This document shows, piece after piece, positions 1-64,000 of a stretch of 64,000 bases of DNA. The stretch comes from Sacculina carcini (Eukaryota; Arthropoda; Thecostraca; Sacculinidae), in NCBI GenBank assembly GCA_916048095.2, contig OU696592.1, forward strand, positions 7,203,427 to 7,267,426, read 5' to 3'. Under the pieces are notes generated by a model. It saw nothing but the letters and a program-made list of their open reading frames with translations, made no database searches and was not told the origin of the DNA. Position 1 is the first letter of the stretch, and every line of letters begins with the position of its first letter. The translations under genes were made by a program, and so were the position numbers.

Positions 1-845
1 TGTTGTTCACTCTATTTCCACGTTCCCCGTTATTCCCTCCGCATTCTTCAGCGTGTTATCAACTCTCCTTGTCGTTTTGTCCTGTCTCCTACTCCTTGTC
101 GCCATACTTCTGAATTTTTGTTTCAATTTCGTTGGCTTCCTATCATTCCCCGCATTCATTTTCGCCTGTGTTGTGTTATTTTTAAACTCATTCATGACCC
201 TTCTCAGCCTTCCTATCTTTCTCACCTTTTGTCTGAATCTGTTGTTCCTTCTCGACACTCACGCCCACTTGTATGTTTTAGAGCTTTAAATGAGTCTACC
301 TGGTCTTCTAAATCGTTTTCTTTTTTGCTCCGCGTCTGTTTAATTCTCTTCCCTCTAACATTGTTCAATCTTCCTCCTTCCATTCGTTCAGGTCCTCTTT
401 GTTTAAATATTTGTTTGATCAATCGTTTGACGCTGTATCTCACTCTCTTACTCCTTATGCTTCTGTGTGATCTGTTTTTAGTTATTTCCGATACACAATT
501 TTTATTTGCTTTGTGTACCTCATCTGGTTTTGCTGTTCCTGCATTTTGTATTGTTTGAGTGTTGTATGTGTATAAGTATTTGCTATATGTGTTTTCTTAT
601 TGCTAGTCAATTGGTATTTTGCGCGCATGGTATATGCGCTAAAGGAGATGTATTTATTTATTATTATTATTATTCATAATATCTTTCTAGCGTAGTTGGC
701 TTTTGTAGTTGTCCGCATGTTATTTTGTGTGTGTGTGCGGTGCTTTCATGTTAATGTTTTTATTTTCCAATTTTCGTTGTAGGTTGCCGCGCTTGTGTCC
801 CTGGATGAGCGCTATACAAATAAATGAATGAATGAATGAATGAAC
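1..845 (+). mobile_element. LINE (L2/CR1-like) 3' end, 5'-truncated
   Basis: The + strand around 118-420 encodes the conserved C-terminal tail of a non-LTR retrotransposon reverse transcriptase in shifted frames: a FQFRWLPI..RI.F motif, then PSYLS.LL, then a stretch ending in LPPSIRSG. The 3' end reads GAGCGCTATACAAATAAATG and runs into a (TGAA)n tail at about 823-845, a typical L2-type 3' end. Similar tails occur at 4440-4945 and, on the other strand, near 13970. No intact ORF remains and the 5' part lies outside the window. The clade assignment is by motif memory only. Confidence 0.7.
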
Positions 846-930
846 CTGTTGTGTCAACAGTGTACATTTAGTTCTTGTATTTTTGTAATCGTTGACTAGT
901 TGGTTGCCATGGCAACGGACGAATCAACAA

Positions 931-1038
931 TGTCGGGAAGAGTTAGTTGGTTTGGGGGAAAGAAGGGATTGCGGAGTCGTTGATGGAAGTGTTAATAATT
1001 CAGTGTTTGTTAATATTGTTTTTGTAATAAAAACACCA
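931..1038 (+). repeat. 5' LTR (108 bp) of the Gag-PR element
   Basis: Starts TGTCGGGAAGAG and ends AAAAACACCA. It is near-identical to 2743-2850, differing at a handful of positions. The sequence after it does not show an obvious tRNA-type primer site. Confidence 0.7.
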
Positions 1039-1055
1039 AAAGCTCTTTCGGCAAT

Positions 1056-2379
1056 ATGTCGAGAATATCAGAAAGCATTATAAAACCGTTCAGCGGAAAT
1101 GGCGACAATAATAAGACTATAACATCTGGGGGCTGATCCATTTATGATGTTGTACAAGACTATAGTCAGACCCAAGCTGGAATACTGCATGCCTGTGGCA
1201 CAACCAAGTTATAAGAAAGATGTTTTCAGGATTGAACAAGTACAAAGAAGAGCCACACGATTGGTTGAAACTGTGCGGGATGAAGAATATCCTCTTAGAC
1301 TTGAAAGGCTCAGGCTGCCATCACTTGAATATAGAAGGAAAAGAGCATCAGTGTTGCAGGCATTTAGGATAGTGAAAACAATAGACAGACTTGATGAGAA
1401 GATCTTATTTGAGCAAAACCTAGAGATACGGACAAGAAGACATAGTCAAAAGTTTCAAGAGAAGTTCTGCAGGAGCGAGGCAGGGAAGGCGGCTTTCAGT
1501 CAGCGAGTGGTGAGAGATTGGAACCGTTTACCTGAAGCAGTGATAGATAGTGAAACTGTCAATCAATTTAAGAAGCGACTTGGCAGATGGTGGAAGGAAG
1601 AACCAACGCTCTACATGAATCATAGAGAACCTGTTGTGACGAGACATTCTGCCATAACTACCTTCAACGATGAGGAGAGAGATACCAGCTGAAGCTGAAA
1701 CTCTACGTTGGTGAGTCATAAAGAAAGTGAGGTTGTTTGCTGAGCTGCAGAAAGTTGATGACGTTGCAAGTCTTTTACCGCTACCGCTTTGGAAGGTGAT
1801 GCGCTCGCTACATATCTGGAAATGGAAGAAACTGATAAGAAAAATGCTGATGAAATTGAAAGCAAGTTAAAAGAAGCCTTCTCTGATAGCCCGTTTGTGG
1901 CTCATGCGAAACTGATGAAAGTACGATGGACTGGCGAACCAGTGGACGCGTTTGCCAGCGAAATTCGCCGATTGGCTGGGTTAGCTGGATTCAAAGGAGA
2001 ATCTCTCGAGAAGATGTTGAAGTTGACGTTTGTGAACGGACTACCAGAACACACAAGTAAAGAGCTGCAACAAGTTAAAGACATCTTGGAGCTGTCAATG
2101 AGCGATATCTTGACCAGAGCGAGAGTGCTCACAGGAAAAGTGGATGGAAATGTTGTTGCTGCAATGTCCAGCACCCAGATAGGCGAGCGAAGATCAAGTT
2201 TCAGCGGGAAATGTTTTGAGTGTGGTGGGCCGCATATGGCGCGCGAGTGCACGAAAAAAAGACGCGTCAGGTGTTTCAAGTGCGGCGTAGAAGGTCATGT
2301 GTCATACAAATGCCGTAGGAACCAGGGAAACGAGGAAAGGGGTGCTGGTGCGCCACCAGTCATCCCTTCGCTTCTGTAA
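1056..2379 (+). pseudogene. gag (CCHC) interrupted by a LINE insertion
   Basis: An ATG at 1056 begins a Gag-like N-terminus (SESIIKPFSGNGD). Homologous coding resumes near 1721 with KKVRLFAELQKVDDVASLL, then shifts frame before about 1789 and stays open to 2379. The C-terminal part carries two zinc knuckles near 2212-2320: a slightly short C-x2-C-x3-H-x4-C and a canonical C-x2-C-x4-H-x4-C. Between 1110 and 1720 lies a LINE fragment. Gag normally forms the particle that packages element RNA. This copy cannot make a full Gag because of the insertion and the frameshift. Confidence 0.7.
1110..1720 (+). mobile_element. LINE reverse transcriptase C-terminal fragment nested in gag
   Basis: The 182-codon open frame 1144-1692 encodes the tail of a non-LTR retrotransposon polymerase: YKTIVRPKLEYC, then IEQVQRRATRLV, then RLPSLEYRRKRA, and near the end VVRDWNRLPEAV. 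This order is typical of the post-RT region of CR1/RTE-like LINEs. It is 5'-truncated and sits inside the Gag gene of the LTR element, so it inserted later. The edges are estimated from where Gag-like sequence stops and resumes. Confidence 0.75.
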
Positions 2380-2742
2380 TGGCGCAATCTTGTAAAATGC
2401 CGATTATTGACGTGCTTGTTGATGAAGAGAGAGTGAGTGCATTAGTGGATACAGGATGTACAATGACCATGGTGAAAACGTCACTAGTAAAACAGTACAT
2501 GAATGAGGACACAGTGAGTGCGTTCGACGGAAGAAGGGTGCGATGTACGGGTGAGACATGGCTAAATGTGTGTGTTAATGGAAGTCGTTTGAGAATACGG
2601 GCAATGGTGATTGATGAAATTGTTAATAATATAGATGTTGTGCTTGGAATGGATGTCATTACCGAACTTGGTGGAGTGACCATGAATGGAGAAAACGTTG
2701 TGTTCTGCAGAATCCACAGTGCATCCACGGACGCATCAACAA
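2379..2742 (+). CDS. Retroviral-type aspartic protease of the Gag-PR element
   Basis: The frame opens at the gag stop (ATG at 2379 overlaps the end of gag) and contains the protease active-site motif ALVDTGCTMTMV near residues 21-32 and the second hallmark IDVVLGMDVI near residue 89. This is the usual flap-less start and the ILG-type end of a pepsin-like retroelement protease. The frame then runs directly into the 3' LTR. In full Ty3/Gypsy elements reverse transcriptase would follow; here nothing does. Confidence 0.65.
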
Positions 2743-2850
2743 TGTCGGGAAGAGTTAGTTGGTTTGGAGGAGAGAAGGGATTGCGGGGTCGTTGGTGGAA
2801 GTGTTAATAGTTAAGTGTTTGTTAATATTGTTTTTGTAATAAAAACACCA
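2743..2850 (+). repeat. 3' LTR (108 bp) of the Gag-PR element
   Basis: Direct repeat of 931-1038 with the same TGTCGGG start and AAAAACACCA end. It follows the protease frame directly. Confidence 0.7.
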
Positions 2851-3580
2851 ATGTATGTATGCTTCAGTCTGATTTCTGACGCTTGCTCTGACCTTTTTAT
2901 CTACTTGATATTTGTCATGTATCTGTGGTGTGATCATGTGCAGTGAGAGAGAGTGTGAGATTGTGTCTGAGTGTGTCAGCGCGTTATTGTGTCTGTGTGA
3001 TAGTGTATGGTTGAATTGAGTATGACAGTGAGTGTGTGAGCGAGTGTGTATGGTTGTGTCGCTGTGAGTGTATGCGTTTGGCGAATTGTTCATGCCCCGC
3101 GGCGGCGAGCCGGTCACTCGCTCGCCGCTGATTGGTTATGGCGGTGGGCGTGAGGCCTGTGCGCGTTTGTGTGTGTCCGTGTGTGCTCCCATGTCTGATG
3201 GTGTGAGCGTGGAGTCGTGTTCCAAGTCGTGTTCGAAGTGTGGTGGTGTTACGACCTCTTGTAGGCGCCGTGGGGCAGTGATTCCCATGCGCGCCTGTCT
3301 GTAATATATTTGAGTCTTTTTGTTGTCTACATTATCTTAATTAAGTCATGCTCCCTTTTGTCAGTTACTCTTGTGCTTGTTCATGTTTTGTGTTTCTCTT
3401 TGAATATTTTTGGCTCATCTTGCTGTTTAACGCGCGTGTTTTTGATATGTGCTGACATGACATATCACATTAACCGAACGCAACCTGATTGGCCATTTTC
3501 GCCTCCATACTCGTTGTTATCAGCCGGTTCATTTTTACAAGCATCAGAAATGTAAAAGTAATGCACAGTACACAAGTCAT
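2851..3580. other. Gene-free GT-rich stretch with a CpG-rich core
   Basis: 2930-3060 is rich in GTGTGAG-type simple sequence. 3095-3165 is CpG-rich with an inverted CCAAT box (CTGATTGGTTATGGCGG). This could be the promoter and a non-coding first exon of the LYRIC-like gene that starts coding at 5361, but no splice evidence is available. I see no credible protein gene here. Confidence 0.3.
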
Positions 3581-3584
3581 TGCT

Positions 3585-4130
3585 TCATGAAGAAATATCA
3601 TATCGCTGCATAGAACAGTGTCGTCTCGTCTGCGTTGAAAATCTCCCTGGGCTCATAGCCGTCCAGCTCCTTGGGCAGCACGTTTGCCATCCATTCCTTT
3701 ACCGCCACCAAATTAACTGCCTCTTTCTCTCATTGCGTTTTCACAAATCTGACGGCTTCCCGCGGCTTCAGCCGCCCGAACCCGCCAATTAACGGTTCAA
3801 ATGCCACATTGATCTCAACCACCAACTTATTGGCGTTTTCCATCATAAGAGGCACATTCACGGGAGCGTTTTTGGCGCGCATCTGGTGGAACCACATGAG
3901 CACCGCCTCATCCACCTCTGCAATATTGTTCGATCTCTTGCACTTCCGACTCAGATTACTGCTGGTTACCGCAATGTCTCGAACTTTCTCTTTCTTCCTG
4001 ATTTTTAGATTGCTCCCTGATCGCAGCCGAGATCTTTACAATGGGCGTTTGTTCCTAGCCAGTCTTGAGCTGGTCCAAGATTTGCAACTTATCCTGCAGC
4101 GTGAAATCAGTACGCTTTCCCATCACTGCT
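3585..4130 (-). pseudogene. pogo/Tigger-like transposase relic
   Basis: Read on the minus strand, the order of motifs matches a pogo-superfamily (Tigger) transposase. A start MGKRTDFTLQDKLQILDQL near 4125 corresponds to the psq-type helix-turn-helix. VDEAVLMWFHQMRAKNAPV near 3915 matches the CENP-B-type second DNA-binding domain. EIFNADETTLFYAA near 3620 is the first catalytic Asp motif of the DDE domain (usually NxDETGL). Frameshifts and stops break it, and the C-terminal catalytic residues are missing. The flanking ATGACATTAACCG motifs (3455-3475, 4270-4380) are direct, not inverted, so I could not define terminal repeats. Confidence 0.7.
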
Positions 4131-4439
4131 GCCACAATCACTACGCGCAAAGAATGAATATGCTCTTGACTGAATGGGCAAACACAAAACACATGGACTG
4201 GCTGACCTCAAGGGTATGACAATAACCGATGCTATTTGTATAGAAAAATGCCATACGGGACCGCAAAAAGTATGACATTAACCGAACTATGACATTAAGC
4301 GGTATCTGTCCCTGCTTGTAAAGCGTAGGGCCGATGTTTGGGACCTGCCGATGGTATGACATTAACCGGTATGACATTCGCCAGCTTTGTTTGTTTTCTT
4401 GCGTCAAAATATTGGTTGTGCTTTAAAGGACAATATTTT

Positions 4440-4945
4440 TGATGTTTATATATGGCGATCCGTTCATGTCTATTTCACTCACTCATCAATGTTTTCATCA
4501 ATCTGCGCTTATTGTGGTAATGTGTTCATCTGTGTTCATTGTCTTACTTAATTGTGCAATACTCAATCATGTGTTCTTACCTCTTTTTATTGTCTCTGTA
4601 AATAACTGTTTTAGCTTTGTCCACTTGTTTACACTGTGTAACTGTTGCGCGCCCGTCTGTTACAAGCGCTATAACAAATATACTGGACTGAACTGATTCA
4701 GTGCTACGCAGAGATATTCTTCTGTTGATGTTGTCATGTTTAGTCGTTTGTGCATATCCACTCTTTTAGGAGTGTCTCTCCTGTTCAAGTATGTGTTTGT
4801 TTTATGTGTGTTTTTATGCTATTCAATGTGAATATTCTCTTTCTGATTCTCACTTTGTACTTGTGTATGTCGTAGTCTTGTTTTTGTCGTTTCCACGCTT
4901 GTGACCACGGGCGCTATAACAAATACATCTTTGATTTGAATTGAA
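4440..4945 (+). mobile_element. Two LINE 3' tails in tandem
   Basis: 4440-4695 ends GCGCTATAACAAATATACTG and matches, in reverse complement, the LINE 3' end at 13970-14040 (shared GTAACTG-TGCGCGCCCGT block). 4700-4945 ends with the similar GGGCGCTATAACAAATACAT. Both are 3' untranslated ends of L2-like LINEs with no coding part. Confidence 0.6.
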
Positions 4946-5360
4946 TGATCACATTTTAAGTCTACCAGCTTATTTAACCTATATTGCACGCTTTTCTATG
5001 GTGTTTCTACAGCAGTGACTCTCGGGTTTCACACTCCTCTGGTTCTATTTCCGTTTGTTATGTATTTTTGAGTCAATATGCTATTCGTCTGTGTGTTTTC
5101 ATTGTTCGAACCGTGTCCATAGTTATAACCACGAACATCTGACACGAAAGTTCAGCTCTTAAACACTGAACTACTCGATATCAACTTTGCTTACACGCTC
5201 CCCAAATGCATATAAACTTTGCGTTAAGTGTATGTACGCGTAATGCTTGAAGAGTATTTCGATGCATACTGTTTTTTCGCAATACCACAAAGTCCTTTGC
5301 AGCTCTTCTGCTTTCGTGACCGGTGTGTATGTGTTGTAGGTGCAAGCGCGTGGTGGAATC
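4946..5360. other. Upstream region of the LYRIC-like gene
   Basis: No coding signal. A pyrimidine-rich stretch ending GTGTTGTAG at 5331-5339 could be a splice acceptor just before the first coding exon, which would place the 5' UTR start further upstream. Confidence 0.3.
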
Positions 5361-8300
5361 ATGACGAGGCGTCGACGCGCGCCAGTGTCAGCGTGCTTAC
5401 TGCTGCTGCTGGTGGCGCGCGCTGTGTGTCAAGTGTCGGATCAGTGGCAGGCGCCGGGTGCTGATGGAGTTGGCGCGTGGCACGACGACGTGGTCACCGT
5501 GTCGGCCGTGCTGCTGGCGCTCGTGCTGGGCGCGGTCGTGCTCGTGTATATTGTGGGTATCAGTCGTCAGTCGAGCGAGCCACCGCCGGCTACCGTCGAT
5601 CTGCTCGCCTCCCATAACTCAGTGTCAACCGGCAAACGCAAGAAACGCAGCAAGGACAAACATCAGTCGGCCACCAACAAACAGACCAAGAATCACGAGG
5701 TGCTTGAATCTTCCCTTCCTCACAGTTCACCTGTTACCCTCAGTTTTTATGTTCGCGACACACACCACGGCGATCTTACGTGCCGGCCGTGTCGTTGTTA
5801 TTATTTTGCTGTTTCAATTTGGGAGCAACACTGGTTTATGTTCGTGTGCGTGTCTGAGGTGGAACCCGCATGCCGAGGTACTACACTGGCTGTTTTGATC
5901 CACTTGCTCGTTAGTGTGTAATTTAGTGATGTAACTGTCAGTTGATATGAGAGCATTACACCACTAATCATACCATATGCATGTGTGTTTGTCGTTGCCG
6001 CTCACAGAGCAAGACAGCCGGTATTGGGGGTCACAACAAGCCTCGCGTCGCTCAGTCAGATAAGTCGCGTGTTCAGACCGTCGCTGCGGAATCACCGGTC
6101 CGCCAACAGCAGACCGCTGCGCCGCTGCAGAACAAGACGAAGCAAGGCAAGCAGCAGACGAAGAGTGAGCAGTGGGATCGTGTCGTCTCGCGCAAACATC
6201 GCCGAGAACAGCAACAACAACAGCAGCAGAGCATGCATCATGCCACTGCGGTCTCGCTCGAGGCAGCCGCAATAACAGCGGCAGAACGGAACAAGCCTGT
6301 GGTGGACGATGATTCAGCAGGTGTGCACTATTGACACTGACATGTAGCAACACTCGTCTCACTGCACTCAACAGTGACGTTCATTCGCTTGACACGCTTG
6401 TGCTACACCTGACATGTTCACTGAAAACGCGCCTATTTCTGGCCGTTTGGTGATTATTGAATGCAAGAACATCATAGCTACGGGTGTTGGTCTGGGCTTA
6501 GGTGATTTGTCAGTGTTGTTTTATTAATGGTGCAGTTTTTTGTCAGGCGTTGTCTAGTTTGTGTTATTGGCATCACAAACAACTGTGTGTACGACAACGG
6601 CTTGTGTTTGTATTCTGAACGTTCATTGCGTGATTTTCTACACTATTCATTAAACAATTGTTGCAATGCACTGTCGACATTTTCTCCGATGTACCGTCGT
6701 CTTTTTGCTACACGAATTTGCACGGCTATTTCGAGCATTGTGCTATTGTGCATGTGTGGGTGTGTGCTGTAGATTCAGGAATCGTCAACGCATCACCGCT
6801 CAAGTCCAAGAAGAATGCCAAAAAACTGAAGGCTAAGAAAAGCAGTGTCGGTGCACATTCAATCACTGAAACATCGGACGTCTTCTCACCACCTCCTCTA
6901 ACTGCTGTATCCATTCCGCCTGATTCAAGCAGGTGTGTGGCCGATAAATTCTCACTGGCTTCTGTCATCCTCGCCGGTCTCGTCTTGTTTGTGTTCTTAA
7001 GGCTGTGCACTGGCTCCTTTTTAGTCTATTGTGATATTTCAACAGCTTTATGACACTGTTGTAGGCTTTTATCGAGTGTCGGTGTTGGGGTTTTCTGTTA
7101 ATTTTCAATCACTATTTACTGCGGATTCTTAAAATTTCTTATTTTTTCACTCATGGACGACATTAAGCGTGTGCTAGTTTTACATGTCTTGTGACTGCGG
7201 TGACTGCGTTTTTCAATGGTATGTCTGAATCCGTTTTTATGATTCACTGTGTTAAATCTGTTTACTGCGTACTGTTGAGTTTTCCTATGAATTGTCGCTG
7301 TGTATCAGTCTCGTGCTGCTTGTTGTTGGTTCATACTGGTGAATTGTGTTGTTAGTGTGGCGGCGACACCAGCGGCTCGTTCTGATGATCGTGCACCACG
7401 TGAGAGCCTGACTGTCGTGCCACACTCGAGCAGCTCGATCAAGCAGCCTGCGCTCACTCGCACCGATGTGTTGAACAGTGGTCGCGGCAGCAGGGTGCGT
7501 CCTCACACCCGCTCTCTCCCTCGTGCTTACAGGGCGCGCACGCATGTATATTCCTCAACATGCAAGAGATGAAAACACAATATTACTCATATATATTTCC
7601 AGTGGTTTCTGCAATAACTTTCTTTCTTAACTAACTTTCGATAACGATAGACGATAAATTTTTCCCCAACCTGCGATAAACGATACCCAATTTTCTAAAC
7701 CCAACCTGTGGTAAGCGATAAACGATAAAACGATAGCGATAAAAAATGTAACTTGCGATAACAAAAGCGATAAGTGATAAGCACCTTTATTTAGTTTAAA
7801 AAACAAAATACATATAAACTATTTTTCCACAGTGAAAATTATTTAAACTAGACTAAACTAAACGAAACTATTTAAACTATTTAAAGTTCTATACCACATT
7901 AGTCTCTCTGACTCAGACTCTCCCTTCTTCCTCTCCCTCCTCAAGACATCATCCAGGAGCTCCATGTTTCCCTTGGTGAATACCAGTTTTCAAACCTGCC
8001 AATTGTCATGCATGTACGCTTGGGCCTGAGGACGTAATCAGCAGTGCTGAACATACGCTCCACGGCAGCAGAGCTGGGCAAGGCCGTGTTGTACTTGATG
8101 AATAGCGAGATCACTTCTCCCTGTACATGCTGGGGAATTACCCAGGCTTCACCTCTGCCATCTTGCTCTTGCCCCAGGTGTCCACCTCCTTCTTGATCAG
8201 CTCCTCAATGTTGGGCCCATCCTCCGCCATGACAGTGGGACTCTCCAGGAGGACAAATGGGTCGTCACTGGCTTCTTTAGGATTTTCTGTCACCGTGTCC

Positions 8301-11155
8301 CGGTTCTGGCTGGGGGGAGAGAGTCAGGTGTCACTGGCGGATACAGAGGGGGGCTCAGGGTGCTGAAGACCCGAAAAAATGTTTCTATAACTCCTCACAA
8401 CCGAGAGGTTCACTAAAAGATGTCAAGATAAATGTTTATCTGCAGAATTTGTTAATATAATCATTATCGCAAATACGTTGCATAATGATGCATGTACATG
8501 ACTGATCGCCCCCAAATTTCAGTCCCCCAAAAATATTTCAGCCCCTCCCAAAATTGCACTCTGGATCCGCCACTGTTAGGTGTGGATGTGATGGAGGTGA
8601 CGATCTTCCTGATGAACCTCTCCTTGATGGCTTCTTCAAGGGCAAGGGTCACATTCTTCAACATGAAGGGGTCAAGGCGCATGGAAGAGAGCGGCACACA
8701 CCATCCTAACTCGAGAACTCCAGCGAGACTAGCGCACTACAGCTGTCGATATTAATGTGATTAAACAAACACAGCTCTTACTTGAGGGTTTTCAGGGTTC
8801 ACTTGCAAGCCAGTGTTGATCCTTCTAGTCTCTATCCTATATACACTCTCATCTTGAACTGGTCTGGAAACGCCAGGCGGGCTGTTGTGACTATTGTCGC
8901 CGTGCACATTTTTATATTAAAAAAAAGTTTTTTGAACTTATCGTTTATCGTTCCTCATTTTTGGGACTAGCGATAAGTGAATGAGCGATAAGTTTAGAAA
9001 ACTGCGGTAAACGATAAAAGGTTTAACCTCAGCGATAATGATTGTTTATCGCTCATTTTTATCGCACGTGGCAACCACTGTATATTTATGATCACGCGCT
9101 AAAATATGTTGCTATAGTGGCATTGTCTCATGGGTCAAACTGTCTCGATTTCATCACTTCTAGGTTTATCTTCCATACGGAAGCTCGCCAAGGAAACGCT
9201 GTTTGCCCACACCAGCAGAGCCGTAGCAACCGCCCCCCTAACCCCCGGCCGGGGGACCCCGAATGTTGAGGGGCCCTGTTGCTTCACGTATGATATTAAA
9301 ATTTATCATATTTATTATGCCTTTACCTTTTTGCTCAGATGTTTTCACCTGAGCTTGTATTATGTGATTATGTATAATAAATAAATTCATTATTTGGTGA
9401 TTTATTTATAATGGGGGCCCAAGTGTTGCCTTCGGGGGGGCCCATAAGTCCTCGCAACGGCTCTGCACACCAGTCACACATCATGTTGACAGGTATTGTT
9501 GGAAGCAGTAAATGCAAACCAGCGGGTGCTTCCTGTGCGTTCTTTCAATTTGTCCACGTTTATACTGTGTGTATTATGCAGCAAGTGGCCAACAACGGAC
9601 ACAGTTGACACTGAGAAGCATTGCGTCACTTGATTTGTTCGAATATCCAGAGTCTTTTGATTCAGGTCCGCTGTGCTGTTTTATCTCGATTGACAATTGA
9701 TTATTCGTGTGTGTATGTGTGTGTGTGTGTGTAGGTGCTGAGTTTGGAGGAGGCCATGGCTGCGTTGAATGTTCCTGATGTGACCAAGGTGCCTTCGTCT
9801 GATGTGTCGAATTTTTCTCAGCAGAATGAGTCACCAAATGTGAACACTGCTCAGCTGAATAAGTCACCAAATGTGAACACTGCTCAGCAGAATAAGTCAC
9901 CAAATGTGAACACTGCTCAGCAGAATAAGTCACCAAATGTGAACACTGCTCAGCAGGATAAGTCACCAAATGTGAACACTGCTCAGCAGAATAAGTCACC
10001 AAATGTGAACACTGCTCAGCAGAATAAGTCACCAAATGTGAACACTGCTCAGCTGAATAAGTCACCAAATGTGAACACTGCTCAGCAGGATAAGTCACCA
10101 AATGTGAACACTGCTCAGCAGAATAAGTCACCAAATGTGAACACTGCTCAGCTGAATAAGTCACCAAATGTGAACACTGCTCAGCAGAATAAGTCACCAA
10201 ATGTGAACACTGCTCAGCAGAATAAGTCACCAAATGTGAACACTGCTCAGCAGGATAAGTCACCAAATGTGAACACTGCTCAGCAGAATGAGTCACCAAT
10301 TGTGAACACTGCTCAGCAAAATAAGTCACCAAATGTGAACACTGCTCAGCAGAATGAGTCACCACCAGTACAGGTAAAATGACTTAAGTTTTTATTTTGT
10401 TTATGTATAAGATACGTTTATAGTTTTTCTTCGTGTTACCAATATTTATACTTTATATGTAATTTTATTTACCGTATATTTGGTTGTAATTTTGTATAAT
10501 TTTTATATATCTAAATGACATTAGTGTGGCATATTGCAGTTTGCTTTACGGTTGTATGGAGCTATTTGTTTGAGCCAATTTCACCTGAGAAATATGGCTT
10601 GAATATGTCAGGTATTGTCTATTGAAGAGGCAATAGCTCGTTTGCGTGCCGGTGAAAATATCGCCAAATTGGCAATTCCAGTCGACTCAGTCCCTGCTAC
10701 ATCCACAAATGTCGCATTCGACGAACTTGGCAGTAAGTGCTTGCTACGACACGGACTGTTTTCTTATTTTCACTGATTTACGCGAGCCTCAATCATCTTT
10801 GTTTCATTGGATGCATGTACAGATGTGTTTTAACAAGTATGTTTTCGTAGTGCAGACGTTGCCAATTTCAATGACTTATTTTCTGTCGACTTTATTCGGT
10901 GCTTGTCAAAATATTCATGGTTTACTTTTACGGTAATGATGATCAGTGTTGTATTGCATACTCAATCATAAGAACGTATGTGAATAGTTGGTCGTCTGCT
11001 ACGCTTCAGGCCCAACATGGTATGTTTTTTTGTGAATGTTCAACTGACATGGTTTTCATTTGCATGTGTGCGCTCGTCTTTGCTCAGATGCGTGGTCATC
11101 GCAGGTAAGTACCGGCAAAGGCAGCAACAAGAGGAAGAAAACAAGGAAGGAGTGA
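5361..11155 (+). CDS. Seven-exon single-pass membrane protein, LYRIC/metadherin-like, with 11-aa repeats
   Basis: Exons by GT/AG sites: 5361-5699, 6008-6320, 6773-6932, 7356-7494, 9735-10373, 10612-10732, 11088-11155. Every phase closes, giving 592 aa. Residues 1-23 look like a signal peptide (MTRRRR then a Leu run); 44-67 form a transmembrane helix. A basic patch ([10 protein letters not shown]) follows, then W169 in [13 protein letters not shown] plus a short poly-Q, a Lys-rich [12 protein letters not shown], and 16 repeats of an [15 protein letters not shown] 11-mer (about 348-523). The C-terminus is NAWSSQ followed by a basic tail ending TRKE. Vertebrate MTDH/LYRIC (582 aa) has the same order: early membrane helix, W-x-x-x-[IV]-S-x-[KR]-x-[KR]-R motif and Trp plus basic C-terminus. 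LYRIC acts at ER/nuclear membranes as a scaffold. An RRBP1/p180-like protein, which also has repeats, is the alternative. The exon 7 sequence contains an internal GTAAGT that might be an alternative donor. A hAT relic and a MITE lie in intron 4. Confidence 0.65.
7600..9080 (-). mobile_element. hAT transposon relic with TIRs and target-site duplication
   Basis: The left end begins CAGTGGTT (7600) and the right end finishes AACCACTG (9080), its exact inverted complement. The flanks are TATATTTC (7592-7599) and TATATTTA (9081-9088), an 8-bp target duplication with one mismatch. Both subterminal regions (7640-7790 and 8935-9065) are packed with CGATAA/TTATCG hexamers, as hAT transposases bind short subterminal repeats. 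The interior holds a broken transposase on the minus strand. It lies in intron 4 of the LYRIC-like gene. Confidence 0.8.
7985..8700 (-). pseudogene. hAT transposase fragment (C-terminal dimerisation domain)
   Basis: The minus-strand frame around 8110-7985 reads [20 protein letters not shown] then [12 protein letters not shown]. This is the hAT C-terminal dimerisation signature ([18 protein letters not shown]). An earlier part near 8690-8590 has [11 protein letters not shown], resembling the helical stretch before the catalytic Glu region. Between them about 100 bp of unrelated sequence (8500-8580) is inserted. Stops and lost segments make it non-functional. Confidence 0.75.
9216..9465. mobile_element. 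250-bp hAT-type MITE with perfect 8-bp TSD
   Basis: It starts CAGAGCCGTAGCAAC and ends in the inverted complement of CAGAGCCGTTGCGAG (12 of 15 terminal bases match). Perfect 8-bp duplications CACACCAG flank it at 9208-9215 and 9466-9473. Inside are C-rich and G-rich runs near each end and an AT-rich centre, with no coding capacity. An 8-bp duplication points to mobilisation by a hAT transposase. It lies in intron 4, about 130 bp from the hAT relic, but its ends differ, so a different family moved it. Confidence 0.85.
9706..9732. repeat. (GT)n microsatellite at the exon 5 splice acceptor
   Basis: A GT dinucleotide run ends in GTAG immediately before exon 5 (9735), so repeat-length change here could affect splicing. 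Confidence 0.7.
9825..10352 (+). repeat. Coding minisatellite, 16 units of 33 bp
   Basis: Sixteen uninterrupted 33-bp units followed by a partial 17th encode [15 protein letters not shown] 11-mers within exon 5. Units differ only at a few codons (N/D or K/E near the start, Q/L at the end, one N-to-I), many of them single-base changes. No unit has an indel, so reading frame is maintained. The homogeneity at DNA level indicates recent expansion or conversion. Confidence 0.95.
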
Positions 11156-12086
11156 GTTTTACGTGTGAGAGAGATGGCGGACGTCTCTTGTCAGTCACAG
11201 GGACAATATGTGACGTATGCAATGTCTATTGTAGCAGCGAGTTAATCCTGGCGTTGGTCTTGTGCAAATTTTATCGAATATTTCTCGTGTGTTGTGTACG
11301 CACGAGTCTTCACTTTTCAACTATGCAATGTGAGAAATATGCAGCATTACCGCTTGCCGCTTGTGTTTAGTTTTGTGCGTATGCGTGTGTGAGAGGGAGT
11401 GTGTTGTGTGAATGTGATATAGTGTGTGGGTGTCTTTTAATCCTGTTATAATCATAATGACATTCCAGTACAACGGGGTTATTGTGTCGAATTTGTGTCT
11501 GATTGATTATTTAGAGCCATTAGGGTAGATCTATTGATCTATGCGATATCTTTGTACAACTTATTTAACAACTTTAAGTTAGATGTTTCTTGTTTGTGTT
11601 AGACGTATTCGACTAGTATAGCTCGTTTTACCAGGTTTTTGTTGATCAAAGACGAAATATCCGTTTGTCTGTGTGTGGGGGGGGGGATTTATTGTGGATT
11701 GTTTGTGGTGTTGGGTCTGGGGTTTGTGTGCTTCCATACTGTTTGTGTTCATTTGCCACTACAATTCGTTTAGCTGTACCCAGCTACCGGCGTGAGGTTT
11801 TATCGTCGTAATGAGACGTGCCTGCGTGCCGTTTAGAGTAGGGTATTTCTGATATTTTTATATTTTCTAGATGTGTGTGTGTGATTTATTGTTGCCCATG
11901 CAGTAATGGTTTGCTGTGTACGATGCAAAAAGTAGTTTTTCAGCGCTGTGTAGTTGTTTTTCTGCGTGTGACCGTCTCTTTCGTGTTTGCATAGCGCTGC
12001 TTTGGGCCGGGGTGGTTGGTTAAATGCAAATTGAAAAAATTGGCCTTGTTTTAGCGCAGTTTCATTGTTTTTTTTAACGAATCATT
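11156..12086. other. Intergenic region between convergent genes
   Basis: No coding signal. It contains T/GT-rich sequence, a run of G near 11680, and a possible acceptor (TTTGGTACAG at 12101-12110) followed by a 32-codon open frame. That would only matter if the internal donor at 11105 is used. Confidence 0.4.
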
Positions 12087-12092
12087 TTTATT
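12087..12092 (-). terminator. Polyadenylation signal candidate for PIGA
   Basis: AATAAA on the minus strand about 140 bp past the PIGA stop codon, in an AT-rich tract. It is the first such hexamer I see downstream. Confidence 0.45.
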
Positions 12093-12233
12093 TTTTTATA
12101 TTTGGTACAGGTATTTTTATATTACGAATTGGAAGCACGTGGTCGATTTCTGTTTGACCACACAACAAAGGAGCGCATGTGTCCAATATTTAACAGCACA
12201 AAATGACCGGACGGAAAGGGCGGACAATGTTTC

Positions 12234-13592
12234 TCAGTCACATGACGGGCATTTTCGTTGGTGACGGTCATGATTGGCGTCGTGCAGGCGACTGAACGAG
12301 GCAGGCCAGTCGGGGGCCTTCTCGACGCTGTGTGCCGGCTCGCACCAGTCGAGCAGCAACAGCCACAGTCGACACAACTGCATCACGACCAGCACGAGCA
12401 CGCCTATCACGCTGGGTCGCCGCACCAGACGCCGCACGCGCTCGGTCGGAGTGACAACGGGCGCGTGACTGACGGCCGCGTACACCAGCTCGGTGCGACG
12501 CGCCACGTCTCGCCACGAGTAGTTGGCGGCGAGGCAGCGGTGTCTGCGCCACCGCTCGTCAACGCTGTCCGAGGCCCGCAGTCGCCTCACGGCCTCGTCC
12601 AGTCCGGCGCTCAGACTGGCCGCCGATGGCTCGGTGAGCACGAGCAGGTCGGCGGGCAGCACCTCGCCCACACCGCCCACGCGCGTGCTCACCACCAGCA
12701 GGCCGCAGAAGGCCGCCTCGAGCAGCGCCATGCAGAACGCCTCGGTGAGCGAGCAGTTGATGTAGATGTCGGCCGCCGCCAACACTGCTGCCACCTGCTC
12801 GTGCCGCAACGCTCCCAGCAGCTGCACGCGGGACTGCAGCGCGTGTCGCTCGATGGCCTCCTCGAGCACGCTGCGCCGGTCGCCGTCACCGCCGATAACG
12901 AAGCGTAGCTGAGGATAGCGGCCGCACGCCAGCGGCAGCAGTGATGCCAGCAGGTCGACTCCCTTGCGGTGCACGAGCCGGGACACCATCACCACTGTCA
13001 GCCGGCCGTCACAAGTGGTGGTGGCGGCGGCCGGGTGGAAAACGGCCGCATCGACTGCGTTGGGAATGACGCTGACGCGACTGCTGGGCAACACGGCGGC
13101 GCGCAGCACCGTGTTCTCCTTGGCCGTGAATGAGACGCACACGCAGTGGTCACAGTCGTCGAGCGAGTGACGCAGCACGCTGTTTGTCAGCACGGCAGAC
13201 ACGTCGGCGAAACCGAACAACGAGTGGTCGGTGAACACTGTGCGCATGCGCAGGCTCTTGGCGTGCAGCAGCGCCTCTAGAGCCAGAGTGGCGAATGCAG
13301 AGTGCGCGTGCACAATTTCGATGCGCTCGCGCAGCCAAATGTGGCGCAGCAGAGGCAGACTGGCAAAGACGGACGGCAGAACACTGCCGCGGTAAAACGC
13401 CGTCATGGGACAGTAGTAGACCTTGAGGCCGTTGGTCATGTAGCGCACGCCGATGCGTGGCGGATAGGCGCGAGTGACCACCACTACCTTGTGACCTCGC
13501 TCGAGCAGGCACTGAGACAGCAGGAAGATATGCGACTCGACGCCGCCGCTGTTCGGGTAGAAAAAGTCCGACACCATGCACACGCGCACCAT
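12234..13592 (-). CDS. PIGA: PIGA, GPI-GlcNAc transferase catalytic subunit, single exon
   Basis: The 452-aa protein transfers GlcNAc from UDP-GlcNAc to phosphatidylinositol on the cytosolic face of the ER, the first step of GPI-anchor synthesis, as part of the PIG-A/C/H/P/Q/Y complex. It is a GT4-family, GT-B fold enzyme. The N-terminus has SDFFYPNSGGVE (8-19). HAHS is at 95-98, followed by a TVFTDHSLFGFADVS block (118-132), VIPNAVD (175-181), SRLVHRKG (204-211) and the E-x7-E motif E284/E292. A C-terminal transmembrane helix spans about 394-416 with a 36-residue tail. Human PIGA is 484 aa and nearly colinear. The reading frame is complete and uninterrupted, whereas vertebrate PIGA genes have several coding introns. 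The sequence is clearly richer in G+C than its surroundings. It is convergent with the LYRIC-like gene. Confidence 0.95.
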   Translation of the reverse strand: MVRVCMVSDFFYPNSGGVESHIFLLSQCLLERGHKVVVVTRAYPPRIGVRYMTNGLKVYYCPMTAFYRGSVLPSVFASLPLLRHIWLRERIEIVHAHSAFATLALEALLHAKSLRMRTVFTDHSLFGFADVSAVLTNSVLRHSLDDCDHCVCVSFTAKENTVLRAAVLPSSRVSVIPNAVDAAVFHPAAATTTCDGRLTVVMVSRLVHRKGVDLLASLLPLACGRYPQLRFVIGGDGDRRSVLEEAIERHALQSRVQLLGALRHEQVAAVLAAADIYINCSLTEAFCMALLEAAFCGLLVVSTRVGGVGEVLPADLLVLTEPSAASLSAGLDEAVRRLRASDSVDERWRRHRCLAANYSWRDVARRTELVYAAVSHAPVVTPTERVRRLVRRPSVIGVLVLVVMQLCRLWLLLLDWCEPAHSVEKAPDWPASFSRLHDANHDRHQRKCPSCD

Positions 13593-13969
13593 CGCGATTC
13601 GATGTCACCGACAAACCCACCTGCATCTATTTACACACACAAAAATGCACGATAGTAATTTTGTCTATGATGCACATCGACAGCAAAGCTCCACAGAACA
13701 AGCGCGGACTTATTGCTGACATATCGTTTACACATCATCTTTTCAATGAAGCTAACAGTGAAACTGTCGTCTCATTGATATGCATATTAACCATCGATCA
13801 ATCTCTGAAAATATGTGGCGTTACACCGCAGCACATACATTTTCCAGCAACGTGGTCGCCACACACCTTTTATACAAATCTGTCTATACGGTTTATTGTG
13901 TTTACTAGGGCTGCCAAAAGTTGCTGGTTACACCTGTTCGGAAACAAAGTCGTAAGCCCGTAGTCAAAC
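13593..13969. other. PIGA 5' flank
   Basis: Should hold the PIGA promoter and 5' UTR (minus strand). No TATA box or other clear element is recognisable, and no other gene is seen. Confidence 0.4.
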
Positions 13970-14890
13970 AGAATTCAGTTCAGTGTATTTGTTATAGGGC
14001 CTGTCATACACGGGCGCGCAGCAGTTACACAGTATGAACAAGCGGACAAAGCCAACAGTTATTACGGAAACAATAAAAAGAACACATGAATGAATAAATA
14101 TTACACAATTTAAGTAACGCAATGAAATGAACACACTGAAGGGTGATTGATGAACAATGATGAGCGAGCGTTATGTATTATGAATAACAGAGTACAATAA
14201 ACAATTAGACTAAAACAACAAATATATAAAAAGCATACATGCTTTCGCGCCCATATACATATGATCAGAGGCAAAATGAGTCAAGGAATGAGTCACGGGA
14301 TCAATAGGCATTAATAGGAAGCCAACGGAATTGAAACAGAAAAGGAGAAGTATGGCGACAGAATATAGGACGCAAAGCGAAACAGCAGGACTGATTTATT
14401 ACGCGCTGAAGAATGTTTAAATAAGAATTAGGACAACTGAAGTGGAGCGAGCTGCAGTAGTCGAGTCTGGAGAAGATAAGAGAATAAATCAGCTTGATTG
14501 CAGAGGGCTGATCGAGACAGGGACGGATGGGATGAATCGAGCGAAGAATCAAGCGACAAGTGCGAGCAGTAGAAAGGATGTTGGTTGAGAAGGAAAGGGA
14601 AGAGTCAAAGATAACAGATTTTTCGGATTTTAACGAGATTTTTCAGTCACTGAAAGAGACAAGGGGAGGAAAGGAGGAGCCATACGAGGAGGATGAAGAG
14701 CGATAAATTCAGATTTAGAAGTGTTCAAGAGGAGGCGACGTGAGGAAGTCCAGGTTGAGATAGCATAAAGTACGCCAGACAAGATATTAGGATGCGAGAT
14801 AGGGCAAGGGAAACATAATTGGATATCGTCTGCATAAATATGGAAATGAATGGAATAGCGCCTACGGATGGGACAAAGAGAAGACATGTA
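13970..14890 (-). mobile_element. LINE (L2-like) 3' portion, 5'-truncated
   Basis: On the minus strand the order is FHIYADDIQLCFPCPISHPN (the YADD catalytic box of reverse transcriptase) near 14840, LLLNTSKSEFIALHP near 14720, SLIFSRLDYCSSLHF near 14480 and FQFRWLPINAY near 14310. A 3' untranslated end at 13970-14300 matches the tail at 4440-4695. Frameshifts separate the blocks. It belongs to the same group as the fragment at the window start. Confidence 0.8.
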
Positions 14891-15979
14891 CGCGAAGTAC
14901 GCGATTGTTGTAAGTTACTGCTTCAACAACCTTCGGAGAATCACGTGCAGAAAGTTGTACGTGACACACATACGCATACGCATACACCTACCCGTACGCA
15001 TATAAACGGAATAATGGCGCATATATCGTCTAAAATATATTCAAAGTTAACTGGAAGTGTGAAGAGTAAAATGTATTTTGTAAATTGATATTCAGAAGCT
15101 TTATAAAATTGTTCAACTGGTAAAACAAAATTGAATCAATCTCTGTGAGATACTTTGACAAATGTATTTAATTAATATCGACTGAGATGTTATTATTCTT
15201 GATGCACAGCTGAAATTTTATCAAATGACATTTGCTAAACATTTGCTTTATCCATAGACGGCCCTTCGGCCTTCACACGGAATCTATATCTGACAGTGAG
15301 TATCACGTGAAAATAAGAGAAAATGTTCTATAATCGACATAATATGTTACTTGAATTCAGTGAAGAGATGCTCCAATAGTGGTGTAATCAACCGGTTAAA
15401 ACACTGTTCGGAAAAACTAGGAATATTCAGCATATTTGAGGATTCAAATGCATATTATGAATTGAATTTGACAGGGAAACATGGAAGAGCATGCTTAAAA
15501 GCACTCTATGAACGATTGTGCATTATCGTTACTTGAAAAATGTCTATTCATAATTGTATTTAGCGGCAGACACAGAGCATTTTATTTGAGTAAATATTCT
15601 CTGTGATGTTTGACATGCATCTGCCAATGAAAATGGAACTTATAATAAACCATGAATTTATATTGCTCTGTGTAATACACGCACATACATTAACAAACAT
15701 ACACACAGACATACAAATCTACCAGCAAGAGCGTAAATTTGTGTCGAGGCTCGGGGGTATTACAACCATCATACATTAGTGCTCAAGGATGGCTCAGCTG
15801 TTCAATTGTTGTTAAATTTAACCTTTAACCTTAAATACCTAACCATTTTACGCCCCTTCAATTACAACGCATATACCTCAGTGAAAAGTATATTGCATGA
15901 AATTGCATACACACACACGCTAGTGATTTATAGTTTTTGCTATGTTGATTCATGAGAACATATCCAATGGTATCTAGTA
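14891..15979. other. AT-rich gene-free stretch
   Basis: Includes short (CA/TA)-rich simple sequence at 14970-15000 and 15675-15720. A 61-codon open frame (15351-15536) has no recognisable motif. I see nothing else to support. Confidence 0.4.
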
Positions 15980-16505
15980 CAATATTGCCCTATGAACATA
16001 TTGGCCAAAAACGCCCGCATGCTCCCATACTCTGCAATAGGGCAATATGTTCACCTCGGCCAGTGTAGTGTCAAAGGCGTACCAAGTACGGTGAGTGCGA
16101 CTGCGGCTTGTGGCCAATATGTTCACTTTTCACCATAGCGAAATTTCAGTGGTTTTCAACACAAGACAAGAGTTTATACACAAGTAGCTAGCACCTCACA
16201 TACTGTGGGGTTATTGGCTAGGCTCAGTAATCTAGCTTGACTTAACCTGACCTGACCTAACCTAGCCAATAACCGCACAGTTTGTTATGTGCTAGCTAAT
16301 TGTTGTATAAAACTCGTGCGTTGTGTTGTAAACCACTGAGATTTAGCTATGGTGAAAAGTGAACACATTAGCCACAAGCCGCAGTCGCACTCACCGCACT
16401 TGATACGCCTTTGACACTACACTGGCCGAGGTGAACATATTGCCCTATTGCAGAGTATGGGAGCATGCGGGCGTTTTTGGCCAATATGTTCATAGGGCAA
16501 TATTG
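15980..16505. mobile_element. 526-bp foldback element with ~243-bp arms
   Basis: 15980-16222 and 16261-16505 are inverted copies with about 38 bp between. The ends read CAATATTGCCCTATGAAC and its complement. TAGTA flanks both sides (15975-15979, 16506-16510), consistent with a 5-bp target duplication. Within each arm the GAACATATTGGCC motif recurs in both orientations, so smaller hairpins are nested in the large one. The loop holds CCTGACCTAACCTAGCC, close to CCTAA. There is no coding capacity. A transcript through it would form a long hairpin RNA. Confidence 0.9.
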
Positions 16506-17290
16506 TAGTACTCCCATCCAATGAACTGAACTCAGCATAATTCTCGGGGGGTAAAATTGCATATTCATACCCTCAACCGAATAGTCTGGGGTATACATAT
16601 CCCCACACCCCTATGATATACGTCCGTTTCCGCCAGTGTCATTATTAGGGTGAGTTCTTCTTGCAAATGCAACTTTTTCACAAAAGGCTCTTTTCATTTT
16701 GAAAAGCTCATATCCCATTATTTCGATCTAATGAAATCATAAGACGTATGATAAACGCAAAGTTTGTATCGCATTTAATCCTACTCATCCGGCCCCCTAC
16801 TCGAAACCTTGTTTGATCGATAATGAATTATCGATCAAACACCGAAAGATCAAAGGTCAAATCACATTACATAAATATACAACTCGCATGACAACTCTCA
16901 CAACGAAATCCTCAAAGTAAACATTTACAAACCACAATTAAACCACAGTATATTTATGCACTGTGAACAGAAAATCAATCTCAACATTCATCTGGAAAGC
17001 GTGTGAGAATTGTGCCCAGGTAGGGTGGCAGGAATCATGTGTGTTTACGAGCACAAAGATACAATATAGAAATAGAAAATAAAATACAAACTGTAGATGT
17101 ATTGAAAAACATAAACACACAAGAAAACAATATACGCAGTTCACATACCCCGAACACTTCACTCTCGCAACTACAATCCACGGAATCACACTTTAACGCA
17201 CAGGCACATGCAATTCCACTGTTGGTAGCCATGACAACCGGCGTGAATAACCCGCTGCACGGAGTGTTGCACAAGGACCACCACGATTGC
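16506..17290. other. Gene-free stretch
   Basis: No credible gene. A small perfect palindrome, TTGATCGATAATGAATTATCGATCAA, occurs around 16812-16837. Confidence 0.4.
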
Positions 17291-17304
17291 GCAAGAATTC
17301 ACCA

Positions 17305-17420
17305 ATTAGTCGCCTTTAGTAAGGCGTAAAATTGCGGAATTCGTTGACAAAATGGGCCTTTATAAAGGCGCCTATGCGGTGTAATCGCTAAACGAGTGCG
17401 CCTTTAAAAAGGCATGAAGA
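17305..17420. repeat. Three short GCCTTT...AAGGC palindromes
   Basis: CGCCTTTAGTAAGGCG (near 17311), GCCTTTATAAAGGC (near 17358) and GCCTTTAAAAAGGC (near 17400) are three variants of one palindrome within about 110 bp. They could form cruciforms or be duplicated binding sites. Confidence 0.6.
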
Positions 17421-18154
17421 GATGCTATGGGAACGTTACAATGCAGAAAAAGCAGCTGGGTTTTTCCCGTGTATTAGCAAGTACAGCGTAGACTGGCAAA
17501 ACAGCACGGCGAAATAACATTAAACACAAGGCGAGTATTGCAGAGGAGCAGCTGGAGATGTGCTTGCAGTGTTGCTGGAGAGAGTAGCGAGTGCGCAGGA
17601 ACAATGATCCCACTCAGCATTCTGCACCCCCTTATATAGCCCGATGATTCATGCCGTTGTCGGAGCGCGCCGTAAGCTTGTCCGACAACCACATAAACTC
17701 GAGCTGATAGTGGTCAAAACGGTTGTGTTTTTGCGCAAAGCATGCTGCACGCGACTAAATGCATATAGTACCGGGGCGCAACACGTACATCCACATATAC
17801 ATTACATTACGGTATATCTAAATAGGCAATACATGAATAGCAAATACACATGAACGTTGATGCACACGAACAAGCCAACATGAACGTACGCAATTCAAAA
17901 ACTACACAAACGTCACTTATGCATACACTCATGATATAAACACAAAACAAGATTATGTTTCAATTATGCGTGGTTCCCTAGGACATGGTTCAATACACTA
18001 CACATGTTTCGTGCAGACAATAGTTTGGAATATCGTGCTACAACATTTTTCATCAAATGTATACGATAGTGTAATGAATAACGTAACATGCATATATGTC
18101 ATAAAATGGTGCGCCAACAATCCGCCAACACAACCGAAACGTAATGCACACATT
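17421..18154. other. Gene-free stretch
   Basis: Open frames here are short and overlap on both strands without recognisable motifs. Confidence 0.35.
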
Positions 18155-20085
18155 TTTTCATTTTTTTCATTTATTTAACATTTATAATGCGCCTTTACAA
18201 TAGTTTCACAAATTCTCAAAAGCGCCACACACACACACACACCCACATTTATATGCCTACATGCACACACTCATGCATGCATGTACATATGCACACATAC
18301 ATACAAATGCATACCCACATACAATCATACACACATATACTCACATATACATATTAAGCTCAATACAGGAAAAGACGCACCTCAATCACACTCTCAATGA
18401 ATGAAACATTAGTGCATGCACAATGAAAACAAGTAAATCTAATAACATGAATAATACAATAACATTAGAATAAAACACATCATAGCGCATATGGGAGTTT
18501 AATGGCGAGCAGTGACGTGTCATAACTAGGGCTGTCAAAAGTTAATAAAGTTACTTTTTCACCTAAAGGTCACTTTTTCCTAAGCTACCTAAAACTGCAT
18601 GAAAAATTTGTGTACGATAATTATTAAACAAGTTATTAGGTTACCAAAAGTTACTTTTTCATCGTTAGGTTACTTTTTTGCTTTTAAGGTTACTTTTTTA
18701 TCGTTAGGTTAACTTTTGTTATTTTTCTTGTAATTAGGTAAGTTTACCACGAAGTTTGGTGACTTTTTGCAGAAAATAGACACAAAAACGGTATATATGA
18801 GGATAAAATAGGAAAAGAGATGGAATATTAGGTCTGAAGATCAAGAAATGTCAACATTTCTGCTGTTAGGATTTAGCAATTGATATTCATCTTAATATCC
18901 GTGCTACAAGATATTTATACGTTTTTGGGTACGCAGGATAGTGTAATTCCATTTTAGGAAATGTCCACGAACCGGAGGGTGTCGTGAGATGTTTGGAGCG
19001 TGGTATAGTACGATGTGTGAGCTCTCTATACCAGATACTGCACTGTAGCACTTGACTGTACGTATTTACTTTAACAGGAATTTGCACGTGATTTTCAGGG
19101 CGTGAGATAGCGCCATTATCTCACGTTTGACATATGGGAGGACGGGGGACAATCACACATGCAGTGTTTACGCTCACACTAATATACAAACTGTAGTACG
19201 TGCTATTTGATAAAAAGTTCCATTGAAAAAATATAAAGAACATTATTGCGACCATTACTGAAAATATTTAAATTTGCAATTAGTGTATTCAGCATTTGTA
19301 TGAGCTTTCCAATTAAAATTATATTATGATGGTTTTGCTCCTTTTTTCGATGTTAGCTAAATTATGTTAAGTCACTTTTGGTTGTTGTAAAAATGGTACC
19401 AGATCGGAGAGGGTGGAAAAGTAGTACCAACTCGGAAAGATGATAAAAAAGAAGGACTGGTGTATTTTCTTCCTTCAGAACTGCAAACAGAAATTGACCT
19501 TTTTTGAAGGAGGTTATTTTTAGGTTACCTTATTATTGGTTATTAGGTTACTTTATATGTTCACAAACAAACAACAAACAAACCGTGTATTTCATATAGC
19601 GCACTAATCAGCAAAGCCGTGATAAACATGTGATAAAACGATACAAAAGTGATAATAACTTTAAAACTCAGGTTATTTTTAGGTTACCTTTTTAGGTTAC
19701 TTTTTCTCGAAAATAAAGTTACTTTTTTCTGATTTTTAGGTTACTTTTTTGACAGCCCTAGTCATAACATATGCACTGGTAATGCTTTTTAGCCCTATTT
19801 TTAAAAACAGAAAATGAGGGAGCACTTCTCACATACAACGGCAGCTTATTGAAGAGTCGAGGAGCTTCATAACGAAAACATATGGAATACCTGGTGTCTC
19901 GAGAAGGGTATTTAGGTGTAGCCAGAAACTGTTTGTCATCTGAACGTAGATTGTGTGAAGTCGTAGACTTGAGCTCCAGCCAATTGTTAACATAGGCTGG
20001 CGACTTGAAGAACATTGCCATGTAGACAAGACACACTATCTTAAGCTCAATAATACCTTTTATCGAAAGGCATGATAGTCGAATA
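18155..20085 (-). mobile_element. LINE 3' end, interrupted by a hAT insertion
   Basis: On the minus strand 20085-19769 encodes an RT C-terminal tail with HNLRSDDKQFLATPK, then FRYEAPRLFNKLPLYVRSA and FKNRAKKHYQC. The rest of its 3' end resumes on the far side of the hAT element and finishes at about 18155 with GGCGCATTATAAATGTTAAA and a TGAAAA-type tail. The duplicated GTCATAAC at the junctions proves that the LINE was once continuous. Confidence 0.75.
18527..19760. mobile_element. 1.23-kb non-autonomous hAT element
   Basis: It starts TAGGGCTGTCAAAAG and ends CTTTTTTGACAGCCCTA. A perfect 8-bp duplication GTCATAAC lies at 18519-18526 and 19761-19768. Both subterminal regions carry many copies of TTAGGTTACTTTTT (about 18640-18730 and 19500-19745), consistent with hAT subterminal binding sites. 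No transposase motif is visible inside. Confidence 0.9.
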
Positions 20086-20089
20086 AGAT

Positions 20090-20315
20090 ACACACACACA
20101 CACACGCACACACACATACCGCGTTCACGCAAACACGCATTGCGGACTGTTTAGCGCACTCCTCTCTCTTCTGTGAACCACTGGACTCAGCGTTCACACC
20201 TCTGCTTATTTGTACACTCACACTGCTACACCAACATGCACACGCAGAAAATAGCAGCTACCGAAAACCAAACACAAATACACCACACGCCCTCCTGATG
20301 TATACATCACTATCA
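20090..20315. other. CA-rich spacer
   Basis: A (CA)n run at about 20090-20116, then gene-free sequence up to the Gypsy pol fragment. Confidence 0.5.
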
Positions 20316-21432
20316 TTAAATATAGTCTTCCAACCATAACGGTGGTCGCCGTACACGACCTGACCTCCTCGGACCTGAATCAATGATATCAGCATCTTGG
20401 TCATCGTCGCTGCTATTCTCTATCTCTCGCCGGTCCTGTGGTTCGCAAGTAGTGCGTGCATTGTTGCTGTCATTCAGGCTCCCATCTTCATCCTCACTAT
20501 CGATACGACGAATGTCGAAGAAATGACGAGGCACTCCGTCGAACTCGACATTGTTGCGAGACGTGATGCCTGTCAGCCGACCCGGTGACCAACGTGACGT
20601 ACAACGGCAATTAGGCGGTTTCACTAGACCACATTCACCAAGTCGTAATTTCGGAATGCTCCGGCTCTCAACGATATCAGGTTCCACACGGGGGTACAGC
20701 CAGCAGTAAGTGAACACGAACTGCTCGGTAAGACCGCTGACCTTGCATCCCTCGGCGACAAATTATAATAAAAAACAACTTTCAGCGGTGCTTTTCCCGT
20801 ACGCGCTGCCATGCGTTTGATGGTACGGTGGTTTCTTTCGACAATTCCATTGCCGGACGCTCGATAAGTAGCACGAAATCTACGATTCACTTTCAACTCG
20901 GAGTACAATTCGGCGATACAGTAGGAATGAAACGCTGTGCTGTCTTCGAACAAGAGCTCTGATGGCGGTCCTCTCTCACGAAACAATACCTCCAGCACCC
21001 TCGAAACTTCCTTGGCATTCTCAGACGTCACCCGCCGCCATATGGCAAAACGACTAGGCCCAGAATCAACGATAGTCAAATAAAATTAATTGTTGTAGTG
21101 TGTTGTGTCCACAGCTGATCGTGTCCAATTTTTGTTTACAGTCAACTCGCCGGTTTCATGTTGGACCGGTGCGGGATCAATTGAGCGAAACTGAGCACAT
21201 TTTCTCACACAACCTTCCATTTCCTTCCTGCGGATGTCAGGTTTCACAAGTTGGCCAGTTGGAGTGACCGTCCTACACCGAGATGATGGTCATTGTGCAA
21301 CTCTTTTATCGTCATGTTACAACAATGTTCGGGTTCAACATCTCTTCTTTTATTTTTCAGCCGTCTCTTTCCAACTCTCGTCAGTATGTCTGCGACGTTC
21401 TTTTTAAATACGACTAGCGTCACATGGATGTC

Positions 21433-21641
21433 TGAGACGTTTATATAATAAGAATCCAGAGTAATCGTACATGAGTAATCGTATAATAACGCTTAACAAG
21501 ACAAAATACAGCCACGCGTGAAATGCTCCAGACAATAACAGACAGACACAATTCGCATCACACGCGTCATTCATACGCGCACACAAGAACGATAAATATA
21601 CCACAATGTATATTTATCGTTCGAACGATAAATATACCACA
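21433..21641 (-). repeat. Gypsy-1 3' LTR (209 bp)
   Basis: Same sequence as 25442-25650. In element sense it begins TGTGGTATATTTATCG with two nested inverted TATATTTATCGTTC copies, and ends ACGTCTCA. Confidence 0.95.
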
Positions 21642-21756
21642 ATCACCCCGGCTGACTTTTCACAGAACAGCACGTACAAACACACAAAGAAACATCAAAC
21701 AGTGTGACTCTAGAGCACCACTTCAGGATGTGTCCGAACAGGACAAATGCCACCGA

Positions 21757-24700
21757 TCATTCATCACGGAAACGAGCTGGAGGTCTCCTCAACCGACTTG
21801 AACGTCTCAACTGTATTTCTTGGGATGGAGCGCTGTTATCGACGGCTAAATCAACATTTGAGTGAGACGGAGGAATCACTGGATCTTCTGGATCGGCTTC
21901 TGTTTGTATTCCGGAACCATTGCTCTGACTTCTGTGAATATTGTTGTCATTCTCCGTCACAAAGCTGTGTTCCGACAATCTCCGCTCACATGGACCACCT
22001 TTTTCACTGGAACAGTCGTTCGGACATGGAGCCAAATCTCTCGTAGACACAGTCGTTTCTCGTCCGCTGGAAAATCTCACATGAGCATACTTGTCGTTAG
22101 CTTCAAGTAATTCAACTTCTTCGACAGAATCATCATATTTAGAATGTCTATTATGATTTCTCAGATATGCCCGTTTGGAGTCAGTCAACCACGAAGGAAT
22201 CGAAATCCCCGTGCTAGATCGTCGATTGAACGAAAACATTCTCTCATGGGGAGTGCAGTTTGTTGCGACACACAATAACGATCTTATTGAATGCAGCGCG
22301 TCATACATGACATCTTGCCAGTTAGCTACGCTCAGCCCCTTCGATTGAGTTGCAAGTACAAGCGCTTTCCAGATCGTATCATTATATTTCTCACATTGAC
22401 CATTTCCTTGTGGATGGAAAGCTGTTGAGCGACTGGTGGCTACTCCCCGAGATGATAAAAACTCTTTCAACTCGTATGACATAAAAGCTGATCCTCTATC
22501 AGAATGGATAAATCCTGGTAGTCCAAAGATAGAAAATAAATGCGTTAAGCAAGCGATGACAGACCTAGAACTGGTATCAGCACAAGGATAAATGAAAGGG
22601 AATCGCGAATATTCATCAACAATAGTCAAAAAGAACCTGTTCTTGTTATACGATGGTACTGGTCCCTTAAAATCTAGACTCAATCTTTCAAACGGCTGAG
22701 TAGCCTTAATCACATGATACTCATTAGCCGAAAGATAAAACCTGGGCTTATATTTAGCACAAGTAGGGCAACATCTGCTCACTTCCTTTACATCTTCGAT
22801 TGAGCAAGGAACATTCTTACTCTTGAGAAAATGATTAAGCCTGGTAATACCTGGGTGACAAAGATCGTTATGAATTTTCACGAGGTCTGACTTGGTAACG
22901 GCCAAACAGTACTTACGTGAAAGAGCATCTGCTGAAACGTTTTCTCGTCCAGGTCGATACACAATATCAAAGTTGTAGTTTGACAGCTCCAGGCGCCAAC
23001 GAAAAATCTTGAAGTTCTTAATCCGGGAACTTAGAGTCTGGTTGAACATAAATGCTACAGCCTGTTGATCGGTGATCAACGAGAACCGCCTACCGCAAAG
23101 ATAATGACGCCACCGCTTAACAGCTTCAACTATGGCTAACGCTTCTTTCTCAACGGAAGACCAATGAGTTTCAGATTTCGATAATGTTCTGGAGAAGAAT
23201 GCAACCGGACGATCGTTTTGACTCAAGGTAGCGGCCAAGGCTCTATCAGAAGCGTCCGTTTCAACAACGAACGGCACATCTGGTTCAATTGCGCGTAAAG
23301 CAGCGTTCGCAATGCTGTTCTTGAGCTCTTCAAAAGCTAATACAGCTGATTCATCCAACGGGAACTCTGATTGGATTAATGGTTTTATCTTGTCTGCAAA
23401 ACAGGGAACCCATTTGGAGTAATACGAGAATAGTCCTATAGTGCGCAACAATTGTTTCCTAGTTGTTGGTAAAGGCATCTCCCTTAGTGGTTGCAGTCTT
23501 GAAGGGTCAGGTCGAATAATTCCATCAGATACGAGGTATCCCAAAATTTTAACCTCCGTCACAGCTGACTGACATTTGGAATGATTGAATGTGAGACCGA
23601 CATTCTGAGCCGCCTTCATGAACCTTTGAAAGTTGACATCATGCTCTTTCTGGTTACTTCCACAAATTGTAATATCATCTAAATAAGCATATGTCGCATG
23701 AAGATCATAATCACGAATAAAATCATCAATAAACCTCTGAAAGCACGCAACACCATTTGTAATCCCGAATGGAATTCTACGAAACTGGAACAGTTGATTA
23801 CCAGACTGGAACGCAGTGAAGGGCTTATCATTCTCATCAATAGGTACCTGATAGTATGCATTTTTCAGATCAACAGTACTAAAGAATCGATGCTGTGCTA
23901 TAGATTCTACAGTTTCTTCAATATTAGGTAGAGGATATGCATCGGGACGAGTGAATCTATTGACCGTCTGCGAATAATCCACTACCATTCTCTTCTTCCT
24001 TTGATCACTTTCAACGACCACGACCTGTGCTCGCCATGGCGACACCGACGGTTCTATCACTCCTTCCTTCAGTAAGCGATGCGTTTCCTGCTTGATGAAA
24101 TTCTTCTCATCCGGAGTGTACCTACGCGACTTAGTGGCGATTGAATGAGTGTTCTCGTCCATGTTACTGAACAGCGGCGGTGCACACTTTGTTTTCACGG
24201 CTGCCAAACCGCACACAAGCGGAGGCAAATCTCCTCCAAACTTAATTTCAGCAGATTGATGTTTACTGAGAAAGTCATGCCCAAGAATAACGTCAGAACA
24301 AAGCTGAGGCATCACCAACAACTTCAAATATTTGTACGTTTTTCCGCGAACGTGAAGGTTTGCCGTACACATTCTGTTTATTTGTGAAACCATCGAGCTG
24401 GAAGCCATCGATACCCTCTCTTCACAACAGCGCGTCCTGAGATTCAACCGAGATACAACAGCTTCAGATATATAACTCACCGAGCTTCCCGTGTCCAATA
24501 ACGCGTCCAACAGGTGTCGTTCATCCAGTAAAACATAGATTGTAGACTTCTTTAGGTCAGCAGGCACAGCAGCTACATGTGTGGTCGCCGCTAACGTGTT
24601 AGTCGCTGCCGCCGCCGCGTTCACCTTCGAATTTGTTACACGACACACCCTGGCAAAATGTCCACTCTTTTGACACTTGCGACAGACTGCATTGTGAGCT

Positions 24701-25413
24701 GGACAATGCTGCCGATTATGCCGCTCTCCGCCGCAAAACCAACATGATTGATTAGAACGACCCGGTGGTGTCCGGTCCATTCTCCTGACTGCTGCAACAA
24801 TCTGATCGGCTTCGTCCTGATGCTCAGTTTCTGTGATTTGGTCATTACGAGCCACTGGAATGACCGCGGCTGATAAAGGCATAGACTGCAGTTGGGTGCA
24901 ATTGAGTCTAGCCAACTCCAGTGACCTAGCAAGATCAATAGCAGTCTCCAAATCAAGATCAATCTTCTCTAGAAGACGCTGCCTGATATCATCAGAATGT
25001 AAGCCTCTAATGAAAGCGTCACGAATATACTCACTACGATATGTGACACCATCAACTGCTAAAAAACCACAGTCTTTTGACAACTCCTTCAATATTTGGA
25101 TGTACTGGTCAACGCTTTCATTTCCACTTTGTCTTCGGGCGGCCAACTGATGCCTTGAAAATACTACATTTTTCCGTTTCACGTACAACGACTGAAGCGA
25201 GGAAATCGCGGACGAATAACTAGAGCATTCGGCGATAAAACGATATACTTCTGGACTGACCAAATTCACAAGCAACGGTAGTTTTTGATTTTCATCGGCA
25301 TTTATAGCATCTATGAAATTATCAAACGTGTTCTTCCAGTGTAACCACTGTTGAGTTGAATCATTCGAGTTCGGTTCGACTGACAGGCGTTCAGGTCTCA
25401 AATACTTCTCCAT
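21757..25413 (-). CDS. Gypsy-1 Gag-Pol polyprotein (1218 aa)
   Basis: One frame from ATG at 25413 to the stop at 21757. Gag occupies about 1-215. Two CCHC knuckles lie at 224-257 (CWFCGGERHNRQHC and CRKCQKSGHFARVC). Protease: LLDTGSS at 305-311 and VILGHDFL at 375-382. Reverse transcriptase: motif A FSTVDLKNAYYQ (D515) and YLDD at 577-580. RNase H: ETDASDRALAATL from 718. Integrase: HHCC zinc domain (H848...C882-x2-C885) and catalytic D914, D972, E1008 with the canonical 35-residue spacing. The C-terminus RRSSRLRRPPARF resembles other Gypsy integrase tails. All catalytic residues are present. Gag and Pol are fused in one frame, so no frameshift is needed. Confidence 0.95.
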   Translation of the reverse strand: MEKYLRPERLSVEPNSNDSTQQWLHWKNTFDNFIDAINADENQKLPLLVNLVSPEVYRFIAECSSYSSAISSLQSLYVKRKNVVFSRHQLAARRQSGNESVDQYIQILKELSKDCGFLAVDGVTYRSEYIRDAFIRGLHSDDIRQRLLEKIDLDLETAIDLARSLELARLNCTQLQSMPLSAAVIPVARNDQITETEHQDEADQIVAAVRRMDRTPPGRSNQSCWFCGGERHNRQHCPAHNAVCRKCQKSGHFARVCRVTNSKVNAAAAATNTLAATTHVAAVPADLKKSTIYVLLDERHLLDALLDTGSSVSYISEAVVSRLNLRTRCCEERVSMASSSMVSQINRMCTANLHVRGKTYKYLKLLVMPQLCSDVILGHDFLSKHQSAEIKFGGDLPPLVCGLAAVKTKCAPPLFSNMDENTHSIATKSRRYTPDEKNFIKQETHRLLKEGVIEPSVSPWRAQVVVVESDQRKKRMVVDYSQTVNRFTRPDAYPLPNIEETVESIAQHRFFSTVDLKNAYYQVPIDENDKPFTAFQSGNQLFQFRRIPFGITNGVACFQRFIDDFIRDYDLHATYAYLDDITICGSNQKEHDVNFQRFMKAAQNVGLTFNHSKCQSAVTEVKILGYLVSDGIIRPDPSRLQPLREMPLPTTRKQLLRTIGLFSYYSKWVPCFADKIKPLIQSEFPLDESAVLAFEELKNSIANAALRAIEPDVPFVVETDASDRALAATLSQNDRPVAFFSRTLSKSETHWSSVEKEALAIVEAVKRWRHYLCGRRFSLITDQQAVAFMFNQTLSSRIKNFKIFRWRLELSNYNFDIVYRPGRENVSADALSRKYCLAVTKSDLVKIHNDLCHPGITRLNHFLKSKNVPCSIEDVKEVSRCCPTCAKYKPRFYLSANEYHVIKATQPFERLSLDFKGPVPSYNKNRFFLTIVDEYSRFPFIYPCADTSSRSVIACLTHLFSIFGLPGFIHSDRGSAFMSYELKEFLSSRGVATSRSTAFHPQGNGQCEKYNDTIWKALVLATQSKGLSVANWQDVMYDALHSIRSLLCVATNCTPHERMFSFNRRSSTGISIPSWLTDSKRAYLRNHNRHSKYDDSVEEVELLEANDKYAHVRFSSGRETTVSTRDLAPCPNDCSSEKGGPCERRLSEHSFVTENDNNIHRSQSNGSGIQTEADPEDPVIPPSHSNVDLAVDNSAPSQEIQLRRSSRLRRPPARFRDE

Positions 25414-25424
25414 TGTTCTTAAGT

Positions 25425-25440
25425 TATTTTGTCTTGTTAA
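25425..25440 (-). promoter_or_regulatory. Gypsy-1 primer-binding site complementary to own LTR
   Basis: In element sense, one base after the 5' LTR, the sequence is TTAACAAGACAAAATA. The LTR itself contains TATTTTGTCTTGTTAA (25502-25517 and 21493-21508), the exact 16-nt complement. This fits the self-priming mode known from Tf1 and sushi-type elements, rather than tRNA priming. Confidence 0.7.
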
Positions 25441-25441
25441 T

Positions 25442-25650
25442 TGAGACGTTTATATAATAAGAATCCAGAGTAATCGTACATGAGTAATCGTATAATAACG
25501 CTTAACAAGACAAAATACAGCCACGCGTGAAATGCTCCAGACAATAACAGACAGACACAATTCGCATCACACGCGTCATTCATACGCGCACACAAGAACG
25601 ATAAATATACCACAATGTATATTTATCGTTCGAACGATAAATATACCACA
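25442..25650 (-). repeat. Gypsy-1 5' LTR (209 bp)
   Basis: Identical to 21433-21641 over its full length. Confidence 0.95.
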
Positions 25651-25767
25651 ATGTCCAAACTACACTGCTCAACAAGTTCCCTAAACATTCACAGGCGACG
25701 GCGGACCAGCATTTCCGATAAGCCTTTTACCCTACCCTCTCCTCTAAGCGATGATTTCATCCAACTA

Positions 25768-26007
25768 TGTGGTGCGCTACCTGCAACAGCGTCACGCACC
25801 ACTTCGGGAAACCTGCCAGAAGCACACGCGCAGTGTCCTCTACCCTTGCAGCGTTTTGTGTGCGGCATCATATTACTCATTGTCCTCTGCTTCTGCAAGC
25901 GCTGTGCAACCGTGTGTATGTGCCAGTGTCATGTGTCGCCATATACAGTCGGTCCAGAGAACTCGTCATGTGTGCTTGTGACACTCCGTGGCGAGCCAAA
26001 CGCCACA
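25768..26007. mobile_element. Solo LTR (240 bp) inserted in the dead Gypsy pol
   Basis: Begins TGTGGTGCGCTACCTGCAAC and ends AACGCCACA, flanked by the 4-bp duplication ACTA (25764-25767, 26008-26011). Related to the solo LTR at 35080-35303, which reads TGTGGTGCGCC and ends ATGCCACA on the minus strand; both share an AGTCGGTCCA-AGAACTC block. It separates two halves of RNase H coding, so it came later than that Gypsy. Confidence 0.85.
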
Positions 26008-26202
26008 ACTACACACGGTGGCTGAGTCAGTGATAACTTCAATTTTTGACAATTCCCACTTCAGAGCCAAGCTGACACCTCTTATCGCCGCATCAAGTTC
26101 TTCCAAGTTTATGTGTCCAGCATCTGCATTTCCGCATCCATGAAGCATCTTCGTCTACCCTGCCATCAATCTCCAGCGCCACTCCGATCTCTAAGCTGCT
26201 GG

Positions 26203-26235
26203 CATTAACAAACAAACAAACAAACAAACAAACAT
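26203..26235. repeat. (AACA)n simple repeat
   Basis: About eight AACA units at the truncated end of the Gypsy pol relic. Confidence 0.85.
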
Positions 26236-26467
26236 ATATTTACTACAATATTTATTACACTAAACCCTGGTCAGTCCTGATGCCACTGTTCACCACCCTC
26301 TGTCCTGATCACATAACTCGTTTTTTCAATATCTCAATGAGCTTTTCGTGGGTGTCATCGCCAACAGTGTCATCCCACGACGCATTTTCACCCAGTGGCT
26401 TAACGTAACTACATGCCACACGGAGCCAACTGCATATTGGATAGTGTCCAATCAGCGCAACACAGAT
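26236..26467. other. Unassigned spacer
   Basis: No coding motif recognised between the AACA repeat and the next LINE. Confidence 0.4.
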
Positions 26468-26845
26468 GTTTTGTTTGTTTGTTTATTTCCGTTTTGGGGT
26501 GCACCGGCCTCTAGGACCATATGGCAACCCCCCAGTCTATTTAAAACTGAAGTACCTTAAATAATGGCTATGAAAGATGGAACAATGGAATAAATAAGGG
26601 TGATGGTGAAAGAAATGGATGTGAAGCTCAATAAATAAAATTCAATAAATAATTCTAAAGGGCAAAAGCCGTAAAATTCATAAATGCGGCCCTCAATGAC
26701 CGCCGATTGCTCCTGTCCAAGAACCTCGTCAATAGCCCGAGCGAATCCAAGACAACGTTGACGCGCCTCCGAGAATGATGGACATTCCACCAGGATGTGT
26801 TGCACGGAGAGACGTGCATTACCAGCGCTGCACGTGGGTTCAGGT
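26468..26845 (-). mobile_element. LINE 3' end abutting telomere-type repeats
   Basis: On the minus strand, immediately inside the telomeric array, PTCSAGNARLSVQHILVECP and FSEARQRCLGFA match the Cys/His finger (C-x-LSVxHILxECP) at the C-terminus of Jockey/I/R1-type LINEs. A 3' untranslated part follows and ends in an AAAC-rich tail at 26468. It is 5'-truncated exactly at the TTAGG array. Confidence 0.7.
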
Positions 26846-26847
26846 TG

Positions 26848-27769
26848 TCCTAACCTAACCTAAGCTAAGCTAACCTAACCTAACCTAACCTAACCTAACC
26901 TAACCTAACCTAACCTAACCTAACCAAACCTAACCTAACCTAACCTAACCTAACCTAACCTAACTTAACCTAACCTAACCTAACCTAACCTAACCTAACC
27001 TAACTTAACCTAACCTAACCTAACCTAGCCTAACCTAACCTAACCTAACCTAACCTAACCAAATCTAACCTAACCTAACCTAACCTAACCTAACCTACTA
27101 ACCTAACCTAACCTAACCTAACCTAAGCTAACCTAACCTAACCTAACCTAACCTAACCTAACTTAACCTAACCTAACCTAGCCTAACCTAAGCTGACCTA
27201 ACCTAACCTAACCAAACCTAACCTAACCTAACCTAACCTACTAACCTAACCTAACCTAACCTAACCTAACCTGACCTAACCTAACCTAAGCCTAACCTAA
27301 CCTATCCTAACCTAACCTAGCCTAACCTAACCTAACCAACCCAAACTAACATAACCTAACCTAACCTAGCCTAACCTAACCTAGCCTAGCCTATCCTAAC
27401 CTAACCTAACCTAACCTAACCTAACCTAACCTAACCTAACCTAACCTAACCTAACCTAACCTAACCTAACTTAACCTAACCTAACCTAGCCTAACCTAAC
27501 CTAACCTAACCTAACCTAACCTAACCTAACCTAACCTAACCTAACCTAACCTAACCTACTAACCTAACCTAACCTAACCTAACCTAAGCTAACCTAACCT
27601 AACCTAACCTAACCTAACATAACTTAACCTAACCTAACCTAGCCTAACCTAACCTAACCTAACCTAACCTAACCAAACCTAACCTAACCTAACCTAACCT
27701 AACCTAACCTAACCTAACCTACTAACCTAACCTAACCTAACCTAACCTAACCTAACCTAACCTAACCTT
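26848..27769. repeat. Interstitial (CCTAA)n / (TTAGG)n telomere-type array
   Basis: About 920 bp of CCTAA pentamers (TTAGG on the other strand), the canonical arthropod telomere repeat. It includes scattered variants (CTTAA, CCTAG, CCAAA, CTAAG) and a recurring break CCTACTAACC at about 27096, 27238, 27556 and 27719. That break shows that segments of the array were duplicated after they diverged. It lies between transposons, not at a sequence end. Confidence 0.95.
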
Positions 27770-28858
27770 CAATTCTGTTGCGCGCTGCTTATAATTTAGT
27801 GAATTTCAAGGCGCCAAGTAGCCTAGATTGTTTTCGTCGTTTTGATACGATCTTTTACGTTTTTACTAAACATTCTAAACATTTCTAAACATTTCTCAAC
27901 ATTTTTTCTAAGGCTCTTTGACTTTTTTTAGACAGTCTGGAAAATAGGAATATATGTGTATTTATACAATTCGGCCCGAAGGGCCGAATTGATGGTATTT
28001 TTTTTCACTGCACTGATTGCAAATTGTCTAAATGTCTGTTTGCACCCTATCTCCTCCTAAACCACTGGACCGATTTTGAATAAACCTGGTCCCTTGGGGT
28101 AAAATGGATACAAGAGGGTCATAGGCTAGGTTTTGTTGACCTCTGAGGTAATTTTCAAGGCCATTGAGGTCATTTGTGTCTGTTTGAGGACTTTTTTTGT
28201 TTGTTTGTCGATGGACTTTTCGTCGTTCCCGTTTTCCGCCGAACGCTGCCGCCGTCGATTTTTGTTTTGTCGCTGGCAGCTCGCATCTCGCATTCACAAC
28301 AATCTTCAATAGAAATCTTCGAAGAAGGAAGAACCAATAGAAATTAAAAAGAGACAGTCATCTCCCCACGCCGGCCTCATCCCGCGGATTCGGCCTCATC
28401 CCGCGGATGTAATCTGTCCATAATGTGTAGTTGGTTTAGGATATCAAGGCCGAATTGGGGGCATGCAGCTTTGGATCTGGTTTGCGGCCAGACAAAGCTG
28501 CACGTCTACTTAATTTAATTGGATTGTTAATAAAACCTTAGACATTCATTGCTTCACTTCGAACCAGAAATATTACGGTTTAGCTCGATCTTTTGTACTG
28601 GGATTCCGATGTTTTCCAATGTACTAATTCAAAAATTATGTTCCAACAACAAACTTTTCCAAGATGATTAAGGCTCTTCTAGTGTGCAATTTTGATATTT
28701 TTAATTATTCCGATATATTTAGATTTTTATTCCACTGAAAAAGCAATAAGAAATATATCTAAGTAATATTTATTATTGCAATATTACTTTATGAAAGTTA
28801 TATTTATCAAAGCTAATCAACGCACTGTTCTAATGCTATTTTTGACACATGCATTTTC
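27770..28858. other. Gene-free stretch with palindrome and short duplication
   Basis: AATTCGGCCCGAAGGGCCGAATT at 27968-27990 is a near-perfect palindrome. CGGCCTCATCCCGCGGAT occurs twice in tandem near 28370-28407. The text between resembles transposon-derived non-coding sequence, but I cannot name the family. Confidence 0.4.
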
Positions 28859-28861
28859 GTC

Positions 28862-29010
28862 GTTAGGTTAGGTTGGTTAGGTTGGGTTAGTTACACTTTC
28901 TGCCGTCAGAGAGCGCTAGCATCGCTGGGACGTAGTGCGCCTGTTAGCTCCGCCTCCATTCTGCTACGCGCACTTTGGAGCGACACGCAAACAGGGTAGT
29001 GACCCTGTCT
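28862..29010. promoter_or_regulatory. Possible promoter for the coiled-coil gene
   Basis: A short TTAGGTTAGGTTGG run is followed by G+C-rich sequence with GCTCCGCCTCC and CGCGCACTTTGGAGCG near 28945-28985, in otherwise AT-rich DNA about 650 bp before the coding exon. There is no TATA box. This is inference from composition only. Confidence 0.25.
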
Positions 29011-29636
29011 TTTTATAGATCTTGTTTCAGTTTTGTTTTGTCAAATTACACGTTCCCAATAATTTGTATAACCTCTTATAATGAAAGGTTGATGATATAT
29101 GATATATAATAGCGAAACCTTAAACTTCATTTTTAGTTAATATTTTAACCAATTTTGGCACACCAAAATGCCAGCCTTGGTCATAACCAATCAAGCAACA
29201 GTTGAAGCTGCCGTATCATGTAATCCCAGCACAACTGCGAATTCTCAAAAACACTTGTGTTAAAAAGTATTCTATTTGAAAAGCACAAAGTTTTGTCACA
29301 AAAGTATGTTTTCCGAGTTGAAATGTTTTCAATACTTGTAGACGGATTTAAGTGGCTTTTTAGCGAAAATACACAATACATAAACCACAAACAACAAATC
29401 ACGCTTTGACTTGATACATGCTACATAACATGCATACACGTACAATTCCACGCGACATTGAGTATACAACGAGCCATGAAAATGACACGTGACAAGCTAT
29501 TCACGACATATTTCATCTTATACGGCATATATGTGACAAACGTTCACGTGAAAGTATGAGAATACATAATTTCATTCATGCATTTTTGGCTTGCATTCAA
29601 AGTTAACTGAACTTGTTACATCTTTTTCTTGCGTAG
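29011..29636. other. Upstream region or intron of the coiled-coil gene
   Basis: AT-rich, no coding signal except the acceptor at its right end. Confidence 0.4.
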
Positions 29637-29638
29637 GA

Positions 29639-30601
29639 ATGGATATGTGTGGAGCAGAAGGTGGAGAAATACCGCGGTCACCCACAACATTGGTGACACG
29701 TGCACGAGCTGACCTGCAGGCATTTGAGGATGAGTGCCGTCTTAAGAGCGGTCAAATTGAACAGCTCGAAAAGCAAGTGAAGTGCTTGACCCAACAGCTG
29801 CACGTTGCACGTGAGTCAGAGCAGAAGAAAGACACCGATCATCGTGAAATGGTAACTAAGCTCGAGCAGAGAGCACTGGCTGACCAACAACAGGCAGCCC
29901 ATGAACTATGTCGAGTTCAGCATCAGCTTCACTGCAGTGAAACGGCCGCTTCTTGCTGCAAACAACAGGTGGATTCACTGTCTTCACTGCTGCGAACACT
30001 GCAGATGGACAAGGTGACAGTGGAGCAGCGCGTGAGAGAGCTCGAGACAGAAGTGTCGACACGACGTCGTCTGCTCGACACCGCCACCGAACAACTGATG
30101 CGCTTCAAACACACCACCGCACGTTATGATAGCGAGCCAAAGCAACTGCGCGGCTGGCTACAGCGGCTAGAGAAACAACAAGCCACTATGCTGCAAGCTC
30201 ACAAAAAACTGGAGTTATATGTGCAGTACCAAAATCAGAGACTACAGCAGTTGAAATCACCAGGCGGGGCTGCTAGTGGTAGTCATTGCTCTGATACTGG
30301 GGATCAAGTGATTGACAAATCATCTAAAAACACATCGCTTTCCTCAACCACTTTCATTGACGAATTATATGACATGATAAAAAGTCGAGATGAAGTTATT
30401 GTATTGCTACAACAACAGTTGGCTTCGGAACGTCATACCGCAGTTGTGATGCCGTTTGATACCAGCTCATGCTCTACAAGAGCTACACAAACCGATGAAA
30501 ATGCACCAAACAGCCCAGCTGCTGTCTTTGATAACATCATATCCACTGCTCGTACCGAAGAAGCTATCGGAATAATGAATAAGGAGAAGAAATTGTGTTA
30601 G
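29639..30601 (+). CDS. Coiled-coil protein, final exon or whole coding region (320 aa)
   Basis: I do not recognise a family. The exon starts after a strong acceptor (TTTTTCTTGCGTAG at 29623-29636), and the first ATG follows two bases later, so the ATG may be the start after a non-coding exon or an internal Met. Residues about 17-215 are Leu/Gln/Glu-rich with heptad-like spacing (EQLEKQVKCLTQQLHVA, RELETEVSTRR, RLEKQQATMLQAHKKLE), predicting a long coiled coil. A second short helix (SRDEVIVLLQQQL) occurs near 255. The C-terminus contains RATQTD (T283-Q-T285), which matches the TQT core of dynein light chain LC8 binding sites. It ends with a normal stop. Codon use looks genuine and there are no frame breaks. 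Confidence 0.8.
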   Translation: MDMCGAEGGEIPRSPTTLVTRARADLQAFEDECRLKSGQIEQLEKQVKCLTQQLHVARESEQKKDTDHREMVTKLEQRALADQQQAAHELCRVQHQLHCSETAASCCKQQVDSLSSLLRTLQMDKVTVEQRVRELETEVSTRRRLLDTATEQLMRFKHTTARYDSEPKQLRGWLQRLEKQQATMLQAHKKLELYVQYQNQRLQQLKSPGGAASGSHCSDTGDQVIDKSSKNTSLSSTTFIDELYDMIKSRDEVIVLLQQQLASERHTAVVMPFDTSSCSTRATQTDENAPNSPAAVFDNIISTARTEEAIGIMNKEKKLC

Positions 30602-31715
30602 CAACGTTGATTGTGCACCAATTGAATTGCATACACCGATTTATTGGATTGTATGTTGACATGTTTTCTTGGATTGTATGTTGGTCAGTTAGTGCAATTT
30701 TTTTGTGACCGAGTGCATAAGTTAGGTTTATCAGTGACAAAATGATTGAAAGTTATTTTAATTGGATGTGTCTGTGTGTGAATAATTGTAAATTAGGGAA
30801 GTTAATTCCATACTAGTACGTAGACAATTAACTTTACGCCGTCTATTTTGTTCCATTCTCGAGTATTTGGTAAATGGGATTCGACAGGCTGATGTGAAAA
30901 TACTGATGAGGGTGACGACGTTGGTGGCTGGCGTGTAACTTTTTCTGTGATGGCTCGTTATTTTCTGGGTTTTGACATTCAGTGGATTGGGTTGAATATA
31001 TCGTGTTGATCTGGGTTTTCGTTCCGATATATTGTTGTTGAATATATTGCGCTGCTATATATAAGCGGGTTGGTCGTTGAAGCAATTTAGCGCAAAATGG
31101 ATTGTTATAAACACTGTTGATGTTTTTCAAAATCACACGTAAAGACTCAGATATTTCTTATAATCACAAATATATTGAGATGGAAAATCCACCTAGCTGA
31201 AAGTTTTTGTTCATGCTGTCTCAAAATACTAATGGAAAATACTGAAGCTTTATGAAATACGTTATGCGTTCATTTAGTTACATAATATATGTTTACCTTA
31301 GATATGCCTATCGCTTGTCACCTTACATATGTCTATTGCTTGATTATATGCCTTTCTCATTCTTCTTAATTACATGCCTTTTTGTTGATATGACCAAATG
31401 AATGGATTAATACACATTTCTATATAGTATTCAGTTTTTGCTGTGTGCTTGTTTAAAAATATTCAAATTGATTAATGTTGTGGAGACATGTAACTGCGTG
31501 TTTTTATGTTTGCGAGCGCGTGCTAGGGTGTCCTTATGTGTGTACGTTTCGCCCGTTTGTATGCGTATCTGGTGTGTATTTATGTCAAGAATACTGGTAT
31601 GTCTGTGTGTAACTGCAAGTGAGTCCTGGGTCGCTTGTGAGTGTTCGGTTTGTGTGTGAGTTGAACCAATATGTAGAACACGATTCTAATACAGCAAAAC
31701 TATGTATTGAAAGAC
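30602..31715. other. Gene-free stretch after the coiled-coil gene
   Basis: Should contain the 3' UTR. I find no canonical AATAAA close to the stop codon and no other gene. Confidence 0.4.
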
Positions 31716-31885
31716 AGGCGCGCGTGGGACAGCGATGTCCCACGTGCGCCTACAAGACAACACCGCACAGCGAGCACGCCCGAACACGACTCCCTCCACG
31801 AACCCAGAGGACAAAACCAATGCCACCTAGACTACTAGGTGGCACCTAGACTACTAGGTATCTAGGTGGCGTTGCCTGTATCTAG
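31716..31885. repeat. Short palindrome and CTAGGTGGC-type duplications
   Basis: GTGGGACAGCGATGTCCCAC (31725-31744) is an 8-bp-stem hairpin. 31820-31885 repeats CACCTAGACTACTAGGT and TATCTAGGTGGCGTTG two to three times. Confidence 0.6.
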
Positions 31886-31895
31886 GTGGCGTTGA

Positions 31896-32215
31896 TCTGA
31901 CTCATCTGTTCACGCGCTATGATTGATTCACATGTCTGCATGTGAATGTCTATGTGCGCAGGCTTGCAAAATGTATAACAATATAATTATGAATGTAGTC
32001 CTTATATTGCAGAGGAAGAACCGATTTTCCTAGCATTTACAAATGCGAGATGTATGCTTGTCTGCACTTCCAACTGGAATGGATTTGTTTGTGTGCTCAT
32101 GTGCTCGTGATGCGTGTGTCATCTGACTCATCTGTGCACGCGCTATGATTGATTCACATGTGTATCTGAACGCGTATGCGTTCAGGCTCGCAATATGTAT
32201 CGAAATAGAATGATG
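31896..32215. repeat. Diverged direct duplication (~75-100 bp)
   Basis: ATCTGACTCATCTGT-CACGCGCTATGATTGATTCACATGT occurs at 31895-31935 and again at 32119-32160. Both are followed by similar CAGGCT-GCAA-ATGTAT sequence. No coding content. Confidence 0.65.
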
Positions 32216-32359
32216 ATCCATGTATCGAAATAGAATTATGAACGTCTTAAAACATCTATCTGACTCTGGTGCCCCAGGAATTATTAATTTTGGCTTCCCA
32301 CCGATTATGTTGAACTTAGTTCTCTATATCGAGCTCACCTTTAACCCATGTTCTTTAGT

Positions 32360-32505
32360 ACAAAAAAGTACGAAAAAAAATTTCGTACCGTACCGTACTT
32401 CGGAAAAAATTTCGTACCGAAATTTCGTACCGTACTTTTGCCCGAAATTCAATCGTACCGTACCGTAATTTCGTACCGTACCGTACCGTACCCATACTCT
32501 GTTGC
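32360..32505. repeat. Cluster of GGTACGAAATTTCGTACC-type palindromes
   Basis: About 145 bp contain a dense set of CGTACCGTACC and AAATTTCGTACC units in both orientations. This resembles the subterminal region of a DNA transposon or a multi-site protein-binding array. No terminal repeats or TSD could be assigned. Confidence 0.6.
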
Positions 32506-32711
32506 CTGTATATGACCTGCGTTGACACCAATACATATCACACCTACAAACTCTTCATAACACATATTTTTTGTTACACTATGAATAACTTGATAAAAAT
32601 CTAGAACAATTGAATCATTTGACGGTACATTCAAATCTCCACACTTAATCTCAACATCCATAATCATCCTTGTTCTTCATATTTTGTATTTCTTGCTGCA
32701 ATATTGGACAG

Positions 32712-33165
32712 TTTCAGTGGCCGACGCAAAATTCACGCACGAGCGAGATTGACAGATTCAGTGGCAGACGCAAAATATCACACACGAGCGAGATTGATAG
32801 ATTCAGTGGCAGACGCAAAATTCACACACGAGCGAGATTGACAGATTCAGTGGCAGACGCGAAATATCACATACGAGCGAGATTGACAGATTCAGTGGTA
32901 GACGAAAAATTCACACACGAGCGAGATTGACAGATTCAGTGGTAGACGCAAAATTCACCCACGAGCGAGATTGACAGATTCTGTGGCAGACGCGAAATTC
33001 ACACACGAGCGATATTGACAGATTCAGTGGCAGACGCAAAACACACACACGAGCGAGATTGACAGATTCAGTGGCAGACGCAAAACACACACACGAGCGA
33101 GATTGACAGATTCAGTGGTAGACGAAAAATTCACACACGAGCGTTTTTCGCAGGTTCAGTGGCAG
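32712..33165. repeat. 44-45 bp tandem repeat, about ten units
   Basis: Each unit runs ATTCAGTGGCAGACGC, then an A-rich joint, then CACACACGAGCGAGATTGACAG. About ten copies differ by a few substitutions and small length changes. Both strands are partly open but no conserved protein is evident. Confidence 0.9.
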
Positions 33166-33224
33166 ACGCGATATTGGCCCGTGAATTTGGCCCGCCTATG
33201 CGTGTGTGTTTGTTGGGCGTTGTC

Positions 33225-33450
33225 AAGGCTCGTTGAAGTTTGAGCGACACCGGATCACATTCGGTCAGTGTTCAGGGTGACGTATTGTCACGTGACAGTG
33301 GTGGCGGCCGCTGATTGGCTGTTGAACAACAGTGGAAGTGAGACATAAATTGTTGTGTGTCAGTCTTGTGTGTCAGCTGTGCTCGTTCTTGTCTACAATT
33401 TCTGGTGTAGACCCAACTTCGTCCGGGTGTGTCAGATCTTCTTGTGAGGT
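33225..33450 (+). promoter_or_regulatory. Possible promoter and first exon
   Basis: After the 44-bp array there is a G+C-rich segment with an E-box (TCACGTGAC, near 33288), an inverted CCAAT box (GCTGATTGGCTG, near 33311), an ATAAATT element near 33346, and a possible splice donor TGTGAG|GTTAGT near 33448. No coding exon could be linked to it, so this is weak. Confidence 0.25.
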
Positions 33451-34340
33451 TAGTGAGTTATTTAGAGGACATGGGTACTAATGGTATTTGATACTTGTTA
33501 CTTATGGTTCTTAATACTATTGGTACTTAATGGATATGTTTATTATGTAGGTTCTTTCAGGCCTATAAAACATTGTATATTATTATCAGATACAATATTA
33601 TTATATATGTTATTTCGTGAGCTCTCACTGTTAAACTGAAGGATGTGTTTTATTATGTATGTGACTGTGTATGTGATCCGTGTTCGCTCATTGTGTAGTG
33701 TATTGTATTTTTTGTATTTAACCATGTATTGCCACACACAAATATACAATGTTCAAACAATAAATATCACAATTGGCAAAAGACCCGTCGAGCTAATGCT
33801 CATAGACAGGCTTACATTTCACTTGTACAGGTGGAAATAATGCTATCAAGCCAGGTTATATATACACAAGTACATACATGCATACTCATGCGCGCGCGAT
33901 CACATATAAACACTATTCATATACAATGATACACAACAAACATATAACCATACCTACCACAGTCTACCATACATATTCGTACACATATTCTCATACACAT
34001 ATACACATGAAACAATACGCAAACATGCAGCTATATGCAAACAAAGTGCACGCGTATACAACTCCCATACTCGTCTCCGCACATATGACCATACAACACC
34101 TAACACGTATTCAATTACATACACACATTTGATACACATACCCACACATACACACAATGCGCAAACAGACAAATATTTTGGAAGCAAACACATAAAGACA
34201 CATATATACACACAACATACCAATACCTCATGCATAAACACATTCATACATATCTATTCTCATTCCCGGATTCATATTTATTCATAAATTCACGAATACT
34301 TAACAATTGATCGCAAAACAAAACTACATCATACAACTTT
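33451..34340. other. Gene-free stretch rich in CA/TA simple sequence
   Basis: 33850-34260 is full of ACATAC/CACATA-type simple sequence. Nothing else supported. Confidence 0.5.
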
Positions 34341-34344
34341 TGAC

Positions 34345-36215
34345 CTGAGTTAAGTGGGTAAATTTTTATAATAAGCATTTATAGCTTGTTTTATTTTCTC
34401 CACGTCGCTCTCAATATATAACAATTCCTTCACAGACATCGGCAAACCATTCCACAACTGAGGCCCGTAATACAGAATACTGTACTTGAATAACATTGTT
34501 CGAAATCTTGGTGGAGTTAGATTATAACTACTTCGTGTACTAATTACAGTGCTTTCCCGAGTGAATATGTTGTGTTTACGGTTTTTGCATTTGAGATTTT
34601 TACTGATGAGTAAGATCAAGAATTTGTTTCGAATTGTGTGGAATTGTTGAATTTTTAAATTTTGGTAAATATCGCTGATAGATCCGAATTTATTTTTGTG
34701 AGCAATGCATCGTAAAACTCTGTTTTGGATAAGTTTGATTCTAAGAAGGAAGGAAGGCCATGTGCAAGACCAATTAGCGCTATAATATAATAGATGAGGA
34801 TATATAAGAGTATAGTAGATACTAATTAAGGCTTCTGTCGTTAACTGGTATCTTACTTTATATAAAACACCAGAAATTTTGGAAATTTTGCCAAATACAT
34901 GCTCAATATGGTCTTTCCAATTTATATTTTCGTCGATAATAACGCCGAGGAACTTTGTTTTTCCAACTCTATCCATTTTTTGATCGTTTAGATAAACAGT
35001 CGGAAACGTGTGCTGTCTTGACCTGTTTTGGAACAATATAAAGTTAGATTTTTTGGTATTTAGTTTCAAGTGATTATGTTGTGGCATTTAGGTAGCCACG
35101 GAATTACGCACGTTCACAATGTGAGTTCTTTGGACCGACTATATTTGTGCATACAACAAGGGACGATCAAGACATTACAGACAAACATACACACAAGATC
35201 AAACACACACAATACGAACAAACACAACACGACACACAGGTCACTGCGCTTCTGGCAGGTACCGCCAGGTGGAGCGAGACGCAGTTACACGTGGCGCACC
35301 ACAATGTAATATCCATTCATGTACCTGCTTTAATTCTTCTTGAATTTTTCTATGTAAATCCTCAATATTATTATTTGCCAAAATTGCATTTGTATCATCT
35401 GCATAAAGGGTGAAGCTTAGTTTTTTGCTAGAATTAGAAAGGTCATTCACATATATAAGAAATAGAATGGGCCCCAGAATCGACCCCTGGGGTACACCTT
35501 TGTTTAAATATTTTTTTGTAGAGTATCGGTTATTATAAAATACTGTTTGTAATCTGTTTTCCAGGTAGCTCTTAAATAGCTTTAAACAAAGTCCCCTAAT
35601 TCCAATGTTTTCAAGTTTTTTCATTAATATCTCATGGTCTAATGAATCAAACGCTTTAGAGAGGTCTAAGAACATTCCTATTACAAAAGCTCCTTCGTCT
35701 AATTTTTTGTAAATTTCTGAAGTAAATTTTAGAATAGCAGTTTCTGTGGAAAGTTTGGGCCTGAATCCGAATTGATTTTCATGTAATAAGTTATTTTTTT
35801 CTAGGTATTTATTTAGTCTTCTTGAGATTAACTTTTCAATTATTTTGCTTACTGCCGGTAATAGAGAGATTGGTCGGTAGTTATTAATGTTGTTTTTATC
35901 TCCTGTTTTAAACACGGGCACTACTTTGGCTATTTTTAATTTTTCTGGAAAAACACCGGTCGAGAAAGAAAGATTTATAATGTGAGATAACTGAGTACTT
36001 ATGAACGCTCGTACTTCGCGTAGTATTCTCGGCGGAATGTCATCACAACCTGCAGAATTTTTGTTGAGGATTTTTAAACATTCACTTGTTTCCATTGGAT
36101 CAGTTGGATATAAGTACAACGAAGTGTTTGCCGGTTCGTTCAGGTATTTCATATAGCTATTGTTGCGTGATACTGTTGTTGAAAACTGTTGATACTGTTG
36201 TTGTTGTACGTGTTG
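34345..36215 (-). mobile_element. LINE copy A (CR1/Jockey-like), RT to C-terminus
   Basis: The minus strand 36215-35310 encodes reverse transcriptase: PPRILREV, FKTGDKNNINNYRPISLLP, ENQFGFR, GMFLDLSKAFDSLDH (motif A), GVPQGSILGP and FTLYADDTNAI (YADD). After a solo LTR, 35078-34350 continues with HNHLKLNTKKSNF, TKFLGVIIDENINWKDHI, PHLLYYSANW and YGPQLWNGLP to a stop at 34350. Removing the solo LTR makes the two parts contiguous. The 5' part is missing. Copy A shares the RT block with copy B on the far side of the Gypsy fragment. Confidence 0.85.
35080..35303 (-). mobile_element. Solo LTR (224 bp) inside LINE copy A
   Basis: On the + strand it begins TGTGGCATTTAGG and ends GCACCACA. Flanked by ATGT at 35076-35079 and 35304-35307, a 4-bp target duplication. 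It interrupts the RT frame between HEWILH and HNHLKLN, where the shared His codon is the duplicated site. Same family as 25768-26007, in opposite orientation. Confidence 0.85.
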
Positions 36216-37158
36216 TTGAAAAACTGAAGGATGACATCTGTTCGGCCTCACTGTGCGCCATCAAGGATGACTCTCCTTTCAGAATCGAGACTGACGCCTC
36301 TGGCTCGGCTCTGGCTGCAACCCTCTCTCAAGAAGGAAGACCAGTTGCCTTCTTTTCTAGGACATTAAATCGCTCGGAACGTTCTCAGTCAACGATCGAA
36401 CGTGAGGCAGCAGCGGTAATCGAATCCATCAGGAAATGGCAAGACCTGCTTACGGGACGAAAATTCACTATCGTCACCGACCAACAAGCCGTATCTTTCA
36501 TTTTCAACAGCAAATGCCTCTCCAAGGTGAAAAATGATAAATTGATGCGTTGGAGGCTTGAACTTTCCAGTTACTGTTATGATATAGAATACCGTCCTGG
36601 AGAATTTAACGCACCTGCTGATGCTCTATCGAGAGCATGTTCTCTCACGCTGACGTCATCCTTATCGGATATTCACGTTGCGCTCTGCCATCCCGGTGTC
36701 GCCCGGTTGAATCATTTCGTGAAGGAGAAGAACCTCCCATTCTCAACTGAAGACGTCAAGAAAGTCTGTCGCGATTGCAGAACGTGCGCTGAGCTGAAGC
36801 CTAGGTTTCACAAATCTCCTCCTGGTACACTCATCCATGCTGGCCGTCCGATGCAACGTTTGGCCATCGATTTCGTCGGACCCAAACCATCAACGAATGG
36901 TAATCGCTATCTCCTAGTTATCGTCGACGAGTATTCTAGATTCCCGTTTGCGTTCGCCTGTGCAGACATGATTTCTCAAACGGTGATTACGTGTTTGACT
37001 AGTCTCTTCACCTTGGTAGGATGTCCTGAAACAATTCACAGCGATAGAGGTGCACAATTCGTGTCTTCTGATCTCAAGCATTTCCTGTATCACAACGGTG
37101 TAACTATGTCGCACTCCTCGCCGTATCATCCTATAGGAAACGGCCAATGTGAGAGAAT
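36216..37158 (+). pseudogene. Gypsy-2 pol fragment (RNase H to integrase core)
   Basis: Near-identical to 46273-47214 of the full Gypsy-2 element, with a handful of substitutions. It encodes RNase H (ETDASGSALAATLSQ), the intact integrase zinc domain (HPGVARLNHF...C-x2-C) and core residues (AIDFVGP, IHSDRGAQF). It lacks LTRs, Gag, protease, RT and the integrase C-terminus, and lies between two LINE copies. It has one base that the full element lacks at the point where that element's frame breaks. Confidence 0.9.
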
Positions 37159-37627
37159 AATGAGAATAATGTGAGAGTCTAATGAATCAAACGCTTTAGA
37201 GAGGTCCAAGAACATTCCTATTACAAAAGCTCCTACGTCTAATTTTTTGTAAATTTCTGAAGTAAATTTTAGAATAGCAGTTTCTGTGGAAAGTTTGGGC
37301 CTGAATCCGAATTGATTTTCATGTAATAAGCTATTTTTTTCTAGGTATTTGTTTAGTCTTCTTGAGATCAACTTTTCAATTATTTTGCTTACTGCCGGTA
37401 ATAGAGAGATTGTTAGAGTGTTAGAGACGTCATTGTTAGAGTGTCCAGCCGTGAGAAAATGATCATTAAACTTATTAGCAATCTCCAGATCAGTATCACC
37501 TATCGCAGAAAGATCGTTTTTCTCTACTATGTTTCTCCCTAGGATAGTGTTTATTATACGCCAATGTTGTTTCGGATTTCCTTGAAATTCTTTCAATTGA
37601 TCTTTGTAAAATTTATTTTTTGCTGCT
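37159..37627 (-). mobile_element. LINE copy B, RT N-terminal part
   Basis: Minus strand 37596-37170: KEFQGNPKQHWRIINTILG, DLEIANKFNDHFLTAG, then a jump to SLLPAVSKIIEKLISRRLNK, QFGFRPKLSTETA and FLDLSKAFDSLDS. About 250 bp of RT present in copy A (the NNYRPI region and upstream) is deleted here. It continues to the right of the CsRn1-like element at 42138. Confidence 0.8.
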
Positions 37628-37827
37628 TGTGGCCGCCGTCTGTTATTTATATTTATTTAATAGTTAAATATCATGCAATTGTTATATTGTTTCTGTTTTA
37701 TTGTTAGACCTTGTGTGCGCCAAATGTGAAGGTGTAAAGACAACAACACATCGTGCTTCAGTAAATACACCAGTCGTTCGTTGCAGCTCGTGTGTGTTAA
37801 TTACTCGTTACTGTAGGCGTTCCTACA
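37628..37827 (+). repeat. 5' LTR of the CsRn1-like element
   Basis: About 200 bp, near-identical to 41934-42137 until the last 16 bp, where an indel lies before CGTTCCTACA. Confidence 0.9.
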
Positions 37828-37829
37828 AG

Positions 37830-37842
37830 TGGTGACCCCGAC
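37830..37842 (+). promoter_or_regulatory. tRNA-type primer-binding site
   Basis: TGGTGACCCCGAC, starting two bases after the 5' LTR. The TGG start complements a tRNA CCA end. The match to tRNA-Trp is from knowledge of the CsRn1 clade. Confidence 0.75.
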
Positions 37843-37946
37843 TACAATTTTTTATATAGATATATCTATCATCTGCATGTAGATATATTTTTTTTCATAA
37901 CATTTTGATTGTTCTGTGTTTTTTCATCGTTTTTGTTTCGTTGACG

Positions 37947-38720
37947 ATGTCTAACACGGGTAGCATACACGCGGTAAGGGTGGAATTACCTGTTTTTGAC
38001 TGCGAGAATGTGGATGTGTGGCTCGCCATGTGCGACAACCTCATGGCCGACGGTGGTCTTACGTGTCAAACCACCATGTTCCGAAAATTATTGGCCAAAT
38101 TGCCTCCGTCGCATTTTCGCATGGTGATGGATCTGGCCACTCAGGTGCCCCTCGCCACTGACTGCTACGATCAGCTGAAAGAAAGGCTAAAGCAGCGTCT
38201 CCAGCTCACTCCGGCGGAACGCTTACAGCGCCTCTTGAGTCTGCCGCAGCAGCTTGGCTCGAGGAAACCGTCGGAGCTTTTCGGAGACCTCGCGGCTTTG
38301 TATCCGAATGATACAGATCACGAAATAATTCACGAGATATTTCTCATCCGAGTGCCAAATGATCTCCGGCTTCTTTGTCGCGAGTGGCTGGTCACGATGA
38401 GCTTGCGTGAAGCGGCTCTTCGCGCTGACGCCTTTCACCAGCCAGCTGCGTCTTCTGCAGTGTTCACGGCCCAGGTGGTCAGTGAAGCTGCTGCTCCTGC
38501 GACTGATGAGCCGGAGAACCATCTTGTTGCCGCTGCCACAGGTCCTGGTCAGCGTCCCAGTCGTCAGAGACAACCGCAAGCAGCCCAGCCATGTGTGAAC
38601 GACTTCGTTAATCGCTGGTGCCGTCTACACCGTAAATATGGACCCGCTGCGCGTCGTTGCCTGGGATCGTGCACTTTCCACGCAGACGTGCCGGGAAACG
38701 ACAGCGGCAGCCGGCGGTAA
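37947..38720 (+). CDS. CsRn1-like Gag (257 aa)
   Basis: ATG at 37947 opens a 258-codon frame. The body (LPVFDCENVDVWLAMCDNLM, then HFRMVMDLATQVP) resembles the capsid-like Gag of CsRn1/Kabuki elements. Near the C-terminus, CRLHRKYGPAARRCLGSC has the C-x2-H-x9/10-C-x3-C arrangement that replaces the usual CCHC knuckle in this clade. Its end overlaps pol by 64 nt in the other frame. An in-register slippery site lies seven codons before the stop. Confidence 0.85.
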   Translation: MSNTGSIHAVRVELPVFDCENVDVWLAMCDNLMADGGLTCQTTMFRKLLAKLPPSHFRMVMDLATQVPLATDCYDQLKERLKQRLQLTPAERLQRLLSLPQQLGSRKPSELFGDLAALYPNDTDHEIIHEIFLIRVPNDLRLLCREWLVTMSLREAALRADAFHQPAASSAVFTAQVVSEAAAPATDEPENHLVAAATGPGQRPSRQRQPQAAQPCVNDFVNRWCRLHRKYGPAARRCLGSCTFHADVPGNDSGSRR

Positions 38721-41700
38721 TGACGGCCCACGACTGCCGTAAGAAGTGCCGTCTTTTATTCGTTACGGATCTCACAGGCCGTAGATATCTGGTGGACAGC
38801 GGGTCGGAGGTGTCGTTACTGCCGGCCCCCTCGGGATGTTCAGCCGCATTGAGTCAGCCGGTACTCCGCGCCGCCAATGGTACCTCCATATCTGTCTACA
38901 AGGTAAACCACCGTGTGGATGTAGACTTAGGTCTTGGCCGAGTGTACTCGTTTGGTTTTTTTGTGGCGGCAGTTCCGACTCCAATCCTCGGTGCTGACTT
39001 TTTGCGGGAATTCGGCCTCATGGTCGATATGACAAAACATCGGCTGATCGACAGCGCCACCTTTTTGTCAACCAGCAGTTCACCTCAACACACCGACCGG
39101 TATCCAGTCATAGTTCATGTCAGCACCGTCCAGCGACGAGAGCAGGACGGCGAAGGGTTTGCTGATGTTCGTCGGTCGAGCGAGTTTTTGAAACTCACAG
39201 TTCCGCCAACAGGGTTTCCTGTGGTATCCGTACCCGGTGTGAAACACCGCATCATCACTCGCGGCAACCCGGTGTTTGCTAGACCACGACGTCTCATGCC
39301 GGCCAAGCTAGCGGCCGCCAAGCGGGAGCTCGATGAGCTAGTGGAACGTGGCATCCTGGTACCATCATCTTCTTCATGGTCGAGCCCAATCCACCTGGTC
39401 CAGAAGGATGGTGGCGCTTCGTTCAGAATGGTTGGGTGTTACGAACGCCTCAACGCCATCACTGTCCCAGACAGATATCCTGTGCCGCACATGCAGACCT
39501 TCGCTGATCGTCTCTCAGGTGCCACCATTTTCAGCACAGTCGATCTGCCAAGAGCATTTGCTCAGGTTCCTGTGCATAAAGACGACCAAGATAAGACAGC
39601 CATTACCACTCCCTTCGGGCTGTTTCAGTACACCCGCATGCCCTTCGGTCTCTGCAACGCGGCACAGACGTTTCAGAGGTTGATGGACACGGTTCTCAGG
39701 GGAATGCCGCGGATGTACTGTTACCTAGACGACATTCTCATCTACTCGCCCGATGCTGCAACTCACCGCAGGGACTTGCAGGAGCTTTTTCGCCGTCTGA
39801 GCAAAGCTGGGTTGGCTGTCAAACCGGAGAAGTGTGTTTTTGGCGTCAGCAAGGTCCGCTTCGTTGGCATGGAGGTGTCCGCCCGTGGCATTGCACCTCT
39901 TCCCGACAAAGTGGAGGATTCGCTGTCCATGCCGCCGCCACGAGATCCAGCGGATTGCAGAAAATACCTGGGCATGGTGAACTTCTTTCATCGGTTCATC
40001 CCTAATCTGGCGTCGATACTGCAGCCACTTCATGACACGGCGAACGCGAAGCGCGGGTTTTCCTGGGGTCCGCGCCAAACGGCAGCCTTCGAGAAATCCA
40101 AATCTGCGCTGGCCGCCGTATCCCAGCTTGCGTACCCTCGACACGACGCCATCACAAAGGTCGTCGCGGACGCATCGGACCATGCCGTCGGCGCGGTCAT
40201 TTTGCAGCTGCAGGAAGGCAGATGGGTGCCTCTGGCATACCATTCTCGTGTGTTGGCCGGTGCCCAGCTGAGATGGTGCACAGGAGACAAGGAGCTGTTT
40301 GCCATTTTCAGCGTCTTGAAGCGTTTCAGGCATTTGCTTGAAGGTCGTCCAGAACTGCAGCTGTGGACGGATCACAAGCCGTTGACGCACGCGTTCACGA
40401 GCATGTCCGAGCGTTCGGCACGTGTACAGCGTCAACTGGCTTTCATCAGTGAATTCTCCACCGACATCAGACACATTAGCGGCCGAGACAACGCGGTGTC
40501 TGATTACCTGAGTCGACCACCGGTCTCAGTCACGGAACACCAGGTCTCACAGCTTGATGTCGTCGCTCAGCAAGGTCTGGACATCAGAAGGATCGCCATC
40601 GCGCAGCAAGGTGCCGCGGACGTTTCTGAACTCGCCGCCTCCCCGTCGCTTTGTGTTGAACGTCGAGAGGTCGAGGGTGTCCCGGGTGGCCTGCTAGTTG
40701 ACGTGTCTAATGGTGTTGATCGTCCTCTTGTACCTGAGTCGCTCCAGCACGATATCTTCTGTTCATTTCACAACATGCACCATCCTAGTGCACGAGCAAC
40801 ACGTCGCTTGATTTCCGAGCGCTTTGTTTTCAAACGCATCGGATCAAAGGTTTCAACCTGGGCGAAGAACTGTGTCCCTTGTCAGCAGTGCAAGGTCGGT
40901 CGTCATCAGCGCTCGGCTCTGCGTCATCCTGCCACACCGTCCGGCCGATTTGAGGCCCTGCACGTTGACATCGTCGGTCCGCTTCCTGAAGCAAACGGGT
41001 ACCATTACCTGTTTACTATCGTCGACAGGTACACACGCTACCCGGATGCTGTGCCAATGACGGACGCATCGGCTGCTTCGTGCGCACGTGCACTGCTGGA
41101 ATGGACTTCACGTTTCGGCATGTGCTTGTGCATCACATCAGATCGCGGACGACAGTTCGTATCTGATCTGTGGTCAGAGTTCTGGTCCATCCTGGGAGTG
41201 GCTCACAAAACAACATGCGCGTATTCTCCTCAGCAGAACGGATTGGTGGAGCGGATACATCGTCAATTGAAGGCGTCTCTCACCGCTGCACTGGAGAGAT
41301 CCACAAACTGGCTCATCGCTTTACCTGTTGTGCTGATGGGCATGCGAGCTTCTTATAAACCAGACATCAACTCGTCTTCAGCAGAGCTTGTCTTGGGAGA
41401 GAAAATGCGTCTGCCGGGCCAGTTCTTCTCTCAAACGACTCCAGCGCCGGCTTGTGAGACTGCTCGACAACTGGCAACTGCCATCTCCAAGCTGCGACCG
41501 ACACCAACATCCTGGCATCGGAGTTCTGACGCCGAACGCCCATTTGTCTCGCAGCCGCTGAAAACAGCGACACACGTATTTGTCCGCGTCGATGCTGTAC
41601 GCCCGCCTTTGACACCACCTTACCGTGGTCCATATGCTGTAATCAAGCGGGGTGACAAAGCTTTTGTCCTGGACATCAACGGAAGACTAGACACCGTCGC

Positions 41701-41908
41701 CCTTGACCGGCTGAAACCAGCATTCTCGGAGAACAGTGACGCGCCCTCTCCTGCTTCGGCATCGGCTCTTCCGAACGGAACACCAGCAGCCACTTCAACG
41801 ACCCAGACACCTCCCATTCCAGCTGAACCATCTCTCACACAGTGTCCAGACAGAATTGTGTGGTCACGGCGCGCCCGACTGGTTCGCGTCCCCAGACGCT
41901 ATCGGTAA
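38657..41908 (+). CDS. CsRn1-like Pol (protease, RT, RNase H, integrase)
   Basis: Open for 1083 codons in the -1 frame relative to gag, so probably made by ribosomal frameshifting; the listed start is just the frame limit. Protease: YLVDSGSEVS at about 44-53 and ILGADFL. Reverse transcriptase: motif A TVDLPRAFAQVP, and YLDD at 356-359. RNase H: VADASDHAVGAVI. Integrase: H-x4-H (HNMHHP region) with C-x2-C (CVPCQQC), and catalytic D771, D829, E865 with 35 residues between the last two. No stops or frameshifts. It could encode active proteins. Confidence 0.92.
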   Translation: MPGIVHFPRRRAGKRQRQPAVMTAHDCRKKCRLLFVTDLTGRRYLVDSGSEVSLLPAPSGCSAALSQPVLRAANGTSISVYKVNHRVDVDLGLGRVYSFGFFVAAVPTPILGADFLREFGLMVDMTKHRLIDSATFLSTSSSPQHTDRYPVIVHVSTVQRREQDGEGFADVRRSSEFLKLTVPPTGFPVVSVPGVKHRIITRGNPVFARPRRLMPAKLAAAKRELDELVERGILVPSSSSWSSPIHLVQKDGGASFRMVGCYERLNAITVPDRYPVPHMQTFADRLSGATIFSTVDLPRAFAQVPVHKDDQDKTAITTPFGLFQYTRMPFGLCNAAQTFQRLMDTVLRGMPRMYCYLDDILIYSPDAATHRRDLQELFRRLSKAGLAVKPEKCVFGVSKVRFVGMEVSARGIAPLPDKVEDSLSMPPPRDPADCRKYLGMVNFFHRFIPNLASILQPLHDTANAKRGFSWGPRQTAAFEKSKSALAAVSQLAYPRHDAITKVVADASDHAVGAVILQLQEGRWVPLAYHSRVLAGAQLRWCTGDKELFAIFSVLKRFRHLLEGRPELQLWTDHKPLTHAFTSMSERSARVQRQLAFISEFSTDIRHISGRDNAVSDYLSRPPVSVTEHQVSQLDVVAQQGLDIRRIAIAQQGAADVSELAASPSLCVERREVEGVPGGLLVDVSNGVDRPLVPESLQHDIFCSFHNMHHPSARATRRLISERFVFKRIGSKVSTWAKNCVPCQQCKVGRHQRSALRHPATPSGRFEALHVDIVGPLPEANGYHYLFTIVDRYTRYPDAVPMTDASAASCARALLEWTSRFGMCLCITSDRGRQFVSDLWSEFWSILGVAHKTTCAYSPQQNGLVERIHRQLKASLTAALERSTNWLIALPVVLMGMRASYKPDINSSSAELVLGEKMRLPGQFFSQTTPAPACETARQLATAISKLRPTPTSWHRSSDAERPFVSQPLKTATHVFVRVDAVRPPLTPPYRGPYAVIKRGDKAFVLDINGRLDTVALDRLKPAFSENSDAPSPASASALPNGTPAATSTTQTPPIPAEPSLTQCPDRIVWSRRARLVRVPRRYR
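38693..38699 (+). promoter_or_regulatory. -1 frameshift slippery heptamer GGGAAAC
   Basis: GGGAAAC lies in the gag register as CCG-GGA-AAC, the X-XXY-YYZ form. After five bases, CGGCAG (38705-38710) can pair with CTGCCG just downstream (near 38734), making a stem-loop of the kind that stimulates slippage. It falls inside the 64-nt gag/pol overlap, and the pol frame is -1. Confidence 0.8.
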
Positions 41909-41933
41909 TCGGTGCCTTGCACCTGAAGGGGGC

Positions 41934-42137
41934 TGTGGCCGCCGTCTGTTATTTATATTTATTTAATAGTTAAATATCATGCAATTGTTATATTGTTTCT
42001 GTTTTATTGTTAGACCTTGTGTGCGCCAAATGTGAAGGTGTAAAGACAACAACACATCGTGCTTCAGTAAATACACCAGTCGTTCGTTGCAGCTCGTGTG
42101 TGTTAATTACTCGTTACTGTACTTACTCGTTCCTACA
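41934..42137 (+). repeat. 3' LTR of the CsRn1-like element
   Basis: Direct repeat of 37628-37827. Preceded by the purine tract GAAGGGGGC. Confidence 0.9.
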
Positions 42138-43330
42138 TGCTCTCAGTGTTCGAGTTAAGGTGTTTCTGTATTTTTTGTATTCTTCTTTGAACGTGATTGG
42201 CCACTTTTTTGATAGTTTCTCAAGTTTATGTTTTTTACGTATACAATCCTTTAGACTTTTTGTTAAATATGGATTTAAATTTTGTTTCGGTTTTATTTTT
42301 TGGATATAAAGTGGAAAGGTTTCCTCGAATTTTTTGTGAAATATCATGATGAATCGTACGCTATATTAACATCTGAACACTCCATTACTGCTGACCAATC
42401 AGTGGTGGATATGTCCTGTCTAAATTTTTCTATTGTTTGTTTGCAAAAACTTCTTCTATATGAATAATTCATCCTGCCCTTGTCATTATTACTATTTTTA
42501 AAAAATGACAAAATGGGACAATGGTCTGAAATATCATTTTGAATTATTTAGTTGGCTGAGTTTGAGTGTGTATTTCTTGTCCATATTATTTGTCCATATT
42601 TGGTCAAGTAGTGTGGCTGTTGTGTTTGTCAATCTAGTGGGCTTTGATGTCAGAGGATATAAAGAGAATGAATGCATGCAATTTTTGAATTCAGTTGTCA
42701 TATTGCCATTACTTAATAGGTCAATATTGAAATCCCCGAACACATAAATATCAGAGTATTTTTTCCGGTAAGCTATATCTAAATTTTCATGAATTTTTTC
42801 AAGAAACATTTGATAATCAGAATTTGGTGGCCTGTAAACGCAAATAATCAAATAATGCTTATTGTTATATTCTGTTTCTACACTTAAACACTCAATACAA
42901 GGATAATGAAAAGACATATCTATTTTTTTGCTATAATTTTACTATTGATATAAATAGCTATTCCACCGCCGAATCTGTTCCTACATTCAGTAAACATATT
43001 ATAACCAGGAAGAGTGTATAATTTCGTGATCATTGCATCTAATCTTGTCTCCATTAAACCTATGACATCAAGATCTAGACCAATGGTAGAGATAATATCG
43101 TCACAGAATGTTTGGAATTTTTTGGTATACTACGTATATTCATACTACATATTGTGAAACAGTTTGCCCGTCTAATTGGAAAATCGCACGCAAATAAATA
43201 TTTTGAGTCTGGTATATTAATTGTGTTTGTGTAAATTGTGTCGACGTCGAAATCATCATTGAAAAGGACAGTTTCGCTGACAGTGTTGAAATTGCTAGTC
43301 ACTTCATTATTTCCTGTATCCATGTTTTGA
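42138..43330 (-). mobile_element. LINE copy B, endonuclease half
   Basis: Minus strand: 43323-43075 gives the start of ORF2 (FTICSMNIRSIPKN, the usual N-terminal beginning of the APE endonuclease). 42917-42534 has LIICVYRPPNSD, VFGDFNIDLLS and PTRLTNTTATLLDQIWTN (endonuclease catalytic blocks). 42347-42138 reads YLTKSLKDCIRKKHKLEKL up to the CsRn1-like element. Frames are broken between blocks. It joins the RT part at 37627 once the LTR element is removed. Confidence 0.85.
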
Positions 43331-43398
43331 TGCTATATATACATGCTATTTGTATATAAACTTGCTAGATAAATTACACTGGAGAAGTTGATACAGTC

Positions 43399-43608
43399 TT
43401 ACTTATTACGAGTGCGAAGTTGGGTCCTCTTGGTCACCTGTTGACTTGTACGTTCATTATTATTGTCCGCTGGAACAGTTTGACTTGACTTTGCTTCGGC
43501 CGCAGGTTTTTGTCTGATGTCTTGGATAGCTTGTGCTGTCGCTGTTGAAGTTGTCGTTAGTGTGTTCACAGGTGCATGCGCCTCTCGCGTGTGAAAGGAC
43601 GGGCCCAT
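43399..43608 (-). pseudogene. Short LINE 5' open frame (possible ORF1 remnant)
   Basis: A 69-codon frame rich in Thr, Ala and Gln lies just upstream of the LINE ORF2 start. It has no recognised motif and could be an ORF1 remnant or chance. Confidence 0.3.
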
Positions 43609-43864
43609 AAAACTTGAGTTTCGGATATTTAAACATGTAACATTGAATATGTAATAAATTTAGTATTTGTTATAAAACCTCATTTATCCGTGTTTGATGT
43701 GGTATTTGTTATTAGAATAGATTATAACTCCACTGAGGTAATGCGTGCGTCTATGAGTCTATGAGTTTAAAGGAAATGTGTGTGTGTGTATGAATTAATC
43801 ACAGCTGATTGCTCACGTAACCCTTTATCAGTCAGCTGACGAGAGGAATTTGTGTCTTTACAGT

Positions 43865-44203
43865 TGTTATGATCTGACATCCTTGCTATTGCTAGTGACT
43901 GGTTTCCCTCTGAGAAAAATGCGGCGATGTATTTTCCACTCGAAGTGTTTGTTATTTGCTAAGGGTTGTTTTCGGTATGTTTTCGTATAGTCTCGTTTAT
44001 AATATGTAACTAAATACGTTTTGTGCTCAATGAACATTGCTGTTACAAGTTGAGCATCCGCTCTCTTATATTTTGTAAATTTGATGCGTTAATTATTGTG
44101 TATGATGTATGATGCTTAAATGTATGATTTGATCGTTCACAGATATGTCGTGAATTTTGAGTTTAATAAAGCCTTTCGTTCAGGTTCGTTGAGTTTCATG
44201 ACA
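43865..44203 (+). repeat. Gypsy-2 5' LTR (339 bp)
   Basis: Same length as the 3' LTR, with about five single-base differences. Contains AATAAA near 44165 and the primer-complementary segment at 44154-44170. Confidence 0.95.
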
Positions 44204-44204
44204 A

Positions 44205-44221
44205 TTTATTAAACTCAAAAT
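44205..44221 (+). promoter_or_regulatory. Gypsy-2 primer-binding site complementary to own LTR
   Basis: TTTATTAAACTCAAAAT starts one base after the 5' LTR. Its exact 17-nt complement ATTTTGAGTTTAATAAA is in the LTR at 44154-44170. The 3' LTR copy carries one mismatch. Same arrangement as Gypsy-1, with unrelated sequence. Confidence 0.75.
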
Positions 44222-44240
44222 AATCAACGCTGGTTCCATC

Positions 44241-46853
44241 ATGGAAAATCTTTTGAAACCTTTGCGTTTCGAGGGCAATGACGAGACCACCGCGGAGCAG
44301 TGGACGCATTGGCATATAACGTTGAACAACTGTATCTCATCTCTCTCTGCGATGCCTCCAGACACTCCTCTGAACAAACTCAGCATTCTCTTCAATTATA
44401 TTTCACCGAATGTGTACTCTCTCATCTCCGATTGTGTAACATATGAGGAAGCAATCAGCGTGTTGAAATCGACTTACGTCAAACCCAAAAACACGGTGTT
44501 TGCAAGGCATCTGCTGGCCACCAAAAAGCAATCTACAGGAGAAAAAATTGATTCGTTTCTGCAATCTTTGAAAGGTCTTACAAAGGATTGTCAGTTCGGC
44601 GCCGTGAATGCACTTGAACATTCGAACCAGGCGATTCGTGACGCATTTATATCTGGCCTGGCGTCGGACGAGATCCGTCAGCGACTGCTAGAAAAATCTG
44701 ATCTGACATTGGAGTCGGCAGTGGCCACTGCACGCAGCCTAGAAATGGCTCAGATGAACGCCGCTGCTTATCGTCCTGCGTATGCAGCAGTTGCGGAGGT
44801 CACTCCTATAGAAGCGGCGTCTCCGGACTCAGATGCAGAATGTTCTGCTATGCGCAAAACGTCAACAACTTGCCAGTTCTGCGGGAAACCACCTCATCCG
44901 CGATGGAGGTGCCCTGCCAAAGATTCACTGTGCAGGAACTGCGGTAAAAAAGGGCATTTTGCCGTAGTGTGTAAATCATCTTCCTCGAGAAGTAACCCCG
45001 TGAGAACAAACGCTGCACTGAGTATCGCTGCTACGCGGCCGTTCGATTCTCCTAAATATCCCATGCTTTCTGTGGAAATTGATCGCAGACAATTCAAGGC
45101 TATGGTAGACAGTGGCAGCACGGATAACTTCATTCGACCAGAGATCGCAAAAAAGATGCATCTGAGAATTCTCAAATCAAGCGAGACCGTGTATATGGCG
45201 TCGTCTCAACTGATGAGCCGTACTGGAGGGTACTGTCTAGTGGACATATCGGTCGAAGGAAACGTGTATCGCAACGTTCGCCTGACAATTATGCCTGATC
45301 TGTGTGTACCGATGATACTCGGCCAAACTTTCATGAGACTCCATCGCACGGTCGAGTTCAAATTCGGAGGAAATAATCCGACTTTGCAAGTATGTGGAGT
45401 GGCACAAATGAATATCGATCCACCTGCCCTGTTCTCCAATCTTACTGAAGACTGCCGACCCATCTGCACAAGAAGCCGCTACTACTCTTCTTCTGATCGA
45501 GAATTCATCAAGAACGAAGTTCGAAAGCTGCTGAAGGATGGCATCATCAAAAAGTCGAACTCACCGTGGAGAGCCCAGATCGTGGTCACTCATAATGAAC
45601 GACACAAAAAGCGAATGGTGATTGACTATTCATCCACAATCAATAAATTCACCGAACTGGACGCCTTTCCACTTCCGAAAATTTCCAACATCATTCATAG
45701 TCTCACGCAATATAAGGTGTTTTCCAAAATGTATATGAAATCGGCGTACTACCAATGCCCTATTCGTGAAGGTGACAGGAAGTATACAGCATTCGAGGCT
45801 CTTGGAGAACTATTTGAGTTCACAAGACTTCCGTTTGGATTGACAAACTCTGTGGCGGTTTTTCAGCGCGTTTTGACCGACCTAATACGTAGAAACAACA
45901 TAAAGGGTGCTCATCTGTATATCGACGACATTGTGATCGGTGCTGATAATGAAAAAGAGTTGAATCAGCGTGTGGAGGCATTCACGAAGGTTGCCAAAGG
46001 AATGGGCCTCCAGCTCAACCAAGATAAGTGCGAATTCAACGTCCGATGTCTCAAATACCTGGGTCATCAAATCGAGAATGGAACCGTAAGACCAGACCCG
46101 GAAAGACTTGAACCTCTCAAGAGTCTGCCATTTCCTCAGTGTAAAAAGTCCCTGAAACGCTGTCTGGGGCTTTTCTCGTACTACTCTGTCTGGATTCCAA
46201 ATTTTTCATCGCAAATCAGCCCTCTTCTGAATACGTCATCATTTCCTTTGACGATTGAAGCCCGGTGGGCTTTTGAAAAACTGAAGGATGACATCTGTTC
46301 GGCCTCACTGTGCGCCATCAAGGATGACTCTCCTTTCAGAATCGAGACTGACGCCTCTGGCTCGGCTCTGGCTGCAACCCTCTCTCAAGAAGGAAGACCA
46401 GTTGCCTTCTTTTCTAGGACATTAAATCGCTCGGAACGTTCTCTGTCAACTATCGAACGTGAGGCAGCAGCGGTAATCGAATCCATCAGGAAATGGCAAC
46501 ACCTGCTTACGGGACGAAAATTCACTATCGTCACCGACCAACAAGCCGTATCTTTCATTTTCAACAGCAAATGCCTCTCCAAGGTGAAAAATGATAAATT
46601 GATGCGTTGGAGGCTTGAACTTTCCAGTTACTGTTATGATATAGAATACCGTCCTGGAGAATTTAACGCACCTGCTGATGCTCTATCGAGAGCATGTTCT
46701 CTCACGCTGACGTCATCCTTATCGGATATTCACGTTGCGCTCTGCCATCCCGGTGTCGCCCGGTTGAATCATTTCGTGAAGGAGAAGAACCTCCCATTCT
46801 CAACTGAAGACGTCAAGAACGTCTGTCGCGTTGCAGAACGTGCGCTGAGCTGA
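44241..46853 (+). pseudogene. Gypsy-2 Gag-Pol N-terminal part (870 aa), broken
   Basis: The frame starts MENLLKPLRF and is clearly related to Gypsy-1. Gag is followed by two CCHC knuckles (CQFCGKPPHPRWRC, CRNCGKKGHFAVVC), protease MVDSGSTDNF and MILGQTFM, RT with YIDD (LYIDDIVIG), RNase H ETDASGSALAATL, and the start of the integrase zinc domain. In RT motif A the residue at the catalytic Asp position is Tyr498 (FSKMYMKSAYYQ, where Gypsy-1 has FSTVDLKNAYYQ). A one-base deletion after 46830 shifts the frame, and translation stops at 46853. Confidence 0.9.
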
Positions 46854-46906
46854 AGCCTAGGCTTCACAAATCTCCTCCTGGTACACTCATCCATGCTGGC
46901 CGTCCG

Positions 46907-47794
46907 ATGCAACGTTTGGCCATCGATTTTGTCGGACACAAACCATCAACGAATGGTAATCGCTATCTCCTAGTTATCGTCGACGAGTATTCTAGATTCC
47001 CGTTTGCGTTCGCCTGTGCAGACATGACTTCTCAAACGGTGATTACGTGTTTGACTAGTCTCTTCACCTTGGTAGGATGTCCTGAAACAATTCACAGCGA
47101 TAGAGGTGCACAATTCGTGTCTCCTGATCTCAAGCATTTCCTGTATCACAACGGTGTAACTATGTCGCACTCCTCGCCGTATCATCCTATAGGAAACGGC
47201 CAATGTGAGAGAATGAACGGCTGCCTGTGGAGATCCATACGTCTGGCACTCAGGTCGCGACAGCTGAATGAAACACAATGGCAAGAAGTGCTGGATATTG
47301 CTCTGCACTCGGTGCGCTCGCTGCTATGTACTTCAACAAACACCACTCCGCATAATCGCTTCTTCAACTTTATGCGTCGATCTGGAACCGGATATTCTAT
47401 GCCCACCTGGTTGGCTGGAGGGCCTGCATTGCTCAGGAAGTTCGTCCGTACCAGCAAGTCTGACGCTGTTGTAGAGCCGGTGGAAATACTATCGTCTAGC
47501 CCGAAAGTCGCTAGAATCCGCCACTCTGACGGACGGGAATCTTCCGTGTCTACCGATGACCTCGCACCACTTCCGGCTTTCAGTGATAAGTCATATGATG
47601 AATCAAATGCCACTTCGGCCGAAAACGCCAACGTTGACATCTCTCCTCGGACACTCAATCCAGAGTCCGTGGCTGGCGCTGAAGACTCTTCGAGAACAAC
47701 TTGCGACCCAGATAGTGAAGGTGCCGTCAACCTCGGTACTTCTGAAGACTCACCCGCTGATGTCGCCGACACGGAGACCGCGTTGAAGTTCTGA
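46907..47794 (+). pseudogene. Gypsy-2 integrase core and C-terminus (downstream of frameshift)
   Basis: Resumes the pol frame with AIDFVGHKPS (first catalytic Asp), IHSDRGAQF (second) and NGQCERMNG (Glu). It then continues through a Ser/Thr-rich C-terminal extension to a stop at 47794. The apparent start Met is an internal residue, as the upstream frame is lost through the deletion at 46830. Confidence 0.85.
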
Positions 47795-47871
47795 CCGCCA
47801 AGATCTCGATCAGGACGACGTGTCGTCTTGAACAGGAAATACCAGCATTAATTTTTTTTACAAGGGGAGAG

Positions 47872-48210
47872 TGTTATGATCTGGCATCCTTGCTATTGCT
47901 AGTGACTGGTTTCCCTCTGAGAGAAATGCGGCGATGTATTTTCCACTCGAAGTGTTTGTTATTTGCTAAGGGTTGTTTTCGGTATGTTTTCGTATAGTCT
48001 CGTTTATAATATGTAACTAAATACGTTTTGTGCTCAATGAACATTGCTGTTACAAGTTGAGCATCCGCTCTCTTATATTTTGTAAATTTGATGCGTTAAT
48101 TGTTGTGTATGATGTATGATGCTTAAATGTATGATTTGATCGTTCACAGATATGTCGTGAATTTTGGGTTTAATAAAGCCTTTCGTTCAGGCTCGTTGAG
48201 TTTCATGACA
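47872..48210 (+). repeat. Gypsy-2 3' LTR (339 bp)
   Basis: Direct repeat of 43865-44203, followed by the ACAGT target duplication. Confidence 0.95.
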
Positions 48211-48215
48211 ACAGT

Positions 48216-48600
48216 GTTGTTGGTGTGGAGGATAATATGTATGTATGTACACACCCACACACACACACACACACACACATGAGTAAATTCACACAAAATA
48301 TAATTAGTTGAGAGAACATACACGAATTTAAGCAAAAACCAAATTCAAACACATAACTGTTTCTTATTGCCTGCACTGAAAACATATATTGACGCTGTGC
48401 TCGCTTGTGGTCCAATGCAGCCTGTATTTTGGGTCCAGCATGACTGTGAGGTCTGCTGAGATCGGGACCTTTGCATGGTGGAAGGATCTGGTGAGATCGT
48501 GGACCTGTGAGGTCGAAGGATCTGTATAGATCGAGTTATCTGTTGAGATCGAGGATCCGGAGAGTGGATCGTGAGATCAGACGTGACCGGGTTGGAGTCT
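48216..48600. other. Spacer with (CA)n and GATC-rich short repeats
   Basis: (CA)n at 48248-48280. 48470-48570 has repeated GGATCTG/GAGATCGAGG-type motifs. No gene. Confidence 0.5.
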
Positions 48601-48960
48601 GAGGAAGCTCCGTGAAGTAAAAAAAATAGAATACTCTGTTTACAGTCGTAACAGTAGAGCTTGGACTTCCTGTCCTTTTTGGGAGGACACAAGTAGCATC
48701 TCTTTCTCTTGTTCGTATTTTCTGTTGAAAGACATCAAGAGGATGTAATAGGTCTCTTAATTGGTGGGCTGTCATTAGGCAATACTCGTTTCCTTCAATG
48801 TTCGTATATGTGCAAATCTTCTGAATCTCGAAAACATAGTAAAAATACTGAAGCGATATCGTCCACATTGCGGTTAGCGTACCTACTTAGACCACTCCTT
48901 TCACGCACAATGTTATGAACACGAAGTCTCCCTGCCGAAACCGATTGCGGATCAGATGTC
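48601..48960 (-). pseudogene. Possible piggyBac-like transposase C-terminal relic
   Basis: Minus-strand frames around 48710-48610 read KRKRCYLCPPKKDRKSKLY then CYDCKQSI and, shifted, FTELP. This matches the C-x2-C...C-x2-C cysteine-rich end of piggyBac-family transposases. The preceding 250 bp are open but not recognisable and contain frame breaks. The catalytic domain is absent, so the call rests on the cysteine motif alone. Confidence 0.45.
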
Positions 48961-48970
48961 CAGTTTTCAA

Positions 48971-51900
48971 TAACACTTAGGTAACACTTAGGTAACACTT
49001 AGGGCACACTTAGGTAACACTTAGGGCACACTTAGGTAACACTTAGGTAACACTTAGGTAACACTTAGGGCACACTTATGTAACACTTAGGTAACACTTA
49101 GGTAACACTTAGGGCACACTTAGGTAACACTTAGGTAACACTTAGGTAACACTTAGGGCACACTTAGGTAACACTTAGGTAACACTTAGGTAACACTTAG
49201 GTAACACTTAGGTAACACTTAGGTAACACTTAGGTAACACTTAGGTAACACTTAGGGCACACTTAGGTAACAGTTAGGGCACACTTAGGTAACACTTAGG
49301 GCACACTTAGGTAACACTTAGGGCACACTTAGGTAACACTTAGGTAACACTTAGGTAACACTTAGGGCACACTTAGGTAACACTTAGGGCACACTTAGGT
49401 AACACTTAGGGCACACTTAGGTAACACTTAGGGCACACTTAGGTAACAGTTAGGGCACACTTAGGTAACACTTAGGTAACACTTAGGTAACACTTGGGTA
49501 ACACTTAGGTAACACTTAGGGTACACTTAGGGCACACTTAGGTAACACTTAGGGCACACTTAGGTAACACTTAGGTAACACTTAGGTAACACTTAGGTAA
49601 CACTTAGGTAACACTTAGGTAACACTTAGGTAACACTTAGGTAACACTTAGGGCACACTTAGGGCACACTTAGGTAACACTTAGGTAACACTTAGGGCAC
49701 ACTTAGGTAACACTTAGGTAACACTTAGGTAACACTTAGGTAACACTTAGGGCACACTTAGGTAACACTTAGGGCACACTTAGGTAACACTTAGGGCACA
49801 CCTAGGTAACACTTAGGGCACACTTAGGGCACACTTAGGGCACACTTAGGGCACACTTAGGTAACACTTAGGTAACACTTAGGGCACACTTAGGTAACAC
49901 TTAGGGCACACTTAGGTAACACTTAGGGCACAGTTAGGTAACACTTAGGGCACACTTAGGTAACACTTAGGTAACACTTAGGGCACACTTGGGGCACACT
50001 TAGGTAACACTTAGGTAACACTTAGGGCACACTTAGGTAACACTTAGGGCACACTTAGGTAACACTTAGGGCACACTTAGGTAACACTTAGGTAACACTT
50101 AGGTAACACTTAGGTAACACTTAGGTAACACTTAGGTAACACTTAGGGCACACTTAGGTAACACTTAGGTAACACTTAGGGCACAGTTAGGTAACACTTA
50201 GGGCACACTTAGGTAACACTTAGGTAACACTTATGTAACACTTAGGTAACACTTAGGTAACACTTAGGGTACACTTAGGTAACACTTAGGGCACACTTAG
50301 GTAACAGTTAGGGCACACTTAGGTAACACTCTGGGCACACTTAGGTAACACTTAGGGCACACTTAGGTAACACTTAGGGCACACTTAGGGCACACTTAGG
50401 TAACACTTAGGGCACACTTAGGTAACACTTAGGGCACACTTAGGTAACACTTAGGGCACACTTAGGTAAAACTTAGGACACACTTAGGTAACACTTAGGG
50501 CACACTTAGGGCACACTTAGGGCACACTTAGGTAACACTTAGGTAACACTTAGGGCACACTTAGGGCACACTTAGGTAACACTTAGGTAACACTTAGGTA
50601 ACACTTAGGACACACTTAGGTAACACTTAGGTAACACTTAGGTAACACTTAGGGCACAGTTAGGGCACACTTAGGTAACACTTAGGTAACACTTAGGTAA
50701 CACTTAGGTAACACTTAGGGCACACTTAGGTAACAGTTAGGGCACACTTAGGTAACAGTTAGGGCACACTTAGGTAACACTTAGGGCACAGTTAGGTAAC
50801 ACTTAGGGCACACTTAGGTAACACTTAGGTAACACTTAGGTAACAGTTAGGGCACACTTAGGTAACACTTAGGGCACACTTAGGTAAAACTTAGGACACA
50901 CTTAGGTAACACTTAGGGCACACTTAGGGCACACTTAGGGCACACTTAGGTAACACTTAGGTAACACTTAGGGCACACTTAGGGCACACTTAGGTAACAC
51001 TTAGGTAACACTTAGGGCACACTTAGGGCACACTTAGGTAACACTTAGGTAACACTTGGGTAACACTTAGGTAACACTTAGGTAACACTTAGGTAACACT
51101 TAGGGCACACTTAGGTAACAGTTAGGGCACACTTAGGTAACAGTTAGGGCACACTTAGGTAACACTTAGGGCACAGTTAGGTAACACTTAGGGCACACTT
51201 AGGTAACACTTAGGTAACACTTAGGGCACACTTAGGTAACACTTGGGGCACACTTAGGTAACACTTAGGGCACACTTAGGTAACACTTAGGGCACACTTA
51301 GGTAACACTTAGGGCACACTTAGGTAACACTTAGGGCACACTTAGGTAACAGTTAGGGCACACTTAGGTAACACTTAGGTAACACTTAGGTAACACTTGG
51401 GTAACACTTAGGTAACACTTAGGGTACACTTAGGGCACACTTAGGTAACACTTAGGGCACACTTAGGTAACACTTAGGTAACACTTAGGTAACAGTTAGG
51501 GCACACTTAGGTAACACTTAGGGCACACTTAGGTAAAACTTAGGACACACTTAGGTAACACTTAGGGCACACTTAGGGCACACTTAGGGCACACTTAGGT
51601 AATACTTAGGTAACACTTAGGGCACACTTAGGGCACACTTAGGTAACACTTAGGTAACACTTAGGTAACACTTAGGACATACTTAGGTAACACTTAGGTA
51701 ACACTTAGGTAACACTTAGGGCACACTTAAGGCACACTTAGGTAACACTTAGGTAAAACTTAGGTAACACTTAGGGCACACTTAGGTAACAGTTAGGGCA
51801 CACTTAGGAAACAGTTCGGGCACACTTAGGTAACACTTAGGGCACACTTAGGTAACACTTAGGTAACACTTAGGGCGCACTTAGGTAACACTTAAGAAAC

Positions 51901-54900
51901 ACTTAGGTAACACTTAGGTAACACTTAGGTAACACTTAGGTAACACTTAGGGCACACTTAGGTAACAGTTAGGGCACACTTAGGGCACACTTAGGTAACA
52001 CTTAGGTAACACTTAGGGCACACTTAGGTAACACTTAGGGCACACTTAGGTATCACTTAGGTAACACTTAGGTAACACTTAGGTAACACTTAGGGTACAC
52101 TTAGGTAACAGTTAGGGCACACTTAGGTAACACTTGGGTAACACTTAGGTAACACTTGGGTAACACTTAGGTTACACTTAGGTAACACTTAGGGCACATT
52201 TAGGTAACACTTAGGGCACACTTAGGTAACAGTTAGGGCACACTTAGGTAACACTCTGGGCACACTTAGGTAACACTTAGGGCACACTTAGGTAACACTT
52301 AGGGCACACTTAGGGCACACTTAGGTAACACTTAGGGCACACTTAGGTAACACTTAGGGCACACCTAGGTAACACTTAGGGCACACTTAGGGCACACTTA
52401 GGGCACACTTAGGTAACACTTAGGTAACACTTAGGGCACACTTAGGTAACACTTAGGGCACACTTAGGTAACACTTAGGGCACAGTTAGGTAACACTTAG
52501 GGCACACTTAGGTAACACTTAGGTAACACTTAGGTAACACTTAGGTAACACTTAGGTAACACTTAGGTAACACTTAGGGCACACTTAGGGCACACTTAGG
52601 TAATACTTAGGTAACACTTAGGGCACACTTAGGTAACACTTAGGTAACACTTAGGTAACACTTAGGTAACACTTAGGGCACACTTAGGTAACACTTAGGG
52701 CACACTTAGGTAACACTTAGGGCACACCTAGGTAACACTTAGGGCACACTTAGGGCACACTTAGGGCACACTTAGGGCACACTTAGGTAACACTTAGGTA
52801 ACACTTAGGGCACACTTAGGTAACACTTAGGGCACACTTAGGTAACACTTAGGGCACAGTTAGGTAACACTTAGGGCACACTTAGGTAACACTTAGGTAA
52901 CACTTAGGGCACACTTGGGGCACACTTAGGTAACACTTAGGTAACACTTAGGGCACACTTAGGTAACACTTAGGGCACACTTAGGTAACACTTAGGGCAC
53001 ACTTAGGTAACACTTAGGTAACACTTAGGTAACACTTAGGTAACACTTAGGTAACACTTAGGTAACACTTAGGGCACACTTAGGTAAAACTTAGGACACA
53101 CTTAGGTAACACTTAGGGCACACTTAGGGCACACTTAGGGCACACTTAGGTAACACTTAGGTAACACTTAGGGCACACTTAGGGCACACTTAGGTAACAC
53201 TTAGGTAACACTTAGGTAACACTTAGGGCACAGTTAGGGCACACTTAGGTAACACTTAGGTAACACTTAGGTAACACTTAGGTAACACTTAGGGCACACT
53301 TAGGTAACACTTAGGGCACACTTAGGTAACACTTAGGGCACACTTAGGTAACACTTAGGTAACACTTAGGTAACGCTTAGGGCACACTTAGGTAACACTT
53401 AGGTCACACTTAGGTAACACTTAGGTAACACTTAGGTAACACTTAGGGCACACTTAGGTAACACTTAGGTAACACTTAGGTAACACTTAGGGCACAGTTA
53501 GGGCACACTTAGGTAACACTTAGGTAACACTTAGGTAACACTTAGGTAACACTTAGGGCACACTTAGGTAACACTTAGGGCACACTTAGGTAACACTTAG
53601 GGCACACTTAGGTAACACTTAGGTAACACTTAGGTAACGCTTAGGGCACACTTAGGTAACACTTAGGTCACACTTAGGTAACACTTAGGTAACACTTAGG
53701 TAACACTTAGGGCACACTTAGGTAACACTTAGGGCACACTTAGGTAACAGTTAGGGCACACTTAGGGAACACTTAGGGCACACTTAGGTAACACTTAGGT
53801 AACACTTAGGTAACACTTAGGTAACACTTGGGTAACACTTGGGTAACACTTGGGTAACACTTAGGGCACACTTAGGTAACACTTAGGGCACACTTAGGTA
53901 ACACTTAGGGCACACTTAGGTAACACTTAGGTAACACTTAGGTAACACTTAGGTAACACTTAGGTAACACTTAGGTAACACTTAGGGCACACTTAGGGCA
54001 CACTTAGGTAACACTTAGGTAACACTTAGGGCACACTTAGGTAACACTTAGGGCACACTTAGGTAACACTTAGGTAAACTTAGGTAACACTTAGGTAACA
54101 CTTAGGTAACACTTAGGACACACTTAGGTAACACTTAGGTAACACTTAGGTAACACTTAGGGCACAGTTAGGGCACACTTAGGTAACACTTAGGTAACAC
54201 TTAGGTAACACTTAGGTAACACTTAGGGCACACTTAGGTAACACTTAGGGCACACTTAGGTAACACTTAGGGCACACTTAGGTAACACTTAGGTAACACT
54301 TAGGTAACGCTTAGGGCACACTTAGGTAACACTTAGGTCACACTTAGGTAACACTTAGGTAACACTTAGGTAACACTTAGGGCACACTTAGGGCACACTT
54401 AGGTAACACTTAGGGCACACTTAGGTAACACTTAGGGCACACTTAGGTAACACTTATGTAACACTTAGGTAACACTTAGGTAACACTTAGGGCACACTTA
54501 GGTAACACTTAGGGCACACTTAGGTAACAGTTAGGGCACACTTAGGGAACACTTAGGGCACACTTAGGTAACACTTAGGTAACACTTAGGTAACACTTAG
54601 GTAACACTTGGGTAACACTTGGGTAACACTTAGGGCACACTTAGGTAACACTTAGGGCACACTTAGGTAACACTTAGGGCACACTTAGGTAACACTTAGG
54701 TAACACTTAGGTAACACTTAGGTAACACTTAGGTAACACTTAGGTAACACTTAGGTAACACTTAGGTAACACTTAGGGTACACTTAGGTAACACTTAGGG
54801 CACACTTAGGTAACACTTAGGTAAACTTAGGTAACACTTAGGTAACACTTAGGTAACACTTAGGACACACTTAGGTAACACTTAGGTAACACTTAGGTAA

Positions 54901-57900
54901 CACTTAGGGCACAGTTAGGGCACACTTAGGTAACACTTAGGTAACACTTAGGTAACACTTAGGTAACACTTAGGGCACACTTAGGTAACACTTAGGGCAC
55001 ACTTAGGTAACACTTAGGGCACACTTAGGTAACACTTAGGTAACACTTAGGTAACGCTTAGGGCACACTTAGGTAACACTTAGGTCACACTTAGGTAACA
55101 CTTAGGTAACACTTAGGTAACACTTAGGGCACACTTAGGGCACACTTAGGTAACACTTAGGGCACACTTAGGTAACACTTAGGGCACACTTAGGTAACAC
55201 TTATGTAACACTTAGGTAACACTTAGGTAACACTTAGGGCACACTTAGGTAACACTTAGGGCACACTTAGGTAACAGTTAGGGCACACTTAGGGAACACT
55301 TAGGGCACACTTAGGTAACACTTAGGTAACACTTAGGTAACACTTAGGTAACACTTGGGTAACACTTGGGTAACACTTAGGGCACACTTAGGTAACACTT
55401 AGGGCACACTTAGGTAACACTTAGGGCACACTTAGGTAACACTTAGGTAACACTTAGGTAACACTTAGGTAACACTTAGGTAACACTTAGGTAACACTTA
55501 GGTAACACTTAGGTAACACTTAGGGTACACTTAGGTAACACTTAGGGCACACTTAGGTAACACTTAGGACACACTTAGGTAACACTTAGGGCACACTTAG
55601 GGCACACTTAGGGCACACTTAGGTAACACTTAGGTAACACTTAGGTAACACTGAGGACACACTTAGGTAACACTTAGGGCACACTTAGGGCACACTTAGG
55701 GCACACTTAGGTAACACTTAGGTAACACTTAGGGCACACTTAGGTAACACTTAGGGCACACTTAGGTAACACTTAGGGCACACTTAGGTAACACTTAGGG
55801 CACACTTAGGGCACACTTAGGTAACACTTAGGGCACACTTAGGTAACACTTAGGGCACACCTAGGTAACACTTAGGGCACACTTAGGGCACACTTAGGGC
55901 ACACTTAGGTAACACTTAGGTAACACTTAGGGCACACTTAGGTAACACTTAGGGCACACTTAGGTAACACTTAGGGCACAGTTAGGTAACACTTAGGGCA
56001 CACTTAGGTAACACTTAGGTAACACTGAGGTAACACTTAGGTAACACTTAGGTAACACTTAGGTAACACTTAGGGCACACTTAGGGCACACTTAGGTAAC
56101 ACTTAGGGCACACTTAGGGCACACTTAGGTAACACTTAGGGCACACTTAGGTAACACTTAGGGCACACTTAGGTAACACTTATGTAACACTTAAGTAACA
56201 CTTAGGTAACACTTAGGGCACACTTAGGTAACACTTAGGGCACACTTAGGTAACAGTTAGGGCACACTTAGGTAACACTTAGGGCACACTTAGGTAACAC
56301 TTAGGGCACACTTAGGTAACAGTTAGGGCACACTTAGGTAACACTTAGGGCACACTTAGGTAACACTTAGGTAACACTTGGGTAACACTTAGGTAACACT
56401 TAGGGCACACTTGGGGCACACTTAGGTAACACTTAGGTAACACTTAGGGCACACTTAGGTAACACTTAGGGCACACTTAGGTAACACTTAGGGCACACTT
56501 AGGTAACACTTAGGTAACACTTAGGTAACACTTAGGTAACACTTAGGTAACACTTAGGTAACACTTAGGGCACACTTAGGTAACACTTAGGTAACACTTA
56601 GGGCACAGTTAGGTAACACTTAGGGCACACTTAGGTAACACTTAGGTAACACTTAGGGCACACTTAGGTAACAGTTAGGGCACACTTAGGTAACACTTGG
56701 GTAACACTTAGGTAACACTTAGGTAACACTTAGGGCACACTTAGGTAACACTTAGGGCACACCTAGGTAACACTTAGGGCACACTTAGGGCACACTTAGG
56801 GCACACTTAGGTAACACTTAGGTAACACTTAGGGCACACTTAGGTAACACTTAGGGCACACTTAGGTAACACTTAGGGCACACTTAGGTAACACTTAGGG
56901 CACACTTAGGTAACACTTAGGTAACACTGAGGTAACACTTAGGTAACACTTAGGTAACACTTAGGTAACACTTAGGGCACACTTAGGGCACACTTAGGTA
57001 ACACTTAGGGCACACTTAGGGCACACTTAGGTAACACTTAGGGCACACTTAGGTAACACTTAGGGCACACTTAGGTAACACTTATGTAACACTTAAGTAA
57101 CACTTAGGTAACACTTAGGGCACACTTAGGTAACACTTAGGGCACACTTAGGTAACAGTTAGGGCACACTTAGGTAACACTTAGGGCACACTTAGGTAAC
57201 ACTTAGGGCACACTTAGGTAACAGTTAGGGCACACTTAGGTAACACTTAGGGCACACTTAGGTAACACTTAGGTAACACTTGGGTAACACTTAGGTAACA
57301 CTTAGGGCACACTTGGGGCACACTTAGGTAACACTTAGGTAACACTTAGGGCACACTTAGGTAACACTTAGGGCACACTTAGGTAACACTTAGGGCACAC
57401 TTAGGTAACACTTAGGTAACACTTAGGTAACACTTAGGTAACACTTAGGTAACACTTAGGTAACACTTAGGGCACACTTAGGTAACACTTAGGTAACACT
57501 TAGGGCACAGTTAGGTAACACTTAGGGCACACTTAGGTAACACTTAGGTAACACTTAGGGCACACTTAGGTAACAGTTAGGGCACACTTAGGTAACACTT
57601 GGGTAACACTTAGGTAACACTTGGGTAACACTTAGGTTACACTTAGGTAACACTTAGGGCACACTTAGGTAACACTTAGGGCACACTTAGGTAACAGTTA
57701 GGGCACACTTAGGTAACACTTAGGGCAAACTTAGGTAACACTTAGGGCACACTTAGGTAACACTTAGGGCACACTTAGGGCACACTTAGGTAACACTTAG
57801 GGCACACTTAGGTAACACTTAGGGCACACCTAGGTAACACTTAGGGCACACTTAGGGCACACTTAGGGCACACTTAGGTAACACTTAGGTAACACTTAGG

Positions 57901-60900
57901 GCACACTTAGGTAACACTTAGGGCACACTTAGGTAACACTTAGGGCACAGTTAGGTAACACTTAGGGCACACTTAGGTAACACTTAGGTAACACTTAGGT
58001 AACACTTAGGTAACACTTAGGTAACACTTAGATAACACCTAGGGCACACTTAGGGCACACTTAGGTAACACTTAGGTAACACTTAGGGCACACTTAGGTA
58101 ACACTTAGGGCACACTTAGGTAACACTTAGGTAACACTTAGGTAACACTTAGGTAACACTTAGGGCACACTTAGGTAACACTTAGGGCACACTTAGGTAA
58201 CACTTAGGGCACACTTAGGTAACACTTAGGTAACACTTAGGTAACGCTTAGGGCACACTTAGGTAACACTTAGGTCACACTTAGGTAACACTTAGGTAAC
58301 ACTTAGGTAACACTTAGGGCACACTTAGGGCACACTTAGGTAACACTTAGGGCACACTTAGGTAACACTTAGGGCACACTTAGGTAACACTTATGTAACA
58401 CTTAGGTAACACTTAGGTAACACTTAGGTAACACTTAGGTAACACTTAGGTAACACTTAGGTAACACTTAGGTAACACTTAGGTAACACTTAGGTAACAC
58501 TTAGGGTACACTTAGGTAACACTTAGGGCACACTTAGGTAACACTTAGGGCACACTTAGGTAACACTTAGGGCACACTTAGGTAACACTTAGGGAACACT
58601 TAGGTAACAGTTAGGGCACACTTAGGTAACACTTAGGTAACACTTAGGTAACAGTTAGGGCACACTTAGGTAACACTTAGGGCACACTTAGGTAAAACTT
58701 AGGACACACTGAGGTAACACTTAGGGCACACTTAGGTAACAGTTAGGGCACACTTAGGTAACACTTAGGGCACACTTAGGTAACACTTAGGGCACACTTA
58801 GGTAACACTTAGGGCACACTTAGGTAACAGTTAGGGCACACTTAGGTAACACTTGGGTAACACTTAGGTAACACTTGGGTAACACTTAGGTTACACTTAG
58901 GTAACACTTAGGGCACACTTAGGGCACACTTAGGTAACACTTAGGTAACACTTAGGGCACACTTAGGTAACACTTAGGGCACACTTAGGTAACACTTAGG
59001 GCACAGTTAGGTAACACTTAGGGCACACTTAGGTAACACTTAGGTAACACTTAGGTAACACTTAGGTAACACTTAGGGCACACTTGGGGCACACTTAGGT
59101 AACACTTAGGTAACACTTAGGGCACACTTAGGTAACACTTAGGGCACACTTAGGTAACACTTAGGGCACACTTAGGTAACACTTAGGTAACACTTAGGTA
59201 ACACTTAGGTAACACTTAGGTAACACTTAGGTAACACTTAGGGCACACTTAGGTAACACTTAGGTAACACTTAGGGCACAGTTAGGTAACACTTAGGGCA
59301 CACTTAGGTAACACTTAGGTAACACTTATGTAACACTTAGGTAACACTTAGGTAACACTTAGGGTACACTTAGGTAACACTTAGGGCACACTTAGGTAAC
59401 AGTTAGGGCACACTTAGGTAACACTCTGGGCACACTTAGGTAACACTTAGGGCACACTTAGGTAACACTTAGGTAACACTTAGGTAACACTTAGGTAACA
59501 CTTAGGTAACACTTAGGTAACACTTAGGGCACACTTAGGTAACACTTAGGTAACACTTAGGGCACAGTTAGGTAACACTTAGGGCACACTTAGGTAACAC
59601 TTAGGTAACACTTATGTAACACTTAGGTAACACTTAGGTAACACTTAGGGTACACTTAGGTAACACTTAGGGCACACTTAGGTAACAGTTAGGGCACACT
59701 TAGGTAACACTCTGGGCACACTTAGGTAACACTTAGGGCACACTTAGGTAACACTTATGTAACACTTAGGTAACACTTAGGTAACACTTAGGGTACACTT
59801 AGGTAACACTTAGGGCACACTTAGGTAACAGTTAGGGCACACTTAGGTAACACTCTGGGCACACTTAGGTAACACTTAGGGCACACTTAGGTAACACTTA
59901 GGTAACACTTAGGTAACACTTAGGTAACACTTAGGTAACACTTAGGTAACACTTAGGGCACACTTAGGTAACACTTAGGTAACACTTAGGGCACAGTTAG
60001 GTAACACTTAGGGCACACTTAGGTAACACTTAGGTAACACTTATGTAACACTTAGGTAACACTTAGGTAACACTTAGGGTACACTTAGGTAACACTTAGG
60101 GCACACTTAGGTAACAGTTAGGGCACACTTAGGTAACACTCTGGGCACACTTAGGTAACACTTAGGGCACACTTAGGTAACACTTAGGGCACACTTAGGG
60201 CACACTTAGGTAACACTTAGGGCACACTTAGGTAACACTTAGGGCACACTTAGGTAACACTTAGGGCACACTTAGGTAAAACTTAGGACACACTTAGGTA
60301 ACACTTAGGGCACACTTAGGTAACACTTAGGGCACACTTAGGTAACACTTAGGTAAACTTAGGTAACACTTAGGTAACACTTAGGGCACACTTAGGTAAC
60401 ACTTAGGGCACACTTAGGTAACACTTGGGTAACACTTAGGTAACACTTGGGTAACACTTAGGTTACACTTAGGTAACACTTAGGGCACACTTAGGTAACA
60501 CTTAGGGCACACTTAGGTAACAGTTAGGGCACACTTAGGTAACACTTAGGGCACACTTAGGTAACACTTAGGGCACACTTAGGTAACACTTAGGGCACAC
60601 TTAGGGCACACTTAGGTAACACTTAGGGCACACTTAGGTAACACTTAGGGCACACCTAGGTAACACTTAGGGCACACTTAGGGCACACTTAGGGCACACT
60701 TAGGTAACACTTAGGTAACACTTAGGGCACACTTAGGTAACACTTAGGGCACACTTAGGTAACACTTAGGGCACACTTAGGTAACACTTAGGGCACACTT
60801 AGGTAACACTTAGGTAACACTGAGGTAACACTTAGGTAACACTTAGGTAACACTTAGGTAACACTTAGGGCACACTTAGGGCACACTTAGGTAACACTTA

Positions 60901-63900
60901 GGGCACACTTAGGGCACACTTAGGTAACACTTAGGGCACACTTAGGTAACACTTAGGGCACACTTAGGTAACACTTATGTAACACTTAAGTAACACTTAG
61001 GTAACACTTAGGGCACACTTAGGTAACACTTAGGGCACACTTAGGTAACAGTTAGGGCACACTTAGGTAACACTTAGGGCACACTTAGGTAACACTTAGG
61101 GCACACTTAGGTAACAGTTAGGGCACACTTAGGTAACACTTAGGGCACACTTAGGTAACACTTAGGTAACACTTGGGTAACACTTAGGTAACACTTAGGG
61201 CACACTTGGGGCACACTTAGGTAACACTTAGGTAACACTTAGGGCACACTTAGGTAACACTTAGGGCACACTTAGGTAACACTTAGGGCACACTTAGGTA
61301 ACACTTAGGTAACACTTAGGTAACACTTAGGTAACACTTAGGTAACACTTAGGGCACACTTAGGTAACACTTAGGTAACACTTAGGGCACAGTTAGGTAA
61401 CACTTAGGGCACACTTAGGTAACACTTAGGTAACACTTAGGGCACACTTAGGTAACAGTTAGGGCACACTTAGGTAACACTTGGGTAACACTTAGGTAAC
61501 ACTTGGGTAACACTTAGGTTACACTTAGGTAACACTTAGGGCACACTTAGGTAACACTTAGGGCACACTTAGGTAACAGTTAGGGCACACTTAGGTAACA
61601 CTTAGGGCACACTTAGGTAACACTTAGGGCACACTTAGGTAACACTTAGGGCACACTTAGGGCACACTTAGGTAACACTTAGGGCACACTTAGGTAACAC
61701 TTAGGGCACACCTAGGTAACACTTAGGGCACACTTAGGGCACACTTAGGGCACACTTAGGTAACACTTAGGTAACACTTAGGGCACACTTAGGTAACACT
61801 TAGGGCACACTTAGGTAACACTTAGGGCACAGTTAGGTAACACTTAGGGCACACTTAGGTAACACTTAGGTAACACTTAGGTAACACTTAGGTAACACTT
61901 AGGTAACACTTAGATAACACCTAGGGCACACTTAGGGCACACTTAGGTAACACTTAGGTAACACTTAGGGCACACTTAGGTAACACTTAGGGCACACTTA
62001 GGTAACACTTAGGTAACACTTAGGTAACACTTAGGTAACACTTAGGGCACACTTAGGTAACACTTAGGGCACACTTAGGTAACACTTAGGGCACACTTAG
62101 GTAACACTTAGGTAACACTTAGGTAATGCTTAGGGCACACTTAGGTAACACTTAGGTCACACTTAGGTAACACTTAGGTAACACTTAGGTAACACTTAGG
62201 GCACACTTAGGGCACACTTAGGTAACACTTAGGGCACACTTAGGTAACACTTAGGGCACACTTAGGTAACACTTATGTAACACTTAGGTAACACTTAGGT
62301 AACACTTAGGTAACACTTAGGTAACACTTAGGTAACACTTAGGTAACACTTAGGTAACACTTAGGTAACACTTAGGTAACACTTAGGGTACACTTAGGTA
62401 ACACTTAGGGCACACTTAGGTAACACTTAGGGCACACTTAGGTAACACTTAGGGCACACTTAGGTAACACTTAGGGAACACTTAGGTAACAGTTAGGGCA
62501 CACTTAGGTAACACTTAGGTAACACTTAGGTAACAGTTAGGGCACACTTAGGTAACACTTAGGGCACACTTAGGTAAAACTTAGGACACACTGAGGTAAC
62601 ACTTAGGGCACACTTAGGTAACAGTTAGGGCACACTTAGGTAACACTTAGGGCACACTTAGGTAACACTTAGGGCACACTTAGGTAACACTTAGGGCACA
62701 CTTAGGTAACAGTTAGGGCACACTTAGGTAACACTTGGGTAACACTTAGGTTACACTTAGGTAACACTTAGGGCACACTTAGGGCACACTTAGGGCACAC
62801 TTAGGGCACACTTAGGGCACACTTAGGTAACACTTAGGGCACACTTAGGTAACACTTAGGGCACAGTTAGGTAACACTTAGGGCACACTTAGGTAACACT
62901 TAGGTAACACTTAGGTAACACTTAGGTAACACTTAGGGCACACTTGGGGCACACTTAGGTAACACTTAGGTAACACTTAGGGCACACTTAGGTAACACTT
63001 AGGGCACACTTAGGTAACACTTAGGGCACACTTAGGTAACACTTAGGTAACACTTAGGTAACACTTAGGTAACACTTAGGTAACACTTAGGTAACACTTA
63101 GGGCACACTTAGGTAACACTTAGGTAACACTTAGGGCACAGTTAGGTAACACTTAGGGCACACTTAGGTAACACTTAGGTAACACTTATGTAACACTTAG
63201 GTAACACTTAGGTAACACTTAGGGTACACTTAGGTAACACTTAGGGCACACTTAGGTAACAGTTAGGGCACACTTAGGTAACACTCTGGGCACACTTAGG
63301 TAACACTTAGGGCACACTTAGGTAACACTTAGGTAACACTTAGGTAACACTTAGGTAACACTTAGGTAACACTTAGGTAACACTTAGGGCACACTTAGGT
63401 AACACTTAGGTAACACTTAGGGCACAGTTAGGTAACACTTAGGGCACACTTAGGTAACACTTAGGTAACACTTATGTAACACTTAGGTAACACTTAGGTA
63501 ACACTTAGGGTACACTTAGGTAACACTTAGGGCACACTTAGGTAACAGTTAGGGCACACTTAGGTAACACTCTGGGCACACTTAGGTAACACTTAGGGCA
63601 CACTTAGGTAACACTTAGGGCACACTTAGGGCACACTTAGGTAACACTTAGGGCACACTTAGGTAACACTTAGGGCACACTTAGGTAACACTTAGGGCAC
63701 ACTTAGGGCACACTTAGGGCACACTTAGGTAACACTTAGGTAACACTTAGGGTACACTTAGGTAACACTTAGGGCACACTTAGGTAACAGTTAGGGCACA
63801 CTTAGGTAACACTTAGGTAACACTTAGGGCACACTTAGGTAACAGTTAGGGCACACTTAGGTAACACTTGGGTAACACTTAGGTAACACTTGGGTAACAC

Positions 63901-64000
63901 TTAGGTTACACTTAGGTAACACTTAGGGCACACTTAGGTAACACTTAGGGCACACTTAGGTAACAGTTAGGGCACACTTAGGTAACACTTAGGGCACACT
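48971..64000. repeat. 11-bp satellite array with TTAGG core, over 15 kb, open at the window end
   Basis: About 1,366 tandem 11-bp units of two main types, TTAGGTAACAC and TTAGGGCACAC, mixed in a non-random order. Rarer variants (TTAGGTAACAG, TTATGTAACAC, TTAGGACACAC, TTAGGTTACAC, TTGGGTAACAC, TTAGGTCACAC, and a 10-bp TTAGGTAAAC-type unit) serve as markers. They recur in the same order, showing higher-order repeats. The last 7 kb consist of two copies of a unit of about 3.88 kb. It has no coding capacity; stops occur in every frame. Confidence 0.97.

What the first reader, a model, noticed from the sequence alone, without database searches (positions are those of the whole stretch)
44154..44221. 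Gypsy-2 independently shows a 17-nt LTR/PBS complementarity
TTTATTAAACTCAAAAT after the 5' LTR is the exact complement of ATTTTGAGTTTAATAAA in the LTR. The two families have unrelated LTR and PBS sequences, yet the same arrangement, so complementarity is maintained while sequence changes. Such covariation is strong evidence for function. The CsRn1-like element in the same window instead has a tRNA-type site, which acts as an internal contrast.
Basis: partly seen in the sequence, partly recalled or inferred. Interest (0 to 1): 0.8.

Follow-up and report, generated by a model that had tools for sequence, protein, structure and literature searches.

The report
Animal retrotransposons that prime themselves
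A group of jumping genes in this animal genome appears to start copying its RNA into DNA by folding back a piece of its own RNA instead of borrowing a cellular tRNA, and the two pairing pieces have changed together in many related families.

Summary
TTTATTAAACTCAAAAT (44205-44221), 1 nt after the 5' LTR of a Ty3/gypsy element, is the exact complement of LTR bases 44154-44170, beyond chance. Gypsy-1 has a 16-nt version. In this genome 61 of 80 sampled related insertions keep both segments; 56 of 61 have an unbroken 12-18 bp helix, 5 have a broken one. Fifteen different pairs were found; swapping partners destroys the match (0 of 200,000 permutations). Ten of 17 helix pairs change on both sides (0 of 500 shuffles). 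No family of 15 has TGG in the first 12 nt of its PBS. The one CsRn1-like element examined has a TGG site matching tRNA-Trp-like 3' ends.

Best explanation: Tf1-type self-priming by an LTR-encoded RNA segment. The two window elements lack a chromodomain and look Mag-like, a lineage with tRNA sites in Culex (PMC3286476). In 12 of 15 families the primer ends in the poly(A) signal. The mechanism is known; I found no report of it in such animal elements. Priming itself is inferred. 'Independent' and 'unrelated' are overstated: the families are homologous.

The parts
43860..43864 (+). 5-bp target site duplication ACAGT, left copy (right copy 48211-48215)
43865..44203 (+). Gypsy-2 5' LTR, TG...CA, 339 bp
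44154..44170 (+). putative self-primer arm ATTTTGAGTTTAATAAA; its 3' end is the poly(A) signal AATAAA
   Evidence: covariation
44171..44185 (+). small predicted hairpin directly 3' of the primer (GCCT/AGGT), at the supposed cleavage junction
   Evidence: centroid, not the minimum-energy fold, for this element; similar hairpins in several other families
44205..44221 (+). self-complementary primer binding site TTTATTAAACTCAAAAT, 1 nt after the LTR
44241..46853 (+). gag-protease-RT-RNase H reading frame; two CCHC knuckles by eye
46808..47794 (+). integrase reading frame (rve), in another frame in this copy; no chromodomain match
47862..47871 (+). polypurine tract AAGGGGAGAG next to the 3' LTR
47872..48210 (+). 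Gypsy-2 3' LTR, 5 differences from the 5' LTR, one of them in the arm copy (48161-48177)
25442..25650 (-). Gypsy-1 5' LTR (3' LTR 21433-21641, identical)
25502..25517 (-). Gypsy-1 self-primer arm TATTTTGTCTTGTTAA
25425..25440 (-). Gypsy-1 PBS TTAACAAGACAAAATA
37628..37827 (+). contrast: CsRn1-like 5' LTR (target duplication TGCT, by eye)
37830..37842 (+). contrast: tRNA-type PBS TGGTGACCCCGAC, complement of tRNA-Trp-like 3' ends

Best explanation
Gypsy-2, Gypsy-1 and their relatives prime minus-strand DNA synthesis with a piece of their own RNA. The LTR segment of 12-18 nt, which I place at or near the 5' end of the transcript, folds back onto the PBS that begins 1 nt after the 5' LTR. It makes a hairpin of 31-80 nt loop, with a small second hairpin abutting it in several families. 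A cut after the arm (after AAUAAA in most families), probably by the element's own RNase H, frees a 3' end that is extended through the rest of the LTR. In most families poly(A) addition would follow the same AAUAAA, so the short piece between the cut and the poly(A) site would be the repeat used for the first strand transfer. Because the retained primer would be copied into the plus strand, the PBS would be rewritten from the LTR arm in each cycle, which would keep the two matched. Shown: the complementarity, its position, its covariation, the predicted fold, the lack of TGG in the PBS, and an encoded RNase H domain. Inferred: the transcript 5' end, the cut, the use as primer and the rewriting.
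For: The PBS starts 1 nt after a TG...CA LTR in both window elements, and the layout ...CAA|PBS recurs. Of 61 sampled copies that keep both segments, 56 have an unbroken helix of 12-18 bp; in the other 5 (L047, L095, L096, L099, L115) one or two non-Watson-Crick positions break it, and 3 of those 5 have stop codons in the RT piece. Of 5 further places taken from an RT search without sight of the PBS, 4 have unbroken helices of 13-16 bp and 1 (L125) has none, its arm being damaged by eye. Over 15 families, own partners pair at 229 of 240 positions, swapped partners at a mean of 9.67 of 16, and 0 of 200,000 permutations reach the observed total. For 10 of the 15 families 10 of 17 pairs change on both sides, covariation score 0.535 against 0.124 shuffled (0 of 500) and 0.05-0.16 slid. 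Changed cells number 29 on both sides against 2 on one side, as I would expect if the PBS is copied from the primer. In the E family the loop is 37, 57 or 80 nt while the arms stay the same. RNA folding z-scores are -2.20 to -5.25 for 11 leaders, -0.38 for the CsRn1-like control. The pattern AATAAARCC...ACAATTTATT occurs 108 times in the genome, 0 times read backwards. RNase H domains are present. The layout meets the published rule for self-primers, at least 10 bp starting 0-5 bp after the LTR (PMC6317226, passage). No PBS has TGG in its first 12 nt, 0 of 15.
Against: No RNA data: neither transcript start nor cut nor cDNA end is known. Upstream of the arm I saw, by eye, no consistent TATA box, and some families have TTTCAG or the like about 15-20 nt further 5', so the arm could lie inside the transcript instead of at its end. 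Families E and G1 lack AATAAA in the arm, and so does the single copy of C. The 3' LTR of the window copy has a mismatch in its arm. Gypsy-2 has a TGG 27 nt after its LTR (44231), outside the PBS, which I did not test against tRNAs; internal tRNA or other small-RNA primers were not excluded either, for want of a full RNA set. 19 of 80 sampled places could not be judged, and 70 of the 150 scored places were not sampled. The helix used was taken from these same sequences, which favours it over the slid versions.
Confidence: 0.85

Rival explanations
1. The hairpin mainly hides the AAUAAA of the 5' LTR so that transcripts are not ended early; the 3' LTR lacks the PBS and stays open. Priming is by something else.
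For: 12 of 15 families have AATAAA (in D and J AATAAAA) at the arm's end, inside the helix; hiding would act only at the 5' LTR.
Against: Families E, G1 and C keep the helix without AATAAA in it. In the others the pairing runs 7-12 bp beyond AATAAA, and it covaries there (over all 15 families the distal ten positions are paired at 139 of 150). It leaves no primer, since no PBS has TGG in its first 12 nt. It may well be a side benefit.
Confidence: 0.06
2. A tRNA (or part of one, or another small RNA) primes at this PBS, and the LTR match is a regulatory fold.
For: Mag-lineage elements of Culex have PBSs for tRNA-Leu or tRNA-Ser (PMC3286476, passages). A full tRNA set of this genome was not obtained.
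Against: 0 of 15 families have TGG in the first 12 nt of the PBS. The PBS follows its own LTR in each family, which a shared host RNA would not explain. The same genome shows what a tRNA-type site looks like in the CsRn1-like element.
Confidence: 0.04
3. The inverted repeat is an ordinary LTR palindrome, dimer or packaging signal, unrelated to priming.
For: Stem-loops in 5' leaders are common in retroelements (recalled).
Against: It does not explain why one arm sits at the priming position just after the LTR in family after family, nor the lack of another recognisable PBS.
Confidence: 0.03
4. Chance or shared descent without function.
For: The arms are AT-rich and TTTATT recurs; families C, J and M pair no better in the distal ten positions than the best swapped partners (8, 7 and 7 against a maximum of 8).
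Against: Markov resampling never exceeds 15 nt in 20,000; partner swaps and slid controls fail over the set.
Confidence: 0.01

Closest known systems
Tf1, Tf2 and Tj1 of fission yeasts (Tf1/sushi group of chromoviruses)
   Same: PBS just after the 5' LTR is complementary to an LTR-encoded segment at the mRNA 5' end; no tRNA PBS; RNase H encoded. For Tf1, 11 bases and a cut between bases 11 and 12 (PMC7175516, passages); for Tj1, a figure legend and text (PMC4600332, passages).
   Different: No chromodomain match in the two window elements; longer pairing (12-18 nt); arm ends in AATAAA in 12 of 15 families; animal host; many families with covarying pairs. The primer is not shown biochemically.
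TAR lineage (Houba, Osr-1) Ty1/copia and Tcn1-clade chromoviruses of plants, self-priming predicted
   Same: Same computational criterion: at least 10 bp starting 0-5 bp after the LTR (PMC6317226, passages).
   Different: Other superfamily or a chromovirus clade; plants. For one Tcn1-like element of Selaginella another paper found neither a tRNA site nor self-priming (PMC2864245, passage).
Mag lineage of Ty3/gypsy (metazoa)
   Same: One long gag-pol frame, two CCHC knuckles, clear AATAAA in the LTR (PMC3601003 says the last of Mag A, passages). Mag elements are known from crustaceans (PMC3587641, passages).
   Different: Mag-like elements of Culex have PBSs for tRNA-Leu or tRNA-Ser, one for tRNA-Arg (PMC3286476, passages). 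None of the 15 families here has TGG in the first 12 nt of its PBS.
CsRn1 clade (in this window as the contrast)
   Same: Neighbouring Ty3/gypsy element in the same genome.
   Different: tRNA-type PBS TGGTGACCCCGAC, 4-bp target duplication, no LTR/PBS helix. A crustacean CsRn1-like element has a tRNA-Trp PBS (PMC3587641, passage).

Membership tests
self-priming LTR retrotransposons (mechanism class) | at least 10 bp complementary to the 5' LTR, starting 0-5 bp after it | tested here: met
   17 and 16 bp starting 1 nt after the LTR in the window; in 61 sampled copies that keep both segments, 56 unbroken helices of 12-18 bp and 5 broken ones. Outside the window the LTR end was read from layout, and from the two LTRs only where the 20 full stretches allowed it
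self-priming LTR retrotransposons (mechanism class) | no TGG-type tRNA site after the LTR | tested here: met
   0 of 15 families with TGG in the first 12 nt of the PBS; further downstream not tested
self-priming LTR retrotransposons (mechanism class) | primer segment is the 5' end of the mRNA | not testable with these tools
   no transcript data; pairing stops 12-18 nt from the supposed cut, which fits
self-priming LTR retrotransposons (mechanism class) | element RNase H cuts the primer free | not testable with these tools
   RNase H domains PF17917 and PF17919 found; activity unknown
Tf1/sushi chromoviruses | chromodomain at the integrase C-terminus | tested here: not met
   hmmscan of the whole Gypsy-1 frame and of the Gypsy-2 integrase frame finds no chromodomain at E 0.001; other families not scanned, and a genome search for it did not complete
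Tf1/sushi chromoviruses | RT groups with chromoviruses in a tree | not tested
   no reference set of clades was at hand
Mag lineage | gag-pol type: single frame, two CX2CX4HX4C knuckles, RT then integrase | tested here: met
   (frames, knuckles by eye); the single frame is that of Gypsy-1, the window copy of Gypsy-2 is split; that this marks Mag is recalled
Mag lineage | RT groups with Mag/SURL in a tree | not tested
   no reference sequences; the protein hits listed carry no clade names
Mag lineage | PBS for tRNA-Leu or tRNA-Ser | tested here: not met
   PBS sequences begin TTTATT, TTTTATT, TTATT or TTAAC, no TGG in the first 12 nt

The most novel reading that the evidence does not exclude
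Self-priming arose, or was taken up, in a non-chromoviral, Mag-like branch of animal Ty3/gypsy elements and spread through a radiation of at least 15 families in one genome. In most of them one hexamer does two jobs: AAUAAA is both the poly(A) signal and the 3' end of the primer, and the hairpin also hides it at the 5' LTR. The PBS is rewritten from the LTR in each replication cycle, so primer and PBS evolve together without G-U intermediates.
Probability: 0.5. Interest if true: 0.72.

Novelty: new variant of a known kind. Interest (0 to 1): 0.62.

Why it matters
Priming by tRNA is often treated as the rule for LTR elements, with self-priming described, in what I saw, for Tf1/sushi chromoviruses and a few plant lineages. 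Many natural families in one animal genome, each with its own matched primer and PBS, would show that self-priming evolves in other lineages. They are a natural covariation experiment, and they make it testable how an element drops its need for host tRNA and how primer and PBS stay matched. It also warns that annotation tools that seek tRNA sites will mislabel such elements as lacking a PBS.

Tried and rejected
Relatives in viral contigs: none confirmed. tRNAs: none in the window; the Rfam tRNA search of the genome did not complete five times. A T-arm pattern gave 0 places because I spaced it wrongly, then 15. Three of those 15 places were read; ARAGORN calls no tRNA in them, and they are tRNA-Trp-like 3' pieces with CCA joined to other DNA, so the CsRn1 primer is named by its 3' end only. 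Family C was misregistered (13 families, 193 of 234 paired, 0 of 200,000); one search corrects it and adds L and M. In one search, which groups 67 copies, L051 is a rearranged copy and L115 was put with G2 though it belongs with I; neither enters a count given here except L115 among the 61. A chromodomain search of the genome and a copy-count pattern did not complete. The idea that poly(A)-signal hiding is the main function was set low because three families lack AATAAA in the arm. A spliced leader or a TCAG initiator upstream of the arm was considered and left open.

Full report
WHAT IS THERE. The window lies in a 264-Mb genome of 43 contigs without a name. A PIG-A-like frame in the window has its best named match in a barnacle, 57% identity, so the host is probably an arthropod, perhaps a crustacean; this is weak. 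Three LTR elements matter. Gypsy-2 (43865-48210, plus strand) has LTRs of 339 bp with 5 differences, target duplication ACAGT, polypurine tract AAGGGGAGAG. Gypsy-1 (21433-25650, minus strand) has identical LTRs, target duplication GACAT and a stop-to-stop frame of 1230 aa. The stated 17-nt complement is exact and correctly placed. Markov resampling of LTR and downstream sequence gave at most 15 nt in 20,000 trials.

GENOME-WIDE TEST. A 200-aa RT piece of Gypsy-2 matched 150 scored places, a floor since only the best of 5350 candidates were scored. I took 80 of the 150, chosen by hand to cover the score groups and drop near-identical copies: 20 as 6.3-kb stretches, 60 as 601-base pieces placed where the PBS should be. 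In 61 of 80 both the LTR arm and the PBS could be read. Of these 61, 56 have an unbroken Watson-Crick helix of 12-18 bp; in two of the 56 (L060, L110) a mismatch or G-U pair stands at its end. In the other 5 (L047, L095, L096, L099, L115) one or two mismatches or G-U pairs break the helix. The remaining 19 could not be judged: no recognisable 5' end, the arm lost or partly lost, an inverted duplication, a piece that ended or began too early, or masked letters. I did not look for a tRNA site in those 19. A Gypsy-1 RT search gave 13 further places that I listed, preferring long frames and without sight of the PBS; 5 of the 13 could be fetched. Four have unbroken helices of 13-16 bp, two of them in families not seen before; the fifth (L125) has none, its arm being damaged by eye while the PBS is still there. 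The pattern AATAAARCC-N(18-40)-ACAATTTATT, which fixes only six of the pairs, occurs 108 times in the genome and 0 times read backwards. Among the 47 places printed, about ten loop sequences belong to families that I could not read further, one resembling family M and one L125.

COVARIATION. Fifteen distinct pairs (families G2, B1, B2, C, D, J, E, G1, F, G, H, I, K, L, M; my own labels, one copy each) were compared over 16 positions. Own partners pair at 229 of 240 positions. Swapped partners pair at a mean of 9.67 of 16 (maximum 14), and 0 of 200,000 permutations reach the observed total. In the ten positions beyond the AATAAA part, own partners pair at 7-10 (mean 9.27) and swapped ones at a mean of 5.20, maximum 8; families C, J and M, at 8, 7 and 7, are within the swapped range. 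On an alignment of ten of the fifteen (C, E, G1, L and M were left out for loop length, poor copy or late arrival), 10 of 17 pairs change on both sides, the covariation score is 0.535 against a shuffled mean of 0.124 (0 of 500), and sliding the partner by 1-3 columns drops it to 0.05-0.16. Gypsy-1 and family E, 76% identical in RT, differ at four arm positions and all four are compensated. Only 2 of 170 cells changed on one side, against 29 on both. In helices kept by selection alone I would expect more G-U intermediates; their near absence suggests that the PBS is rewritten by copying the primer (inference). A Tf1 paper whose title says that the self primer is not removed appears in a reference list; I have not read it. 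Within families the first 14 PBS positions are nearly constant (exceptions L047, L060, L096) and most differences lie from position 15 on, where the primer would end. In family E the loop is 37, 57 or 80 nt with the same arms.

FOLD. Eleven leaders fold with the predicted helix, z -2.20 to -5.25; the CsRn1-like control is at -0.38. In several families a small hairpin of the type GCCT...AGG abuts the primer's 3' end. Two stacked helices at the cut recall, from memory, the extra leader structure needed by Tf1; titles of such papers are in the reference list seen.

CONTRAST AND tRNA. The CsRn1-like element has TGGTGACCCCGAC 2 nt after its LTR. The matching tRNA 3' end, in a T-arm pattern, occurs at 15 places with 0 in the control. 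Three of the 15, read in full, are tRNA-Trp-like 3' pieces with CCA joined to other DNA, not intact tRNA genes. None of the 15 self-complementary families has TGG in the first 12 nt of its PBS; Gypsy-2 has one 27 nt after the LTR that I did not test. I could not obtain the full tRNA set.

MECHANISM. Tf1-type self-priming explains the position, the matched change, the missing tRNA site and the encoded RNase H in one step. The primer would be the LTR arm, of which 12 of 15 end in AATAAA (AATAAAA in D and J). For strand transfer, the poly(A) site must lie 3' of the cut so that the 3' end of the RNA repeats part of what was copied first; a poly(A) signal at the end of the primer gives this. Families E and G1 have AATATA or ATTATA just after the arm instead, perhaps their signals (inference). 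That the arm is the transcript's 5' end is inferred.

KNOWN AND NEW. Self-priming is established for Tf1 and proposed for Tj1, other fungal and vertebrate Tf1/sushi elements, Tcn1-clade elements and plant TAR copia (passages of PMC7175516, PMC4600332, PMC6317226, PMC6934838). The two window elements have no chromodomain match and look Mag-like by frame and knuckles; a tree with reference clades was not made. The Mag lineage of Culex has tRNA-Leu, tRNA-Ser and one tRNA-Arg PBS (PMC3286476, passages), and a single-frame steamer-like mussel element a putative tRNA-Asn PBS (PMC11046912, passages). In the listings of nine full-text searches of the open library and the passages read, I saw no report of self-priming in Mag-like or other non-chromoviral animal gypsy elements; most subscription papers are not held there, so this is not proof of novelty.

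'Independently' and 'unrelated' do not hold: both families share ancestry and layout. The rest stands.

Noticed in passing
L120, L126, L127 (80-83 bases) and 12 more places: Fifteen identical tRNA-Trp-like 3' ends (GTTCAAATCACGTCGGGGTCA). The three read are followed by a genomic CCA and joined upstream to different DNA, as if 3' pieces of tRNA-Trp had been reverse transcribed and inserted.
   Followed up: partly
48808-64000: An 11-bp satellite array begins about 600 bp after the Gypsy-2 element and, by its copy number, appears to fill most or all of the rest of the window.
   Followed up: no
36216-37158 and 46273-47214: A 943-bp piece of a Gypsy-2-type pol (RNase H/integrase), 99% identical to the one in Gypsy-2, lies between pieces of a non-LTR reverse transcriptase-like frame on the other strand: nested or chimeric insertions.
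   Followed up: no
43865-44203 against 47872-48210: Four of the five differences between the Gypsy-2 LTRs are A in the 5' LTR and G in the 3' LTR, one of them inside the primer arm copy.
   Followed up: no
L071, L072, L098: Family E elements differ in the loop between arm and PBS (80, 57 or 37 nt), apparently by a repeated unit, while primer and PBS are unchanged.
   Followed up: partly
9735-10382: Tandem 33-bp repeat that keeps long reading frames on both strands.
   Followed up: no
upstream of the arms: Several families have TTTCAG or TTTTCAG about 15-20 nt before the arm, which resembles a splice acceptor or a TCAG initiator; it bears on where the transcript starts.
   Followed up: no
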